Positions 1 through 64,000 of a stretch of DNA of 64,000 nucleotides are shown one piece after another. Source of the stretch: Clavaria fumosa (taxonomy: Eukaryota > Basidiomycota > Agaricomycetes > Agaricales > Clavariaceae); contig OX637805.1 of NCBI GenBank assembly GCA_951802425.1, forward strand, positions 124,001-188,000, written 5' to 3'. A program made the translations under genes and the position numbers. How positions within the stretch are numbered: position 1 is the first letter of the stretch; every line of letters begins with the position of its first letter. The notes beneath the pieces were generated by a model. That model saw only the letters and a list, made by a program, of their open reading frames with translations. It ran no database searches and was not told where the DNA came from.

Positions 1-2547
1 TGGTTCCTCAGGCTCAAAACAAATGTTAGATAATATCCCATCATTATTTAATAAGACTCACATCTCCTTCAATATCATAGTAAACTGGAAAGAGCATTGT
101 GGCCTCTTCATCAACACTATTGCCTAACTCCTTACTTTGACCTGCTCCAGACTTTCTTGCAGATTTCCTATGTTTCCAAGTGCTTGTGGGACTGGACATT
201 GGTGGTGTGGGAAGCAAGTACACAGATTGAGTTGGAGATGATGGTAAAGATGATATTGGGGATGAACTTGCTGAGGCAGATTTCAGGAAGGTTAAAGGCA
301 GTGCAGTGGGAAGGTATTTTGCAGCCAATGAATTGACTGCATTGATAGCTGCATCTGTGTCTTCCTCAGCTTCAAATACCACATCAAAAGTGGGCTTCCA
401 GTCATTATCATTGTACTGCAACCCCAGACATAACTGTAGGTGATCCTGTGCCTGAGGCAGTGTGATATTGCCTGCTGCAAAATTGCGTATTATATCCCAT
501 GCATTTGGGTCATTCAGAGGCAGGGGGTGAAGAAAATCAATATCTCTATTGAGGAATGATCAGCTTGTGTCCTCCATGAAAATGTTCACTCACTGTGTTT
601 CCTCTGTTTCTGGTGTTTCCTTAGGCCCTGCCCCTTCTTGGGTCTGCTCCTTGTCCTGTGGAAGTGGGTGGGAAATGTCCATATCCCTATTGATGTGTGA
701 TTAGCCAATATCCTCCCTGAAAATGCAGACTGACTGTGTCTCCTGTGTCTCTTGTGTCTCCTGAGGCCCTGCCCCTTCTTGGGTCTGCCCATCATCTTGT
801 GATGGTGGGTGAAAAGTGTCCACATCCCTATTGATGTGTGATTAGCTTGTAAGCTTGTATCCTCCCTGAAATTGCAGACTGACATCTGCTGTGTCTCTTC
901 TTCCTGGGTCTGCTGCTCATTCTGTGGTGGTGGGGAAGAAATGTCCATGTCTCTATAGAAGAGTGATTAAATGGCATCCTCCCTGAGAATGCCAACTCAC
1001 TGTGTCTCCTGTGCCTCTTGTGCTTCCTGAGGTGCTGCCCCTGTATTCTCATGCATCTCCCCTTCATTAGGAAGAAGTGCAGGTTGAATTTGGGGGAATA
1101 ATACATCTGGTATATCACCTGAACCAAAGAAGTGAGTAGATGAACTCTGGATAAATGTGGAACATGCTCACGTGTAACAAACCAATCCTGTAATTGTGGT
1201 ATGTTGCCTTTGCACTCAAGTGCTGCTCCCATCTCATGAAGTTCAATAACTTCAGCCTTGTACTCCATCCCACATGATGATCTTAGTAATGCCTTCCACA
1301 TCATTTTCTCTATAGCCAGTAGTGAACTTGGCTTTCCACCAAGTGACTGTCCCAACTGGGCCAATGAATCATAAAGATTAACCCATAAAAGGATAATAAA
1401 AAGCTTAACTCACCAAAAAGAGCTGCTCTTTATTGATGGACTGTGAGGCACTATTCCGTGGCACTAAGAGGATGAGAGGGGAGATCGCCAGGGCAAGTTG
1501 TGTGTATTGGATTATGTTTCTTATCACTGCTGCATTGGTAAGACCAGCAGGCAGTGCAACTTGGTGATCTGCAGCCTGCCTGGTTTTCATTGTCAGCAGA
1601 AATTCAAGAATATTAAAAACTAAATGCACATATGAAGGCTGTGGAGTAGGTCACTTTGTGGACCCTGGCTCTTGAGGTATGACTTGACATTGAATTAGTT
1701 ATGATCTGTGATATCCAAAGTAACACTCACTGGTCTAAATGCACTGACTGCAAAGGCTACAGAATGCCACTGTTCTAAAACATCATGTGTGGAGCGGTGA
1801 ATAGCATGCTGGGATGCCTTGAGCAGGTTTGAAATCGTGGCCTTGAACCTGCGAGGCTCCTCAGCATCCCCCACATCCCCCACATCCACATCCCACACAT
1901 CCAGGTCCTGGACTGTTGAAGTGCTTGCCTCTAGCACAGGAAGAGCAGGCAGGGCAGATATGAGAGGAGGGGCAGGAAGGGCAATATTATGTGGTGAATG
2001 TACAAGGTGCTGTATAGCCCTGTTGGCAGTTGATGGGACAATTGAAGTCCATTTCTCAAGATTTTTGAGGATTCTCTCCAGAGTGGGTGAGAGAGTTGGA
2101 GGGTGAGAGCGGGGGGTGGGATGGAGAGCAGGATGTGGAGGCCAGTCTTGGACCCACAAGAGGACATCAAGGAGTTGGTACATAAGAATAATTTTACCAA
2201 AGTAGGCCTGTTCTAATGGTATGGGTGTGTGGCTGATTTGGCTAGGGATCAAAATGGCAAGGACATAGGCATTTGCTTTGTCAACTGCCAGGGGTTCATT
2301 TTCAACTGTATCTATTTCTTGTGCAAGCATCTACAGACTATCAAGGACAGTAACTGTGCTGGTAAACCTGAACACTCACCTTGATGAGATTGTGTGCAGG
2401 AGAAGGAAGTACAGTTGGGCAGTGGCTTTCTACCCATGCAAGGAGAGGTCCTGGTTCATGAATGCACCCATTTCGCCATGGGTAAGACTTTAGGACAGAA
2501 GAATTGATTCGAATATCACGGAGGCAGTGGAATTGGGTTTGAGACAT
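1..2547 (-). CDS. Left copy of the JmjC-family gene, 5' part only (runs off the window)
   Basis: This is the mirror copy of the gene that starts at 5269. Predicted exons on the minus strand are 2547-2380, 2330-1731, 1638-1414, 1355-1172, 1118-1001, 952-884, 827-735, 686-594 and 545-62; the gene then continues off the left edge. The first eight exons mirror the right copy, and the translations of the larger ones are identical. After that the copies differ: here the last exon is one 484-bp block without the intron found in the right copy. It ends with the same family motif before a conserved splice site (YDIEGD here, VDLEGD in the right copy). The JmjC domain itself would lie outside the window. 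The phase is open through every predicted junction, so this copy looks coding. Family membership is inferred from the right copy. Substrate and role are unknown. Confidence 0.6.
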
Positions 2548-3905
2548 GACAGTATGTATGAGAGTGCTGGGAGTGTGTTATCAAGATTGGACCAAATGAT
2601 GATAAACATGAACATTGTTCATGTACTTACCTGACCTGCTCAAATAGAGTAGCTTTGTATTTGTTTAGGCCTCAAATATATTTGAGGCCTAAACAAATAC
2701 AAAGCTACTCACCTGACCTGCTCAATATATCTAAAGCCTAAACAAATACAAAGCTACTCACCTGACCTGCTCAATATATTGAAAGCCTAAACAAATACAA
2801 AGCCACTCACCTGACCTCATAACTGGCTCAAATATATTTGAGGCCTAAACAGATACAAAGCTACTCACCTGACCTCATGACTGGCTCAAATATATTTGAG
2901 GCCTAAACAGATACAAAGCTACTCACCTGACCTCATGACTGGCTCAAATATATTTGAGGCCTAAACAAATACAAAGCTACTCACCTGACCTCATGACTGG
3001 CTCAAATATATTTGAGGCCTAAACAAATACAAAGCTACTCACCTGACCTCATGACTGGCTCAAATATATTTGAGGCCTAAACAAATACAAAGCTACTCAC
3101 CTGACCTGCTCAATATATCTAAAGCCTAAACAGATACAAAGCTACTCACCTGACCTGCTCAATATATTGAAAGCCTAAACAAATACAAAGCCACTCACCT
3201 GACCTCATAACTGGCTCAAATATATTTGAGGCCTAAACAGATACAAAGCTACTCACCTGACCTCATGACTGGCTCAAATATATTTGAGGCCTAAACAAAT
3301 ACAAAGCTACTCACCTGACCTGCTCAACATATTTAAGGCCTAAACAAATACAAAGCTACTCACCTGACCTGCTCAAATATATTTGAGGCCTAAACAAATA
3401 CAAAGCTACTCACCTGACCTGCTCAACATATTTAAGGCCTAAACAAATACAAAGCTACTCACCTGACCTCATGACTGGCTCAAATATATTTGAGGCCTAA
3501 ACAAACACAAAGCTACTCACCTGACCTGCTCAATATATTTAAAGCCTAAACAAATACAAAGCCACTCACCTGACCTCATGACTGGCTCAAATATATTTGA
3601 GGCCTAAACAAATACAAAGCTACTCACCTGACCTGCTCAACATATTTAAGGCCTAAACACAAAGCTACTCACCTGACCTGCTCAATATATTTAAAGCCTA
3701 GACAAATACAAAGCCACTCACCTGACCTCATGACTGGCTCAAATATATTTGAGGCCTAAACAGATACAAAGCTACTCACCTGACCTCATGACTGGCTCAA
3801 ATATATTTGAGGCCTAAACAAATACAAACCTACTCACCTGACCTGCTCAATATATTTAAAGCCTAAACAAATACAAAGCCACTCACCTGACCACATCAGT
3901 GTCTC
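594..3905. repeat. Left arm of giant inverted repeat
   Basis: The arm is the reverse complement of about 4325-7222; for paired coordinates the sum is 7816. It holds the first eight exons of the left gene copy plus a minisatellite. Exon translations of the two arms are identical over hundreds of codons. Homology fades abruptly outside about 594 and 7222, where the two genes become merely similar. Confidence 0.85.
2640..3895. repeat. Minisatellite array, left arm
   Basis: About two dozen tandem units in two interspersed forms, roughly 58 bp and 49 bp long. The long form contains GACTGGCTCAAATATATTTG, the short form TGCTCAATATATT. Each long unit has the palindromic core CAAATATATTTG. The array lies upstream of the start codon at 2547, so it could influence the promoter, but nothing in the sequence proves that. 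Confidence 0.9.
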
Positions 3906-4324
3906 AGACAAAGGGGGCAAGGATTGGGTCAAATATAGAAATGGCTGGAAGGATCACATGGTTGTTGATAATTGTTAAATACTGTACTACTTGTTGTTGA
4001 AGTTCCAACTCATACCCCACCTTTCCCTGTTATAAAGTCTGCATGTGTGCCCTTCATTTATGTGTGTTCTGTCACATTTCATTTTTGGTATCAGCCTTCC
4101 CTGCCAACTTGAAGGCAGACCCCAGCAGAACATGCTTATTGGGTTGACAAAGAGACCAGCAAATGGATGGCAAACAAATGAAGTCATTCAGCACCTGTGC
4201 ACATTGATAGGACCAGCAGTAACAGGACAAGTCTTCATTTCTGTCTTCTCAAGTCCTATTCTCTTCAGTGGCAACAAGAGTCTGCACTGAACATGCATAA
4301 AAAGGTAATTTTTTAATTGTAAAT
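3906..4324. other. Unique spacer at the centre of the inverted repeat
   Basis: About 420 bp of non-repetitive sequence between the two mirrored minisatellites. The short open frames on both strands show no recognisable domain. I see no gene here. Confidence 0.6.
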
Positions 4325-5190
4325 AAATGACTGGGAGACACTGATGAGGTCAGGTGAGTGGCTTTGTATTTGTTTAGGCCTTAAATATGTTGAGCAGGTC
4401 AGGTGAGTAGCTTTGTATTTGTTTAGGCCTCAAATATATTTGAGCAGGTCAGGTGAGTAGCTTTGTATTTGTTTAGGCCTTAAATATGTTGAGCAGGTCA
4501 GGTGAGTAGCTTTGTATTTGTTTAGGCCTCAAATATATTTGAGCCAGTCATGAGGTCAGGTGAGTAGCTTTGTATCTGTTTAGGCCTCAAATATATTTGA
4601 GCCAGTTATGAGGTCAGGTGAGTGGCTTTGTATTTGTTTAGGCTTTCAATATATTGAGCAGGTCAGGTGAGTAGCTTTGTATCTGTTTAGGCTTTAGATA
4701 TATTGAGCAGGTCAGGTGAGTAGCTTTGTATTTGTTTAGGCCTCAAATATATTTGAGCCAGTCATGAGGTCAGGTGAGTAGCTTTGTATTTGTTTAGGCC
4801 TCAAATATATTTGAGCCAGTCATGAGGTCAGGTGAGTAGCTTTGTATTTGTTTAGGCCTCAAATATATTTGAGCCAGTCATGAGGTCAGGTGAGTAGCTT
4901 TGTATCTGTTTAGGCCTCAAATATATTTGAGCCAGTCATGAGGTCAGGTGAGTAGCTTTGTATCTGTTTAGGCCTCAAATATATTTGAGCCAGTTATGAG
5001 GTCAGGTGAGTGGCTTTGTATTTGTTTAGGCTTTCAATATATTGAGCAGGTCAGGTGAGTAGCTTTGTATTTGTTTAGGCTTTAGATATATTGAGCAGGT
5101 CAGGTGAGTAGCTTTGTATTTGTTTAGGCCTCAAATATATTTGAGGCCTAAACAAATACAAAGCTACTCTATTTGAGCAGGTCAGGTAAG
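4325..5190. repeat. Minisatellite array, right arm
   Basis: Reverse complement of the left array, with the same long and short unit types but fewer copies (about sixteen against two dozen). The copy-number difference moves the apparent palindrome axis and shows that the arrays have changed length independently of the exon-bearing part of the arms. Confidence 0.9.
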
Positions 5191-7222
5191 TACATGAACA
5201 ATGTTCATGTTTATCATCATTTGGTCCAATCTTGATAACACACTCCCAGCACTCTCATACATACTGTCATGTCTCAAACCCAATTCCACTGCCTCCGTGA
5301 TATTCGAATCAATTCTTCTGTCCTAAAGTCTTACCCATGGCGAAATGGGTGCATTCATGAACCAGGACCTCTCCTTGCATGGGTAGAAAGCCACTGCCCA
5401 ACTGTACTTCCTTCTCCTGCACACAATCTCATCAAGGTGAGTGTTCAGGTTTACCAGCACAGTTACTGTCCTTGATAGTCTGTAGATGCTTGCACAAGAA
5501 ATAGATACAGTTGAAAATGAACCCCTGGCAGTTGACAAAGCAAATGCCTATGTCCTTGCCATTTTGATCCCTAGCCAAATCAGCCACACACCCATACCAT
5601 TAGAACAGGCCTACTTTGGTAAAATTATTCTTATGTACCAACTCCTTGATGTCCTCTTGTGGGTCCAAGACTGGCCTCCACATCCTGCTCTCCATCCCAC
5701 CCCCCGCTCTCACCCTCCAACTCTCTCACCCACTCTGGAGAGAATCCTCAAAAATCTTGAGAAATGGACTTCAATTGTCCCATCAACTGCCAACAGGGCT
5801 ATACAGCACCTTGTACATTCACCACATAATATTGCCCTTCCTGCCCCTCCTCTCATATCTGCCCTGCCTGCTCTTCCTGTGCTAGAGGCAAGCACTTCAA
5901 CAGTCCAGGACCTGGATGTGTGGGATGTGGATGTGGGGGATGTGGGGGATGCTGAGGAGCCTCGCAGGTTCAAGGCCACGATTTCAAACCTGCTCAAGGC
6001 ATCCCAGCATGCTATTCACCGCTCCACACATGATGTTTTAGAACAGTGGCATTCTGTAGCCTTTGCAGTCAGTGCATTTAGACCAGTGAGTGTTACTTTG
6101 GATATCACAGATCATAACTAATTCAATGTCAAGTCATACCTCAAGAGCCAGGGTCCACAAAGTGACCTACTCCACAGCCTTCATATGTGCATTTAGTTTT
6201 TAATATTCTTGAATTTCTGCTGACAATGAAAACCAGGCAGGCTGCAGATCACCAAGTTGCACTGCCTGCTGGTCTTACCAATGCAGCAGTGATAAGAAAC
6301 ATAATCCAATACACACAACTTGCCCTGGCGATCTCCCCTCTCATCCTCTTAGTGCCACGGAATAGTGCCTCACAGTCCATCAATAAAGAGCAGCTCTTTT
6401 TGGTGAGTTAAGCTTTTTATTATCCTTTTATGGGTTAATCTTTATGATTCATTGGCCCAGTTGGGACAGTCACTTGGTGGAAAGCCAAGTTCACTACTGG
6501 CTATAGAGAAAATGATGTGGAAGGCATTACTAAGATCATCATGTGGGATGGAGTACAAGGCTGAAGTTATTGAACTTCATGAGATGGGAGCAGCACTTGA
6601 GTGCAAAGGCAACATACCACAATTACAGGATTGGTTTGTTACACGTGAGCATGTTCCACATTTATCCAGAGTTCATCTACTCACTTCTTTGGTTCAGGTG
6701 ATATACCAGATGTATTATTCCCCCAAATTCAACCTGCACTTCTTCCTAATGAAGGGGAGATGCATGAGAATACAGGGGCAGCACCTCAGGAAGCACAAGA
6801 GGCACAGGAGACACAGTGAGTTGGCATTCTCAGGGAGGATGCCATTTAATCACTCTTCTATAGAGACATGGACATTTCTTCCCCACCACCACAGAATGAG
6901 CAGCAGACCCAGGAAGAAGAGACACAGCAGATGTCAGTCTGCAATTTCAGGGAGGATACAAGCTTACAAGCTAATCACACATCAATAGGGATGTGGACAC
7001 TTTTCACCCACCATCACAAGATGATGGGCAGACCCAAGAAGGGGCAGGGCCTCAGGAGACACAAGAGACACAGGAGACACAGTCAGTCTGCATTTTCAGG
7101 GAGGATATTGGCTAATCACACATCAATAGGGATATGGACATTTCCCACCCACTTCCACAGGACAAGGAGCAGACCCAAGAAGGGGCAGGGCCTCAGGAGA
7201 CACAAGAGACACAGGAGACACA
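4325..7222. repeat. Right arm of giant inverted repeat
   Basis: Mirror of 594-3905. It contains the minisatellite, then the first eight exons of the right-hand gene. Arm identity is high enough that the 200-codon exon 2 translates identically in both arms. Confidence 0.85.
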
Positions 7223-10200
7223 GTCAGTCTGCATTTTCAGGGAGGATATTGGCTAATCACACTCCAATAGAGATATAGACATGTTTCACCCACTGTCACA
7301 GGAAGAGTGTGCACAAAAGGAATGTTTTATGCTTGGTATGTTCTCACTTTGTCTTCCTTGCATGTGAGAACTAAGGGTAGCAATCTGGGTCCCAAATTAC
7401 CAATAGCTCCAACAGAGGATTCACCAGCCACTCCAACACCAGTGGCCCCAATCACTCCAGCAACCCCAGCTGCTCTAGAGACTACACCTCCAGCTACTCC
7501 AGTCACTCCAACAGCTCCAATGACTCCAGCAGCTCCAGCAGCTCTGGGTATAACAGCACCTCCAGCAACTTCATCTGCTCCAACCACTCCAGCAATTCCA
7601 GTGACCCCAGCTGCTAGGGATGTGAGACTCCCTCTACCCTCATCACCCACTTCAATGTCAAACTCCCCCTTGACAACATCATCTTCATCCCCTGAGCCAT
7701 CTCTTCAGAAATCACCTTCATTGCCAATAGCAGAACAAGGTCAGGACCAAGGTCTTGACAGTGAAATGGAAGTTGAGGATAATGATGAGGATGGCAAGGG
7801 GGAGGCTGAAATGGAGGATGAGGATGGTGAAGATGAGGTCTATCACAAAGGGGAGAGTGAAAAGGAGAGTCAAGGGGACAGTCAAGAGGAGAGTGGAGAG
7901 GAGGGGGAGGTTGAGGTTGAGGTTGAGGAGCCTTCACAGTCCAGGAAACCACAAACCCACCACCAGTCTAAAAATGAGCAGCAGCATCTGAAAAAAGGAA
8001 TGGCTAAACACAAGGGGACAAAGCAATACCCTATATATGTTGACTTGGAGGGTGATGTAAGTACTTTTCTGAATTGCTTTCTCTTTACATTAACAATTTT
8101 TAGCATTATACACGCAACACCCTTCTGGACAATGTGGATGATGAGGTCAAGGTGTGTGTTCATTAATAGCTCTTTTTACCTCTGATATATCGAGTTATCC
8201 ATAGTTGTCTGATGAGGAGATCATCTTCCAAGCTTATCTACCATGCCGTTGTAAGGACCATATGCGATCTAAACACGGAAACATGACAGATACCGATTAT
8301 CCGGATGTTTTGCGATCCAAAGAAATTACGTGCGATACGAACCGATAACGATCCGACACCGTCCGATAACCACCGATAGTATCCGATACATGTCCGATGT
8401 CGGACACTTCGGTCTTCAATCCCCCGTGACGATCACAGCCCACCGCTCTCACACACCGCCCACGCCTCTCTATTTCACCTCTCCAGCACGGTCAGCGCTC
8501 GACATACACACTATTCCATTCCCATTCCTTTATTTCATATACCATGCTGTAAATTTCATATTATGATCCCTTTCAACCATTCAATCGTTTAAACGTTTCA
8601 AACCCTTTGCAGTACCTTGTCCATTGTTCTTAGTACCCCTTTGCTGTACCAGCCCCACTTTCCTTCAGTTTATGAGCGGTCCGGACATTTGCTAGTTATC
8701 GGACATTTCATTCCTCCGAGCTACTCATTTCCCTTGTGATATAACTCCTTCATGTAACCCTTCACGCGACATGGCGCTGTTCCATGTGTTTTCCGGACAT
8801 TTCCGTACATTCCAATTTGCTGTACTTACAGAACTGTACTTAAGTACACTCCGGACCTCTCTGAAATACAGCTTTCTGAACCCCTTCTCTCTGTTAGAAA
8901 CCTCACCTAAGCTCACCCGTCGTCGCAACCTTCGATCCGCTGGCCTCCGTCGTTGCCGGCCCTTCGTCTTATCGCACCATCCTTATCGGATTTTATCGGA
9001 CACATAGCAGAATATCCCGGACACCGTATATTTCTATTTCTCACATATTTTGAATTCATACTCCACATCCTCAAGGGTGTTTGGTGAATCTCTAACGCCT
9101 TACAGGAACCCCTGAAGGACTTGACTGTAATCAAGCAGTTGCAGCAAGAACCGTAATACCCACTACAATTCTGGAGCCCACCGCGAGGGGTTCAACAAGA
9201 CGTCTTCACTACCACCCTCAAGGATTCCCAGAGGCTCATCCGCTCCTCAGCCTCGACGCTCCGAACGCCTGAGAAGTCGAAACCCGAATCCGATCACAGA
9301 ACCACCGCCCTCCGAACCCCCCGGAGAAGTAATTGAAACTTCCCACCTTCTTCCATCGGACATTCCCAGTATCTCATCCATTGTCTACTCCCACACGAGT
9401 TTCACCACTCCGGATCCCTCACTACCACAGACCTTCGAACAACCACACTCACCGCTTACACCACTTCCCCTTGAACCAGACATCCTTCATTTCCCGCCCG
9501 AAACACCTCAGAATTCACCAGACGAAGTTCACTCACCGCCCCACGCACCAATACAAATGGCCAACCAACCGAGATATCCGCTCCGTGGCGCCCACGGGGC
9601 CCCTGCCTTTGACGGAGTACCGACACACCTCAACCGGTACTTCGAGGACATCGACATCGTGCTCACCGGCGTCAACCCGGACGTTCCAGAACCCGATTTA
9701 ATTCGGTACGCCAAGCACTATCTCGACACCGATACGTGTCTCCTCTGGGAGACTCTTTCACCTGACCCGGACCCGGTATGGACGTGGGATACCTTCAAAG
9801 CGGCCGTCCGACGACTTTATCCAGGATCTGATGGAGGTCGCTTATTTTCCGTCGCCGACCTGGACCGTTTCATATCGGACTCGGCCCAAAAGGGAGTTTA
9901 CACGCGCGCAGAACACGGAGAATACTATCGGGACTTTCTCCGGATCACCTCGCACTTGATCACATCACAGCGTATGTCCACAAATGACAGGAACCGACTT
10001 TACATCCTCGGATTTGGGGATCATACAAGGCGTCGGATCGAAAGCCGACTCGCTATCATACTACCAAACCACCATCCGGAGGATCCTTACCCCATGAATG
10101 AAGTACATGGTGCAGCTGAATTTCTTCTCTCCTCGACGTCCCCCCACTCTGCGACAACCGATCAACTTTCCGGACCCGTCCGTCTCGCATCTTCAGCCCC

Positions 10201-13200
10201 CGGGAGAGAAACGAAACTGGTAGTCAAGAAGGAAGAATTTGATATGTCCGCAGCCTGGGCAACATTCGCTTCCACAATGGCTCGCCTGGAATCGATTTTG
10301 ACAGCCCAATCTCTCGAACCGGCAAGACACTCCGCTCCCCGGACAACGAACTCTCCCGCAGGCCGGACGTGTAATTTCTGTTCGGAAATAGGTCATTTTG
10401 TTAGTGCCTGTCCGAAGGCCCTCGAATACATTAAGTCCGGCAAATGTATACGGAACACAGAAGGCAGGATTTGTCTCCCCTCCGGACGATATTTGCCAGG
10501 CACTATCTCAGGGAACAACCTATCCGAGCGCTTCGACAAGTACTACGCTACATACCAATCCCAGAACACGCAACCGGCGACAACCGCGGTATTTGAAGCA
10601 CAGCCGATCGGACAATCCGCTCACCCCCCGGACATGGAAGACGATTCGGACGAGGAAGATGACGAGAATACCGTGTTGGAAAACATGGTCCGCACCTTTG
10701 CAAACGATGTCGCGAAGAAAGTAGACAAGGGCAAAAGGAAAGCACCCACACCCAGGAATACCGATCCTCAGCCATCTAGGTTACCGCCCCCACCCGCCGT
10801 TGTTATTACGCCGCCTCAGGTCACTCGTCCATCAAAGCCGGAGAAAATCGAACGACCCGACGTCCAGTACCATTACCAAGCTCCGATCGAAAATCCGGTA
10901 ACCGTTCAACAAGTATTCGATCGCGCACTCGACATGCCAGTCCGCGTCACACCTCGCGAACTACTCGCCATTTCCGGAGACATCCGCAAAAAGATGAAGG
11001 ATGTGGTTACCGCTCGTCGCGTTCCGGTCACCGCGTCCGTCGTACAGGATACGCTCTATACAAACATTACGGTCCCGGACACCTCCGATCTTGTTGTCGC
11101 CGTCGACGCTGCTCCGCTCCGCATCGTAGAAGGGATATTGGACAACCGGATCGCCGCGGAGTGCCTGCTCGACCAAGGCAGCTCAATCGTGGCAATGCGA
11201 AGAGACGTTTGGGAGAAACTCGGCAACCCACTACACTCCGAGAACGTTATTCACATGGAATCCTCTCATGGCACCATCGCTCCGACCCTCGGACTCATCA
11301 AGAATTTCCCCCTACAGATCGGTCCGTGCACATTCCATGTTCAAATGCAAGTAGCAGACACGTTGCCCTGCGAGGTTCTTGTCGGACGACCGTTTTTCAT
11401 GTTAACCGGTTCCCAAACGATTGACCATCCCCACGGGGCCCAGGACCTTATTCTCAACGATCCAAACACCGGAGAAAGAATCATAGTGCCAACGAAGGAG
11501 CGAATCCCGATCCGCAAATCCTTGAAGAACAAGAAACCGCATCCGGATTTTTGAGAGCTGGAGCCTCGAATGTCCGCAAACCAACGGACTTACCTCCGAT
11601 CAATGCGGACACGGAAGCTATACCCAGATACGAGACTCCAGCCATTTTTCCTACTTCCGTTCACGTTCCCTTATCGTTTTCCCTTATAAACCCAGTCTCT
11701 CTCGACCCCTTCCCCTGTATCAGTATCTCGGACGTTTCTCTCGATTCCGCTGATTCCCCAGTCGCTATCGGACGTGAACCGTCGCGTCCAAATGTTGCAA
11801 CCCCCTTGTACAACAAAACCCCCGAAATAAATTCCCTGTCTACGGACGCCGTTCTTCCAGTTTACTTGGGAAAGAAATATAAGAAAGTCGCGAATCGCGT
11901 CAATCCGATCAAAGCGACAGTACCCAAAGAATTCCGGATTGTCCGACGCCGACACCCGGACCCCCTAGCCGATATGCCAACTCTTCCGACCCATCCCCCC
12001 GATTTCACCCCCGGTCTTCGATACACTCAAAACCGGAAAGACACGCACAACGCCAACCCCACCGGATTCTTATGGCCGGAGGAAGAAAAACTCGTTCACC
12101 ATCTTATTAAAGCCCAGGAAGACGCCTTCGCTTGGAAAGAGACCGAAAAAGGACGATTCGACGCAAAATACTTCGATCCGATTATTATCCCGACAGTCGA
12201 ACATATCCCTTGGATCTTCAAAAATATACCGATTCCCCCCGGTATTTACGACGAAGTTCTCAAAGTAATCCGGGAAAAGATCGCAGCCGGCGTTTATGAA
12301 GAATCCAACTCTTCTTATCGGTCCCAGTGGTTTTGCGTGTTAAAGAAAGACGGAAAGTCTCTCCGACTCGTGCACAACCTCCAGCCGCTTAACAAAATCA
12401 CTATCGGCGATTCCGCGGTCCCCCCGATAATGGAGGTTTTTGCGGAATCATTCGCCGGACGCGGATGTTACGGATCACTCGACCTTTTCGTCTCCTTCGA
12501 TCAGCGGTCTCTGGACGAACGAAGCCGAGACCTCACCACGTTTCAAACCCCTCTCGGAGCAAAACGGCTCACCTGCGTCCCCATGGGATACACCAACGCA
12601 ACGCAGATTATGCATGGAGACGTCACGCATGTTCTACAAGATGAAATTCCGCACGTAACCATCCCATTTGTAGACGATGTAGCGATCAAGGGCCCGGAAA
12701 CCCGATACGAGCTTCCGGACGGCACCTACGAGACGATCCCTGAGAATCCGCAAATACGACGATTTGTTTGGGAGCATTTAAATAACGTCAACCGGGTGCT
12801 CCAACGAATCAAGAAAGTCGGAGGAACCTTTAACGGCAAGAAAACGACAATTTGCGTTCCCGAAGCAGTCGTTACCGGACATACGTGCACATACGAAGGA
12901 CGAGTTCCGGATGCCTCCAACGTTCAGCGTATCCGGGACTGGCCTCCTTGCAAAACCCTGACCGATGTCCGATCATTTTTAGGGGTTTGCGGACTACTCC
13001 GGATATTCATTAAAAACTACGCCGTACTTGCCCGACCTCTTGTCAGTCTAACTCGCAAGGACGTGCCATTCAGATTCGAAAAAGAAGAACAAAACTCGAT
13101 GGACCGACTCAAACACGCGATTCTGAACTCATCCGCCATCCGACCAATCGACTACCGCTCCGGACAACCCGTAATCCTCGCCGTCGACTCATCAAATATC

Positions 13201-15345
13201 GCCGTTGGTTTCGCACTCTTCCAAATTGGAGAAGATGGAATACGATATCCCTCCCGCTTTGGCTCCATTACCTGGAACGAACGCGAGGCCCGATACTCAC
13301 AAGCAAAAATCGAATTATACGGACTCTTCCGCGCACTTCGGTCGTACCGGATTTACCTTATAGGCCTTCCGAAATTTACTGTCGAAATGGACGCGAAGTT
13401 CATTAAGGGTATGCTAAACAATCCGGACATTCAACCCAACGCTGCCATGAATCGATGGATTGCCGGTATACTACTCTTCGATTTCGATCTTGTTCATATT
13501 CCCGCAGATAAGCACACCGGAGCCGACGGACTATCACGCCGACGTGCCGCAGATGGTGAAGAAGATACCGAGTCTGAAGATCACGAAGAATGGATCGATC
13601 GGAGCTACGTATTCGCCATGGAACACATGAATCGAGCACCGGACGCTTCCTACACATCCAAGACACGACTCGCCGGCATCACCCATACTCGCTTCAAAGT
13701 TTACACAGGATCGACGCTACTCAATTCGACGGTACCACCCGAGGAATCACCGACCCCGAACGAATCTTCCGCCGTCCTTATACCCCGATCCGATGCAGCA
13801 AACAAAAGAGAAGAACAGATTCGCAAAATTGAATCTTTCCTTCGAAACCCGATCCGTCCCTCCGGCATTGACGCAAACCAGTTCCGACGACTGGTCCGCT
13901 CCGCATCCGAGTTCTTCATCCTAGATGACAAATTATGGCGTCGCCGACCTAACGGATACCACCAAGTAGTACCTCCGGACCACAAACGTCTCGCAATTAT
14001 CACAGAGGCACACGATTCACTCGGCCACAAAGGCGTTTACGTTATCCGGACACGTATTCTAAATCGGTTCTGGTGGCCGGTGCTGGATCAAGACGTAAAA
14101 TGGTTTGTCAAAACTTGTCACCAATGCCAAACTCGGCAAATCCGGAAGATCTTCATTCCACCGACGGTCGCCACACCGGCCGGTCTTTTCCGTCGAGCGC
14201 ACATTGATACTATGTTCCTACCAAGAGCCCGCGGTTTCCGACTTCTCGTCCACGCCCGATGCTCGTTATCCGCATATCCGGAAGCAAGACCGCTACGAAA
14301 CGAGACCGCCCGACTTCTCGGAACCTTCATATTCGAAGATATACTATGCCGATGGGGAGCAGTAGAAGAGATTATCACGGATAACGGAGCCCCATTTATC
14401 AAAGCCCTCGATTTCCTTAAGAAACGGTACGGAATCCATCACATCCGTATATCCGGATACAACTCCCGCGCTAACGGCGTCATCGAACGTGCCCATCGAT
14501 CGGTCCGTGAGTCGTTAATCAAAGCAGCAGATGGAGACGAATCGAAATGGCCGGACGTTTTACCCTCAGTCATTTGGGCAGAACGAACCACGATCCAACG
14601 GTCCACCGGCCACTCCCCATTTTACATCGCACATGGCGTCGAACCGCTTTTCCCCTTCGACATATCCGAAGCAACATATTTAATTCCGACCGCCGACGCC
14701 CCGATGACCACTCCGGAACTGATAGCCCTTCGTGCCCGCCAACTGCAAAAACGAGAAGAAGATCTAGCAACAATCGCCGATAAAGTGCTCGCTGCCCGCA
14801 AACAATCCGTCAAGCAGTTCATCGACGCACACCGGAAGTCTATTATCGACTACGACTTCCAACCCGGATCGTTGGTATTGATCCGCAATTCGGCCGTTGA
14901 AATGGAATTAAATCGAAAAACAAAACCGCGATTCTTCGGACCGATGATCGTCGTTCGCCGAACACAATATGGCGCCTATATTCTCTCGGAACTCGACGGC
15001 GCCGTTTCCAAAATCCACTACGCAGCTTTCCGCATCATTCCCTACTATCCGAGGTCGCAAACATCGATTCCGGTCACTTCTATCATCGACCAAACGACGG
15101 AGATAAACGAGGACATCTCTCCCTATCAAATACACGAGGCGTCACCCAACTCTATCGACAGAGAAGATGAGCAAAACCAAGCGGCTGACCTATCCGATGA
15201 ATCCGATAATGAAACCACCGACGACGACACTGCAGAAACTCGTCCGCAACGCTCCGGAGCAACCCGGAACCTTCGGCCTCGCCATTAAGTATTTTTTCTC
15301 CATCATATCCTTCATTTTTCTATACTTCACATTGATTCACACCTT

Positions 15346-15382
<37 letters not shown>

Positions 15383-18300
15383 GAAATTTCGGACAAGTCC
15401 AAACTTTATACCCGACGTTCTTTCAACCATTTTCTCACATTCTCACATTCCTCACTTATCCCACACGACATACCATACCAAATAGAAAAAGAAAAACATA
15501 TATAAAAACAAAAACAAAATATTTACTTAGAGGACGACTCGCCAAGGAGGAGCATCCGGAGCAGCTCCGCTCCGGCCTTCACCTGGTCCGCCCCCCTCTC
15601 CATCATCTCCAGCGCCCTATCGAGCGCCTCCCTCCCGGACACCCCTCGCGCCACCTCCCGCTCCTTACCCTTCCGACTTGGTCCCGCCTCCGCCTTCTTC
15701 TTCTTTGCCGGCGGCTCCTCCACCAGCTCCACACTGGTATCCTCCTCAATCTCGTCCTCCTCCTCCGGCGTCGTCTCCTCGCGAACCGGTACCCGCGTCG
15801 CACCTCGCCTCGGCCTCTTACTTCCGCTCGCTCCCGCCGCCTTCGGACCTGTTCCGATACGTTAGCAAATGCGGACCCGATACCTTCTCGACATACCTTC
15901 CGTTCCGGACACCGCCGCTCTCTCTGTTTTCGCTCCTGAAACACACCTATCATTTGTCTCATCATGAAAAATAAAAAGAATACCACTTACCTCGCACAGC
16001 CGACAGACTGCACGATACCTTATACGTCCGGCACCACCGGCACGCTATCCCCTCCACTCCGTAGCACGCCCGCCACTTCCGGGTGCACTCCTTGCACCCC
16101 GGAACGTGCTCCTAATCATTATATCAGACGTCGAAAAAGCCTCACATATCTTAATTAACCACTCACCTTATCTCCAGGCTGCCGCGCAGCCCGGGACTCT
16201 ATGTCGCTCTTCGCCCCGCCTCTCCTCCCTCGCCCTCGCTCCGCTGCCTTCCGCCTCGCGATCTCCACCCACACCGGAGTCGCCATCATCCGCGCACCGT
16301 CCCGGTGCACGAACATCGGCTCCTCCACCGACTGCTCGCCTCCCCCGGCCACCGCACTCACCGCCGCCGCCTCGATAACACCGACGGGCGTCACCCCGTC
16401 GGTTCCCCACACGGTCCGATGACCGTCCGGATCCTCCCCTGCCGCCACCTCGTCCACACGCAGCTCTCCGGCGTCCGGTGATATCGTCGTCGTTGTTACC
16501 GCCGCTGCACCGGACTCCGCCGCTCCCGTCGTCGTCGTTGTTGCCGCCGCCGCCGCCTCGCCCTCGTCGTCGCTGTCACTTACGACAATTAAGCGCGCCC
16601 GGGCAAGGCGCGCCCTCTTCTCGGCAGCCCTCGCCGCCTCCGCCCGCCTCTCCTCCGCCTCCGCCTCTGCTGCGGCCCGCTCAGTAGCCGCCCTCTCCTC
16701 GCTCGTGCGCTGTTTCTCGGCCTCGACCTCCTCCCGCCTTCTCGTCCGCTCAGCGGACCACTCGTCCCCGCGGAGCTTCCGCCACTTCTTGAGCCTTCGC
16801 GCGACCCGGACGAGTCCCTCGTCCACCTCCACGTCGTCGTCGATCGCTGCCACATATCCGGCAAGAAAATCGTCCTAAAAACGTTGTCAGTGCGATACAA
16901 AAAAAAAAAGTACGAAAGATTCTCGTTCACGCACCGCGTCACCCGCATACGTCCCCACCCACTCCGCGCACTCTCCATCCTGCCCCCGATCCGGCAACTC
17001 CTCGCCCGGCGCCATGGCCTGCGCCTCGGTCATCGCCTGGACTGCGTTTCGAAAGATTGAAGAATCGAAGTTTTCCATTGTCGGAGAGTTGACGTGTTGC
17101 TGTCGCTGGAGAAAACACAAGGGTGTGTTTGGACCTATGTGCACCCACACGACGCGTACTTCACGATCAACAAACCGTTATTTGGCCTTGTTTGGTTGCA
17201 ACCGAGGGCGGTTGCATTTTCAGCCCCCGGGAGAATGTAAGGACCATATGCGATCTAAACACGGAAACATGACAGATACCGACTATCCGGATGTTTTGCG
17301 ATCCAAAGAAATTACGTGCGATACGAACCGATAACGATCCGACACCGTCCGATAACCACCGATAGTATCCGATACATGTCCGATGTCGGACACTTCGGTC
17401 TTCAATCCCCCGTGACGATCACAGCCCACCGCTCTCACACACCGCCCACGCCTCTCTATTTCACCTCTCCAGCACGGTCAGCGCTCGACATACACACTAT
17501 TCCATTCCCATTCCTTTATTTCATATACCATGCTGTAAATTTCATATTATGATCCCTTTCAACCATTCAATCGTTTAAACGTTTCAAACCCTTTGCAGTA
17601 CCTTGTCCATTGTTCTTAGTACCCCTTTGCTGTACCAGCCCCACTTTCCTTCAGTTTATGAGCGGTCCGGACATTTGCTAGTTATCGGACATTTCATTCC
17701 TCCGAGCTACTCATTTCCCTTGTGATATAACTCCTTCATGTAACCCTTCACGCGACATGGCGCTGTTCCATGTGTTTTCCGGACATTTCCGTACATTCCA
17801 ATTTGCTGTACTTACAGAACTGTACTTAAGTACACTCCGGACCTCTCTGAAATACAGCTTTCTGAACCCCTTCTCTCTGTTAGAAACCTCACCTAAGCTC
17901 ACCCGTCGTCGCAACCTTCGATCCGCTGGCCTCCGTCGTTGCCGGCCCTTCGTCTTATCGCACCATCCTTATCGGATTTTATCGGACACATAGCAGAATA
18001 TCCCGGACACCGTATATTTCTATTTCTCACATATTTTGAATTCATACTCCACATCCTCAAGGGTGTTTGGTGAATCTCTAACGCCTTACAGGAACCCCTG
18101 AAGGACTTGACTGTAATCAAGCAGTTGCAGCAAGAACCGTAATACCCACTACACCGTGATGCACTGCCCATTGAGGTGCACTTCCAAACTGCTGAAAATG
18201 CAGTAAGTACATCTATATTTGAAATATTATTAGATGCTAATGGACATTACAAAGACTGAGATTGAGTATCCAATTATAAGAAAGCTCCAACAGAGTATTG

Positions 18301-20152
18301 AGGCTAGATACATTGATGGCCACCCACCCCATCATCACATATCTGCTTGGGAGCAGGGATATGATCACAAATGTCCTCCCCCCTCCAGCATCTTTGTCTG
18401 TAACTTTGAGGAGTTCAACAGGCTATCAGCACAGGAGATCCAGCAAATATTCCACCATCGGCATATCTTGGTGCTCAAAGTACCATTACATGATGAGGGA
18501 TTCACTCTGAACACCCTCAAAATGTATGCAAATGTTCACAGAACAGTGGACATGGTTGGTAAGTGGATTGTTCCTTATTTGAACCAAGATTCTTACCATT
18601 GAGTGCAGATATGAGCCTCCCAATGACAGGAAAAGGACTACGTCACAGCCAGGGGACACTTGTGGACTTTTATGCACAAAGCCAAGTTACTGGGATGGGT
18701 CGGATCCTCAATGTGTTGGATCTCCCTCTGGGTATTGAATATCGGCAAGCTTTACCATATCAGTATGTAGCTGATTCCTTGCTTGCTTTCTAAGCTGAAA
18801 AATAATACTCTAGTCACCTGTACTCTCATGGAGTGGCATGGCAACAAACAAGGGGACTGCCTGGTTTTACACAGGACAACCCCCCCACAGATCACCTTAT
18901 ATGGGCCACAGCAGCCATGAAAAATGCAACAACTGCATTTCATATTGATGGTAAGGGATTTGGGACAATTGTGGATAGCATTACAGGCACAAAGTATTGG
19001 GTGGTTGGCAGACAGAAAAGGGATTGCATGACACAGGGGCAAGATGGTGACATGGCATCTATGTATGGGGTTGAGTGGACAAGAGATGGTGGTGTCCCAC
19101 CTTGCTTTGAATATGAAGCTGTGGTTCTCCAGGCTGGGACAGTCTTGTGAGTCATGTCTCCATTTAGTAAGATTTGTTTTCACATCCTTTCTCTCAGCTT
19201 CATGAGACCAAACACACCTCACTTAGTTGTGACAGTTGAGAACTCAGTAACCCTGGGCCGCCACATGTTCACCACAACCACCATTCGTGACACCTGCTGG
19301 GCACATATCCACTCTGGGATGTTGCTCTACAACATTACCAACACACTTCAGTATGAAGCTGACATCTTCCTTCGACGAATGCTGGCAATGGCCATTGTAG
19401 AGTATACGGAATTAAAGGGTGAGTTTCTATTTGCTTTGCTTTCAAGTCTCATCTTTTTCTTTTTGCCAGGACAAAACCAGTCTCTCACAACTTCAGCACA
19501 CTCATTCAATGTCCTGACCATGACTGGTTTGTTGGATGTTGTCACCCTGGCCAATGTATTGGAGCTTAGTGTGGTCTATGACCCCCGAGCATATACTGCA
19601 GAAGGGATTCCTGAACTGGAAGCAGCCCAAAGAGCTAAGTTGGTCCAGACCTGGAGTAACTTCCAAGATGACTTCTGCAAGAGATACCGACTGAAGACAG
19701 GGGACAAGTATCAGAGTCCTAGGGGAATAATCTTCAATCTCACACTGTTGAAATTGGCTCTGGGACTCTGCAAGTACAAGGAACTGCACCCAAAGGCCAA
19801 TCCATCTTTCAAGTTGTTGGCCTTCCAGAACAAAATGATGGAGCATTTTAGAAAGCATCGGCCTGATCTGTTGACACCACTGACTAATCACATGAAGAGT
19901 GGTGTCTCAGACATTCCATATGATGTCAAAACTTTTGACTGGACAGGTGGTGAATTCTCTGTAGTCCCATTGAGTGAATGTCCCCCAGCTGATGAAGACC
20001 AGTCAGTTGGTGAGTTGTTTCATTGTTGGTTTCCCATTCCCTTTGAATTATTTATTTATTTTAACCTAGGCCCTGCAGGTCTCAAACGTGCCCTCAATCG
20101 TGCCATGCATGATGTCTATGTTGAGGTGGTGAAGCGGCCAAGGAGAAGTTGA
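5269..20152 (+). CDS. JmjC-domain protein gene, interrupted by retrotransposon A
   Basis: Predicted exons: 5269-5436, 5486-6085, 6178-6402, 6461-6644, 6698-6815, 6864-6932, 6989-7081, 7130-7222, 7271-7335, 7416-8056, 8104-8151, 8205-8249, then element A, then 18158-18202, 18234-18558, 18609-18762, 18814-19146, 19198-19418, 19470-20009 and 20070-20152. They sum to 4050 nt with every junction in phase (1349 aa plus stop). The N-terminal third is unrecognised. It is followed by four Q/E/T-rich modules, a Pro/Thr/Ala-rich then acidic linker, and a C-terminal JmjC double-stranded beta-helix domain. The likely Fe(II) ligands are H1001 and D1003 in TTAFHIDGKGFG and H1077 in MRPNTPHLVVTVEN. JmjC proteins are 2-oxoglutarate-dependent dioxygenases, often histone demethylases; the substrate here is unknown. 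Only the insertion breaks the gene. The retained frame suggests the allele was functional until recently. Confidence 0.75.
6864..7335 (+). repeat. Tandemly duplicated exon-intron modules
   Basis: Exons 6-9 of the JmjC gene are copies of one unit. Exons 7 and 8 are each exactly 93 bp, separated by a 48-bp intron beginning GTCAGTCTGC and ending CAATAG, so the repeat period is 141 bp. All have phase-2 boundaries, so adding or losing a unit keeps the frame. The peptide unit begins like DMDISHPLPQ and ends QETQETQETQ. Mirror copies are in the left arm. Confidence 0.75.
8250..9167 (+). repeat. 5' LTR of element A
   Basis: Begins TGTAAGGACC and ends CCCACTACA. Matches 17236-18153 at a constant offset of 8986. 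No gene inside; the short open frames in it occur identically in the other LTR. Confidence 0.95.
9172..9190 (+). promoter_or_regulatory. Candidate primer binding site of element A
   Basis: Four bases after the LTR comes TGGAGCCCACCGCGAGGGG, then TTCAA. Its reverse complement ends in CCA and carries a TTGAACC T-loop-like stretch, as the 3' end of a tRNA would. The tRNA is not identified. Inferred from position and form. Confidence 0.55.
9557..11554 (+). CDS. Gag-protease polyprotein of element A
   Basis: 665 aa. The N-terminal part is a retrotransposon capsid-like region. A CCHC zinc knuckle of form CX2CX4HX4C lies at about residues 272-285 (CNFCSEIGHFVSAC). An acidic linker follows, then a retropepsin-like aspartic protease. 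The catalytic motif is LLDQGSSI at about residues 537-544, with DQG where DTG or DSG is usual. The protein packages element RNA and processes the polyproteins in the cytoplasm. The frame ends in TTTTTGA, directly overlapping the pol frame in -1, so expression of pol probably uses a frameshift or reinitiation. The start codon is the first in-frame ATG after the PBS; an upstream start is possible. Confidence 0.85.
   Translation: MANQPRYPLRGAHGAPAFDGVPTHLNRYFEDIDIVLTGVNPDVPEPDLIRYAKHYLDTDTCLLWETLSPDPDPVWTWDTFKAAVRRLYPGSDGGRLFSVADLDRFISDSAQKGVYTRAEHGEYYRDFLRITSHLITSQRMSTNDRNRLYILGFGDHTRRRIESRLAIILPNHHPEDPYPMNEVHGAAEFLLSSTSPHSATTDQLSGPVRLASSAPGRETKLVVKKEEFDMSAAWATFASTMARLESILTAQSLEPARHSAPRTTNSPAGRTCNFCSEIGHFVSACPKALEYIKSGKCIRNTEGRICLPSGRYLPGTISGNNLSERFDKYYATYQSQNTQPATTAVFEAQPIGQSAHPPDMEDDSDEEDDENTVLENMVRTFANDVAKKVDKGKRKAPTPRNTDPQPSRLPPPPAVVITPPQVTRPSKPEKIERPDVQYHYQAPIENPVTVQQVFDRALDMPVRVTPRELLAISGDIRKKMKDVVTARRVPVTASVVQDTLYTNITVPDTSDLVVAVDAAPLRIVEGILDNRIAAECLLDQGSSIVAMRRDVWEKLGNPLHSENVIHMESSHGTIAPTLGLIKNFPLQIGPCTFHVQMQVADTLPCEVLVGRPFFMLTGSQTIDHPHGAQDLILNDPNTGERIIVPTKERIPIRKSLKNKKPHPDF
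11551..15288 (+). CDS. Pol polyprotein of element A (RT, RNase H, integrase)
   Basis: 1245 codons open, beginning in the -1 frame at the gag stop (TTG at 11551, so probably not an independent start). Order: linker, reverse transcriptase with FVDD in place of the usual YxDD (about residues 373-376), RNase H (LAVDSSNIAVGFALF), HHCC zinc-binding domain (HDSLGHKG ... CHQC), integrase catalytic core with D886, D944 (TDNGAPF) and E979 (the last two 35 residues apart, as in DD35E), and a C-terminal GPF-type domain (KPRFFGPMIVV). No chromodomain follows. All key acidic residues are present and there is no internal stop, so it may be active. Confidence 0.88.
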   Translation: MRAGASNVRKPTDLPPINADTEAIPRYETPAIFPTSVHVPLSFSLINPVSLDPFPCISISDVSLDSADSPVAIGREPSRPNVATPLYNKTPEINSLSTDAVLPVYLGKKYKKVANRVNPIKATVPKEFRIVRRRHPDPLADMPTLPTHPPDFTPGLRYTQNRKDTHNANPTGFLWPEEEKLVHHLIKAQEDAFAWKETEKGRFDAKYFDPIIIPTVEHIPWIFKNIPIPPGIYDEVLKVIREKIAAGVYEESNSSYRSQWFCVLKKDGKSLRLVHNLQPLNKITIGDSAVPPIMEVFAESFAGRGCYGSLDLFVSFDQRSLDERSRDLTTFQTPLGAKRLTCVPMGYTNATQIMHGDVTHVLQDEIPHVTIPFVDDVAIKGPETRYELPDGTYETIPENPQIRRFVWEHLNNVNRVLQRIKKVGGTFNGKKTTICVPEAVVTGHTCTYEGRVPDASNVQRIRDWPPCKTLTDVRSFLGVCGLLRIFIKNYAVLARPLVSLTRKDVPFRFEKEEQNSMDRLKHAILNSSAIRPIDYRSGQPVILAVDSSNIAVGFALFQIGEDGIRYPSRFGSITWNEREARYSQAKIELYGLFRALRSYRIYLIGLPKFTVEMDAKFIKGMLNNPDIQPNAAMNRWIAGILLFDFDLVHIPADKHTGADGLSRRRAADGEEDTESEDHEEWIDRSYVFAMEHMNRAPDASYTSKTRLAGITHTRFKVYTGSTLLNSTVPPEESPTPNESSAVLIPRSDAANKREEQIRKIESFLRNPIRPSGIDANQFRRLVRSASEFFILDDKLWRRRPNGYHQVVPPDHKRLAIITEAHDSLGHKGVYVIRTRILNRFWWPVLDQDVKWFVKTCHQCQTRQIRKIFIPPTVATPAGLFRRAHIDTMFLPRARGFRLLVHARCSLSAYPEARPLRNETARLLGTFIFEDILCRWGAVEEIITDNGAPFIKALDFLKKRYGIHHIRISGYNSRANGVIERAHRSVRESLIKAADGDESKWPDVLPSVIWAERTTIQRSTGHSPFYIAHGVEPLFPFDISEATYLIPTADAPMTTPELIALRARQLQKREEDLATIADKVLAARKQSVKQFIDAHRKSIIDYDFQPGSLVLIRNSAVEMELNRKTKPRFFGPMIVVRRTQYGAYILSELDGAVSKIHYAAFRIIPYYPRSQTSIPVTSIIDQTTEINEDISPYQIHEASPNSIDREDEQNQAADLSDESDNETTDDDTAETRPQRSGATRNLRPRH
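15347..15380. repeat. Run of 34 A
   Basis: Uninterrupted A tract between the pol stop (15288) and the end of the convergent antisense gene (15523). The older copy B has no comparable run at this place. Confidence 0.95.
15523..17078 (-). CDS. Antisense Zn(II)2Cys6 accessory gene of element A
   Basis: Five predicted minus-strand exons: 17078-16935, 16874-16167, 16111-15991, 15935-15897 and 15848-15523. They sum to 1338 nt (445 aa plus stop) and every junction keeps phase. The N-terminus starts MENFDSSIFRNAVQAM. The second exon is a long Arg/Glu/Ala-rich coiled coil. The third holds C-KE-C-TRKWRA-C-YGVEGIA-C-RW-C-RTYKVS-C (16096-16010), i.e. CX2CX6CX7CX2CX6C, exactly the fungal GAL4-type binuclear zinc cluster. 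The C-terminus has a basic patch (SKRPRRG) and PPAKKKKAEAG, likely nuclear localisation signals. The gene starts 158 bp inside the 3' LTR and converges on pol. Copy B keeps the same exon lengths and cysteines. A nuclear DNA- or chromatin-binding role is inferred, not shown. Confidence 0.72.
17236..18153 (+). repeat. 3' LTR of element A
   Basis: Same ends and length (918 bp) as the 5' LTR. It is followed at once by the second CCGT and the resumed JmjC exon. Confidence 0.95.
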
Positions 20153-20432
20153 TTTGGTTCTTTGTTCGTACTGATACCACTTCTAACAAGCCATTTGGAG
20201 CCCCTCCCCTTCCCCTATTTTGCTTTACATGTTGACCCCCATGTCATTTAATTATCTGGTTACAAAATGCCCAGATCACTTGGTATTGAACCCATTCAGT
20301 CACAGACATGGTGCAGATATAGCTGTTCTTTTATGTGGGAAAGTGTGCTGTTCTTTTACATGCCAGTTAGCAGTCCTGTACAAATCAATTATATAATACA
20401 GTACACTTTTTCTTAATGCATACTGTTACATT
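20153..20432. other. 3' flank of the JmjC gene
   Basis: AT-rich sequence after the stop codon, up to an LTR. No gene seen. Confidence 0.5.
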
Positions 20433-21238
20433 TGTTACATTAGATAATCTGCCTTCATCATAAAGGCTTAGGGCAAGCCCTCAGCAAACTGGTAATGATA
20501 ACAGTAACAAATATCAAGTACTAAGTCAGTGTTGGTGTCATGCAGCAGAGTAGTTAGCAGAGCAGAGATATATAGATAAGAGTCCAATGTCAGATGAATG
20601 GAAAAGAGATAGCATAAGCAGAAACTTATGGGACTATGGCCTCAATGTATGTGTTGTGCTGCCACATATATACATGTCCCTATTTGTCAGACAGAAACAA
20701 CACCAAAGAAGAAGATCAAAAACAGAAGTCAAACTCCAAATTCTGTTGGAGTCTGCCAGAGTTACTCAGAGTTGGTTGGATGACATGGAGAATGTCAAGG
20801 ACAATGAGGATGAAAGCTCAGGGATGTTTGGAGCCAAGAGATGTTAATATTTGAACTGGAGAACAGGGAAATACAGGTAGGATCTTATACTGTAAGGACA
20901 GGAGTATAGGAGTACTTCAAACATAGTATATATCAACTTACTAGGAGAGTTTCACCACATGTGCCTGTGCAATTTTCTTGGAACAAAGAAACAACAACAA
21001 AAGATGATTCCCATGGGTCATGGGCATCCTCCCATTGGTGGACAGAATGAGGGGATGAGGGGAGAAGGTTCTAGAACAAAGTATGAAAGGTCTGAAGGAC
21101 AGTGGAATGGAGTCCAAGGAAGGTGCAGAGCAGAGCGTGTGGAGTTACAGAGGAGTGGATCAGAGATGGCTGGAGTTGGTATGGAGTCTGGAGTCCAGAG
21201 CAGGGATTGTGCTTATGTGATCAGATGGGGTTGTAACA
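20433..21238 (-). repeat. 3' LTR of chromovirus fragment E
   Basis: The unit begins TGTTACATTAG and ends TTGTAACA on the plus strand. Directly outside, read on the minus strand, is a purine tract AAGAGGGGGA followed by TAC and the LTR start, as expected of a polypurine tract. No matching 5' LTR is present in the window. Confidence 0.65.
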
Positions 21239-21440
21239 GTATCCCCCTCTTAGGGTCAAACCCCTGAGACCCTCTAGCCAAAGTCCACATGAACACATGT
21301 CTCCCATAATGAGTTAGTCTTGGAGTTTCGTGGCATGTCAAGCAGAGTCTGAAAATATTTTGGGGCTCAAAAGGCCATGTGCATCACACTCCTTTTTTCT
21401 TTTCTTCCTTAACCCACTACCACCATCACTAGCCCCTAGC

Positions 21441-22246
<806 letters not shown>

Positions 22247-22700
22247 AATTAAACTTAAAATTATTTTACATACTTATTTATCTTCTTATAAAATTTTCTT
22301 TTATTCTTTGAGCTTGAGTGAAAGTAAGTGGAGTGAAAGGAAAATAAGTAAAGCAAAATGGACTAAGTGAAGAAGAAGAATCAGAGTCAGACTTGAGAAA
22401 AACAAAAGTTTCAGAGTTTTTCAGAGAAGAAGAAGTAAGATTTTTTTTTTGAGTTTCATACAAAATGGAGCAAGGAGACAGAGAGACAAGTGACAGAGAG
22501 ACAGATTTTTTTTTTGTTTCAGAGAAGGGGTGGAGTGATATAGAAAGGAAATGTACATAAGTAGAAAAATATATAAGAATTTCAGGGTATCAGAGTAAGC
22601 AGAGTAAGGTTTAAAGGGAGTTGAGAGGTCTGGCTTGTTCAGATAAGTGTGATGGAAGTCTGACACAGCCTTGGAGGCATGTATAAGTTCTGTAGCTGGT

Positions 22701-24039
22701 TGTCAGGACCCATTCATTTTTCCCTTACCCAAGCTGACTTTACAAACACCTATGAACCTCCTGACAACCCTCTACAACCTCGCAAGCTCCTCTACACACT
22801 TCTGGAAGCCTCCCCAACCTCCCCCATGTTCACACAACACTCGCGACCACCATGCCATACTCGCGACACCTCTCTCTGCCTCACCCATGTGTATACTTTG
22901 CCTGGGCCCACCACCTCAATGCGTGACATGCTGTTGCACATCTTCTTCAGCTGGCATGTGACTTGCCGCTCGGCACTCTCGGCGCTACCACTACCAGCAC
23001 CAATACATTATCAGCATTACGACTGTTACCCACATTACCAGCGTTACCCATGTGACCTCCCGCCCAAGGTCACCTGCATCACTACCGTCACCCACATGAC
23101 CACTCTTATGACCTTGTGACCTTAACACTCAAACGCGCCACTGACGGTCAGCTGCATATACCCTTCAAATTATGTTCTCCTTCCTCTCCTCAGTTGTCTA
23201 TAACTATGTTACATATGATCTGAGAATCCCCCGTAGTTATAGTTACATATATGATTATTTAACCAGGTCACAACCTTACCTATGCTTTCTTAACCCCTTG
23301 CGACCTTAGTAGAACATGCGCCTAGTCACTTTACGACTAAACATACCCCATACTACTATAGTCTTGTCACTTGGTGACCTCTGTACTTTTCCTCTTTTGT
23401 TATACTCTTCTCTATGCACTTATATAAGTCTCACATGTACTTCTCATACTGTAGACTTGATATTGACGCACTTTGGTTTAAGCTTGAGGCTATTACACCC
23501 TTTGAGCTTGGAACCACCATGATTGATAGGTCTTGTCTCACCTTGACAACACCAAGATCACTCTGCTTCTTTCTAAATTCATCCTCTGCATTCATACAAC
23601 TTGCACACTCTAAGTATTTCCTTTCTTTTGTCTTGGTACTGATTCTTCGAACCCCATAGGTTCTCTCATTGGTTGGCAAAGTCATTGCCTTCACCAACAC
23701 ATCTCTCGACACCATCACAACTACCCATGACTCTTTCAACATTGTCTATTTCTCCTTCTACACTTTGTTGGTCGACTTCGTGACCTTCTCAGCATTATCT
23801 GTTTCTCTCAACTTGTCCTTTTCCTTCTTTACACTTTGTCTACTGACTTCGTGACCTTCCCAGCGATGTCCTCCTGTCTCCCTATTTGTCTATTTCCATT
23901 CTTACACCTTTCAGACATCCCCACAACCTTCCAGGACCAAGACTGTGCTCAACAGTTGATTGGTCTTAGCAAGTTTCCAGGATTGGTCACCAACAAGTCA
24001 ACCTTCAACGTTACTTACAAGACAGGACAGGCCCTAACA
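22701..24039 (+). repeat. Putative 5' LTR of element D
   Basis: Homology to element C stops exactly at 22700; here begins TGTCAGGACC. A matching end CCCTAACA is at 24039. This gives a 1339-bp LTR upstream of gag. Only one copy is seen, so the right border is inferred from the TG...CA form and distance to gag. Confidence 0.5.
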
Positions 24040-24459
24040 TAATATCAAGTCTCCCCCTCACCCCACCACTCAACACCCAGAACCATTTATTATGTCCACC
24101 AGTCACACTCCTCCCCAACCTATCACTCATCACTTTCAGACCCGCACAGGCAGCCGTGCGATTACTCCAATGGCCTTGGAGGCTACCTGTGAGCCGCCTA
24201 CCACTGTTCAAGAGTGACCAGCATCCATCGTTCAATCACAACCCAAGGAAACCACCCAAATCACCCCAGCCAAGCTTCATCCCTGTGTGAAGAAGCCAAG
24301 TCCCTTGTAGAGCAGCATGGCTACCTGCACTTTGACTGTCCTTGCCACCGTACTTACCAAATCCTTAATAATACTCACTGCCAGTACGAAGCAGGAACCC
24401 TTGACAAAGAACTGGCGTATCTCATAGAGACCACAAATCTTTATGAGCCTTTGGTATGA

Positions 24460-25936
24460 TTGATGGACAGATTCTGTGCTAACCCACAGAACCAACTATA
24501 CAAGAGTCAGCATCAGTACCCAGGAACCACTGACTGTGGAGTCCCCACTCCCCCTGACCTGGATACCCCCTCGCGACCTCCGAGATCAGTTCATCCTGCC
24601 AGAGGACCCTGGGATATGGCCCCACTTTTCCAGGTTGTGGCCCAATCTCTGCAGAACTTTGCAAATCCTGCTGTGCCTGATGAATGACCTGCCATTGTCT
24701 CCAGAATCCCTGGGTACACCACCCCTCATAGCAGCTGGCCCACTTGGACACAACCAGCCACTACTCTGAGCAGGGCGCTCCCTCGTAACCCTATAGGGAC
24801 CGAAGCAATGCTTCAACCTGCCCCCTGCCTCGAGATACCGGTCTAACCCTTCCATATTCCTCAACTGGAAGCATGACCAGTACCTCCGATGGAGATGCAA
24901 CCAGCATCTTGCCCCCTGTCTCAGGCTGAAGCCCTGCAGGCCCCTCCAGTCCCCCCTATGCCTCCACACCTCACTACCATGCTTCAAGATGAGGCACCTG
25001 GTACCCACCATCACCACTACTATTACCAGGCCCCTCCTTCCAAAAGACCATCAGCTTAAAACACTTCTGCCTGAGAATCTAAGCTTGACACTAGGCACCC
25101 CAAGCCATTCAATGGTTGCAACCAGTGTAAATGGAAACCCTTTGTCATGGAATGCCTAATGACTTTCTTTGTGAAACCCATAACCTTTCAAGGGGATCAT
25201 GAGAAGGTCACATTTGCAGCCTCTTACCTCATGGGCACCATGCAGAGCCACTACACCTCCCTCCTTCAATTCAATCCCAAACACCCAGCCTTACACTCGT
25301 GGGAAGGGTTCATCTGTGAGTTTGGAGGGATGTTTGGAGTGGTTAACACACAGATCGAGGTGGACCAGAACCTCCATATGTTACAGATGGGCAAAAACGA
25401 ATGGTTCTCGAACCATATTATATGCTTCGAGTCCTTCGCCTTTGAGTCCAACTGGAATTCTGCTGCTCTGCAATCGGAACTCTATCGTTCACTGTCCATG
25501 TGCATCAAAGAGGCTATGAAGGTCATTCTGTGACCTACAATGTATCAGGAACTTCAAGATTTGGCAATGCAAATCAATCAGAGGCACTGGGAGTATGAGA
25601 GCGAGACCCACCGAACCCAATTTTCGCGCCAACCCTCCTGCTCCTCATCCCCCTGCTCAACAAGGCAGAAATCGCCCCCTTCCTCAACAAGGTGGAAATC
25701 ACAACTTCGTGAACATGTCGCGACCTTATCCAGCTGCTGGCAACAATCCTCCGATGCCCAGACCAGCCACAGAAAACCCCATGACCACATTGCGACCTGC
25801 TAATCCACCCTGCCAGCCGAATCCAAATCCACCTTACATTCCCCTCAGTGATGAGGAACAAGAACAACAATGTCAGGGAAATTTGTGTTTGAGATGTGGG
25901 AAGCCCGGACATTACAGCACAGCATGCCCCGATTGA
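24460..25936 (+). pseudogene. Gag of element D, several frames
   Basis: A proline-rich N-terminus is followed from 25147 by a capsid region (ECLMTFFVKPITF, SWEGFICEFGGMFGVVN). A stop at 25531 interrupts a match that continues as YQELQDLAMQINQRHWEYE. In another frame there is a CCHC knuckle, CLRCGKPGHYSTAC, near 25890-25930, then a stop. The stops and frame changes mean the gene is broken. Confidence 0.75.
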
Positions 25937-26169
25937 CAAGTAGCCGGACAAGCAGTGTTTACGCTTGAGGAAGGAGAGGAAGACTTCCAGGAAGCATATG
26001 AAGTTGAGGAAGAAGTAGAAGAGGATGTTGATGATCTGCATGAAGAGTTAAACGAGGAAGTGACTCAGGAGCTTCCGGGGGAACTCTGAGTCACGATGAA
26101 CCAACCCCCATACCCACATGGGCTGCGACTAGTTCCTCCTCTTCTCAGTTTCTTTGCAACTTTTCTAAT

Positions 26170-26849
26170 ATGCCTATTGCTTCCCAGTCCTCCCAATCCT
26201 TTCTCATAAAAATGCAAATCCCAGATTTTGGCTCGATTCCTCTCAATACTCTTGTTGACTGTGGCACATCAATGAATTTTATCGATTTTACTCTTGCAAA
26301 CACCCATCTGAACCTCCTAATGCCACTCCCACAACCCCTACCTCTTCAATATTTTGACAGAAGTTCCTCCAGCTCCAATATCACCCACTACATCCTCGCT
26401 AATACAAAATTCCCTGACGATACCATCCAATCCATCAAGTTCCTCATCACCAAGACCCATCCTCTCACTCCCGTCATTCTAGGGCTTGACTGGCTGCGAA
26501 CCTGGAACCCCAAGATTGACTGGACTAACCTCTCCTTTAGTTTTGGACAGACTGCCTGCTCCGCAACTATCCCTCTCACCCTTCTGGATGCGAAACCCCC
26601 AAGTAAACCTCTTCCTGACCTCATGAACTCAACACCGAAATCTCCTAAACCCCTGCAAGTTCAATTGGTCAAGGCCACCATGCTTCGTCAATTGGAACAA
26701 CAAGGAGAATTTATAGGTCTCCTCCATTTTCAGCCTGCGAACAACCCCTATGATGATGAATCAATACTCGTGAGTTCTGCAACCACCCAAACTTCTCCCC
26801 CAAACCCCAAAGAAATAGTTCTACAGGAGTACCACAATTTTATGGACAT
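26170..26849 (+). pseudogene. Protease region of element D, cut by element B
   Basis: Retropepsin-like: TLVDCGTSMNFID has DCG where DSG is expected in the catalytic motif, and VILGLDWLRTWNPKIDW is the typical C-terminal signature of Ty3-family proteases. The reading frame runs into the LTR of element B at 26850. Confidence 0.75.
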
Positions 26850-28640
26850 TGTAGTAGGCTGTACTGGTGTTGGCTGCAAATGGGTGTTCATGGCCAGGTT
26901 CTTCAGGGGGTCTTGTTACACATCAGAGACACTAGACAGAACCTTGGAGGATGTAGAGGCTGAGTGTAAAATGTTCAGAGAATGAAAATATATGTTATCC
27001 GAAGTATCCAGTATCAGATCCAGTGGAGTCCGATGTTCAGATCGAAAGTTCGAGGGGCCGGCAATGATGAAGGCCAGTGGATCAATGGGTATGACGAGGG
27101 GTGAGCCTGCTAAAGATCACAGCACAATGTGGGCATTCAAAAAGCTGGATTTCCATAGAGTCTGGTACATACTTATGTACATTTTTCTAAGTACAGCAAA
27201 TCTGATCCTACGAAAATCTCTGGAAGCTACAGAAGGCAATGCAATATCATGTACAAGGTCATATAGGGGCCATAATTCATAAATGAGTCATGCGGTGTAG
27301 TAGGCTGTACTGGTGTTGGCTGCAAACAAGTGTTCATGGCCTGGTTCTTCAGGGGGTCTTGTTACACGACGTAGACACTAGACAGAACCTTGGAGGAAGT
27401 AGAGACTGAGTATAAAATGTTCAGAGAATGAAAATATATGTTATCCAAAGTATCCGGTATCGGATCCAGTGGAGTCCGATGTTCGGATCGAAGGTTCAAG
27501 GGGCCGGCAACGACAAAGGCTAGTGGATCAATGGGTATGACGAAGGGTGAGCCTGCTAAAGATCCCAGTGCAATATGGGCGTCTAGAAAGCTGGATTTCC
27601 ATAGAGTCTGGTACATACTTATGTACAATTTTTCTAAGTACAGCAAATCCGATCCTACAGAAATCTCTGGAAGCTACAGAAGGCAATGCGGTATTGTGCA
27701 CAGGGTCATATAAGGGCCATAATTCATAAGTGAGTCGGAGGGATGAAATGTCCGATAACTAGCATATGTCTGGACCACTCATAAAATGAAGGAAAGTGTG
27801 GCTGGTACAGCAAAGGGGTACTAGGAACAATGGGCAAAGCACTGCAAAGGGTTGAAATGTTTAAATAATTGGATGGTTGAAAGGGATCACAATATGAAAT
27901 TTACAGCATGGTATGTGAAATAAAGGAAGGGGAATGAAATAGTGAGTATGTCGAGTGCTGACCATGTTGGAGTGATGAAATAGAGAGGTGTGGGCGGTGT
28001 GTATGACCTGCGGGCTGTGATCATCATGGCAGACTGGAGACCGGAGAGTCCGATATTGGATGTTTATCAGATGTCCCGGATGTTATCAGACAGTATCGGA
28101 TCGTTATCGGTCGCTGTTGCCTTTGATGCCTAAATATCCAGATAGTCAGTATCTGTGATGTTTCCTTGTCTAAACCGCATATCATCCTTACAGCGGTTTG
28201 GAGGAATCAAATGTCCGATGACCAGCACATGTCTGGACCGCTCGTAAAATGAAGGAAAGCATAGCTGGTACAGCAAAGGGGTACTAGGAACAATGGGCAA
28301 GATACTGCAAAGGGTTTGAAATGTTTAAACTAGTGGACACTTGAAAGGGAGCACAATATGAAATTTACAGCATGGTATATGAAATAAAGGAAGGGGAATG
28401 GAACAGCAAGTATGTCGAGCACTGACCATGCTGGAGTGATGAAATAGAAGGGTGTAGACAGTGCGTGTGACCTGCAGGCTGTGATCATCATGGGGGACTG
28501 GAGACCGGAGAGTCTGATATCAGACATTTATCGGACGTCCCAGACGCTATCGGTCGCTGTTGCCTTTGATGCGAAAAATATCTGGATAGTCGGTATCTGT
28601 GATGCTTCCTTGTTTAAACTGTATATTATCCTTCCATTCT
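26850..28640 (-). repeat. 3' LTR of element B, split by a solo LTR
   Basis: An A-family LTR in minus orientation. Its two halves are 26850-27291 and 28197-28640, separated by the nested LTR 27296-28192 with its GCGG duplications. The outer end begins TGTAGTAGG. The inner end, next to a GGGGGCTGAAAATGCAACC sequence shared with element A, has lost the terminal bases (CTTCCA for CTTACA). Confidence 0.75.
27296..28192 (-). mobile_element. Solo LTR nested in the LTR of element B
   Basis: 897 bp, TGTAGTAGG ... ATCCTTACA, flanked by GCGG (27292-27295 and 28193-28196). Removing it and one GCGG restores a continuous LTR of B. Confidence 0.8.
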
Positions 28641-28794
28641 CCTGGGGGCTGAAAATGCAACCGTCCTCGATTGCAACCAAACAAAGCCAAATAATCGTTT
28701 ATTGATTGTGAAGTATGTGTTGTGTGGGCGCGCATGGGTCCAAACAGGCTCTTGTGCTTTCTCCATCAACAGCAATATGTCAACTTATTCAACA

Positions 28795-30256
28795 ATGGAA
28801 AACTTCGATTCCCTACTCTTCCAAAATGCGGTCCAGGCGATGATAGAGGCACGGGCCATGGCGCTGGGTGAAGAATTACCGGAACAGGGGCAGGATGGTG
28901 AGTACGCAGAGTGGGTGCAGATGTATGGGGGCGATGCTGTGCATGGTGTATCTTTCTTTCTTTTTCACATTGCACTGACAATTTATGGAATGATTTTCTT
29001 GCCGGCTACATTGCTGCAATTGATGATGACGTGGAAGTGGACGAAGGACTCATCCTCGTTGTGCGAAAGCTCAAGAAGTGGCGGAGGCTCTGCGGGGACG
29101 AATGGACTGCCGAGCAGGCGAGGAAACAGGAGGAGGCCGAGGCCGAAAAGAGACGCACGAGCGAGGAGAGGGCGGCCGCCGAGAGAGCCGCAGCGGAGGA
29201 GAGGCGGACGGAGGCGGCGAGGGCTGCCGAGAAGAGGGCGCAACTCGCCCGGGCGCATCGGATTGTCGGGAGCGAGGACGGTGAGGAAGAGGAGAGGGGG
29301 GTGCAGCAGCAGCAGCAACAGCAACAGCAACAACAACAATACCAGCAACAGTTGTGCCGGCCGTGACGGATCTGACGGAGGCGGTGGAGCTGGGCGTAAA
29401 TGAAGAAACGGATCCGTGGGGGCAGTCAGTGCGGGAGCCGGGGGGTCATCACCTAGTCATCAAGGTCCCCCCATTCTGGAGCATCGGGTGTGCGGGCGGA
29501 TGACGGTGACGCCGGTATGGGTTGAGATTGCGAGGGGGGCAGCAGAGAAACGAGGGCGAGGGAGGAGGACCGGAGCGGGAGCGGACATCAGGTCCCGAGC
29601 TGCATGGCAACCTGGAGACAAGGTGAGTTGTCAAATGGGGTTTTTTTGAGCCTTAGGTCTCTGATCCGGAAAATAGGAACACAAGCCGGCCTGCGAAGCG
29701 TGCGCCCGGAAGCGGCGCTCATGTTACGGAGTGGAAGGAGTGGCATGTCAGTGGTGTCGGACCTACAAGGTGTCGTGCAGTCTCTCGGCTGTACGAGGTA
29801 AGTAATATTCTTTTTATTTCGGTGTTGAAATAATCTGAAAGGTATGTTTCAGGAATGAAAGCCGAGAGGGTGGCGGTGTCCGGCACCGGAGGTAAGTCAA
29901 GAAAATATCGGATCCGCATTAGCTAATGTATCGGAGCAGGTCTGAAGGTGATGGAGGCAACTGGGAGCAAGAGGCCGAGGCGGGGTGCGACGCGGGCACC
30001 AGTCCGTGAAGATACGACCCCAGAGGAGGAGGAAGAAGACGAGATTGAGGATGATGATAGCGTGGAGATGGTGGAGCCGCCAGCAAAGCGAAAGAAAGTG
30101 GAGGTGGGTCCGAGTCGGAAAGGTAAGGAGCGGGAGACGGTGGCAGGGTCGTCTATGAGGGAGGCGCTCCAGATGATGGAAAGGGGGGCTGATCAGGTGA
30201 AGGCCAGAGCCGAGTTGCTCTGGATGCTTCTCCTTGGTGAGCTGTTTACTGTATAA
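28795..30256 (+). pseudogene. Zn(II)2Cys6 accessory gene of element B, decayed
   Basis: Counterpart of the antisense gene in A. Start MENFDSLLFQNAVQAM; coiled-coil exon from about 29000 (DDDVEVDEGLILVVRKLKKW); zinc-cluster exon 29677-29797 with C-EA-C-ARKRRS-C-YGVEGVA-C-QW-C-RTYKVS-C; small exon 29853-29891; last exon 29940-30256 (SKRPRRGATRAPVRED, PPAKRKKVEVG). The exon sizes of 121 and 39 bp equal those in A. It is broken: the acceptor before exon 2 has lost its AG, a CAG/CAA-type repeat expands the coiled coil, and a frame change precedes the WVEIARG segment. Confidence 0.7.
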
Positions 30257-30454
30257 ATGTTTTGTGTGTTTTTCTTTTGCAATTGGATTACTATATTGTG
30301 TAAGAGAAGTGAGTAAAGGATGTGAGAGTGTAAGAAAAAGGTTAAAAGGGACGCCAGGTATAAAGTTTGGACTTGTCCGAAATTTCAATTATTATTTTTT
30401 GGTCAAAGATCAATGGATTAAAGAAAAAATAAGGGATATGATAGAGAAAAATGC

Positions 30455-33400
30455 TTAATAGCGAGGCTGAAGGTTTCGGGTTGCTCCGGAGCGTTGTGGG
30501 CGAGATTTCGGAGCGTCGGTGTCGGTGGCTTCGTTATCAAATTCATCAGATAGTTCAGCAGTTTGGTTTTCCCCATCCTTGGTGTTGGTAGAGTTATGTG
30601 AGGCCTCGTGTGGTTGATAGCGTGAGATGTGCTCTTTTATCTCCATCGCTTGATTGATGATAGATGTGACTGGAATCAATGTTTGCAATCGCAGATAGTA
30701 TGGAATGATGCGGAAAGCTGCATAGTGGATCTTTGAGACAGCGCCATCGAGTTCCGAGAGGATATATGCACTGTATTGAGTTCGGCGAACAATGATCATC
30801 AGTCCGAAGAATCACGGTTTTGTCTTCCGATTTAGTGCCATTTCTACAGCCAAATTGCAGATCAATACCAGTGATCCGGGTTTGAAATCGTAGTTGATGA
30901 TAGAGTTCCGGTGTGTGTCGATGAACTGCTTGACAGATTGTTTTCGGGCAGCAAGTACTTTATCAGCGATTGTTGCTAGATCTTCTTCTCATTTTTGTAG
31001 TTGGCAGGCTCGAAGGGCTATCAGTTCCGCAGTAGTTATCGGGGCATCGGCGGTCAGAATTAGATATGTTGCTTCGGATATGTTGAAAGGGAAAAGTGGT
31101 TCAACGCCATGTGTGATGTAAAATGGAGAGTGACTGGTGGATCATTGGATTGTGGTTCGTTCTGCCCAAATGACTGAGGGTAAAACGTCTGGCCATTTCG
31201 ATTTGTCTCCATCTGCTGCTTTGATTAACGACTTGTGGACTGACCGGTGGGCATGTTCAATGATGCCATTAGTGCGGGAATTATATCTGGAGATACAGAT
31301 GTGACAGATTCCATACCATTTCTTGAGGAAATCGAGGGCCTTGATAAATGGGGTACTGTTATCCATAATGATCTCCTCTACTGCTCCCCATCAGCACAGT
31401 ATATCTTCAAATATGAAGGTTCCGAGAAGTCGGGCAGTCTCGTTTCGTAGCAGTCTCGCTTCCGGATATGTGGATAATGAGCATCGGGCATGGAGAAGAA
31501 GTTGAAAACTGCGAGCCCTGGGTAGGAACATGGTATCAATGTGCGCTCAATGGAAAAGACCGGCTGGTGTGGCGACCATTGGTGGAATAAAGATCTTCCA
31601 GATTTGCCGAGTCTGGCACTGGTGACAAGTTTGGACAAACCACTTTACGTCTTGATCCAACACCAGCCACCAGAACCGATTTAAGATACATGTCTGGATA
31701 ATGTAAACACCTTTGTGGCCAAGTGAATCGTGTGCCTCAGTGATAATTGCAAGCCATTTGTAGTCCGGAGGTACTACCTGGTGGCATCTGTTAGGTCAGC
31801 GACACCATAGCTTGTTATCAAGGATGAAGAACTCAGGTGCGGAGCAGACTAATCGTCGGAACTGGTTTGTGTTGGTGCCAGAAGGATGGATCAGGTTTCG
31901 AAGGAAAGATTCAATTTTGCGGATCTTTTCTTTGCTGCGTCTGACCAGGGTATAAAGATAGTGAAGGATTCGTTGGGGGCTGGTGAATCATTGGATGGTA
32001 CCATCGAATTGAGTAGCATCAATCCTGTGTGAAGTTGGAAGCCAGTATGAGTGATACCAGGGGGGTGCACCTCGGATGGGTAGTAAGATTCCGGTGCTCG
32101 ATTCATGTGTTCCATGGCGAACACATAGCTCCGATTGATCCACTCTTCATGATCTTCGGACTCAGTGTCTTCCTCACCATCTGTGGCATGTCGGCATGAT
32201 AATCCATCGGCTCTGGTGTGTTTATTTGCGGGAATATGAACAAGGTCGAAATCGAAAAGCAGTATACCAGCAATCCATCGATTCATGGCAGCGTTTGGTT
32301 GGATGTCTGGATTGTTTAGCATACCCTTAATGAATTTAGTGCCCATTTTGACAATGAATTTCGGAAGGTGATAAGGTAAATCCGATATGACTGAAGTGCG
32401 CAGAACAGTCCGTATAACTCAATTTTTGCTTGAGAGTATCAGGCCTCGCGTTCATTCCAGGTAATCAAACTGAATCTAGATGGGTACCAGATTCCATCTT
32501 CTCTGATTTGAAATAGCGCAAAGCCGACTGTGATGTTGGACGAGTCAATGGCCATAATCACGGGCCATCCAGAGCGGTAATTGATCAGTCGAACGGTGGA
32601 TGAGTTGACTATTACATCCTTAAGTCGGTCCATCAAATTTTGCTCTTCTTCTTCAAACCTGAATGGAACATCCTTGCAAGTCAGATTGATGAGTGGTCAG
32701 GCAAGTACTGCATAGTTTTTAATGAATATCTGGAGTAGTCTGCAAATGATCGGACATCTGTGAGTGTTTCACATGGAGGCCAGTCTCGAATACGCTGAAC
32801 ATTGGAAGCATCCGGAACTTGCCCTTCATATGTGCACATGTGTCCAGTAACTATTGTTTCGGGGGTGCAAATTGTTGTTTTCTTGCCATTAATGGTTCCT
32901 CCGACTTTCTTGATTCGTTGGAGCACCCGGTTGACATTATTTAAATGCTCCCAAACAAACTGCCATATTTGCGGATTCTCCGGGATCGTCTTGTAAGTGC
33001 CATCCGGAAGCTTGTATCGGGTTTCTGGGCCCTTAATTGCTACATCATCTACAAATGGGATGGTGACATGCGGAATTTCATCTTGCAAGATATGCGTGAT
33101 GTCTCCATGCATAATTTGCGTCACGTTGGTGTATCCCATCAGGACGCAAGTGAGCCGTTTGACTCCGAGAGGGGTTTGAAATGTGGTAAGGTCTCGGCTT
33201 CACTCATCGAGAGACTGTTGATCGAAGGAGACAAATAAATCGAGTGATCCGTAGCATCCGCGTCCAGCAAATGATTCTGCAAAAACCTCCATTATTGGGG
33301 GAACTGCCGAGTTGCTGATAGTGACTTTGTTCAATGGCTGGAGGTTGTGTACGAGTCGGAGGGACTTTCCATCTTTCTTTAACACACAAAACCACTGGGA

Positions 33401-34995
33401 CTGATAAGATGAATTGGATTCTTCGTAGACTCCAGCTGCTATCTTTTCTCAGATAACCTTTAGGACTTCATTGTAGATGCCAGGGGGAATCAGTATATTT
33501 TTGAAAATCCAGGGGACATGTTTGACTGTTGGGATGATAATTGGATCAAAGTATTTTGCGTTGAATCGTCCTTTTTCAGTCTCCATCCAAGCGAAGGCAT
33601 CTTCCTGGGCTTTGATAAGATAGTGAACAAGTTCTTCTTCCTCCGGCCATAAGAATCCGGTGGGGTTTGTGTTATGCGCATCTTTCTGGTCTTGAGTATA
33701 TCAGAGACTGGGGGTGAAATCGGGGGGGTGTGTTGGAAGAGTCGGTATATCGGCTAGGGGGTCTGGATGCCATCGTCAGACAATACAGAATTCTTCGGGT
33801 ACTGTCGCTTTGATTGGATTGATGCAGTTCGCCACCTTCTTATATTTCTTTCCTAAGTAAACTGGCAAAATGGCATCTGTAGACAGGACCTTCATTTCGG
33901 AGGAATTGTTGTACAGGGGATATGCGATATTCGGATGTGTCAGTTCACATTTGGTAGCGACCGGTGTAAGGATTATATGCGGTCTAAACACGGAAATATG
34001 ACAGAAACCGACTATCCGGATATTTTGCGATCCAAGGCAATTACGTGCGATACGATCTGATAACCATCCGACACCGTCCGATAACGTCCAATAGCATCTG
34101 ATATATATTCGATATCGGACTCCCCGGTCTTCAATCCCCCGTGACGATCACAGCCCGCAGGTCTCACACACCGCCCACGCCTTTCTATTTCATCACTCCA
34201 GCATGGTCAGCGCTCGACATACTCACTATTCCATTCCCATTCCTTTATTTCATATAACATGCTGTAAATTTCATATTGTGATCCCTTTCAACCATTCAAT
34301 CATTTGAACGTTTCAAACCCTTTGCAGTACTTTGCCCATTGTTCCTAATACCCCTTTGCTGTACCAGCCCCACTTTCCTTCAGTTTACGAGCGGTCCGGA
34401 CATCGGACATTTCATTCCTCTGAGCTACTCAATTCCCTTGTGATATAACTCCTCCATATAACCCTTCACGCGACATGGCGCTGTTCCATATGTTTTCCGG
34501 ACATTTCCATACATTCCAATTTGCCGTACTTACAGAACTGTACTTAAGCACACTTCGGACTATATGGAAATCCAGCTTTTTGAACGCCCACATCGTGCTG
34601 TGATTTTTAGCAAGCTCACCCTTCGTCGTACCTATTGATCCGCTGGCCTTCGTCGTTGCTGGCCCCTCCAACCTTCGATCCAAACATCGGACTCTATCGG
34701 ATCCGATACCGGATACTCCGGACAACGTATATTTTCACTCTCTGAACCTTTTTACACTCAACCTCCACATCCTCCAAGGTTCTGTCTAGTGTACCCATTG
34801 TGTAATAAGACCCCCTGAAGAACCCGGCCACGAACATCTATTTGCAGCCAACACCTGTACAGCCTACTACACTGGGGAATCAACAGAATCGAGAGAAATG
34901 TCCAAGACACTGATACAAGGATCAAGAGGGGCTAGATTTACAAAGAGATGATGAGGAATTCTGAACGGAAGTGGAAAAGATGGCTGGAGTCTCGT
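30455..34995 (-). pseudogene. Pol of element B, decayed
   Basis: Matches pol of A piece by piece: integrase C-terminus near 30455-30799, catalytic core 31142-31366, zinc-binding domain near 31600-31800, RNase H 31891-32636, reverse transcriptase 32681-33390, N-terminal linker 33490-33991 and 34876-34995. It has many stops and frame changes and is split by the solo LTR at 33965. Confidence 0.85.
33965..34871 (+). mobile_element. Solo LTR nested in pol of element B
   Basis: 907 bp, TGTAAGGATT ... CCTACTACA, opposite in orientation to B. Flanks are CCGG (33961-33964) and CTGG (34872-34875). In A the uninterrupted site reads CCCCAGTCGCTA, so the original 4-bp target was CTGG on this strand and one copy has a C/T change. 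Confidence 0.8.
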
Positions 34996-35070
34996 ATTTG
35001 GGTATAGTTTCCATGTCCACATTGATCAGAGGTGAGTCCATAGATTTGCGGATGTTCGAGGCTCCAGCCA

Positions 35071-35673
35071 TCAAAAATCCGGATGCAGTTTCTTATTCTT
35101 CAATGTTTTGCAGATCGGGATTCGCTCTTTTGTTGGCACTATGATTCGTTCTCCTGTGTTTGGATCATTTAGAATGAGGTCCTGGGCCCCATGGGGATGA
35201 TCGATTGTTTGCGAGCCAGTTAGCATAAAAAATGGTCGTCTGACAAGAACCTCGCAGGGCAGTGTGTCTGCCACTTGCATTTGAACATGGAACGTGCACA
35301 GACCGATCTGTAAAGGGGAATTTTTGATGAGTCTGAGCATCAGAGCAATGGTACCATGAGAGGATTCCATGTGAATAACGTGTTCAGAGTGTAGTGGATT
35401 GCCAAGTTTCTCCCAGACGTCTCGCCGCATTGCTACAATCGAACTTCCCTGGTCGAGAAGGCACTCCACAGCGATTCGACCATCCAATATGCCTTCTACA
35501 ATGCGGAGCGGAGCGGCATCGACTGCCACAACGAGATCGGAGGTGTCCGGAGCCGTAACATTTGTGTAGAGTGTATCCTGCACTGCAGAGACCGTGACCA
35601 GAACACGGCGGGCAGTGACCATATCCTTCATCTTTTTGCGGACATCTCTGGAAATGGCAAGTAGTTCACAAGG
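35071..35673 (-). pseudogene. Gag-protease C-terminal fragment of element B
   Basis: Matches the last 200 residues of the Gag-protease of A, including the LLDQGSSIVAMRRDVWEKLG active-site region. The unusual DQG catalytic motif is therefore shared by both copies. Truncated at about 35673 by the junction with element C. Confidence 0.8.
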
Positions 35674-35769
35674 CACCTCCATCTGGGTTACCAAAGCAGT
35701 CCAGCTCTCCATTCAGCTCTCCCCCATGGATCTGACTAACATCTTACTGATCTTGACCCCTCATGTGAT

Positions 35770-38700
35770 GTGATCTTGGGAATGAATTGGCTGTTCCAAC
35801 GCAACCTGCTGGTTGACTGGACTACTGCCCAGATAACACCCAGACCATCTATAAATGAGAAAAAAACTCTGGAATCTGTCCTGGAGGGTGCACTGGCCAG
35901 CACTCTCCATTCTGTCCCTTTGTCCACCTCTGTCTCTCTGTCTGTCTCCATTCCATGTGCTTTGGCTCAACCATCATCTGCAGCACGTCCTTGACACCAC
36001 CCAGGAGGATCTCCTCTCTGTCCCAGAGGAGTACAGGGATTTTCTGGACATCTTCAGTAAAAAGAAGGCAGACACCCTGGCTCTGCACCAACCATCTGGA
36101 GGGGCAATCTCTTCTGCCAGGTATAGTCTATCCTTTGTTGCAGTCTGAACTCAGTGAACTCCACAAGTTTCTGGATGAGCATCTCTGCATCAGATCCATA
36201 TGTCTGAGCCATTCTCCACATGGAGCACCTGTGCTCTTCATCCAGAAAAAGAATGGAACACTCTGACACTGTGTTGATTTCCATGGTCTCAATAAAGTGA
36301 CCAAAAAGGACCATTATCCACTTCTGCTAACCAAAGATCTTCTTGATGTTCCAGGAAAAGCCCAAATCTACACTAAACTTGACCTCCAACATGCATACCA
36401 CCTGGTCCATATTGCTGAGGGTGATGAATGGAAGACCATATTCTGCACCCAATATGGGTCCTTCAAATGGTGTGATGCCCTTTGGGCTCACAAACACACC
36501 CACCATTTTCCAGCATTTCATGAACAATGTCTTCTCTGACCTCCTTGACATGTTCATGGTTGTCTATCTTGATGACATCCTCATCTACTCTGAGGACCCA
36601 GAACAACATGTATGAACATGTCTGAGAGGTACTCCAAAGGCTCCAGAAGAACAGTCTCTTCCTGAACCCAGCTAAGTGTGAATTTCATGCTGAGACCATG
36701 GAGTACCTTGGATTTGTCTTATCTCCAGCTGGACCTTCTATGGAAACAACTAAAGTTAAAGCTATACAGGAATGGCCCACTCCGCAGAAGGTCAAAGATG
36801 TACAGTCCTTCCTTGGATTTGCCAATTTCTATTGCTGTTTCATCCATGGCTACTCCAATGTTGTCTCTCCAATGAACTGCCTCACTTATAAGAACATACA
36901 GTGGCATTGGTCTGACAACTGCCAGTCCACTTTTGACTCTCTACAAACTGTGTTCTCCTCCATGCTGATCCTCTCACACTTTATCCCTGGAGCTCTGCTT
37001 ATAGTCAAAACCAACACCTCAGACTATGCTGTTTCCATGATTCTCTCTACGGTCACCTCCGACAGTGAAGTCCATCCTATCACTTTTCATTTCCACACCC
37101 TGGGCATTTACCACTTGGAGGCATTATCTCGAAGGTTCTGAAACTCTGGTCAACATTGTTACTGACCACAAGAACCTTGAGTATTTCTCCATGGTCTGCC
37201 TGCTCACCTGGTGTCAAGCCAGGTGGTTGAAGTTCCTCTCCCAGTTCAATTTCATGATCTGATTCTGCCCCAGTCACCTTGGAATGAAACCTGATGTTGA
37301 CTAGACATTGGGATGTCTATCCCAAAGAGGTGGATAGTGATCATGCCTGCATCAATCCACAGAATCTCTAGCCAATGTTCACTGGTGGACAATTGATTTC
37401 ATCACTCCAAGCTTCATTGCTCTATGTGCTGCACTACATGCATGTGCCTCATTCGTGATTGACAATAATCAACTCTGTGAGGATATCTGGTTTGGACTCT
37501 TGCTTGATCCTGTGATCACTCCAATTCTGCAGGACCTCTGCTTGAACTCCATGGACAACAATGGACTTCTCTGTGAGTGCAGACAGATTTATGTACCAGA
37601 TGTTGATGACCTCCAATTCTGCATTTTACATGCAAGACATGATCACCCGCTTGCTGAACATTTTGGTTGGACCAAGACTATGGCCTTGGTCTTCAGGGAC
37701 TATTCCTGGCCAAAACTCCAAGGATTTGTATCAGACTTTTGCAAATCTTGCACAACTTGTGGTAGGGTGAAAGCCCCTCAGCATAAGCCATATGAAATGC
37801 TTAAGCAGCTGCCCATACCTGAGAAACTGTGGAATTCCATCTCGATGGATTTCATTGAGCAACTCCCCAAGAGCTCTGGTTTTACCACAATCTTGGTGGT
37901 TGTTGATAGGTTTATGAAGCAGGGGATTTTCATCCCAACAACCAACAAAGTGAACTCCACAGAGTTGGCTTGCCTGTTCATACCTCACATCTTTTCAAAA
38001 CATGGAGTTCTGTCACATGTCACCTCTGATTGTGGCTCTGAGTTTGTCTCCCATTTCTTCTGCTCATTGGGCAAAGTCCTTGATATGACTTTGCACTTTA
38101 CCTCCAGATATCATCTGGAGGGCAACAGACAAACAGAGCACTAACCAGACATTGGAACAATACCTCTGTTGTTACTGCAATTACCAGCAGGACAACTGGT
38201 CTGAACTGCTGCCTCTAGTGGAGTTTGCCTACAACAATGCTCTGAGTGCCACTACTGGGGTTTCTCCATTCTTTGCAAACAAGGGCTATCATCTGAACAT
38301 ATTGGTGTACCCTGAACATGAAGTAATCTTGGTTTGTGCCTGAGAACTTGCTGTGGACTTGGATGAGCTCCACCAAGAACTCCATACCCACATTGCCAAT
38401 GCACAATGTCACTATCAAGGTCCAGCAGACACCCATCGGGCTCTGGCACTGAGGTTTAAGGTTGGAAACCAAGTCTACATTAAGGCAAAGTTTTTCCATA
38501 CCACCAGACCATCCCAGAAGCTCTCTGAAAGGTTCCTTGGACCTTTCGAGATCATTGGAGAGGCTGGCTTGCATCCCTTCATACTCCAACTCCCTGAAGC
38601 CATGTGAGTGGTCCACCCTGTCTTCCACATTTCTAACTCCAAGATCAACAAACACCACACCTGCAAACTCCTTTACTTGGTGCAGTGGGACCAATGAGGA

Positions 38701-38780
38701 AACATCTTGGTTACCAGCTACAGACCTTGTACACACCTCTGAGGCTGTTTTGGACTTCCATCCATGCATATCTGAACAAG
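35770..38780 (+). pseudogene. Pol of chromovirus C with chromodomain remnant
   Basis: In order: protease tail LGMNWLFQRNLLVDW (from 35778); EEYRDFLDIFSKKKADTL; RT with [17 protein letters not shown] and [13 protein letters not shown]; connection region YLGFVLSPAG and VQSFLGFANFY; degenerate RNase H; integrase zinc domain ending CKSCTTCGRVKAP; core with WNSISMDFIEQLP and HVTSDCGSEFV (DCG where DNG is expected); a C-terminal part with LSERFLGPFEI; and a broken chromodomain (YLVQW ... ETSWLPATDLVHTSEAV). Numerous stops and frame changes. Mapped by eye from pieces in three frames. Confidence 0.8.
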
Positions 38781-39101
38781 CCTGGACCTCTCAATTCCCT
38801 TTGATCTGTCTCTCTGTCTCCTTGTCTCTCTGTCTCTCCTCTCTGCTTTCTCCACTTTCTCTGAATCCCAAAAAAAAAAAAAAAACCTTTGTTCTTCTCC
38901 AAAAAACTCTGAAATTTTATTTCATCAAGTCCAACTCTGGACTTTTCTTCTGTTTCTCTGTTCCACTTTACCTCATTTTCTGTTTTCACACTGCTTACTT
39001 TCACTCAAGTTCAAAAGATAAAAGATAAATTTTATAAAAGAAAAGATAAAAGATAAAAAAAGAAACAATAAATAAGTAGATAATATATATATATATATAT
39101 A

Positions 39102-40015
39102 TTAGGCAGAGGGGGGTGAGCCAGGCAATGCTTGTAAAACTCCTTCAGGCTCCTTCAGCCTGGACTCTGCTCCTACTTCCCCCTCCTCTGCCTCTGCCTC
39201 TTTCTCCTTCTCCACCTCTGCCTCCATCTCTGCCTCCACCTCCACCTCTGCATCCATCTCTGCATCCTCCTTCTCCTTCTCTCCCTCCATCTCCATCTCT
39301 GCCTCTGACTCTACCACCATCTTCTCTCCCTCTGCTTTCTCCTCCACCTCTGCCTCCACCCCCCACTTCCCCATAAAAAACTCTTGGAGGATCCTCCAAT
39401 CCTCTGCCACTGCCTTCTGCTCCACCCTCCACTCCTTCCTCTCCACCCTTGCCTCCTTCCTCCACTCCTCCAACTCTGCCACACTGCAGGCCACCAAGTC
39501 AAGGGTGGCCTTTGCCAACCTCGCCCACTCCACTTCTGCCCTCTCCACCTCTGCTTGCAGAGCCCGCACCTCCCACACCTCCACCTCCTCCTCTACCACC
39601 TTTTTTGACTTCACAGAGTGGAGTCTCTTCTGCTCCAGCCCCTCTGCCTCTCCACCCACACACTTCTGCTTCACCCCCACACAGGCAACACATGAAGTGC
39701 CCTGCCCTCCACTTGGGTACATGCAGCCCAGTGACAACAGCCAGCACTGCATGCATACCCCTCGCTCCACCTCAGACTCTGGCATTGGATTCCGCTTCTG
39801 CCCCACTCCATGCACTCATGCGATCTCCTCCACATGCCACTTCACCTCCACTGCCTTCACCCACTCCATCTCCTCCCACCACACCTGATCCACTTCCTCC
39901 CTCTTCTTCCACTTGTCCTCCTCCTGTGCCTTCTTCTCTTGAACCACCTTGCAAGGGCCACAATCTTGGGGTCCTCATACTCTGGATGCATGGGGATGGT
40001 GACCACAGGGCATGG
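39102..40015 (-). pseudogene. Antisense Zn(II)2Cys6 gene of chromovirus C, broken 5' part
   Basis: The main open stretch is 39815-39102 (237 aa). It holds [32 protein letters not shown] (39755-39660), i.e. CX2CX6CX10CX2CX6C, a GAL4-type zinc cluster. This is followed by a coiled coil (LQAEVERAEVEWARL, EEWRKEARVERKEW) and a very acidic E/A/K-rich tail ending SPPSA. Upstream pieces (YEDPKIVALAR, then EKKAQEED in another frame) match the N-terminus in fragment E, so the 5' part is frameshifted. Position and orientation mirror the accessory gene of A: after pol, on the opposite strand. Confidence 0.6.
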
Positions 40016-40016
40016 T

Positions 40017-40478
40017 AATGCACTATTGGTGGGATATTGACCCTATAAGATATGTGGAAATTGACCTATTGGTGGTTTTGTGGTGCTGGCACCTAATTGA
40101 AAATGGTTCAGGCACCTAATTCCAACCCATTTGTGGAGTGGATATTGCCTTTTTTGGCATCCTGTGCCTAATAGTTTCCCAGATCCCAAGCACCTAATAG
40201 AATTGAGGAATATTGTACCTAAAGATCACCTGAAAAGGGGGCATTGGTGAAAATTGGGGAATAGGTCATGTGACCTAGTGAATGGGGCCTATGGCTTTAC
40301 CTGGCAGCTAAGGGTTGAAATTCCCACAATCCTACACCATTCTTGTTTTACAGAATTGGTGTAGGATTTAGGGTTAGGAAGAAGCAAACCCCATGCCAAT
40401 ATCTTAGGTATTAGGCTTGCTATGAATATTTCTTTAGATTTTCCACCAATGCACTATTAGTGGGATATTGACCCTATA
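40017..40478. repeat. Pair of 31-bp direct repeats 431 bp apart
   Basis: AATGCACTATTGGTGGGATA and what follows (40017-40047) recurs at 40448-40478 with one difference. The interval contains no gene. It may be a small element or a local duplication. Confidence 0.6.
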
Positions 40479-40494
40479 GACTTTAGAAGTATAT

Positions 40495-41180
40495 TCAAAC
40501 TACAACCTTGTGTATACAACTGGTCCTTTGCTTGCCCTTTGTGCTGCTTCCTGCCCTGCTCCTTGCTGCAACAGCCAAAGGTCCAATCCAAACCTCCAAT
40601 CTGCACCTCCAATCTAAACCCACACTCCTTATGTTCTTCTGTTCCTTGTTATTCCAGTCCTCACAAATACCAAAACTCTGAAACTCTGCTTTTTCTGATT
40701 CCTTGATACTTTGATTCTCTGATTTTTCTTGACCTTGCAAAAACTCTGAAATCTTGTTCATACAATGTTACCTTTTGTACAACTCCAACACTCCTTGTTT
40801 GCTCTGTTTGTTCTACTCTTCTGTCTACTCTAGCCTGCTTCTTGACAATTCCTTAGTAAAATTTCTTCTTAGGATAAAAAATTTTGTAGGAGGGAGGGGT
40901 GAGTGAACTTACAATAGGTCCTCTCAGCCCCCCAGCATCTCCAACTTTTTTTGCCCTCCCTCCACACTTCTGCTCCCTCCACACCTCTGCACCTCTGCAC
41001 CAAAACTCCAAACTCTGATTCCACACCTCTGCTTCCTCTGCTCCAATCAATTGGACTTCCAGACCAAATGGACTTTACTTCTGGCATTTCCCTTGGTGCT
41101 AGTCTATGATTAGCAACCATTGGGATGATGCCCACTACCCATGGGAACATATTCTTTGTCTTACATGTATCATCCATGCC
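40495..41180 (-). other. Possible truncated 3' piece of an accessory-type gene
   Basis: Read on the minus strand, it shows CAGAG-rich leader-like sequence and GGAGGGAGCAGAAGTGTGG-type repeats resembling the tail of the accessory genes in C and E. No intact frame or cysteine cluster. Low certainty. Confidence 0.25.
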
Positions 41181-41947
41181 TTCCCACTCCTCAGGTGAAA
41201 TTGCTATAGATATCTGATATACTCATGTTTCACAGTTAGCCCCTATGCCCTACCCTAGTAGTATATGAACCCCCCATGTATCTCCATGCTCCTCAGTTCA
41301 ACATTATTGACACCTGGTCTGTGCATTGGGACTTTGTCCTCACTGTTCTTGACAGTCTGAAATTAAATTTAGAAACTTTTGTTCAAGATGGACCTTTGAA
41401 AAACACTTTATTTATTGAGATATTGTTGTTATCTAGATAACAAAGACTTTAGAAAGATTCCATCTTGAACAAAATGTTCAAATAAGATTTCTGAACATTT
41501 CCTCTCAGCAAAGGTAAGTCCCAAAAGGTCTATGAGGCCTACAGATTTGATGCTGCTGGACTTGTGTGTTAATGTAGTCAGTGGCTGTGTGCATACACCA
41601 CAAGGTTTCTGTGGCCTCATTCTCTGGCTCTCATTCTCCCCCCACTTTAAAACACTCTGTGTGCACAGGGTAAGCCTCCAAAACTTCATATTTTCCTATC
41701 TTATCATATAAATTACTGTTTTCTCTACATTTCAGGCTGAATACCACCTTCTGACACTTTAGGGACTTGTACTGGACTGTGTGTACTTGGGGGGAAGAAT
41801 TTGGGGCTTTGGAACACCTAGGTAAGCACTATTATACCATTTTCTGAACCTATATATTCACTTATTCATATCTCTTGATGAATTGCAGCTGGGCAAAACC
41901 TTGGCTTTCTGGCTCATTATCTCTTATCAGCTATACAGGCTGAATTT
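41181..41947. other. No gene recognised
   Basis: AT-rich sequence with short frames only. A possible splice acceptor precedes the ATG at 41948. Confidence 0.4.
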
Positions 41948-42320
41948 ATGCCTCCAAAGTATTCAGCATCACAGAGGTCACAGGATCAGAGAGAGCAGCT
42001 GCTCGCAGCTCATGCCAGGAGACTACAGGAGGGAGGTGTAGGACCATCAGAGCCTGCCTCTGACAAGCAGTTTGAGGGTGTTGAGTCTGCATTGCATAAT
42101 GCTCAATATTGGCCTTAAGCAATGCCAGAGCAGAACTCCAGGGTGAAAGGGAGCATTCTGCATCCCTTTATATTACAAAGCACAAGCTGCAAAGGACTCA
42201 GACTGCCAAAATCCAGGTACTTGAACAGGCCATGGAGGCCATGAAACTGGTTGAGAAGACAAAGCAAGAGAATATCCAGCTCATAGAGGAGAGTAAGATA
42301 TCTTTGGGTCAGTTTGCCTG
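41948..42320 (+). pseudogene. Coiled-coil protein fragment
   Basis: From 41948: MPPKYSASQRSQDQREQLLA, ending ESALHNAQYWP and a stop at 42116. An overlapping frame (from 42109) continues ALSNARAELQGEREHSASLY and KIQVLEQAMEAMKLVEKTKQ, a heptad-rich helix. The two look like parts of one gene with a frame change. Family not recognised; N-termini of this kind occur near fungal transposases, but I cannot show that here. Confidence 0.35.
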
Positions 42321-42321
42321 T

Positions 42322-42781
42322 CCCCATACCATGTGTGAATGCTATGCTGGAAATTGCAGGGGCAACCACTCCTTCAACTTCCCGCACACCGTATGTGAAT
42401 GGTGTGCGGGAAGTTGAGGGAGTGGTCATTCCTGCAATTTCCCGCACACCATACGTGAATGGTGTGCGGGAAATTGGAGGAGCGACCACTCCTTCGACTT
42501 CCCGCACACCATTCACGCATGATATGCGGGAAGTTGAAGGAGTGGTTGCTCCATCAACTTCCCGCACACCATTCACGTATGGTGTGCGGGAAACCTGCAG
42601 AATGACCACGCCTTAAACTTCCCGCACATCATGTGTGAATGGTGTGCGGGAAATTGCAGGAGTGATGACTCCTTCAACTCCCACATACCATTCATAGATT
42701 GTGTGTGGGAAATTGCATGAGTGACTGCTCCTTTAACTTCCTGCACACCATGTATGAATGGTATGCATTAATCGTTAGATG
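42322..42781. repeat. Self-complementary 60-bp minisatellite
   Basis: Seven units with a period of exactly 60 bp. Each unit contains an inverted repeat, CTTCCCGCACACCAT ... ATGGTGTGCGGGAAG, around a short loop. Because the unit is nearly self-complementary and a multiple of three, both strands are open and encode almost the same 20-residue repeat. The plus strand reads RTPYVNGVREVEGVV and the minus strand RTPFTYGVREVEGVV. Confidence 0.9.
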
Positions 42782-42984
42782 TAAAATAATAGCAAGTACA
42801 TGCAGATGTCTAGACTTAGCTCAAGAATAATAATAACACAACCTGAACCACAAAAACGTAACCTATCTAACTCAAACAATTTAAATAACTTACTAACCCC
42901 TCACAAATGACCTCTAAAATGCTGGCATAGAAACAACCTGAACCCTTCCCAAACCTGAACCCCAATTAGAAAACTTACCTACAA

Positions 42985-44080
42985 TATGCACATGCACTGT
43001 CCACCAAACTTGTCCCACTGGTGTCCCCCATGCTGCTCACCCCAATTGCACCATCCACCCTGCTTGTGCTGCCTGCCCACTCACCTCATTGGTGCTACAC
43101 CACTTGGCTTGCTTCCTGCTTTACTCACCTTGCTTGTGCCACCCATTCACCCCACTCAGGCTGTCCACCCTCCATCCTACTTATGCCACCTGTGCTGCTC
43201 ACTCCCAGCATGCCAAAACCTAGGTCCTACATACCTACCAATTGCAAGATCCAATGTGATGCAGGCTTCATGTTACAGGTGAGCCATGCCATGTAAATGG
43301 CCAGGACACCCACACCTCTCATAATGTACAAAGTAAGTTGACTGGATGTGTATCTCAAAGTGGGTATCCAGGACTCCCATGCTCACATGATGCACAAAGT
43401 TGACTGGAGGTGTATGTCAAAGTGGGTGTCATGGATGCCCACATGTTATAAAGTCAGTTCAGTTGTGAGTTGAGTCAGTGTCAAAGCTTGAATGCATGTG
43501 TTTCATAGTGTGTGGCCCACAGCTATCAACATATGGGGGAGACACAATTGCTGAATCAAGTCACTTGGGCAGAGACAGGAGAGCAGACAATAATACAAGG
43601 GCAATGGTATGCTGGTATATGGGTGACTATCTGATAGTGCCAGAGGGGCAGCAGGGAGCACCTCAGATAGAGGAGGGCTTGAATGGATGCTAGATAGAAT
43701 GGAAGAAGAAGGCCCACCATGGGTAGTGGAGACAGGAAGGCATAATAATGTTAGCCACCTAGACAAGAAAGACTGATGAAATGTGGAAACAAAATTCCCT
43801 GTCTCTGTCCCCAGTCATCTCAGACCTTCAGAGTCTACAGTCAGCAAGACACTCAACCCCTCAATGTAAGTACCTGTCTATCATGCTCACCCCTTGCTTG
43901 TACTGCACTAGTCACCCTGCTTGTGCTATCCACCCTGCCCATCCCACTTGCACTGCCCATTGCTAACCATGACTGCCACTCGCCTGCTCACCCTGCTTGC
44001 ACTACCTATCTCACTCAACCTAATTGCACTGCCTGCCCCACTCACCTGCTTGCCCTGCTTCCACTGCTTTGTTGACTGAC
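42985..44080. repeat. C-rich degenerate repeats and flanking low-complexity DNA
   Basis: Runs of TTGTGCTRCCCACC-like words at 43000-43215 and 43880-44070. Between them, a 60-70 bp direct repeat built on TGACTGGATGTGTATCTCAA occurs at about 43340 and 43390. The long open frames are a by-product of the composition. Confidence 0.5.
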
Positions 44081-44149
44081 AATATGTGCATGCCATTGGC
44101 TGACTATTTGCACTTATCATTGGTCAACAATATGGGCATCATCAGGAAA

Positions 44150-44480
44150 ACGTGAAATCATCTTGACTCATCTTGACCCTGTGATCAAGAAGAATCAAGA
44201 CTCAGTAGAGTCAAGAAACTGTGTCTTGAATAAAGGTGATCCATTTTCTTGACTCTCCATACTTTTTCTTGACTCGCCCCACTTTCTCTTAACCAGTACC
44301 TTTATGTCTCGACTCTGAGTGACTGTTTTGGATGATTTCTCTCACTTGACTGAATAAAAAGTTCTCTTGACTTGAGAATCAATCCTGACCAAATCAATTT
44401 CCTTGATTTGAGGGTCACTCTCTTGATTCAATACAGGGTTTTCTTGACTCAAGGATCACTCTCTTGACTGGATCAATGTA
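44150..44480. repeat. CTTGACTC-rich region
   Basis: The word TCTTGACT and close variants recur many times. A similar patch occurs near 50380-50550. Origin unknown. Confidence 0.5.
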
Positions 44481-44699
44481 GGATTTCATTAATAGCATGA
44501 AATTAATGGGGGAACACATTCGACACCATGACCATCCTGATCCCTCTATATTTGTCAAACACCTGCTCAACTATAACAAGTGTCAGAGTGCACATAATGC
44601 TTGACCCGAGCACACAAACCACACTCCGCATGAGAATGAACAAGATAATCCTGCAATAAGTCTTGCTCCAATCATCGACTTTGCGGGGCCCGCACGCAG

Positions 44700-46707
44700 G
44701 AGCTGGGGGCGGCCGTGCTCGCGTTCCAGAAGCACCCATTTGGTATGTGTGTGCACGACAGCGGGGCGGACGGGGATGTGAGCGGCCAGGTGTGCTGTCT
44801 CGGGCTCAGCGAGGGTGCAGCAGAAGTGCATGTGCAGGCAGGGGGGAGAAAGACATAGCGAGAAGCGTCGACACAATCGAGGCGTGGATCTGATCCTGCT
44901 TGGACGAGCGCACTGGCGCCAGGCCGTCTATCTCATCGAAGAAGATGATCGACGGTTGACAGTTCTTGGCTTCTTCGAACAGTAAGCGTAGTTGGCGTTC
45001 CGCTTCTCCAACCCATTTGGAGAGACAGTCCACCCCCTTACACATAAAGAAGGCTGGGGTATACATCAGCGAGGCACGGAATCAGATGCAATCAGACATA
45101 CATATGCCTTTATCCCCCATCCTACAACTGGCAGCCAAGGCCCTTGCCATTAACGTCTTCCCTGTTCTGGGAGGTCCATGGAAAAGTACACCGCAAGGTG
45201 GGGTAACGTTAAATCGTTGGAATACTTCGGGATACAATAGTGGCAGAAGAGCCATTTCTTTTAGTGCATGGATATCTAAAGAAGGCATCAAGGGCAGTCG
45301 AATAACAAATTTAAAAAATGAATACACACGGTCATCCAAGCCTCCGACTTCATCGAAAGTTACATTGGTGTTTATCCCGAGGGGGTCAATGTCTGCTAGG
45401 GCTTTTGATCCACTGTGAGCGAAAGGACATAGAGATTAAAAGCAGCACTTACAAGCATCCCCGATCTTCCCCAGATTGGAAGACGTACCTGCTGCCGCAG
45501 CGAGGTTCCCTGGAAGCAGACCCCCGCCCATTGCACTGCCACCAGCACCGTACAATCCACCCACGGGATTGCTAAACGGTTTTCGTGGCATTCTGGTAAA
45601 GGGATTATCCGAGTCAGAGTCATCTCCGGGAAGACCCATCCATCTACTAAGTTCAGCGCCAGTCGCGCTCCATCCGAGGCCCTTAGCCTTTCCACTAGCC
45701 CTGCCACCGCCATGTCCTTTCTTCCCTACACCGTCTCCAGACTTGCTTCGTACGGGCGGTGCTTGCATCTCTTCTACAGGTGGTGGTACAGCATAGTCGA
45801 CAGGGTTACGACGGCGGAGCGGATATGGCTTCCCATCGCTTTCCGGCTCCACTTCGCCCTCAACTTCGGCGTTGGCCATGGGCTCAGGTTCGACAACTTC
45901 GTCATCAGACGTGGGAACCGCGTCGTCCGGCTCGCCTTCCGCGTCTGCAGACCCAGCCGACGACTCGTTGAGGACGCATTCTGGATCGTCTTGGGAGGCA
46001 GGGCGCGACTTCTCGCGTGGCGCGGTCCGCTGCCGTGAGGCGCGGGTCCGGGGTTTCGTCTGAGGCTGCGAGATGATGGGAAGCCCCTGGGTCGGCGCAC
46101 GGATGGTCCGCCCGCTCTGGGTCTTGAGCGGGGGTGTCTTGAGCGGCTTCTTGGTGCTGTTCCAAGTGGCATAGCGGCTTGCCCTCCCCCCGTCGCCGTC
46201 ACTGACGATGAAGCCGTCTAAGTTGTCGGGCTTTTTACGCGGTGGGTCGATCTGGCGCGGAGCTTCGTCATGATTGTCCTCGTCGTAGATGACATGTCGC
46301 TTCGACTTGCGAGTAAGTTTGGGATAGTTAAGCATGTCGACGGGATCTTCGCTGTGATCTTCGCCGGCAGAGCTCTCGGCGTATGACTTCTTGGTCATTT
46401 TGCGGCCGCGCTTGGAGATGACCTACTCGACTTCCTCGGCTGGCTGTTCCTCCTGTGGCATATCAGGTTCCGCTGCGTCTATCGACTGTTGGCTGTCGGC
46501 ATATTCAGATCCAGAGGGAACGCTTCCGAGAGAGGTAGTACGACGGGTGACTCGTGGGTGAGGTGGAGGGGCGACCTTCCCATTCGGAGGCATCGGTGGA
46601 AGTCTGAGCGTGATGCGTGCCTCTGAGGCTGTGTCTATAGGATGATTAAGAGCAGTGGAAGTCAATGACGATGATCGTCCTCGTGTTAAATTTGAGCAAG
46701 CAGGCAT
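44700..46707 (-). pseudogene. Yta7/ATAD2-type AAA ATPase, truncated and decaying
   Basis: Minus strand. It starts at 46707 and reads through an acidic, disordered N-terminus with an in-frame TAG at 46425-46423; the next codons (VISKRGRKMTKKSY) continue the protein. An intron precedes ALADIDPLGI; a second small intron gives GGLDDHIHALKEMALLPLLY; then the Walker A region GPPRTGKTLMARAL (normally GPPGTGKT). A third intron leads to ISFFMCKGVDCLSKWVGEAE and Walker B IIFFDEIDGLAPVRSSKQDQ. Homology stops after IHASIVSTLLA (near 44860); the second AAA domain and bromodomain are absent. Intact family members bind acetylated histones and evict H3/H4. The stop, the Walker A change and the truncation indicate a pseudogene. 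Confidence 0.75.
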
Positions 46708-46764
46708 TGTTATCCAGGACCGACAATCGCCAGTACGGGCTAGCTGTCTGTGGTGGTGACGAGC

Positions 46765-47385
46765 TTAGGTTAAACCAGACGTAGCGCGTTCGTTATGCAG
46801 CAAGCAGAGCTTGGACCCCAGCGCGGTCTTCTCGTTGAGAGCCGTTTGAAAGGGTTTCGACAGCACGACGCGTGTTGTGGTCTGTTCGGTGTCTTGGGGC
46901 GGTGACAAACAAATCCATCGTTGCCCTTCCCGCGTCCCCTTCGGTGCGCAAACCCTCAAACCCCATTTTTTCCTCCTCATCCCATCGACGCGCCGTCGAG
47001 GTGAAACCGGTGAAACCCATATTCGGCGGCGAGCGTGCATGACCAAAGGTCGAGACGGGGCCTTTGCCCGTTGGTAGGCCGAGGAGCTTCGCCAAGATGG
47101 GCGAGTCGTTCGTTGGGGAGCCCGTGGGGGGGGAAGACGGGGGAGAGGAGGAAGTCTCGGATGAGTCTGAGTCGCCTGAAGGGGAGTGATGCCGACGAGA
47201 GCAGGGAGAGGAGAGGAAGGGTATGGGAGAGGAAGGGATGTAAGTGGGATCGTGGCATCGTCGTTGTTGGTGGCCATCGTTTGAGAGGTGGTGTCGCACT
47301 TTGAAAAAACTCTAATCTGATGACCAAGCAGGTCTGTGGAGCACGAGGGCGCGGACGGAGTTAGGCGTACACTGTGCGACTGCAC
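46765..47385 (-). pseudogene. Hypothetical Pro/Ser-rich gene remnant
   Basis: A candidate start MATNNDDATIPLTSLPLPYP at 47278 is followed, after a frame change, by a stretch that looks coding (SPILAKLLGLPTGKGPVSTF, DEEEKMGFEGLRTEG) and ends at 46793. No domain recognised. GC-rich like the adjacent ATPase fragment, so it may belong to the same host-derived block. Confidence 0.3.
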
Positions 47386-47639
47386 CTGAGATCAAAATTG
47401 GTAAGGAAAGAAGGAGCGAGGTAGGGTTAAGCAGGAGAGGCGAAGGCGGAGGCCTCTGAGTCGCACGGGGCGAGAGGAGAGATGCGGGGCATCTAGACGC
47501 GCAGAGCATGAGGCGAACGGATCGCGAAATGTCGAGGACATGAGACGCACGGAGCATGAGATGCACGGATGCCGGATGAGTACTCGATGAGTGCTTGTCA
47601 CATATTAGACTCTAGTAAACTCGTTTAAAGCTGATCAAT

Positions 47640-48223
47640 GTCAGATCACATGATCTGATACTGCAAAGGGGGTCTGCTTTTGTCATGGCACAGCAGCAGC
47701 AAGCCTCCCAAACTTCATGTATTACATACATAATCAATATTGCACACAAAATGAACATCAGGGCTTCAGAAGGGCCTCTTCTACACTTAGTGGCAGCATT
47801 GGACTACCTTAGCACTAACTGCAGTCATATTTGAGCAAGTAAGCACTCATTAGAAGATTTAGAACAGGATTTGCAATGTTTAGAGTTGGGTGAGACCATC
47901 TTAGCACTAGCTTGAGTAACTGAGAATTCACTAGATGATAACAGATCTTGCCAATCTCATCTAGAATAAGATGAGAGTTTCCTAGAGGAATTTAGACTAA
48001 GTCTGTAGCAATTAGATCATGGCTAGATTTTGCTAGAATAAGTTTAGAGGAATTTAGAACTAGGTTTGCAGCCATTAGAACATGGCTAGATTTTGCCAAT
48101 CTCATCTAGAATAAGTTTAGAGTGTTTTAGAACTAGATTTGCAACTTATAGAGTTGTGCTAGAGCTCTTTTTGATATCCTAGACTGTATTAGAAGGATTA
48201 GATCAAATTTAGACTGCATTAGA
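47640..48223. repeat. TTAGA/CTAGATTT degenerate tandem repeats
   Basis: Irregular repeats of words such as AGAACTAGATTTGCAA and CATGGCTAGATTTTGC. The last units (ATTAGAAGGATTAGATCAAA) also continue after the MITE at 48517, so the MITE landed in this array. No gene. Confidence 0.5.
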
Positions 48224-48516
48224 TAGTGATGGGATGGTTCAGTTCTGAACCAGGGTTCAAACCTGAACTTTAGAGAACTGGACTGAAGTCCAGTTCAAAG
48301 TTCAGTCAATGGTCGGACTGAACCTTTTTTCATGTTCAAGAGGACCAAAATTGGTCAAACCATTACCAAATTAGGTAAAAGTCCGGTTTTTGAACCTCAA
48401 ACTGGACCAGAACCAGGTTCAAGGTTCAAAAATTTGCCTGAACCAGACCTTAAGTCTGGTTTGGAGTTTGAAAATTTTGGTCAGGAACTGGACTGAACCA
48501 GACTTTTCCATCACTA
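48224..48516. mobile_element. hAT-like MITE with 8-bp target duplication
   Basis: 293 bp. Ends TAGTGATGG ... CCATCACTA are inverted, and the flanks are GCATTAGA on both sides (48216-48223 and 48517-48524), the size hAT elements make. The inside consists of GGTTCAG and CTGAACC words in both orientations and can fold extensively. No coding capacity. Confidence 0.7.
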
Positions 48517-48555
48517 GCATTAGAAGGATTAGATCAAATTTAGACTTCATTAGAT

Positions 48556-49967
48556 CATGTCTAGCAAAGGAGGTTTTCCCTGATGGAGGATTCAAACAAT
48601 GGACAGGTGATGACTCCAAGGCATTGATGAAGGTCAGTCATCTATGTTTAATACATGTCTAACATGAAGTAAAAGGAATCTACAGGTCTACCTACCAGCA
48701 ATAGAAGGCCATGTCCCACAGGATATGATGCATGCACTTCATGCATTCTTAGAATTCTGCTACACTGCCCAGCGAAATGTTCACACTGAACAGATGCTCA
48801 GACAGCTCAGGGATGCACTCAACCATTTTCACCACTACTGGACTGTATTCAAGAAGACTGGTACTCACTCTGATTCAGCTGATGCTTTTGCCCTCCCTCG
48901 GCAGCATTCAATGGTTCATTATCCTCAGCTCATTTGCATGTTTGGTGCACCAAATGGCCTGTGCTCTTCCATTACTGAATCAAAGCACATTAAAGCAGTA
49001 AAAGAGCCATGGCATCAGTCCAATCAGTACAAGGCACTTGGTCAGATGTTGTTGACAAATCAGCAGCTGGATAAGCTTGCTGCTGCTTGTGTTGAGTTTA
49101 CTAAACATGGCTTACTTGATAGAATGGGTCTCACAGATGCAGAGCATCAGTTTGAAATTGGTGTGGATCAGCCTCTTGAAAGCCAGGCTGAGGGTGGCCA
49201 TGATAATGATTCTGTGGAGGTTGATGGACCATCAGTGCTTGCATATGTTGACTTGGCAAGAGCAGTCCGTGAGTTACTGAAAGCACTCTCATGATTTTTT
49301 TCTGATTTTTCCTCAAGGACTTAAGCAAAATGTTGTCACCCTTGCAGCCCACATAAATGTGCCAAATCTGCCACAACTCATCTGTCAATTTCTTAATGGC
49401 CAGCTACATTTTAATAACCCACTACCTTCAGTGGATGTCCCCTTGCCATCACACACATCTTTTGATGGATTGTCTCTGTATTTCACTCTGCAGCAGTGAC
49501 ATACTATGCACCCAGTGATCCAAGTGGTGTTGGTGGCATGCACCGAGTGCAAATTCGAGCAACACCTTCATGGCAATGAGGTCCACCCTGATTGTGCATT
49601 TGTTGAATCAAACCCTGAACTCAAGGGTATGCAGGGCCTTGATGTAGTGTGCATTCATCTAGTATTCTCATTCAGGCATCATGAAAAAGTCTACCCTTGT
49701 GCATTGGTCCACTGGTTTGTGCACAATGATGATCAACCTGATGAGGATACTGGCATGTGGATGGTTCAGCCAGAGTTCTATCCTGATGGGAAGCCTGTCA
49801 TCTCAGTAATCCATCTTGACACTATCTTTCATGCTGCTCATCTAATTGGAGTCTATGGCAATAAATTCATTCCAAGGAGCCTTCATTCAGAACAATCACT
49901 AGATGCTTTCCACACATTCTATGTGAACAAATATATTGACCACCATGCTTTTGAGACTGCATCTTAG
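48556..49967 (+). pseudogene. Plavaka-type transposase, C-terminal part
   Basis: Exons 48556-48632 (FKQWTGDDSKALMK), 48686-49268 and 49318-49967, joined in phase. Diagnostic stretches are VYLPAIEGHVPQDMMHALHA, MFGAPNGLCSSITESKHIKA, GQMLLTNQQLDKLAAA, INVPNLPQLICQFLN, DEDTGMWMVQPEF and SVIHLDTIFHAAHLIGVYG. Plavaka transposases belong to the CACTA-related group common in Agaricomycetes. The N-terminal catalytic region is missing. A frame change near 49570 joins GGMHRVQIRATPSW to the last part. Non-functional. Confidence 0.75.
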
Positions 49968-51780
49968 ATCCAGGTCAGGTGACCTTCTCTCTCCCATCTT
50001 TTCCCTTCCCATATGCCTCCCCTCACTGCCTCATCATGTCCTTATCTCCTTATCATTCCATCCTAGTGTACACTATGCTCTTGCCAACAACCCTTTCATG
50101 CACAGCTTTCCCTACCCTGACTCATACATGTTGCTGCCTCCCCCTTTCCATATGTATGACTCATGTGCTTTTCCCTCAGTATACTCAAGCTTTGCCCTAG
50201 GTAAGATACAAGTCTCACTATTCAAAATCTATTGGAAGGATTTTCAAGCACTAAGCATGGGGACACAAGAAGTCTGGAGTCCAGGAAGTCATCATGACTT
50301 GTAGTCTTATCAGAGTCACTGACTCTGGTAAGACTACAAGTACTTAAAATGTTGTCTTTACCCACAGATTTCCCTCTTGACCTGTTCTTAAAATTCACTT
50401 ATTCTCTTGATAGTTTCCTATTGTCTTGAGATGCACTTGAGTCACTTGACACTATTATTCAGCATTCAGGCCAAGACAGAATCAAGGAAATTCTGCCTTC
50501 TTGACTATCTTGATCCTCTTGACTGCAGGTCAAGTTAGGTCAAGAAAAATCATGTTTTGCTGATGATGTTGTTGATGGAGGATTGAGTTTCCTTGATCAA
50601 TGATATAAACTGAACTAACACTGCCAGTAGACTGCCAGTAGTTCAATGACATCAATGCACAGCAAGAAACAGGTACCTGTTTGCTAACCTTCCATCCTGA
50701 TCCCAAGCTGCAAACATCTCATGAGATTTGTGAATGCAACAGTGCACACACACTGAGTTGAGAAGAGACAGAATTATTATACAAGCAGGACATCACATAT
50801 TATGAGATGAGCAAAGGAGAGGTGCACACACTGCTTATCAACAATGCTGACCTGCATGCCCCAGGTATGCATGCAACTGAGCCATGCAGGGCCTATGCCA
50901 ATGACAATATGTGCATCAAGATTGCCAAGTCACAAACAGCAAACCAAGAGACCAGTGTAGATATGTCATGGCCCCATCAATGAGAGATACCTTCACTGCT
51001 GTCACCACTGTCAGATTGTTCCTTTACACCAACCAAACATGTTATCTATCCTTGACAGTTATGAATGTCTCCACTCTTATAGTGCCACCCTCAGTTTGTC
51101 CCCAGCATCAGAATTCTTGTATTCATTGACCACTGTGTCATTACCCAGGGCATTGCAATCCCTATCTGCATCACATGTGGAAACATGGTGCCTAAGGCAG
51201 TTGCAAATGCCATCTTTCAGGTACCACATGCACTTGCTTGTACACATCTGACAGATATGTACATGGCTCTAGCCATGTCCTGCCTGATACAACAGTTTAC
51301 CCTCTCAAGGAATTGTACCTTGAATGCCTTGGCACACCAAGGCAGGTAGTAGTTATAGACTTTTTAATCTATTAACTAGCAGTTAACCCAGCCATGCTAT
51401 GGTTGGTCCACTTAAGGCTTAAAGGTGTGTCAAAAGTTGTCACTGACTCAATTGTAACAGTAACAACAACACAAGGATAACAGTGTATGCAACATATTCC
51501 TGGTGTACAACTAAGATGCAGAGCCACTCACTGTTTGCTGCTCCTTGGGCTACTGGTCTTTAGATGCTTCAAATTCAAGGAACTAGTCTGAGCAAAGTTG
51601 AATTTGAGCTTGCAGGAACATTTCTCAGTCAGTGCAGCTTAAGATGTGTTTGAGACTAAAATGTAATAATGGTCTCAAAAGTTCAAACTTACTGGCATTC
51701 AATGCAGGGGCAAGAGGTGGTGGTGCTTGCCCAAGATGTATCATGTTTTCAAGGTCAATAATGAAATGGGTGATATGAAC
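49968..51780. other. No gene recognised; one near-perfect hairpin
   Basis: Low-coding sequence with CTTGAC-rich patches. The only structured item is the 22-bp inverted repeat at 50297-50341. Confidence 0.5.
50297..50341. repeat. 22-bp inverted repeat with 1-nt loop
   Basis: ACTTGTAGTCTTATCAGAGT (and CA) pairs with TGACTCTGGTAAGACTACAA (and GT). There is one G/T-type mismatch and a single base between the arms. Confidence 0.9.
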
Positions 51781-52660
51781 ATTATTCCTCCTGGCTGGCA
51801 GGCCCTGCTCCCCACTCTGGGGACTTGCACTCAGCCACAGCTGTGGTCCTTCAGCTCCTGTGCACAGATGCTGCTCCCCCCTCTGTGGGCTTGTGCCCAG
51901 CCTTGGCTGTGGCCCCTCATGCCCTGTGCCTGGCTCTATCACATCACATGTGTCTCCAGCTGACCCTCTTGGCCAGCAGGCACTGCATGTGCCTGCCATT
52001 GTTCCTCCTGGCCAGCAGGCCCTGCTCTCATGCTAGATGATGCTCCCCACTCTGGGGGCTTGCAGGCCATAGCTGTGGTCCTTCAGCTCCTATGCACAGA
52101 TGCTGCACCCTGCTCTGTAGTGTTGTGCCCAGCCTTGGCTCTGTGGCCTTGTGCCCAGCCTTGGCTGTGGCCCCTTGGGTCCTGCACCTGGCTCTGTCAA
52201 ATAGCACGTGTCTCTGGCTGACCCCTCTTGGCCAGCATGCACTGTGTGTGCCTGCCAATGTTCCTCCTGGTTGGCAGGCCCAGTTCCTGTGTGTGGATGC
52301 CACTCCCCACTCTGGGGACTTGTGCCCAGCTGCAGCTACATTCCCTTGGCTCCTGCACATGGATGCTGCTCCTCACTCTGTGGGCTTGTGGACTTGTGCC
52401 CAGCTGTGGCTACATTCCCTCAGCTCCTGCATGTGGATGCTGCTCCTCACTCTGTGGGCTTGTGCCCAACCTCAGCTCTGTGGACTTGTGCCTGGCCTTG
52501 GCTATGGCCCCTTGGGTCCTGTGCCTTGCCTTGCTGTGGCCCCTTGGCTCACTTGCTCAGTATGGCCACAGTCCCTCAGCTCCTGTGTATGGTCCCTGGT
52601 CCCTGCTCATTGGACCTACACATGGATGCTCCCCTCTAGGGCATTCCACGGGTATACCCT
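51780..52660. repeat. Degenerate minisatellite (TGTGCCCAGCC / CTCAGCTCCTG)
   Basis: Irregular 60-90 bp units. The words GGGCTTGTGCCCAGC, CCTTCAGCTCCTGTGCA and GATGCTGCTCCTCACTCTGT recur many times. Three overlapping plus-strand frames stay open because of it. A stray unit lies near 58760-58810. Confidence 0.75.
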
Positions 52661-52711
52661 GGGTTCAGATTTCACACACCATACCCCTACCCACAATCAC
52701 CATACCCTTAT

Positions 52712-52740
52712 CAGGTAGGGGTTGACACCCTACCCGCATC
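52712..52740. repeat. Possible terminal repeat of the hAT element
   Basis: CAGGTAGGGGTTGACACCCT followed by ACCCGCATC resembles the ends of fungal hAT elements. No matching end was found near 56000, so this is tentative. Confidence 0.3.
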
Positions 52741-52855
52741 ATCTGCGGTGTAGTCATGAACCCGCAGTTCCTAGGATAACCACAGTATTTATTTCGTAAA
52801 AGAGCACAGAACATGCATAACAAGTCATAATGATTCGTAACTACATCCTACCCTC

Positions 52856-55800
52856 ATTTGTTATCACAAAGTTCAAGTTCCATAGAAGCCTTCCTCTTCA
52901 TGGAGCCTAAAGCAGACAAAAGATCCTCAGTAAATATTAGATCATTGTGGCTCCAGGATCCTAAACAAAGGTATGAATGAATTGAGAGAGGGGACAGAGC
53001 ATTGTGAGTGAAATGCAGGAGCTGTCGGCCTTGCGAGAACACACGCTCAACAGCTGTGGATGTCGCTGTGCACAAGATGTCAGTTTCGCATTACAAGAGA
53101 GGCTCACACGAACCTGGTATGCTCAGATAATCAAGTGCCATTCGAGAGAGGTTTGGGTAAACCCTGCGATTGTTGTACCACCACTTGAGAGGGTTATGGA
53201 CCTTCTCAACTGGCAACTTGAGGTAGTCGTCAAGTTCGCTATGTGTGGCAGTCGTTTTCTCGTCAACAGAGTAGTCTGCGAAGCAGCTGAACTCATCGTC
53301 GAATCGTTCCTGACATCACATGAGTGTTCATGATATGGTGATAGAATAGCAATAGCAGTTGTGGCTTACAATAGTGCCTTTGTGCATTTCATTCGTCTCA
53401 TTCGTCTCCTGCGTGCGCTCCTCTGTACCTTCATAATTCTTGACGTACTCCTCACAAACAATGTCCTCCGCAGTCTCAATCCATTCAGCTTTCCAATTGT
53501 GTACTCAGAAGTACTCAAGCTTGAGACTGGGGTGAAGGACTGAGGGCATGATTAGTGATGGTGACAAATGTATACAATACTCTCACCCATTGCTATGCGA
53601 TAGGCAGATGAGTTATCCATGGCGCCGTAGTACTTGTCGAGTTTGGCAGCTGCCACCTACATGGCAACTTGGATTGCCTCGTGATACGCCTCCTTGCTTT
53701 GACGATTGAGCCTGTCTGTAATCTTATCCATAGCTGGGATAACACCAGCCACGCTGGCAGTGTCACACGAGAAGAAGATGGTTGCTTTTTTGTATTGCTA
53801 TTGACACGAATAGGTTAGTTGGTGACAAGAGTACAATCCCACAGTGTGCACCTAGAGTACAGCAACAAGATCTCCGACGATGATCCAGTCCTCGTCGTCA
53901 AGCTCGAACTTGCATAGTTTCAATGCCTTGTCACTCGTAATGTTGTCAATTGGCTTGCGATACTCAAGGGCAACACTCAGCATGTCATATGTAGAGTTCC
54001 ATCTGGTGACGACATCGCGAGGGATAAGCTTTGGTTTGAAATTAAGCTCTTTGCAAACTCGGCGCCAGGCAGGCAGCATGATTGTGGTTGAATGGATAAT
54101 TGTGAAGGCCAACTGGCGAACCTGAGGTTGTGAAGGTTAGTTTCATGAATGCAGTGAAGCCTGGTCACCAAGATACCTTTGACACAATGGTGCGGATGAT
54201 GGCTGTTTTCTCCATAAGATCCGCGCACTGATTCTCGTCGAGGTCTGCCAACTCATCCTTGCTTTCCTCTTTGTCGTTATCACAGCCAAACTCTTTGTCA
54301 TGCGCACCCTCCTCATCACTGTCTGACTCTCCTTCAAAACATAAGCCATCATCAAACTCGGGGTTGTCCATGGCTACTGTGGAAGAGAGGCCAGCATTGA
54401 AAGGTTTGAGAAGAGTTTCAGCGGACAGCTGGAGTGTGTGGTTGAAGCAGCGGATGCGGTTGACTTCATCAAAGGCATTGGATATGCTGTCGAGGTGGGT
54501 GATCATCGTATCATTAGAGGTGGCATTGTCGGCAATGATGGACAGGATCTGGATGGCATGTACAGTCAGTAGCTGCCCTAAAGCGGTCTTGTCATTCCTA
54601 CATACCTTCTCCTCAAGGCCGTGTCGCCTAAGCATCGCGCTGAAGGCCTGAGCAAGGTTGGCTCCTGAATGAGACTTGGGGTAATGTCAGTTTTCTTGTA
54701 CATTGCATGCCATACAACCAGGTAACGCACCTGGGCTACCTTGACAACATCTAAAAGAAAAGAAAACATTCGGCCTTGGTGTTCCAAGTGAACAGTCCAA
54801 GCGACAAAGGCACGATGATTTGGTGATGTCCATGCATCGGTAGCAAAATGAATGCGCCCAGGGTGGTCCTGGAATGAGTGTCAATGACATTCATTGACGA
54901 GAGAGTAGATATGGATGTACATGTAATAGTTTATCCACCCATTGCTGGCACTTGGCAAAACAAGCCTTGATATCGCAACCCACAGTCTGGAGAAGGCCAC
55001 TTCATGGTTGGTTGCCCTGCTGAAAGAAGCTCTCGCAACTTGCGATCCCTCATGACATTTGCAGGTCGGTTGCTTTCAGTCACCCAACGGACAATATGGG
55101 CACTAAGCACGATGAGCAGCATACAAGATAGCAAATAGAGGTACGTACCGTGCTTCCACGCTGGTATGTTGATGGTGGGAGAAGTGAACAGGCTGTTGTC
55201 CAGGGCAAGCGAAGATAGAAAAGATAGAAGATGACTGGGCCTTTGCATCACTGCCAGTCGCAGTGTTTGAAACAGCCTCTGCACCAAAACATTTCGTCGC
55301 ATGGTACTTGAGGTTAGCTGTCGATGCCCTATCTTTCGAGTCCTGGTAGCGGCATACTCCACCAGCAGACGTCTTGCATCGAGGAGCAGCACAAGTGAAG
55401 AAATGACACGGGCGGCCTTCGTGAGTTTGAACGGCAACTTCAGCTTTGAAAAAGCCATAGATTGATGAACGCCAGGTGCATTTGAGTTTCGCTAAACACA
55501 CTCAGTGGGTGAGGACAAATGTGGGATAGAAATGGGCTATGTACCCAACTGTGTCTTGGGGTCATCAAAGCCAGAATCCCCTTCATCGTCGTCATCACCT
55601 TCAAGATCAAGTAGTTCTTCAATGGAATCGTTGCCGTTATCGGGGCCTGTGGGTATCTGCATGTGTGAAGGGGAGAGAGTGTGGCGGGCTTGCTTGAACG
55701 GACTCACTATGGCCTTAGCACCAGTCTTGACGCCTTTCTTGACAACATTCTTGAGTGAAGATGAAATCAAAGAGGCTGGGTGTGTCAAAGACTGTTGTGA

Positions 55801-55881
55801 GGTTGTAGAACCTTGACGCAAAATGGCCAGCACAGTCGCAAGCTTTGACAAAGCAGCTTCAGGATCTCTGAAACGCCCCAT
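52856..55881 (-). CDS. hAT transposase with BED finger and hATC domain
   Basis: Minus strand, many short introns. The N-terminal exon 55881-55545 (MGRFRDPEAALSKLATVLA) has an acidic tract. The BED-like zinc finger (CAAPRCKTSAGGVC ... KYHATKCF) is near 55300-55420. The RNase H-like catalytic part has IHFATDAWTSPNHRAFVAW (about 54800-54860), IIADNATSND and RIRCFNHTLQLSAETLLKPF (54400-54550), and VVTRWNSTYDML (about 54000). The hATC dimerisation domain is STAVERVFSQGRQLLHFTHN (about 53050). Core hAT signatures are present, and the breaks between pieces look like introns rather than lesions. hAT transposases cut and paste DNA and leave 8-bp duplications. Whether it still works cannot be told, since a second terminal repeat was not found. 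Confidence 0.8.
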
Positions 55882-56391
55882 GACCGTGACTGGGACTACA
55901 AGAATACTTACTATTTTTCAAGGCCCTTTTAAACCTTTTGACATAGGCCCGTGCATAACACCGTCATGAGTCCAGGTGAAGTCAAGGCACAAGAATTATT
56001 TGATTGTGTATGTTTACTCACTATGAACCATTGCAGGCTGTATAGCCACATGGGTTAACCATGGCCCATCCCCAATGCATTGCAGACCGGTATGGCGGCA
56101 TGCGTTGGAAGGTCAACATCGCTGATTGCAGGCAGTACGCTAGCAGTCAGAGTCCTGATGTGACATCACATTACTTTGGGTGGATGCAGAGCTCCATGCG
56201 CTTGGGGCTCTCCTCCTCACATTGTTTAATGTCTCTCATCTGAGAGTCCTGGTGTGATTTCACATTACTTTGGGTGGATGCAGAGCTCCATGCGCTTGGG
56301 GCTCTCCTCCTCACATTGTTTAATGTCTCTCATCTGAGATTCCTGGTGTGACTTCACATTACTTTGGGTGGATGCAGAGCTCCCAGGCGAT

Positions 56392-57186
56392 CCTGTAGTT
56401 TTGATATATCATATGCACCAAATTGATGCATTTGAGTGATGAACAATTAGCATCAATTGGTGCATGCACCTGATGTATCACTTTGGAGCATCTGATGCAT
56501 TACCTCCTCATTGGGTGTGGATGGTACATCTGATATATCATGATGCCAGATGATGCATCTGCCATAGCCATAGACAGTGAATGTATCATGCATACATAAT
56601 GTTGATGTATCAGCATGTCAGCATCTGATGTATTGTTGAAGCAGTTCTGGAAATTTGGCACATCTGATATAACATGGACATTCAATACATCACTGCCAAT
56701 GCTTATCCAAAAATGAATAAAAAAGCGGATTTATTATCATTAAACTTAAACTTATTAATGTATTACAGTAATGACTAATATTAAATCTATTTCTATATAA
56801 ATTCTATTTATTCACACTCTATCACAAGTCCTGAAGTTGGGAGAAAGTGGGGGGGGAAGCAGGGCAAGTTGCTGTATTTATATGCCACGCTTTGTGGCTG
56901 TGCAAACGCGTGACATGGTAACGTTGATTAGGTGTTACCATGTCACGCATTTGCACAGCCACAATGTGCGGCATAACATTATGTATGCATGATACATTCA
57001 CTGTCTATGGCTATGGCAGATGCATCATCTGGCATCATGATATATCAGATGTACCATCCACACCCAATGAGGAGGTAATGCATCAGATGCTCCAAAGTGA
57101 TACATCAGGTGCATGCACCAATTGATGCTAATTGTTCATCACTCAAATGCATCAATTTGGTGCATATGATATATCAAAACTACAGG
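56392..57186. mobile_element. Fold-back element with 212-bp inverted repeats
   Basis: 795 bp. Arms 56392-56603 and 56975-57186 are near-perfect reverse complements, starting CCTGTAGTTTTGATATATCA. No coding capacity. Only an ambiguous AT flanks both ends, so the superfamily is open. A second hairpin sits just inside the right arm. Confidence 0.8.
56881..56975. repeat. Inner 42-bp hairpin
   Basis: Arms 56881-56922 and 56934-56975 pair with about four mismatches around an 11-nt loop (GTTGATTAGGT). The core is GTGACATGGTAAC against GTTACCATGTCAC. Confidence 0.85.
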
Positions 57187-57312
57187 ATGTGGTGGAGCTC
57201 CATGCGCTTGGAGCTCTCCTCCTCACATTGCTTAATGTCTCTCATCTGAGATGCCCTTCTTTGTGCATCATGGGTAGCGCTCCTCCACTCCGGGCTCAAC
57301 ACTGCCTTCTCG

Positions 57313-57901
57313 ATGCCCCGCCCCGTGGCGGCTGCTGAAGAAGACGCCCTGTGCGTTTGTGGTGGCCCCTTACCATGCGCGTGCCCGCTTGCTGACTATA
57401 TTGGACACACAGCCATCCGCAGTGGCCCTGCGGTGCTCGCCATGCACTGGGAGTCTGGGACAAGCACAGGACCGTGCAGCAGAAGTGCGCGTTTTTTCCG
57501 TTTCTCCCTCTCCTCCCTCCCCATGCATCGTGTTCCTCCTACTGACGCGCTGGCCAGCTACGCCGTGCTGGGGCTCGCGCACGCCCTGACGCTGCGCGGG
57601 GGCGTGTCGGCGAGTGTCCCCGAAGCTGGAGACGCACACACACATGCTGCCGATGACGACGACACGCACTCGCCCCGGGAGCCAAACCGGGACCCCGAGC
57701 CCGACTGCGACGCACTGCCCCCGGGCCGCGGGCGCCTCGTGCGGGATGCGGCGGGCACAGTGGTCGGGTTCACACTGCCCACGTCTGATGTGGGGGGCGG
57801 CGTGGACATGGATGTGGACATCCTCCTTCTCTCCCCTCCTGCCCACACATGCACCAACGCCCCCCCTCCGCACGCCACACTGCACCCCACGCCCCACACA
57901 G
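57313..57901 (+). other. GC-rich open frame of unknown origin
   Basis: A 201-codon frame (MPRPVAAAEEDALCVCGGPL at the start) in strongly GC-rich DNA. No domain recognised. Because it runs directly into the fucose synthase fragment it may be a chimeric or captured piece. Confidence 0.25.
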
Positions 57902-58530
57902 GCAACCTTCCTGCATGACAACCTACAGATGAACATGAACATTGTGCATGCGAAGCTCATGTCGTGCCTCTCGACATGCATCTTCCCAGACGGTGTCGTG
58001 CTCCTGCTCAATGAGACGAAGGTGCACCACAGCCCACTGCATGGCAGTAATTATGGATATGTGTATGGGAAGCATTTGTTGGATGTGCAGAATCGGTGTG
58101 TCTATCTTTCGTTATTTTTGTGGCTAAACACCCCTCAGGGCGTACCACAAAGAGTTTGGGTGCAACCTCATGTCCACAATCCTGACGAATGTGTTTGGGC
58201 CAAACAATAACTTGCACATCACCCCTTTCTCTTCCTTCCAGCATTGGTCATTGATAACTTTTCATCAGTGACCTTGAAGACTCACACGTCATCCCAGGGC
58301 TGATCCGCAAATGCTACCTAGCAAAAAGTAAGCCTGGGCAAGAACCCACCCCACCACACAGAGAACAGGACACTCTTCATTGTGTATGGCACGGGCAAGC
58401 CGCTGCGGCAGGTCATCTACTCACTGGACCTGGTGAAGCTGTTTGTGTGGATGCTGTGTGAGTATGACGACGTGGAGCCAGTCATCTTTTCCGGTGAGCT
58501 CTCCGGCTTTGCGTTTGTGCCAGGAGGTTG
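57902..58530 (+). pseudogene. GDP-L-fucose synthase fragment
   Basis: Pieces in order: ATFLHDNLQMNMNIVHAKLM, SCLSTCIFPDG, SNYGYVYGKHLLDVQN (containing the YxxxK catalytic pair of short-chain dehydrogenases), then after an intron at about 58098-58140 [35 protein letters not shown] and [20 protein letters not shown]. These match GDP-4-keto-6-deoxymannose epimerase/reductase, which makes GDP-L-fucose. The N-terminal nucleotide-binding part is missing, there are frame changes, and homology ends near 58500. Confidence 0.7.
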
Positions 58531-59164
58531 TTGTATTCCAGATTTGGCTGTTCACCCTGCCATCATACCATACATATATATATTTTGATTTAGAAATACT
58601 TTTCATATTATTACTATAATAGGAAACCGTAAACCCGGCAAACTGTGGTTATGGTGCACGGTCTGGCTGGGGGTACAGGATTAGGACACCGCACCCGTAA
58701 CCCTGGAACCCTTGAGCCAAAACCCACGGATAAACCCGCACCCATGGATTTCCCTACTCCCCTCTGTGTGGACTGTGCCTGGCTGTAGCTATGTTCCTTC
58801 AGCTCCTGAGTCTTTCTCTTCTCAGTGTGTCTCAACACACATTGGCATCACATTCGCCAGGCATCGTGTCATTGGCGTGCCATACACCTCTTTCTCTCTC
58901 AGTTTCCCAAAAAAAGAGAAAAAAAAGAGGGGATTATATTCGTCCCCCCCTCATTCGTACTTCGTTCATGGCCCACGCGTACTTCGTTCGTGCCTCCCCA
59001 CTCCCTTTGTGATACTCCCTTTCATTCTACCCCCCTCTTTTTTCACTCATACTTCTCATTAGTCTTTTTACCGCTTTGTTGACACACATTCAAGTAAATC
59101 TACTAGTTGAACCCCTCGGGCCTCGGCTGAGAGGTTGCACGGACCCAGCTAACCCTCACTGCGA

Positions 59165-59870
59165 TTAAGTGTCACGATTGGAGACTGTAACAATTACCTT
59201 GGTTGTACTTACTCCCACTGCTGCCCACCACCATCACAGGCACCGCCGCCGCCGCCGTCACTGCAGTTGCCGCCGCCGCTGCCACAGAAAAAAAAAAAGG
59301 AAAACACACGGCGCGCTGGGAGCTCCTGGGTGCAGTTGCCGAAAAAAAAAACACACACACACACACGACGCACGGGCATGTGCATGTGCATGTTTTGGGG
59401 GGCAAGGCAAGGAGGGGCGGGCTTCTGCTTCTGCTTCTGCTGCTGCGCAGGCTGTAAATGTTGGCGAGTGGGCGGGGAGCAGACGGGGGGAAAGGAGGCG
59501 TGGGCGTTTGCTGCTGCTCCTGCGGTTGCGATTGTGACGGCGCGGTGCGAGGGATTCCGGAAGCCGGGAAGACCTTGACTGTTCTGATGCTGCGCTGCCC
59601 GGGGGTGGGTTTACAAAGTTACAGTAGCCAGGGCGGAGAAAGGGGGTGCTGCTGCTGCGCTGCGGCTGCAGCGATGGCGACAGCGCGGAGGATAGAAGCT
59701 GGGGGGGGGGGGGGTGTCGTGGGGGTTTTAGCAGATGGGGCAGAGCGGGTGCGTAGGCACGTGGAGGGTGGGCGTTCTGTTGATGTGGCCTCACACACCA
59801 CACACACACATTGGGGCTGAGCGCTGAGCAGGTGCTAGGCACAGAGATACGTGTTTTGGACGTGAGAATT
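59165..59870. repeat. Simple-sequence and GC-rich region
   Basis: Short GCC, CA and GCT repeats and a G run near 59700. Large overlapping frames on both strands reflect composition; I see no gene. Confidence 0.6.
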
Positions 59871-59879
59871 TCGTGTATA

Positions 59880-60240
59880 CAAGCATGCTGCTCGCGCGTC
59901 CCTTGCCGACACTCGCCGAGACTGTGCTCTGCCTGTCGTCGTCTTGGTCGTCCTCATCATCGACCTCCGGAATACGAGGGATTCACTGGACGCCGGTGTT
60001 CGGCCTGAGTGTGCTGGCGGTGCTGCTCGGGACGAGGGTACGGCTGGACTGCTTCCGCACGCTGAGACGGCTGTTCACGTTCGACCTGACGGTGTGCGCG
60101 AGTGGTGCTACGCGTGGGTGCGGCACCCAGCGTACACGGGGAGCATGCTGCTCGTGCTTGGGTCCGGGCTCGCGCACCTGACGCGCGGGAGCTGGGGGTT
60201 GGGCCCGGGACTGACACGGGGTGGGGCATGCCCGGCGGAA
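59880..60240 (+). pseudogene. Isoprenylcysteine carboxyl methyltransferase-like fragment
   Basis: One frame gives LAVLLGTRVRLDCFRTLRRL and FTFDLTV. Another continues with CYAWVRHPAYTGSMLLVLGS and GLAHLTRGSW. The RHPxYxG core is typical of the ICMT/PEMT membrane methyltransferase fold. The frame change between the two and the missing ends make it a remnant. Confidence 0.6.
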
Positions 60241-60370
60241 GCGACGGGACCGGGGGCTTGCGTGCACATGGAGAGAGGTGGCGCCAAGGTGGCCCCCCTC
60301 GGGCGGATCGATGACCACCGGAGGCGGGGCGGGGGGAGGGGTGACATGACACGAGTGTCAACTGTAGTGG

Positions 60371-60413
60371 GAAAGTGTGGGCTGATTACCGTAAAGTGTG
60401 GGCTGATTAAAGG
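60371..60413. repeat. Short tandem repeat upstream of the kinase gene
   Basis: AAAGTGTGGGCTGATTA occurs twice, 22 bp apart, about 80-100 bp before the FunK1 start codon. Possible promoter element; untested. Confidence 0.4.
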
Positions 60414-60491
60414 AAGTGGCAGAGCCAAACAATGCACAAATACGAAATTTCAACATAACACCGTCCTTCTCAACTGTCGGACGCGTCAACC

Positions 60492-62795
60492 ATGTCTATT
60501 CCGCCTCGAACGCCTGAGAGTCGCACAAGGCCAACCCTTCCAGCCACTGTCTTTGATACTCCCCATACACGAACCTCACATTCCACGTCCTCTGGCATAT
60601 TAAGCGCCGTACGGCACCAGAGCACCGTCGAATGCTACCTACGCGATGAGCTCTCTGGCTCCATTCAAAAAGATAACACCACATTTTTCGATCGTCTCAC
60701 TGATCATGTCAATAGTGATAAGGCTCTGACCGACTGTATCCATGCTGCATCTATGGAGTTGCATGCCTGGCCCCGGGAGAAGTTGGGCGAGAGGCAGTAC
60801 TACAGGCCATGGGCGTCTATGTTGAACAAGTTCGCCACCACTTTTCGAACCCATTTTGTCAAGACTCCACCCCCCACACCCCTCCGCGACATTCACTTTT
60901 ACCGCTATGATCGCTCCGTGCAGCACAAGCAATCCGAAGTCAAGCTGAAGCCAGACGTGTTAGGCCTACCACCGCCGGTATTGGATGAAGAGGATGCATT
61001 TCGTGCTGCATGGGGGGACGTTATCATTGTCGGAGAGGCTAAATTTGACGACTTCCCACGTCTCATCCATCAAACAGCAACGTACGCGCGTGCCATCTTT
61101 TCCCATCAACCTAATCGACTCTGGGTTTATGCCATCATGCTTACACGACCCAATGCCATGATATTTGCTCGATACGATCGCTCTGGTCTTATCATGTCCC
61201 CGGAGTGCGATATCTCACATCAAGTTGGCCGACTGAACATCGCAAAGGGCTTGTGCGCCTTGATGACACTTAGCGACACGCAATTCGGGATCGATAGGAC
61301 TATATCCGGCAACAATATCATCATTGGTAGCGTGGTTTTTTCTATCGTCGAAACCCTATGCTACCGTGAATGTGTGCGAGGTCGTGGGACGCGTGTGTAC
61401 GTCTTGGAACCAAAGGTCCAGGGCTCCCAAAATACCATCCCCGCAATCAACACGGCAGAGACCAACGTAGCGATCACGTCTCCACCTGTTCTTCGTCGGA
61501 GTTCGCGGTTGAAGAAGAAAGAAGATGAGGAGGTGAAGGCGGTAGCAAATGTGCCCCAGACGGTGCGTTGTTGTCTCTTTTAGCTTCGTCACTTTTTCCA
61601 ACCTCAAAACAGGATACTGTCCAATTCGAGCAAGGCAAGGTGCAGCTGAAGGCGCATCCACTTCCGAATGTCGTGATGGAGGGCAAAAGTTGTATACTGA
61701 AGGAGGCATGGGGTTTAAAAGGCTTTGATAGAGAAGGCGATGTAATCAGCTCGTTTCAACGATACGGAGATCGGCGAATCTTCGGTGTACCCTCTTATGG
61801 CCCTCGTTACGTAGCAATGGCCGATGCCAACACGCCCTACTCCACGGATATGTTTACATCGGGCGATACAGAAGTTCGGGAGCTGGTGCGCCAAGTCATA
61901 TGGACAAAGGGTCGGAATCTATCAGAGGCCAAAGGACCGAAGGAGCTCTTCACCGCAATGTTACACGCGATCAAAGGTATGAGAGAGTGTTTTCGCTTTC
62001 CTATACTCATTCTGTCACCCAGGGCTACTCAATGTCTTTAGGCTCGGGTTCGTACACCGTGATGTCAGCAGCGGGAACATATGGATCGTCGATGCGGAGA
62101 TGGGACGTATGGTTTTGCAGTAAGTGAAAGACAAAGCGCGATAACTATTCGACTTACAGATGTAATTCTTAGAAATGGAACGCTAAATGATACCCAAGAA
62201 GAGTTCAAGGCCGTTCTAGGAGATTTCGATCACACTGTGAAGATTGATAGAGTGGAGGGCGAACAATCATCTCATCGAACCGTGAGTATTACTAATTGTA
62301 GATGGAATTCGCTGATTGACGAAAGCTAAGGGAACGCTGCCCTTCCTGGCTACACATCTCCTCACTACCATCGAGACGGAGATTCCGCGACACTCGCCCA
62401 TCCATGACATGGAGTCTTGTTTATGGGTTTCAATGTGGGTTGCTGTACACATTATCCTGGATCGAACGAAAGACAATGGGGAGCATCGAGCCAAGGATGA
62501 GCGTGTGCTTGGGAAATTGATGCCGGAACACTCGGACATGGATGGTGTCGCAAGCGCCAAAAGGGATTGCTTGTATGTTTTCATGCGAAAGCACCTGAGC
62601 AACAATTTCGACCCGTTCCGGCCTATCTTATTACAATTGGCGTCCGTGGCAAGAAGCTACTATGAGGCATCAACGGATAAGCAACAGGAAGGAAAGCAGT
62701 TCACAACGGAGGAAATAGAGAAAGCATTTGCGAAGTACATGAAGATTTTCGAAGAGTATATGCCGCAGGAGGAGACTTGGGACTACTTGCACTAA
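60492..62795 (+). CDS. FunK1-type fungal protein kinase
   Basis: Predicted exons 60492-61562, 61613-61976, 62023-62119, 62173-62281 and 62331-62795 sum to 2106 nt (701 aa plus stop) with all phases matching. The N-terminal half (RPWASMLNKFATTF, VGEAKFDDFPRLIHQTATYA, WVYAIMLTRPNAMIFARYDR) is the characteristic FunK1 extension that precedes the kinase lobe. The catalytic loop is FVHRDVSSGNIWIVD (HRD at 62055-62063). The metal-binding DFG motif appears as LGDFDHTVKI, usual for FunK1. The activation segment has GTLPFLATHLL. The KKK/RR-rich linker RRSSRLKKKEDEE may be a nuclear signal. FunK1 kinases are expanded in Agaricomycetes; substrates are mostly unknown. This is the only clearly intact host-type gene in the window. 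Confidence 0.88.
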
Positions 62796-63654
62796 ATGCC
62801 ATGGATGTAACTTACAGTGCAATATGAAAATTTCCTGGTTATTAGTAGTTATGAATAAATAAAATGAAAATAATACATCCTATGATGTTAGGCTGGGAGC
62901 AACAACCCTTCATCTGGCACATGACATGCCACATGGATACATTAGTCTTATTCACATTACCAGCATTACCCATGGTCACAAGCATCACCATGTGACCCAC
63001 CTCATGATGTGACAACATCAATATTCATATATGCAGCCATCAGTCAGCTGCATATGTTCTTCTAAACAGCACTAATAACTACTTCACAGCTACCATATTT
63101 CAAATTTTGCTGGAAGACCTGAGGAACCCTAAATGAATTTTTGGGGTGAAAAAAAAGTTTTGAGGGAAAGCACCAAATGAGAGTAACCATCATCAAAGAC
63201 ATAATGAGGACTGAAAGGGGGGATTTTTTTTGTTGGGAATATTTCATTTGGGGTCCTTGTCAGGGTGCCACCACTAAGTACAAACTTGTGTGAGGACTGT
63301 GAGAACTGGATTCTGACTGTATGGTGGAATTGTTGCTTTGTGGGTGATGGGAGGGGAGAGAGGGAATATGATAGGTATGGGATGGCCCAGTATAGCATTG
63401 CATTTGTTTTGGAATCCCATGGTTGGTTTTGATAAACAGAAGAATTTTGACTGGTTTGGTCAGCAGCTTTGGCATGCATTGGGAAATGAGTTTGGGGAAA
63501 ATGTAAACCATAGAAATTGAAGATTAGAGGGTAGATATAGGCACACAAGATTTCAAAGGACTAGCTTGAGTGGTTAGCTTGCAGTGAAAGAAAGTGCAGA
63601 TGCACCATCTGCACAAGGACTATGCTGTTAGTCAACACAAAGACAGAGTGAACT
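62796..63654. other. Intergenic, with a D-type LTR-like fragment
   Basis: At about 62890-63060, words such as TTACCAGCATTACCCATG and CAGTCAGCTGCATATG parallel 22960-23165 in the LTR of element D. The rest is AT-rich with no recognised gene. Confidence 0.4.
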
Positions 63655-64000
63655 GTCCTTCTTTTTTGCAAATACAACAGGGGCTCCCGTGGGGGATTCA
63701 GAAGGGTGGATAAATCCCTTCTGGAGCATGTCGTCAATATAGTCATGCAAAACCTTTAATTCCAGCTTGGACATGTTATACAGCAGACCCCAAGGGTCTT
63801 TGGTGTCTGGTTCGAGTTGTATCGCATGATTGTAAGTTCGGTGGGGTGGAAGGGTGCAGGCCTCTTCCTCGGAGAAGACATTGGTAAAGTCTGCGTATTG
63901 AGGTGGTAGGTTCGCCCTTGCTTCTGGGGGTTCAGAATTGATTAGTGCGGCATTAGCTTGGAGCGAGTCTTCAGGTGCAGGGAAAAAATGATAAACAGCA
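63655..64000 (-). pseudogene. Ty3/gypsy pol fragment at the right edge
   Basis: Minus strand: LPPQYADFTNVFSEEEACTL, PPHRTYNHAIQLEPD, LKVLHDYIDDMLQKGFIHPS and SPTGAPVVFAKKKDSSLC, the N-terminal part of a chromovirus-type reverse transcriptase. It stops abruptly after CVD, so the RT core is missing. The upstream part lies beyond the window. Confidence 0.75.

Follow-up and report, generated by a model that had tools for sequence, protein, structure and literature searches.

A long-kept antisense gene with introns and a six-cysteine cluster in a fungal Ty3/gypsy lineage enriched in CGGA-type words

The intron-bearing gene that lies antisense between pol and the 3′ LTR of a young Ty3/gypsy element (LTRs one base apart; positions 8250-18153 of the window, the 64,000-nucleotide stretch of Clavaria fumosa DNA analysed here) is a long-kept accessory gene of its lineage and not a one-off capture. 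Its spliced-type architecture, its fixed antisense position and the purifying selection acting on it are established computationally. Judged from its sequence, the product is probably a zinc-cluster DNA-binding protein, and the element is enriched in CCGGA. CGG is the triplet that GAL4-type (Zn2Cys6) proteins read, so CGGA/CCGGA is a word of the kind that zinc-cluster proteins recognise. For the antisense protein we infer a zinc-cluster fold, nuclear location, dimerisation and CGGA binding, with anti-silencing as the outcome. The reading that we prefer, and hold at about even confidence, is that of a self-addressed, probably dimerising nuclear zinc-cluster regulator that binds CGGA words along its own element, most likely as an anti-silencer.

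Structure of the element and its antisense gene

The features of the element are collected in Table 1. The single LTR mismatch (1 of 918 bp) is a T at 8297 and a C at 17283, and the target-site duplication was read directly. The pol domains follow the order RT, RNase H, integrase, as in Ty3/gypsy: the RT match (pol residues 265-445, 28.0 bits) falls just under the Pfam cut-off of 29.6, RNase H matches at residues 510-638 and the integrase zinc-binding domain at 808-864, and the integrase core is weak (rve_3, 13.3 bits). A Pfam profile search returned no chromodomain match in the element's pol. The end of gag and the start of pol, in another frame, meet at GGATTTTTGA (window 11540-11560), and because this junction is identical in all five relatives compared (L032, L050, L051, L052 and L054), a frameshift or restart site is likely there. 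A run of 34 A residues separates the pol stop from the antisense stop (window 15347-15380), and the spacer upstream of the antisense ATG is probably the antisense promoter and 5′ UTR.

The first-pass annotation had proposed a five-exon antisense gene at this position, and the model held on re-examination: the exons join in phase into 445 codons and a stop, across four introns that all begin with GT and end with AG.

Table 1. Coordinates of the element, its antisense gene and related pol copies (window positions unless a contig is given)
Feature	Coordinates	Strand	Remarks
5′ LTR	8250-9167	+	TG...CA, 918 bp; identical to 3′ LTR bar one base
3′ LTR	17236-18153	+	918 bp; pairs with 8250-9167
Target-site duplication	8246-8249 (left), 18154-18157 (right)		CCGT, 4 bp
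gag and protease region	9557-11554	+	665-aa ORF; CCHC knuckle and aspartyl protease both sub-threshold
pol (RT, RNase H, integrase)	11551-15288	+	frame differs from gag
Antisense accessory gene	15523-17078	-	five exons, 445 aa; ATG 17078, stop 15523; between pol and 3′ LTR
Exon 1	16935-17078	-	144 nt; conserved N-terminal region
Intron 1	16875-16934	-	60 nt, GT..AG
Exon 2	16167-16874	-	708 nt; conserved region; Glu/Ala/Arg-rich stretch; variable acidic/Ala-Thr stretch
Intron 2	16112-16166	-	55 nt, GT..AG
Exon 3	15991-16111	-	121 nt; zinc cluster
CX2CX6CX7CX2CX6C	16010-16096	-	within exon 3
Intron 3	15936-15990	-	55 nt, GT..AG
Exon 4	15897-15935	-	39 nt
Intron 4	15849-15896	-	48 nt, GT..AG
Exon 5	15523-15848	-	326 nt; KRPRR and KKKK basic patches, acidic stretch, conserved C-terminal segment
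Spacer	17079-17235	-	157 bp, upstream of antisense ATG; polypurine tract at LTR end; matched in 19/19 loci
CGGA/CCGGA motif field	8250-17235	both	99 CCGGA vs 37.1 expected
Related pol copies with TGA stops	C1:187509, C4:138620, C4:4407122, C5:136641, C7:43485, C10:3294763, C11:2607485, C12:154458, C13:1878396

Evidence for a probable zinc-cluster product

Zn(II)2Cys6 proteins follow the spacing rule CX2CX6CX5-16CX2CX6-8C. The exact CX2CX6CX7CX2CX6C spacing claimed for exon 3 is present in the window; the six cysteines are kept in all 18 loci aligned and also in L047, with a spacing that falls within this rule in each. The identification of the cluster as Zn(II)2Cys6 stands in part: the cysteine spacing supports it, but the Pfam Zn_clus profile reached only 10.8-16.1 bits, against a cut-off of 21, in each of five cluster sequences. 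The whole 445-aa protein gave no Zn_clus hit and no Pfam domain at its cut-off, and the fungal transcription factor middle domain was not found in it by Pfam. A predicted fold model of the cluster, compared with the GAL4-like fold, was poor, and a cluster profile set against five known domains aligned over 14 columns only (probability 29.5, E 6e-4). Searching PDB sequences produced zero zinc-cluster hits, and scans of viral contigs found no relatives of the antisense protein. Basic patches and a coiled coil had also been described around the cluster; the patches (KRPRR and KKKK) are there in exon 5, while the Glu/Ala/Arg-rich stretch of exon 2 looks coiled-coil-like as judged by eye only.

Maintenance of the gene across the lineage

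A DNA search of the genome (48.76 Mb, 17 contigs) with the gene gave at least 43 matches, of which 36 span the full query with 93-100% identity, and a protein search gave 171 matches, with identity down to 54% among the matches listed. Of 25 near-identical loci examined, 24 cover the gene and represent 18 distinct places, window included. Each of the 18 has an open frame and four GT..AG introns, so that 18 of the 22 close copies examined are intact; the four damaged ones are a partial copy (L015), one with a broken frame (L009) and two with deletions (L048 and L049).

Nineteen relatives were fetched (L009, L010, L026 and L029-L044), and in all of them the gene lies antisense to pol or gag remains with the same spacer adjoining. 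An LTR match follows beyond the spacer in 18 of the 19, the exception being L032. Outside L009, local identity of the spacer is 79-93% (18 loci); 17 of these loci also have an LTR match, and the longest in each is 68-83% identical. L032 is a deletion copy in which gag and the start of pol run straight into antisense exons 1-2, the remainder being missing. Introns and cysteines were aligned over 18 loci, namely L009, a damaged close copy, and 17 others that are divergent; all four introns are GT..AG at homologous places in 17 of the 18, and in L037 the fourth acceptor was unaligned. Because introns, frame and cysteines recur in relatives, the gene model is more than chance.

The pattern of divergence is that of a protein-coding sequence under constraint. 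Compared with five open relatives, the window copy differs by 0.107-0.223 at codon position 1 and by 0.115-0.225 at position 2, about 0.4-0.5 of the 0.268-0.432 at position 3, and the introns diverge by 0.265-0.445, about equal to position 3. For the same comparisons dN/dS, for which a value near 1 had been named as evidence against the gene, was 0.24-0.29, and it was 0.24-0.49 over all 15 pairs of the six open copies. Nor is the gene absent from other family members, the other outcome that had been expected to count against it: it recurs in relatives. Gene distances correlate with those of pol (r 0.805, 0 of 2000 permutations).

Of the pol C-terminal places, 132 in all, at least 86 are followed within 3 kb by a listed gene copy, which in 85 cases is on the opposite strand. 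This is a lower bound, because the window's second element, L047, L048 and L049, all among the other 46, carry the gene whole or in part. The gene copies of L048 and L049, whose pol is near-identical, are those with deletions, and the distant L047 has the gene with in-frame stops. The notion that the gene is truly absent at the 46 places was rejected, since the window's second element, which is one of them, has gene remnants. At the most distant gypsy pol places (L045 and L046, 43% identity), no gene copy was found in the 6 kb read.

Relatives of exon 2 (P0001-P0006) and of exon 5 (P0007-P0014) were found in ENA and JGI records of other genomes. Five of the six exon-2 relatives pass the homologous GDK, and in all five V-S comes next; P0005 stops before that point. 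GDK-VS is what read-through of a GTGAGT or GTAAGT donor would encode, which suggests that intron 2 may be kept in these relatives too.

CGGA-type words along the element

CCGGA ranks first of all 512 5-mers in the element against the dinucleotide expectation (Table 1) and occurs in all three reading frames; it is missing from the 234-bp gap between pol and the gene (15289-15522) and from the 157-bp spacer. It ranked first under a shuffle of synonymous codons both in pol (1 of 506) and in the antisense gene (1 of 291), and third in gag (3 of 476). Under a stricter null, a synonymous-codon shuffle in which the dinucleotides at codon junctions were also held (174 samples), CCGGA still stood at 44 vs 21.9 in pol (0/174), 19 vs 10.2 in the antisense gene (0/174) and 24 vs 14.7 in gag (2/174). 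CCGGC and CCGGT did not stand out under this null; the enrichment is word-specific. It is modest in the pol of L054 (20 vs 13.1, 6/200 samples). The decayed second element of the window has the same top word (37 vs 14.2). Direct CGGA pairs 10 bp apart are also in excess in the window element (11 vs 2.9-3.0), and the top pair spacing is 10 or 21 bp, roughly one and two helical turns, in L034, L054, L010 and L044, though not in the second clade described below; this spacing is a hint only, because those elements share ancestry.

According to the preferred model, the antisense protein would be nuclear and dimerising and would recognise CGGA-type words. The words accumulated over the LTRs and the coding sequence would allow it to coat the DNA of its own element, and the bound protein would keep the element open to transcription against host silencing, in the manner of VANC but on a retrotransposon, VANDALs being DNA transposons. 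The spread of the motif, in the LTR as well as in coding sequence and on either strand, favours binding all along the element DNA over binding at a promoter only.

This distribution also bears on a classical LTR activator, a protein that binds sites in U3 and switches on gag-pol as a retroviral transactivator does. TCCGA is enriched in U3 (94 vs 16.1 pooled over 19 LTRs, which are not independent of one another), and the everted sequence GTCCGA-TG-TCGGAC occurs once per LTR (8392 and 17378) and, allowing up to two mismatches, nowhere else in the window (0.24 expected). However, the enrichment extends beyond U3: per kb, the LTR has 9.8 CCGGA, gag-pol 11.9 and the antisense gene 12.2, and we regard such an activator as possible but unlikely. 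A U3-specific enrichment of TCCGA had been a candidate finding, and it was demoted once a control by tiles revealed that CGG words are in excess over most of the element's length.

Alternatively, the motif field could be a response to a host CGG-binding factor or the result of mutational bias, and the antisense protein could do something else. The connection between protein and motif is one that we infer, and the element lies amid CpG-poor DNA, from which its composition differs sharply; both leave room for this explanation. Host DNA, however, has no overall enrichment: CCGGA was counted at 18 vs 23.1 in the CpG-rich host tiles of the window (14 kb) and at 36 vs 36.7 pooled over five random 6-kb host stretches (30 kb), so that motif density in the element's own family is high compared with both. 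One of the random stretches, the CpG-poor L056, has 4 CCGGA vs 0.1 expected and counts against this contrast. Given that the enrichment is word-specific and survives codon and dinucleotide nulls, and that the element itself encodes a candidate CGG-reader, a host factor or bias seems rather improbable.

A second clade with another cluster and other words

Three second-clade elements (L031/L050, L036/L051 and L047/L052) share the cluster CDAC[VI][RW]KGR[EK]CY[GR]LEGVAC. Under the stricter null, their pol sequences are enriched in TCCGA and CCGAT (0-1/174) and not in CCGGA, and each of them has an excess of the core CGGA (0/174); by the simpler shuffle, CGGA in the pol of L052 ranked only 16 (16/200). 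Per 2.4 kb of pol, 0-4 of 20-25 CCGGA sites are common to both clades, and since this sharing is at or below the 5-mer background, CCGGA sites have turned over between them. The favoured pol word thus differs between the clades, though not cleanly, and the difference amounts to one evolutionary event. CCGGA is still raised in the gag of L051 (13 vs 7.2, 5/200) and L052 (12 vs 5.6, 2/200) and, against dinucleotides, in whole second-clade loci (47 vs 25.4, 42 vs 26.8 and 27 vs 13.7); CCGAT is slightly above expectation in the window pol (27 vs 20.1, 6/174), and L041, which has the first type of cluster, shows 13 CCGAT vs 5.8 and 4 CCGGA vs 4.1 at its pol end.

A bolder proposal, which we put forward tentatively and think doubtful, is that the lineage would have rewritten its own genome, down to synonymous sites in gag and pol, as a dense self-address label by which the element escapes CpG methylation, read by the antisense intron-bearing DNA-binding gene of the lineage, with label and reader co-diverging between clades.

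The clade difference also weighs on the idea that the protein acts on element cDNA in the pre-integration complex, aiding nuclear entry or target choice. The basic patches of exon 5 would suit this role, as would a motif found on either strand over most of the DNA copy, and the antisense protein GENE23 of plants is reported to be nuclear (PMC7264820). Binding to cDNA alone, however, would not explain why the favoured word differs from clade to clade, and we consider this role improbable.

CpG content and decay of inserted copies

The ratio of observed to expected CpG is 1.21-1.53 in the element and 0.61-1.43 in relatives with the gene; two gypsy relatives for which no gene copy was listed stand at 0.04-0.11. 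Values in between (0.53 and 0.59) belong to a further gypsy pol, that of L046 and L049, so elements without the gene are not CpG-poor as a rule. When the window was divided into 32 tiles of 2 kb, 11 fell at 0.00-0.17. Extreme depletion (0.00-0.18) is seen at window positions 1-8000, 18001-22000, 36001-44000 and 48001-52000, beside CpG-rich tiles, and two of the five random host stretches are CpG-poor as well (0.04 and 0.33).

Singleton changes were counted in 18 close copies, L024 being the most diverged of them. CpG transitions make up 34 of the 76, yet CpG accounts for only 34% of the C/G bases. This excess indicates that inserted copies decay as methylated DNA does. It follows that they are not fully shielded, and any protection is incomplete; at the same time, the persistence of a CpG-containing motif above chance despite CpG decay argues for selection on the motif.

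The same motif data could be produced by a self-limiting repressor, which would cover the element and keep its copy number down, and copy-number control could itself be under purifying selection. With at least 36 full-length gene copies at 93-100% identity the family is a successful one, and selfish repression would be hard to maintain, which makes a repressor very improbable. That the antisense RNA alone matters, through dsRNA or transcriptional interference and with the open frame incidental, is scarcely credible: the layout does imply transcription convergent with gag-pol, but the codon-position pattern, dN/dS and the kept splice sites and cysteines disfavour it.

Relation to known systems

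Antisense accessory genes are already known from plants and from Boty; the one described here is a variant with introns, a probable zinc cluster and a motif field. For plants, genes in this antisense position, downstream of pol and before the 3′ LTR, have been described (PMC11963269, PMC7264820), and those of the Tat/Retand elements (Grande gene23, RIRE2 and Retand TRP28) have the same place and orientation as the present gene, are kept in most copies and have been suggested to have a nuclear or DNA-binding role (PMC7264820, PMC11963269). Unlike the Retand type, the gene described here has no TRP28 domain (Pfam), and it has a six-cysteine cluster and four kept introns; the word "intron" is absent from the main texts of PMC7264820 and PMC11963269 on the plant ORFs.

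The first-pass annotation knew of no fungal element with this gene. As regards a zinc-cluster gene this agrees with our literature search, which was partly aimed at that question and with most subscription journals outside its coverage: no Zn2Cys6 gene in a retrotransposon was among the matches listed. As regards an antisense gene in a fungal element it needs qualifying, because such a gene is known in Boty. According to secondary sources, Boty, or BcGypsy1, is a Ty3/gypsy element of Botrytis cinerea and Sclerotinia with an extra antisense gene, brtn (PMC7264820, PMC8365987, PMC4227169). It is likened to the present element by description only, and its gag-pol has a chromodomain (PMC4227169), whereas Pfam finds none here.

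VANC proteins of Arabidopsis bind family-specific motifs and remove methylation from their own VANDAL elements (PMC5735166). The likeness lies in a short motif enriched in the protein's own family and differing between related families. VANC motifs, however, are mainly in noncoding tandem repeats (same source), whereas CCGGA runs over LTR, gag, pol and antisense gene; this noncoding tandem placement counts against a VANC-like reading of the present system.

With fungal Zn(II)2Cys6 (GAL4-type) transcription factors the antisense protein has in common the cysteine spacing, basic residues between the second and third cysteines, a CGG-type word and a coiled-coil-like stretch (by eye), which here is N-terminal to the cluster. 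Unlike them, it is borne by a retrotransposon, scores below the Zn_clus cut-off and has no transcription factor middle domain. HBZ, a regulator of the retrovirus HTLV-1, differs from a zinc cluster in its type of DNA binding. HBZ is likewise the product of an antisense regulator gene of a retroelement (PMC11963269), and bdelloid rotifer elements are reported to express extra ORFs from spliced messages (PMC5408684).

These observations touch the question of what lets LTR retrotransposons persist despite methylation by the host genome. If the preferred model is true, an antisense regulator and an address motif in coding sequence would make up a self/non-self recognition system of a retroelement, with a short reader/target pair, and would hint at a reason for the repeated appearance of antisense accessory genes in plants and in fungi. 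Apart from any mechanism, the data indicate that the antisense intron-bearing Ty3 gene is real and under selection, and genes of this sort are easily missed by transposon annotation.

Other features of the window and genome

The second, decayed element of the same lineage lies in opposite orientation at window 26850-35676, with pol and gag pieces, the spacer at 28637-28785 and antisense-gene remnants at 28929-30214 (plus strand); a family LTR piece (33965-34780) is found inside its pol. The window also has an inverted repeat (510-3481 / 4335-7306) with arms of 2972 nt, 99% complementary and 853 nt apart, each carrying matching ORFs of 211 and 178 aa.

Nine related pol copies of 80-81% identity, the window's second element among them, have three TGA stops each and lie about 40-300 kb from contig ends (Table 1). 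Six of them share one score, and other pol copies of similar identity lie internally on contigs.

At L045 4455-5435, about 4 kb from a CpG-poor gypsy pol, two ORFs together resemble, by eye, a further zinc-cluster protein, with six cysteines and a tail rich in Glu and Lys. The antisense gene may, again as judged by eye, have come from a host family of such proteins. A window ORF at 21633-22370 has a tail similar to this Glu/Lys-rich one.
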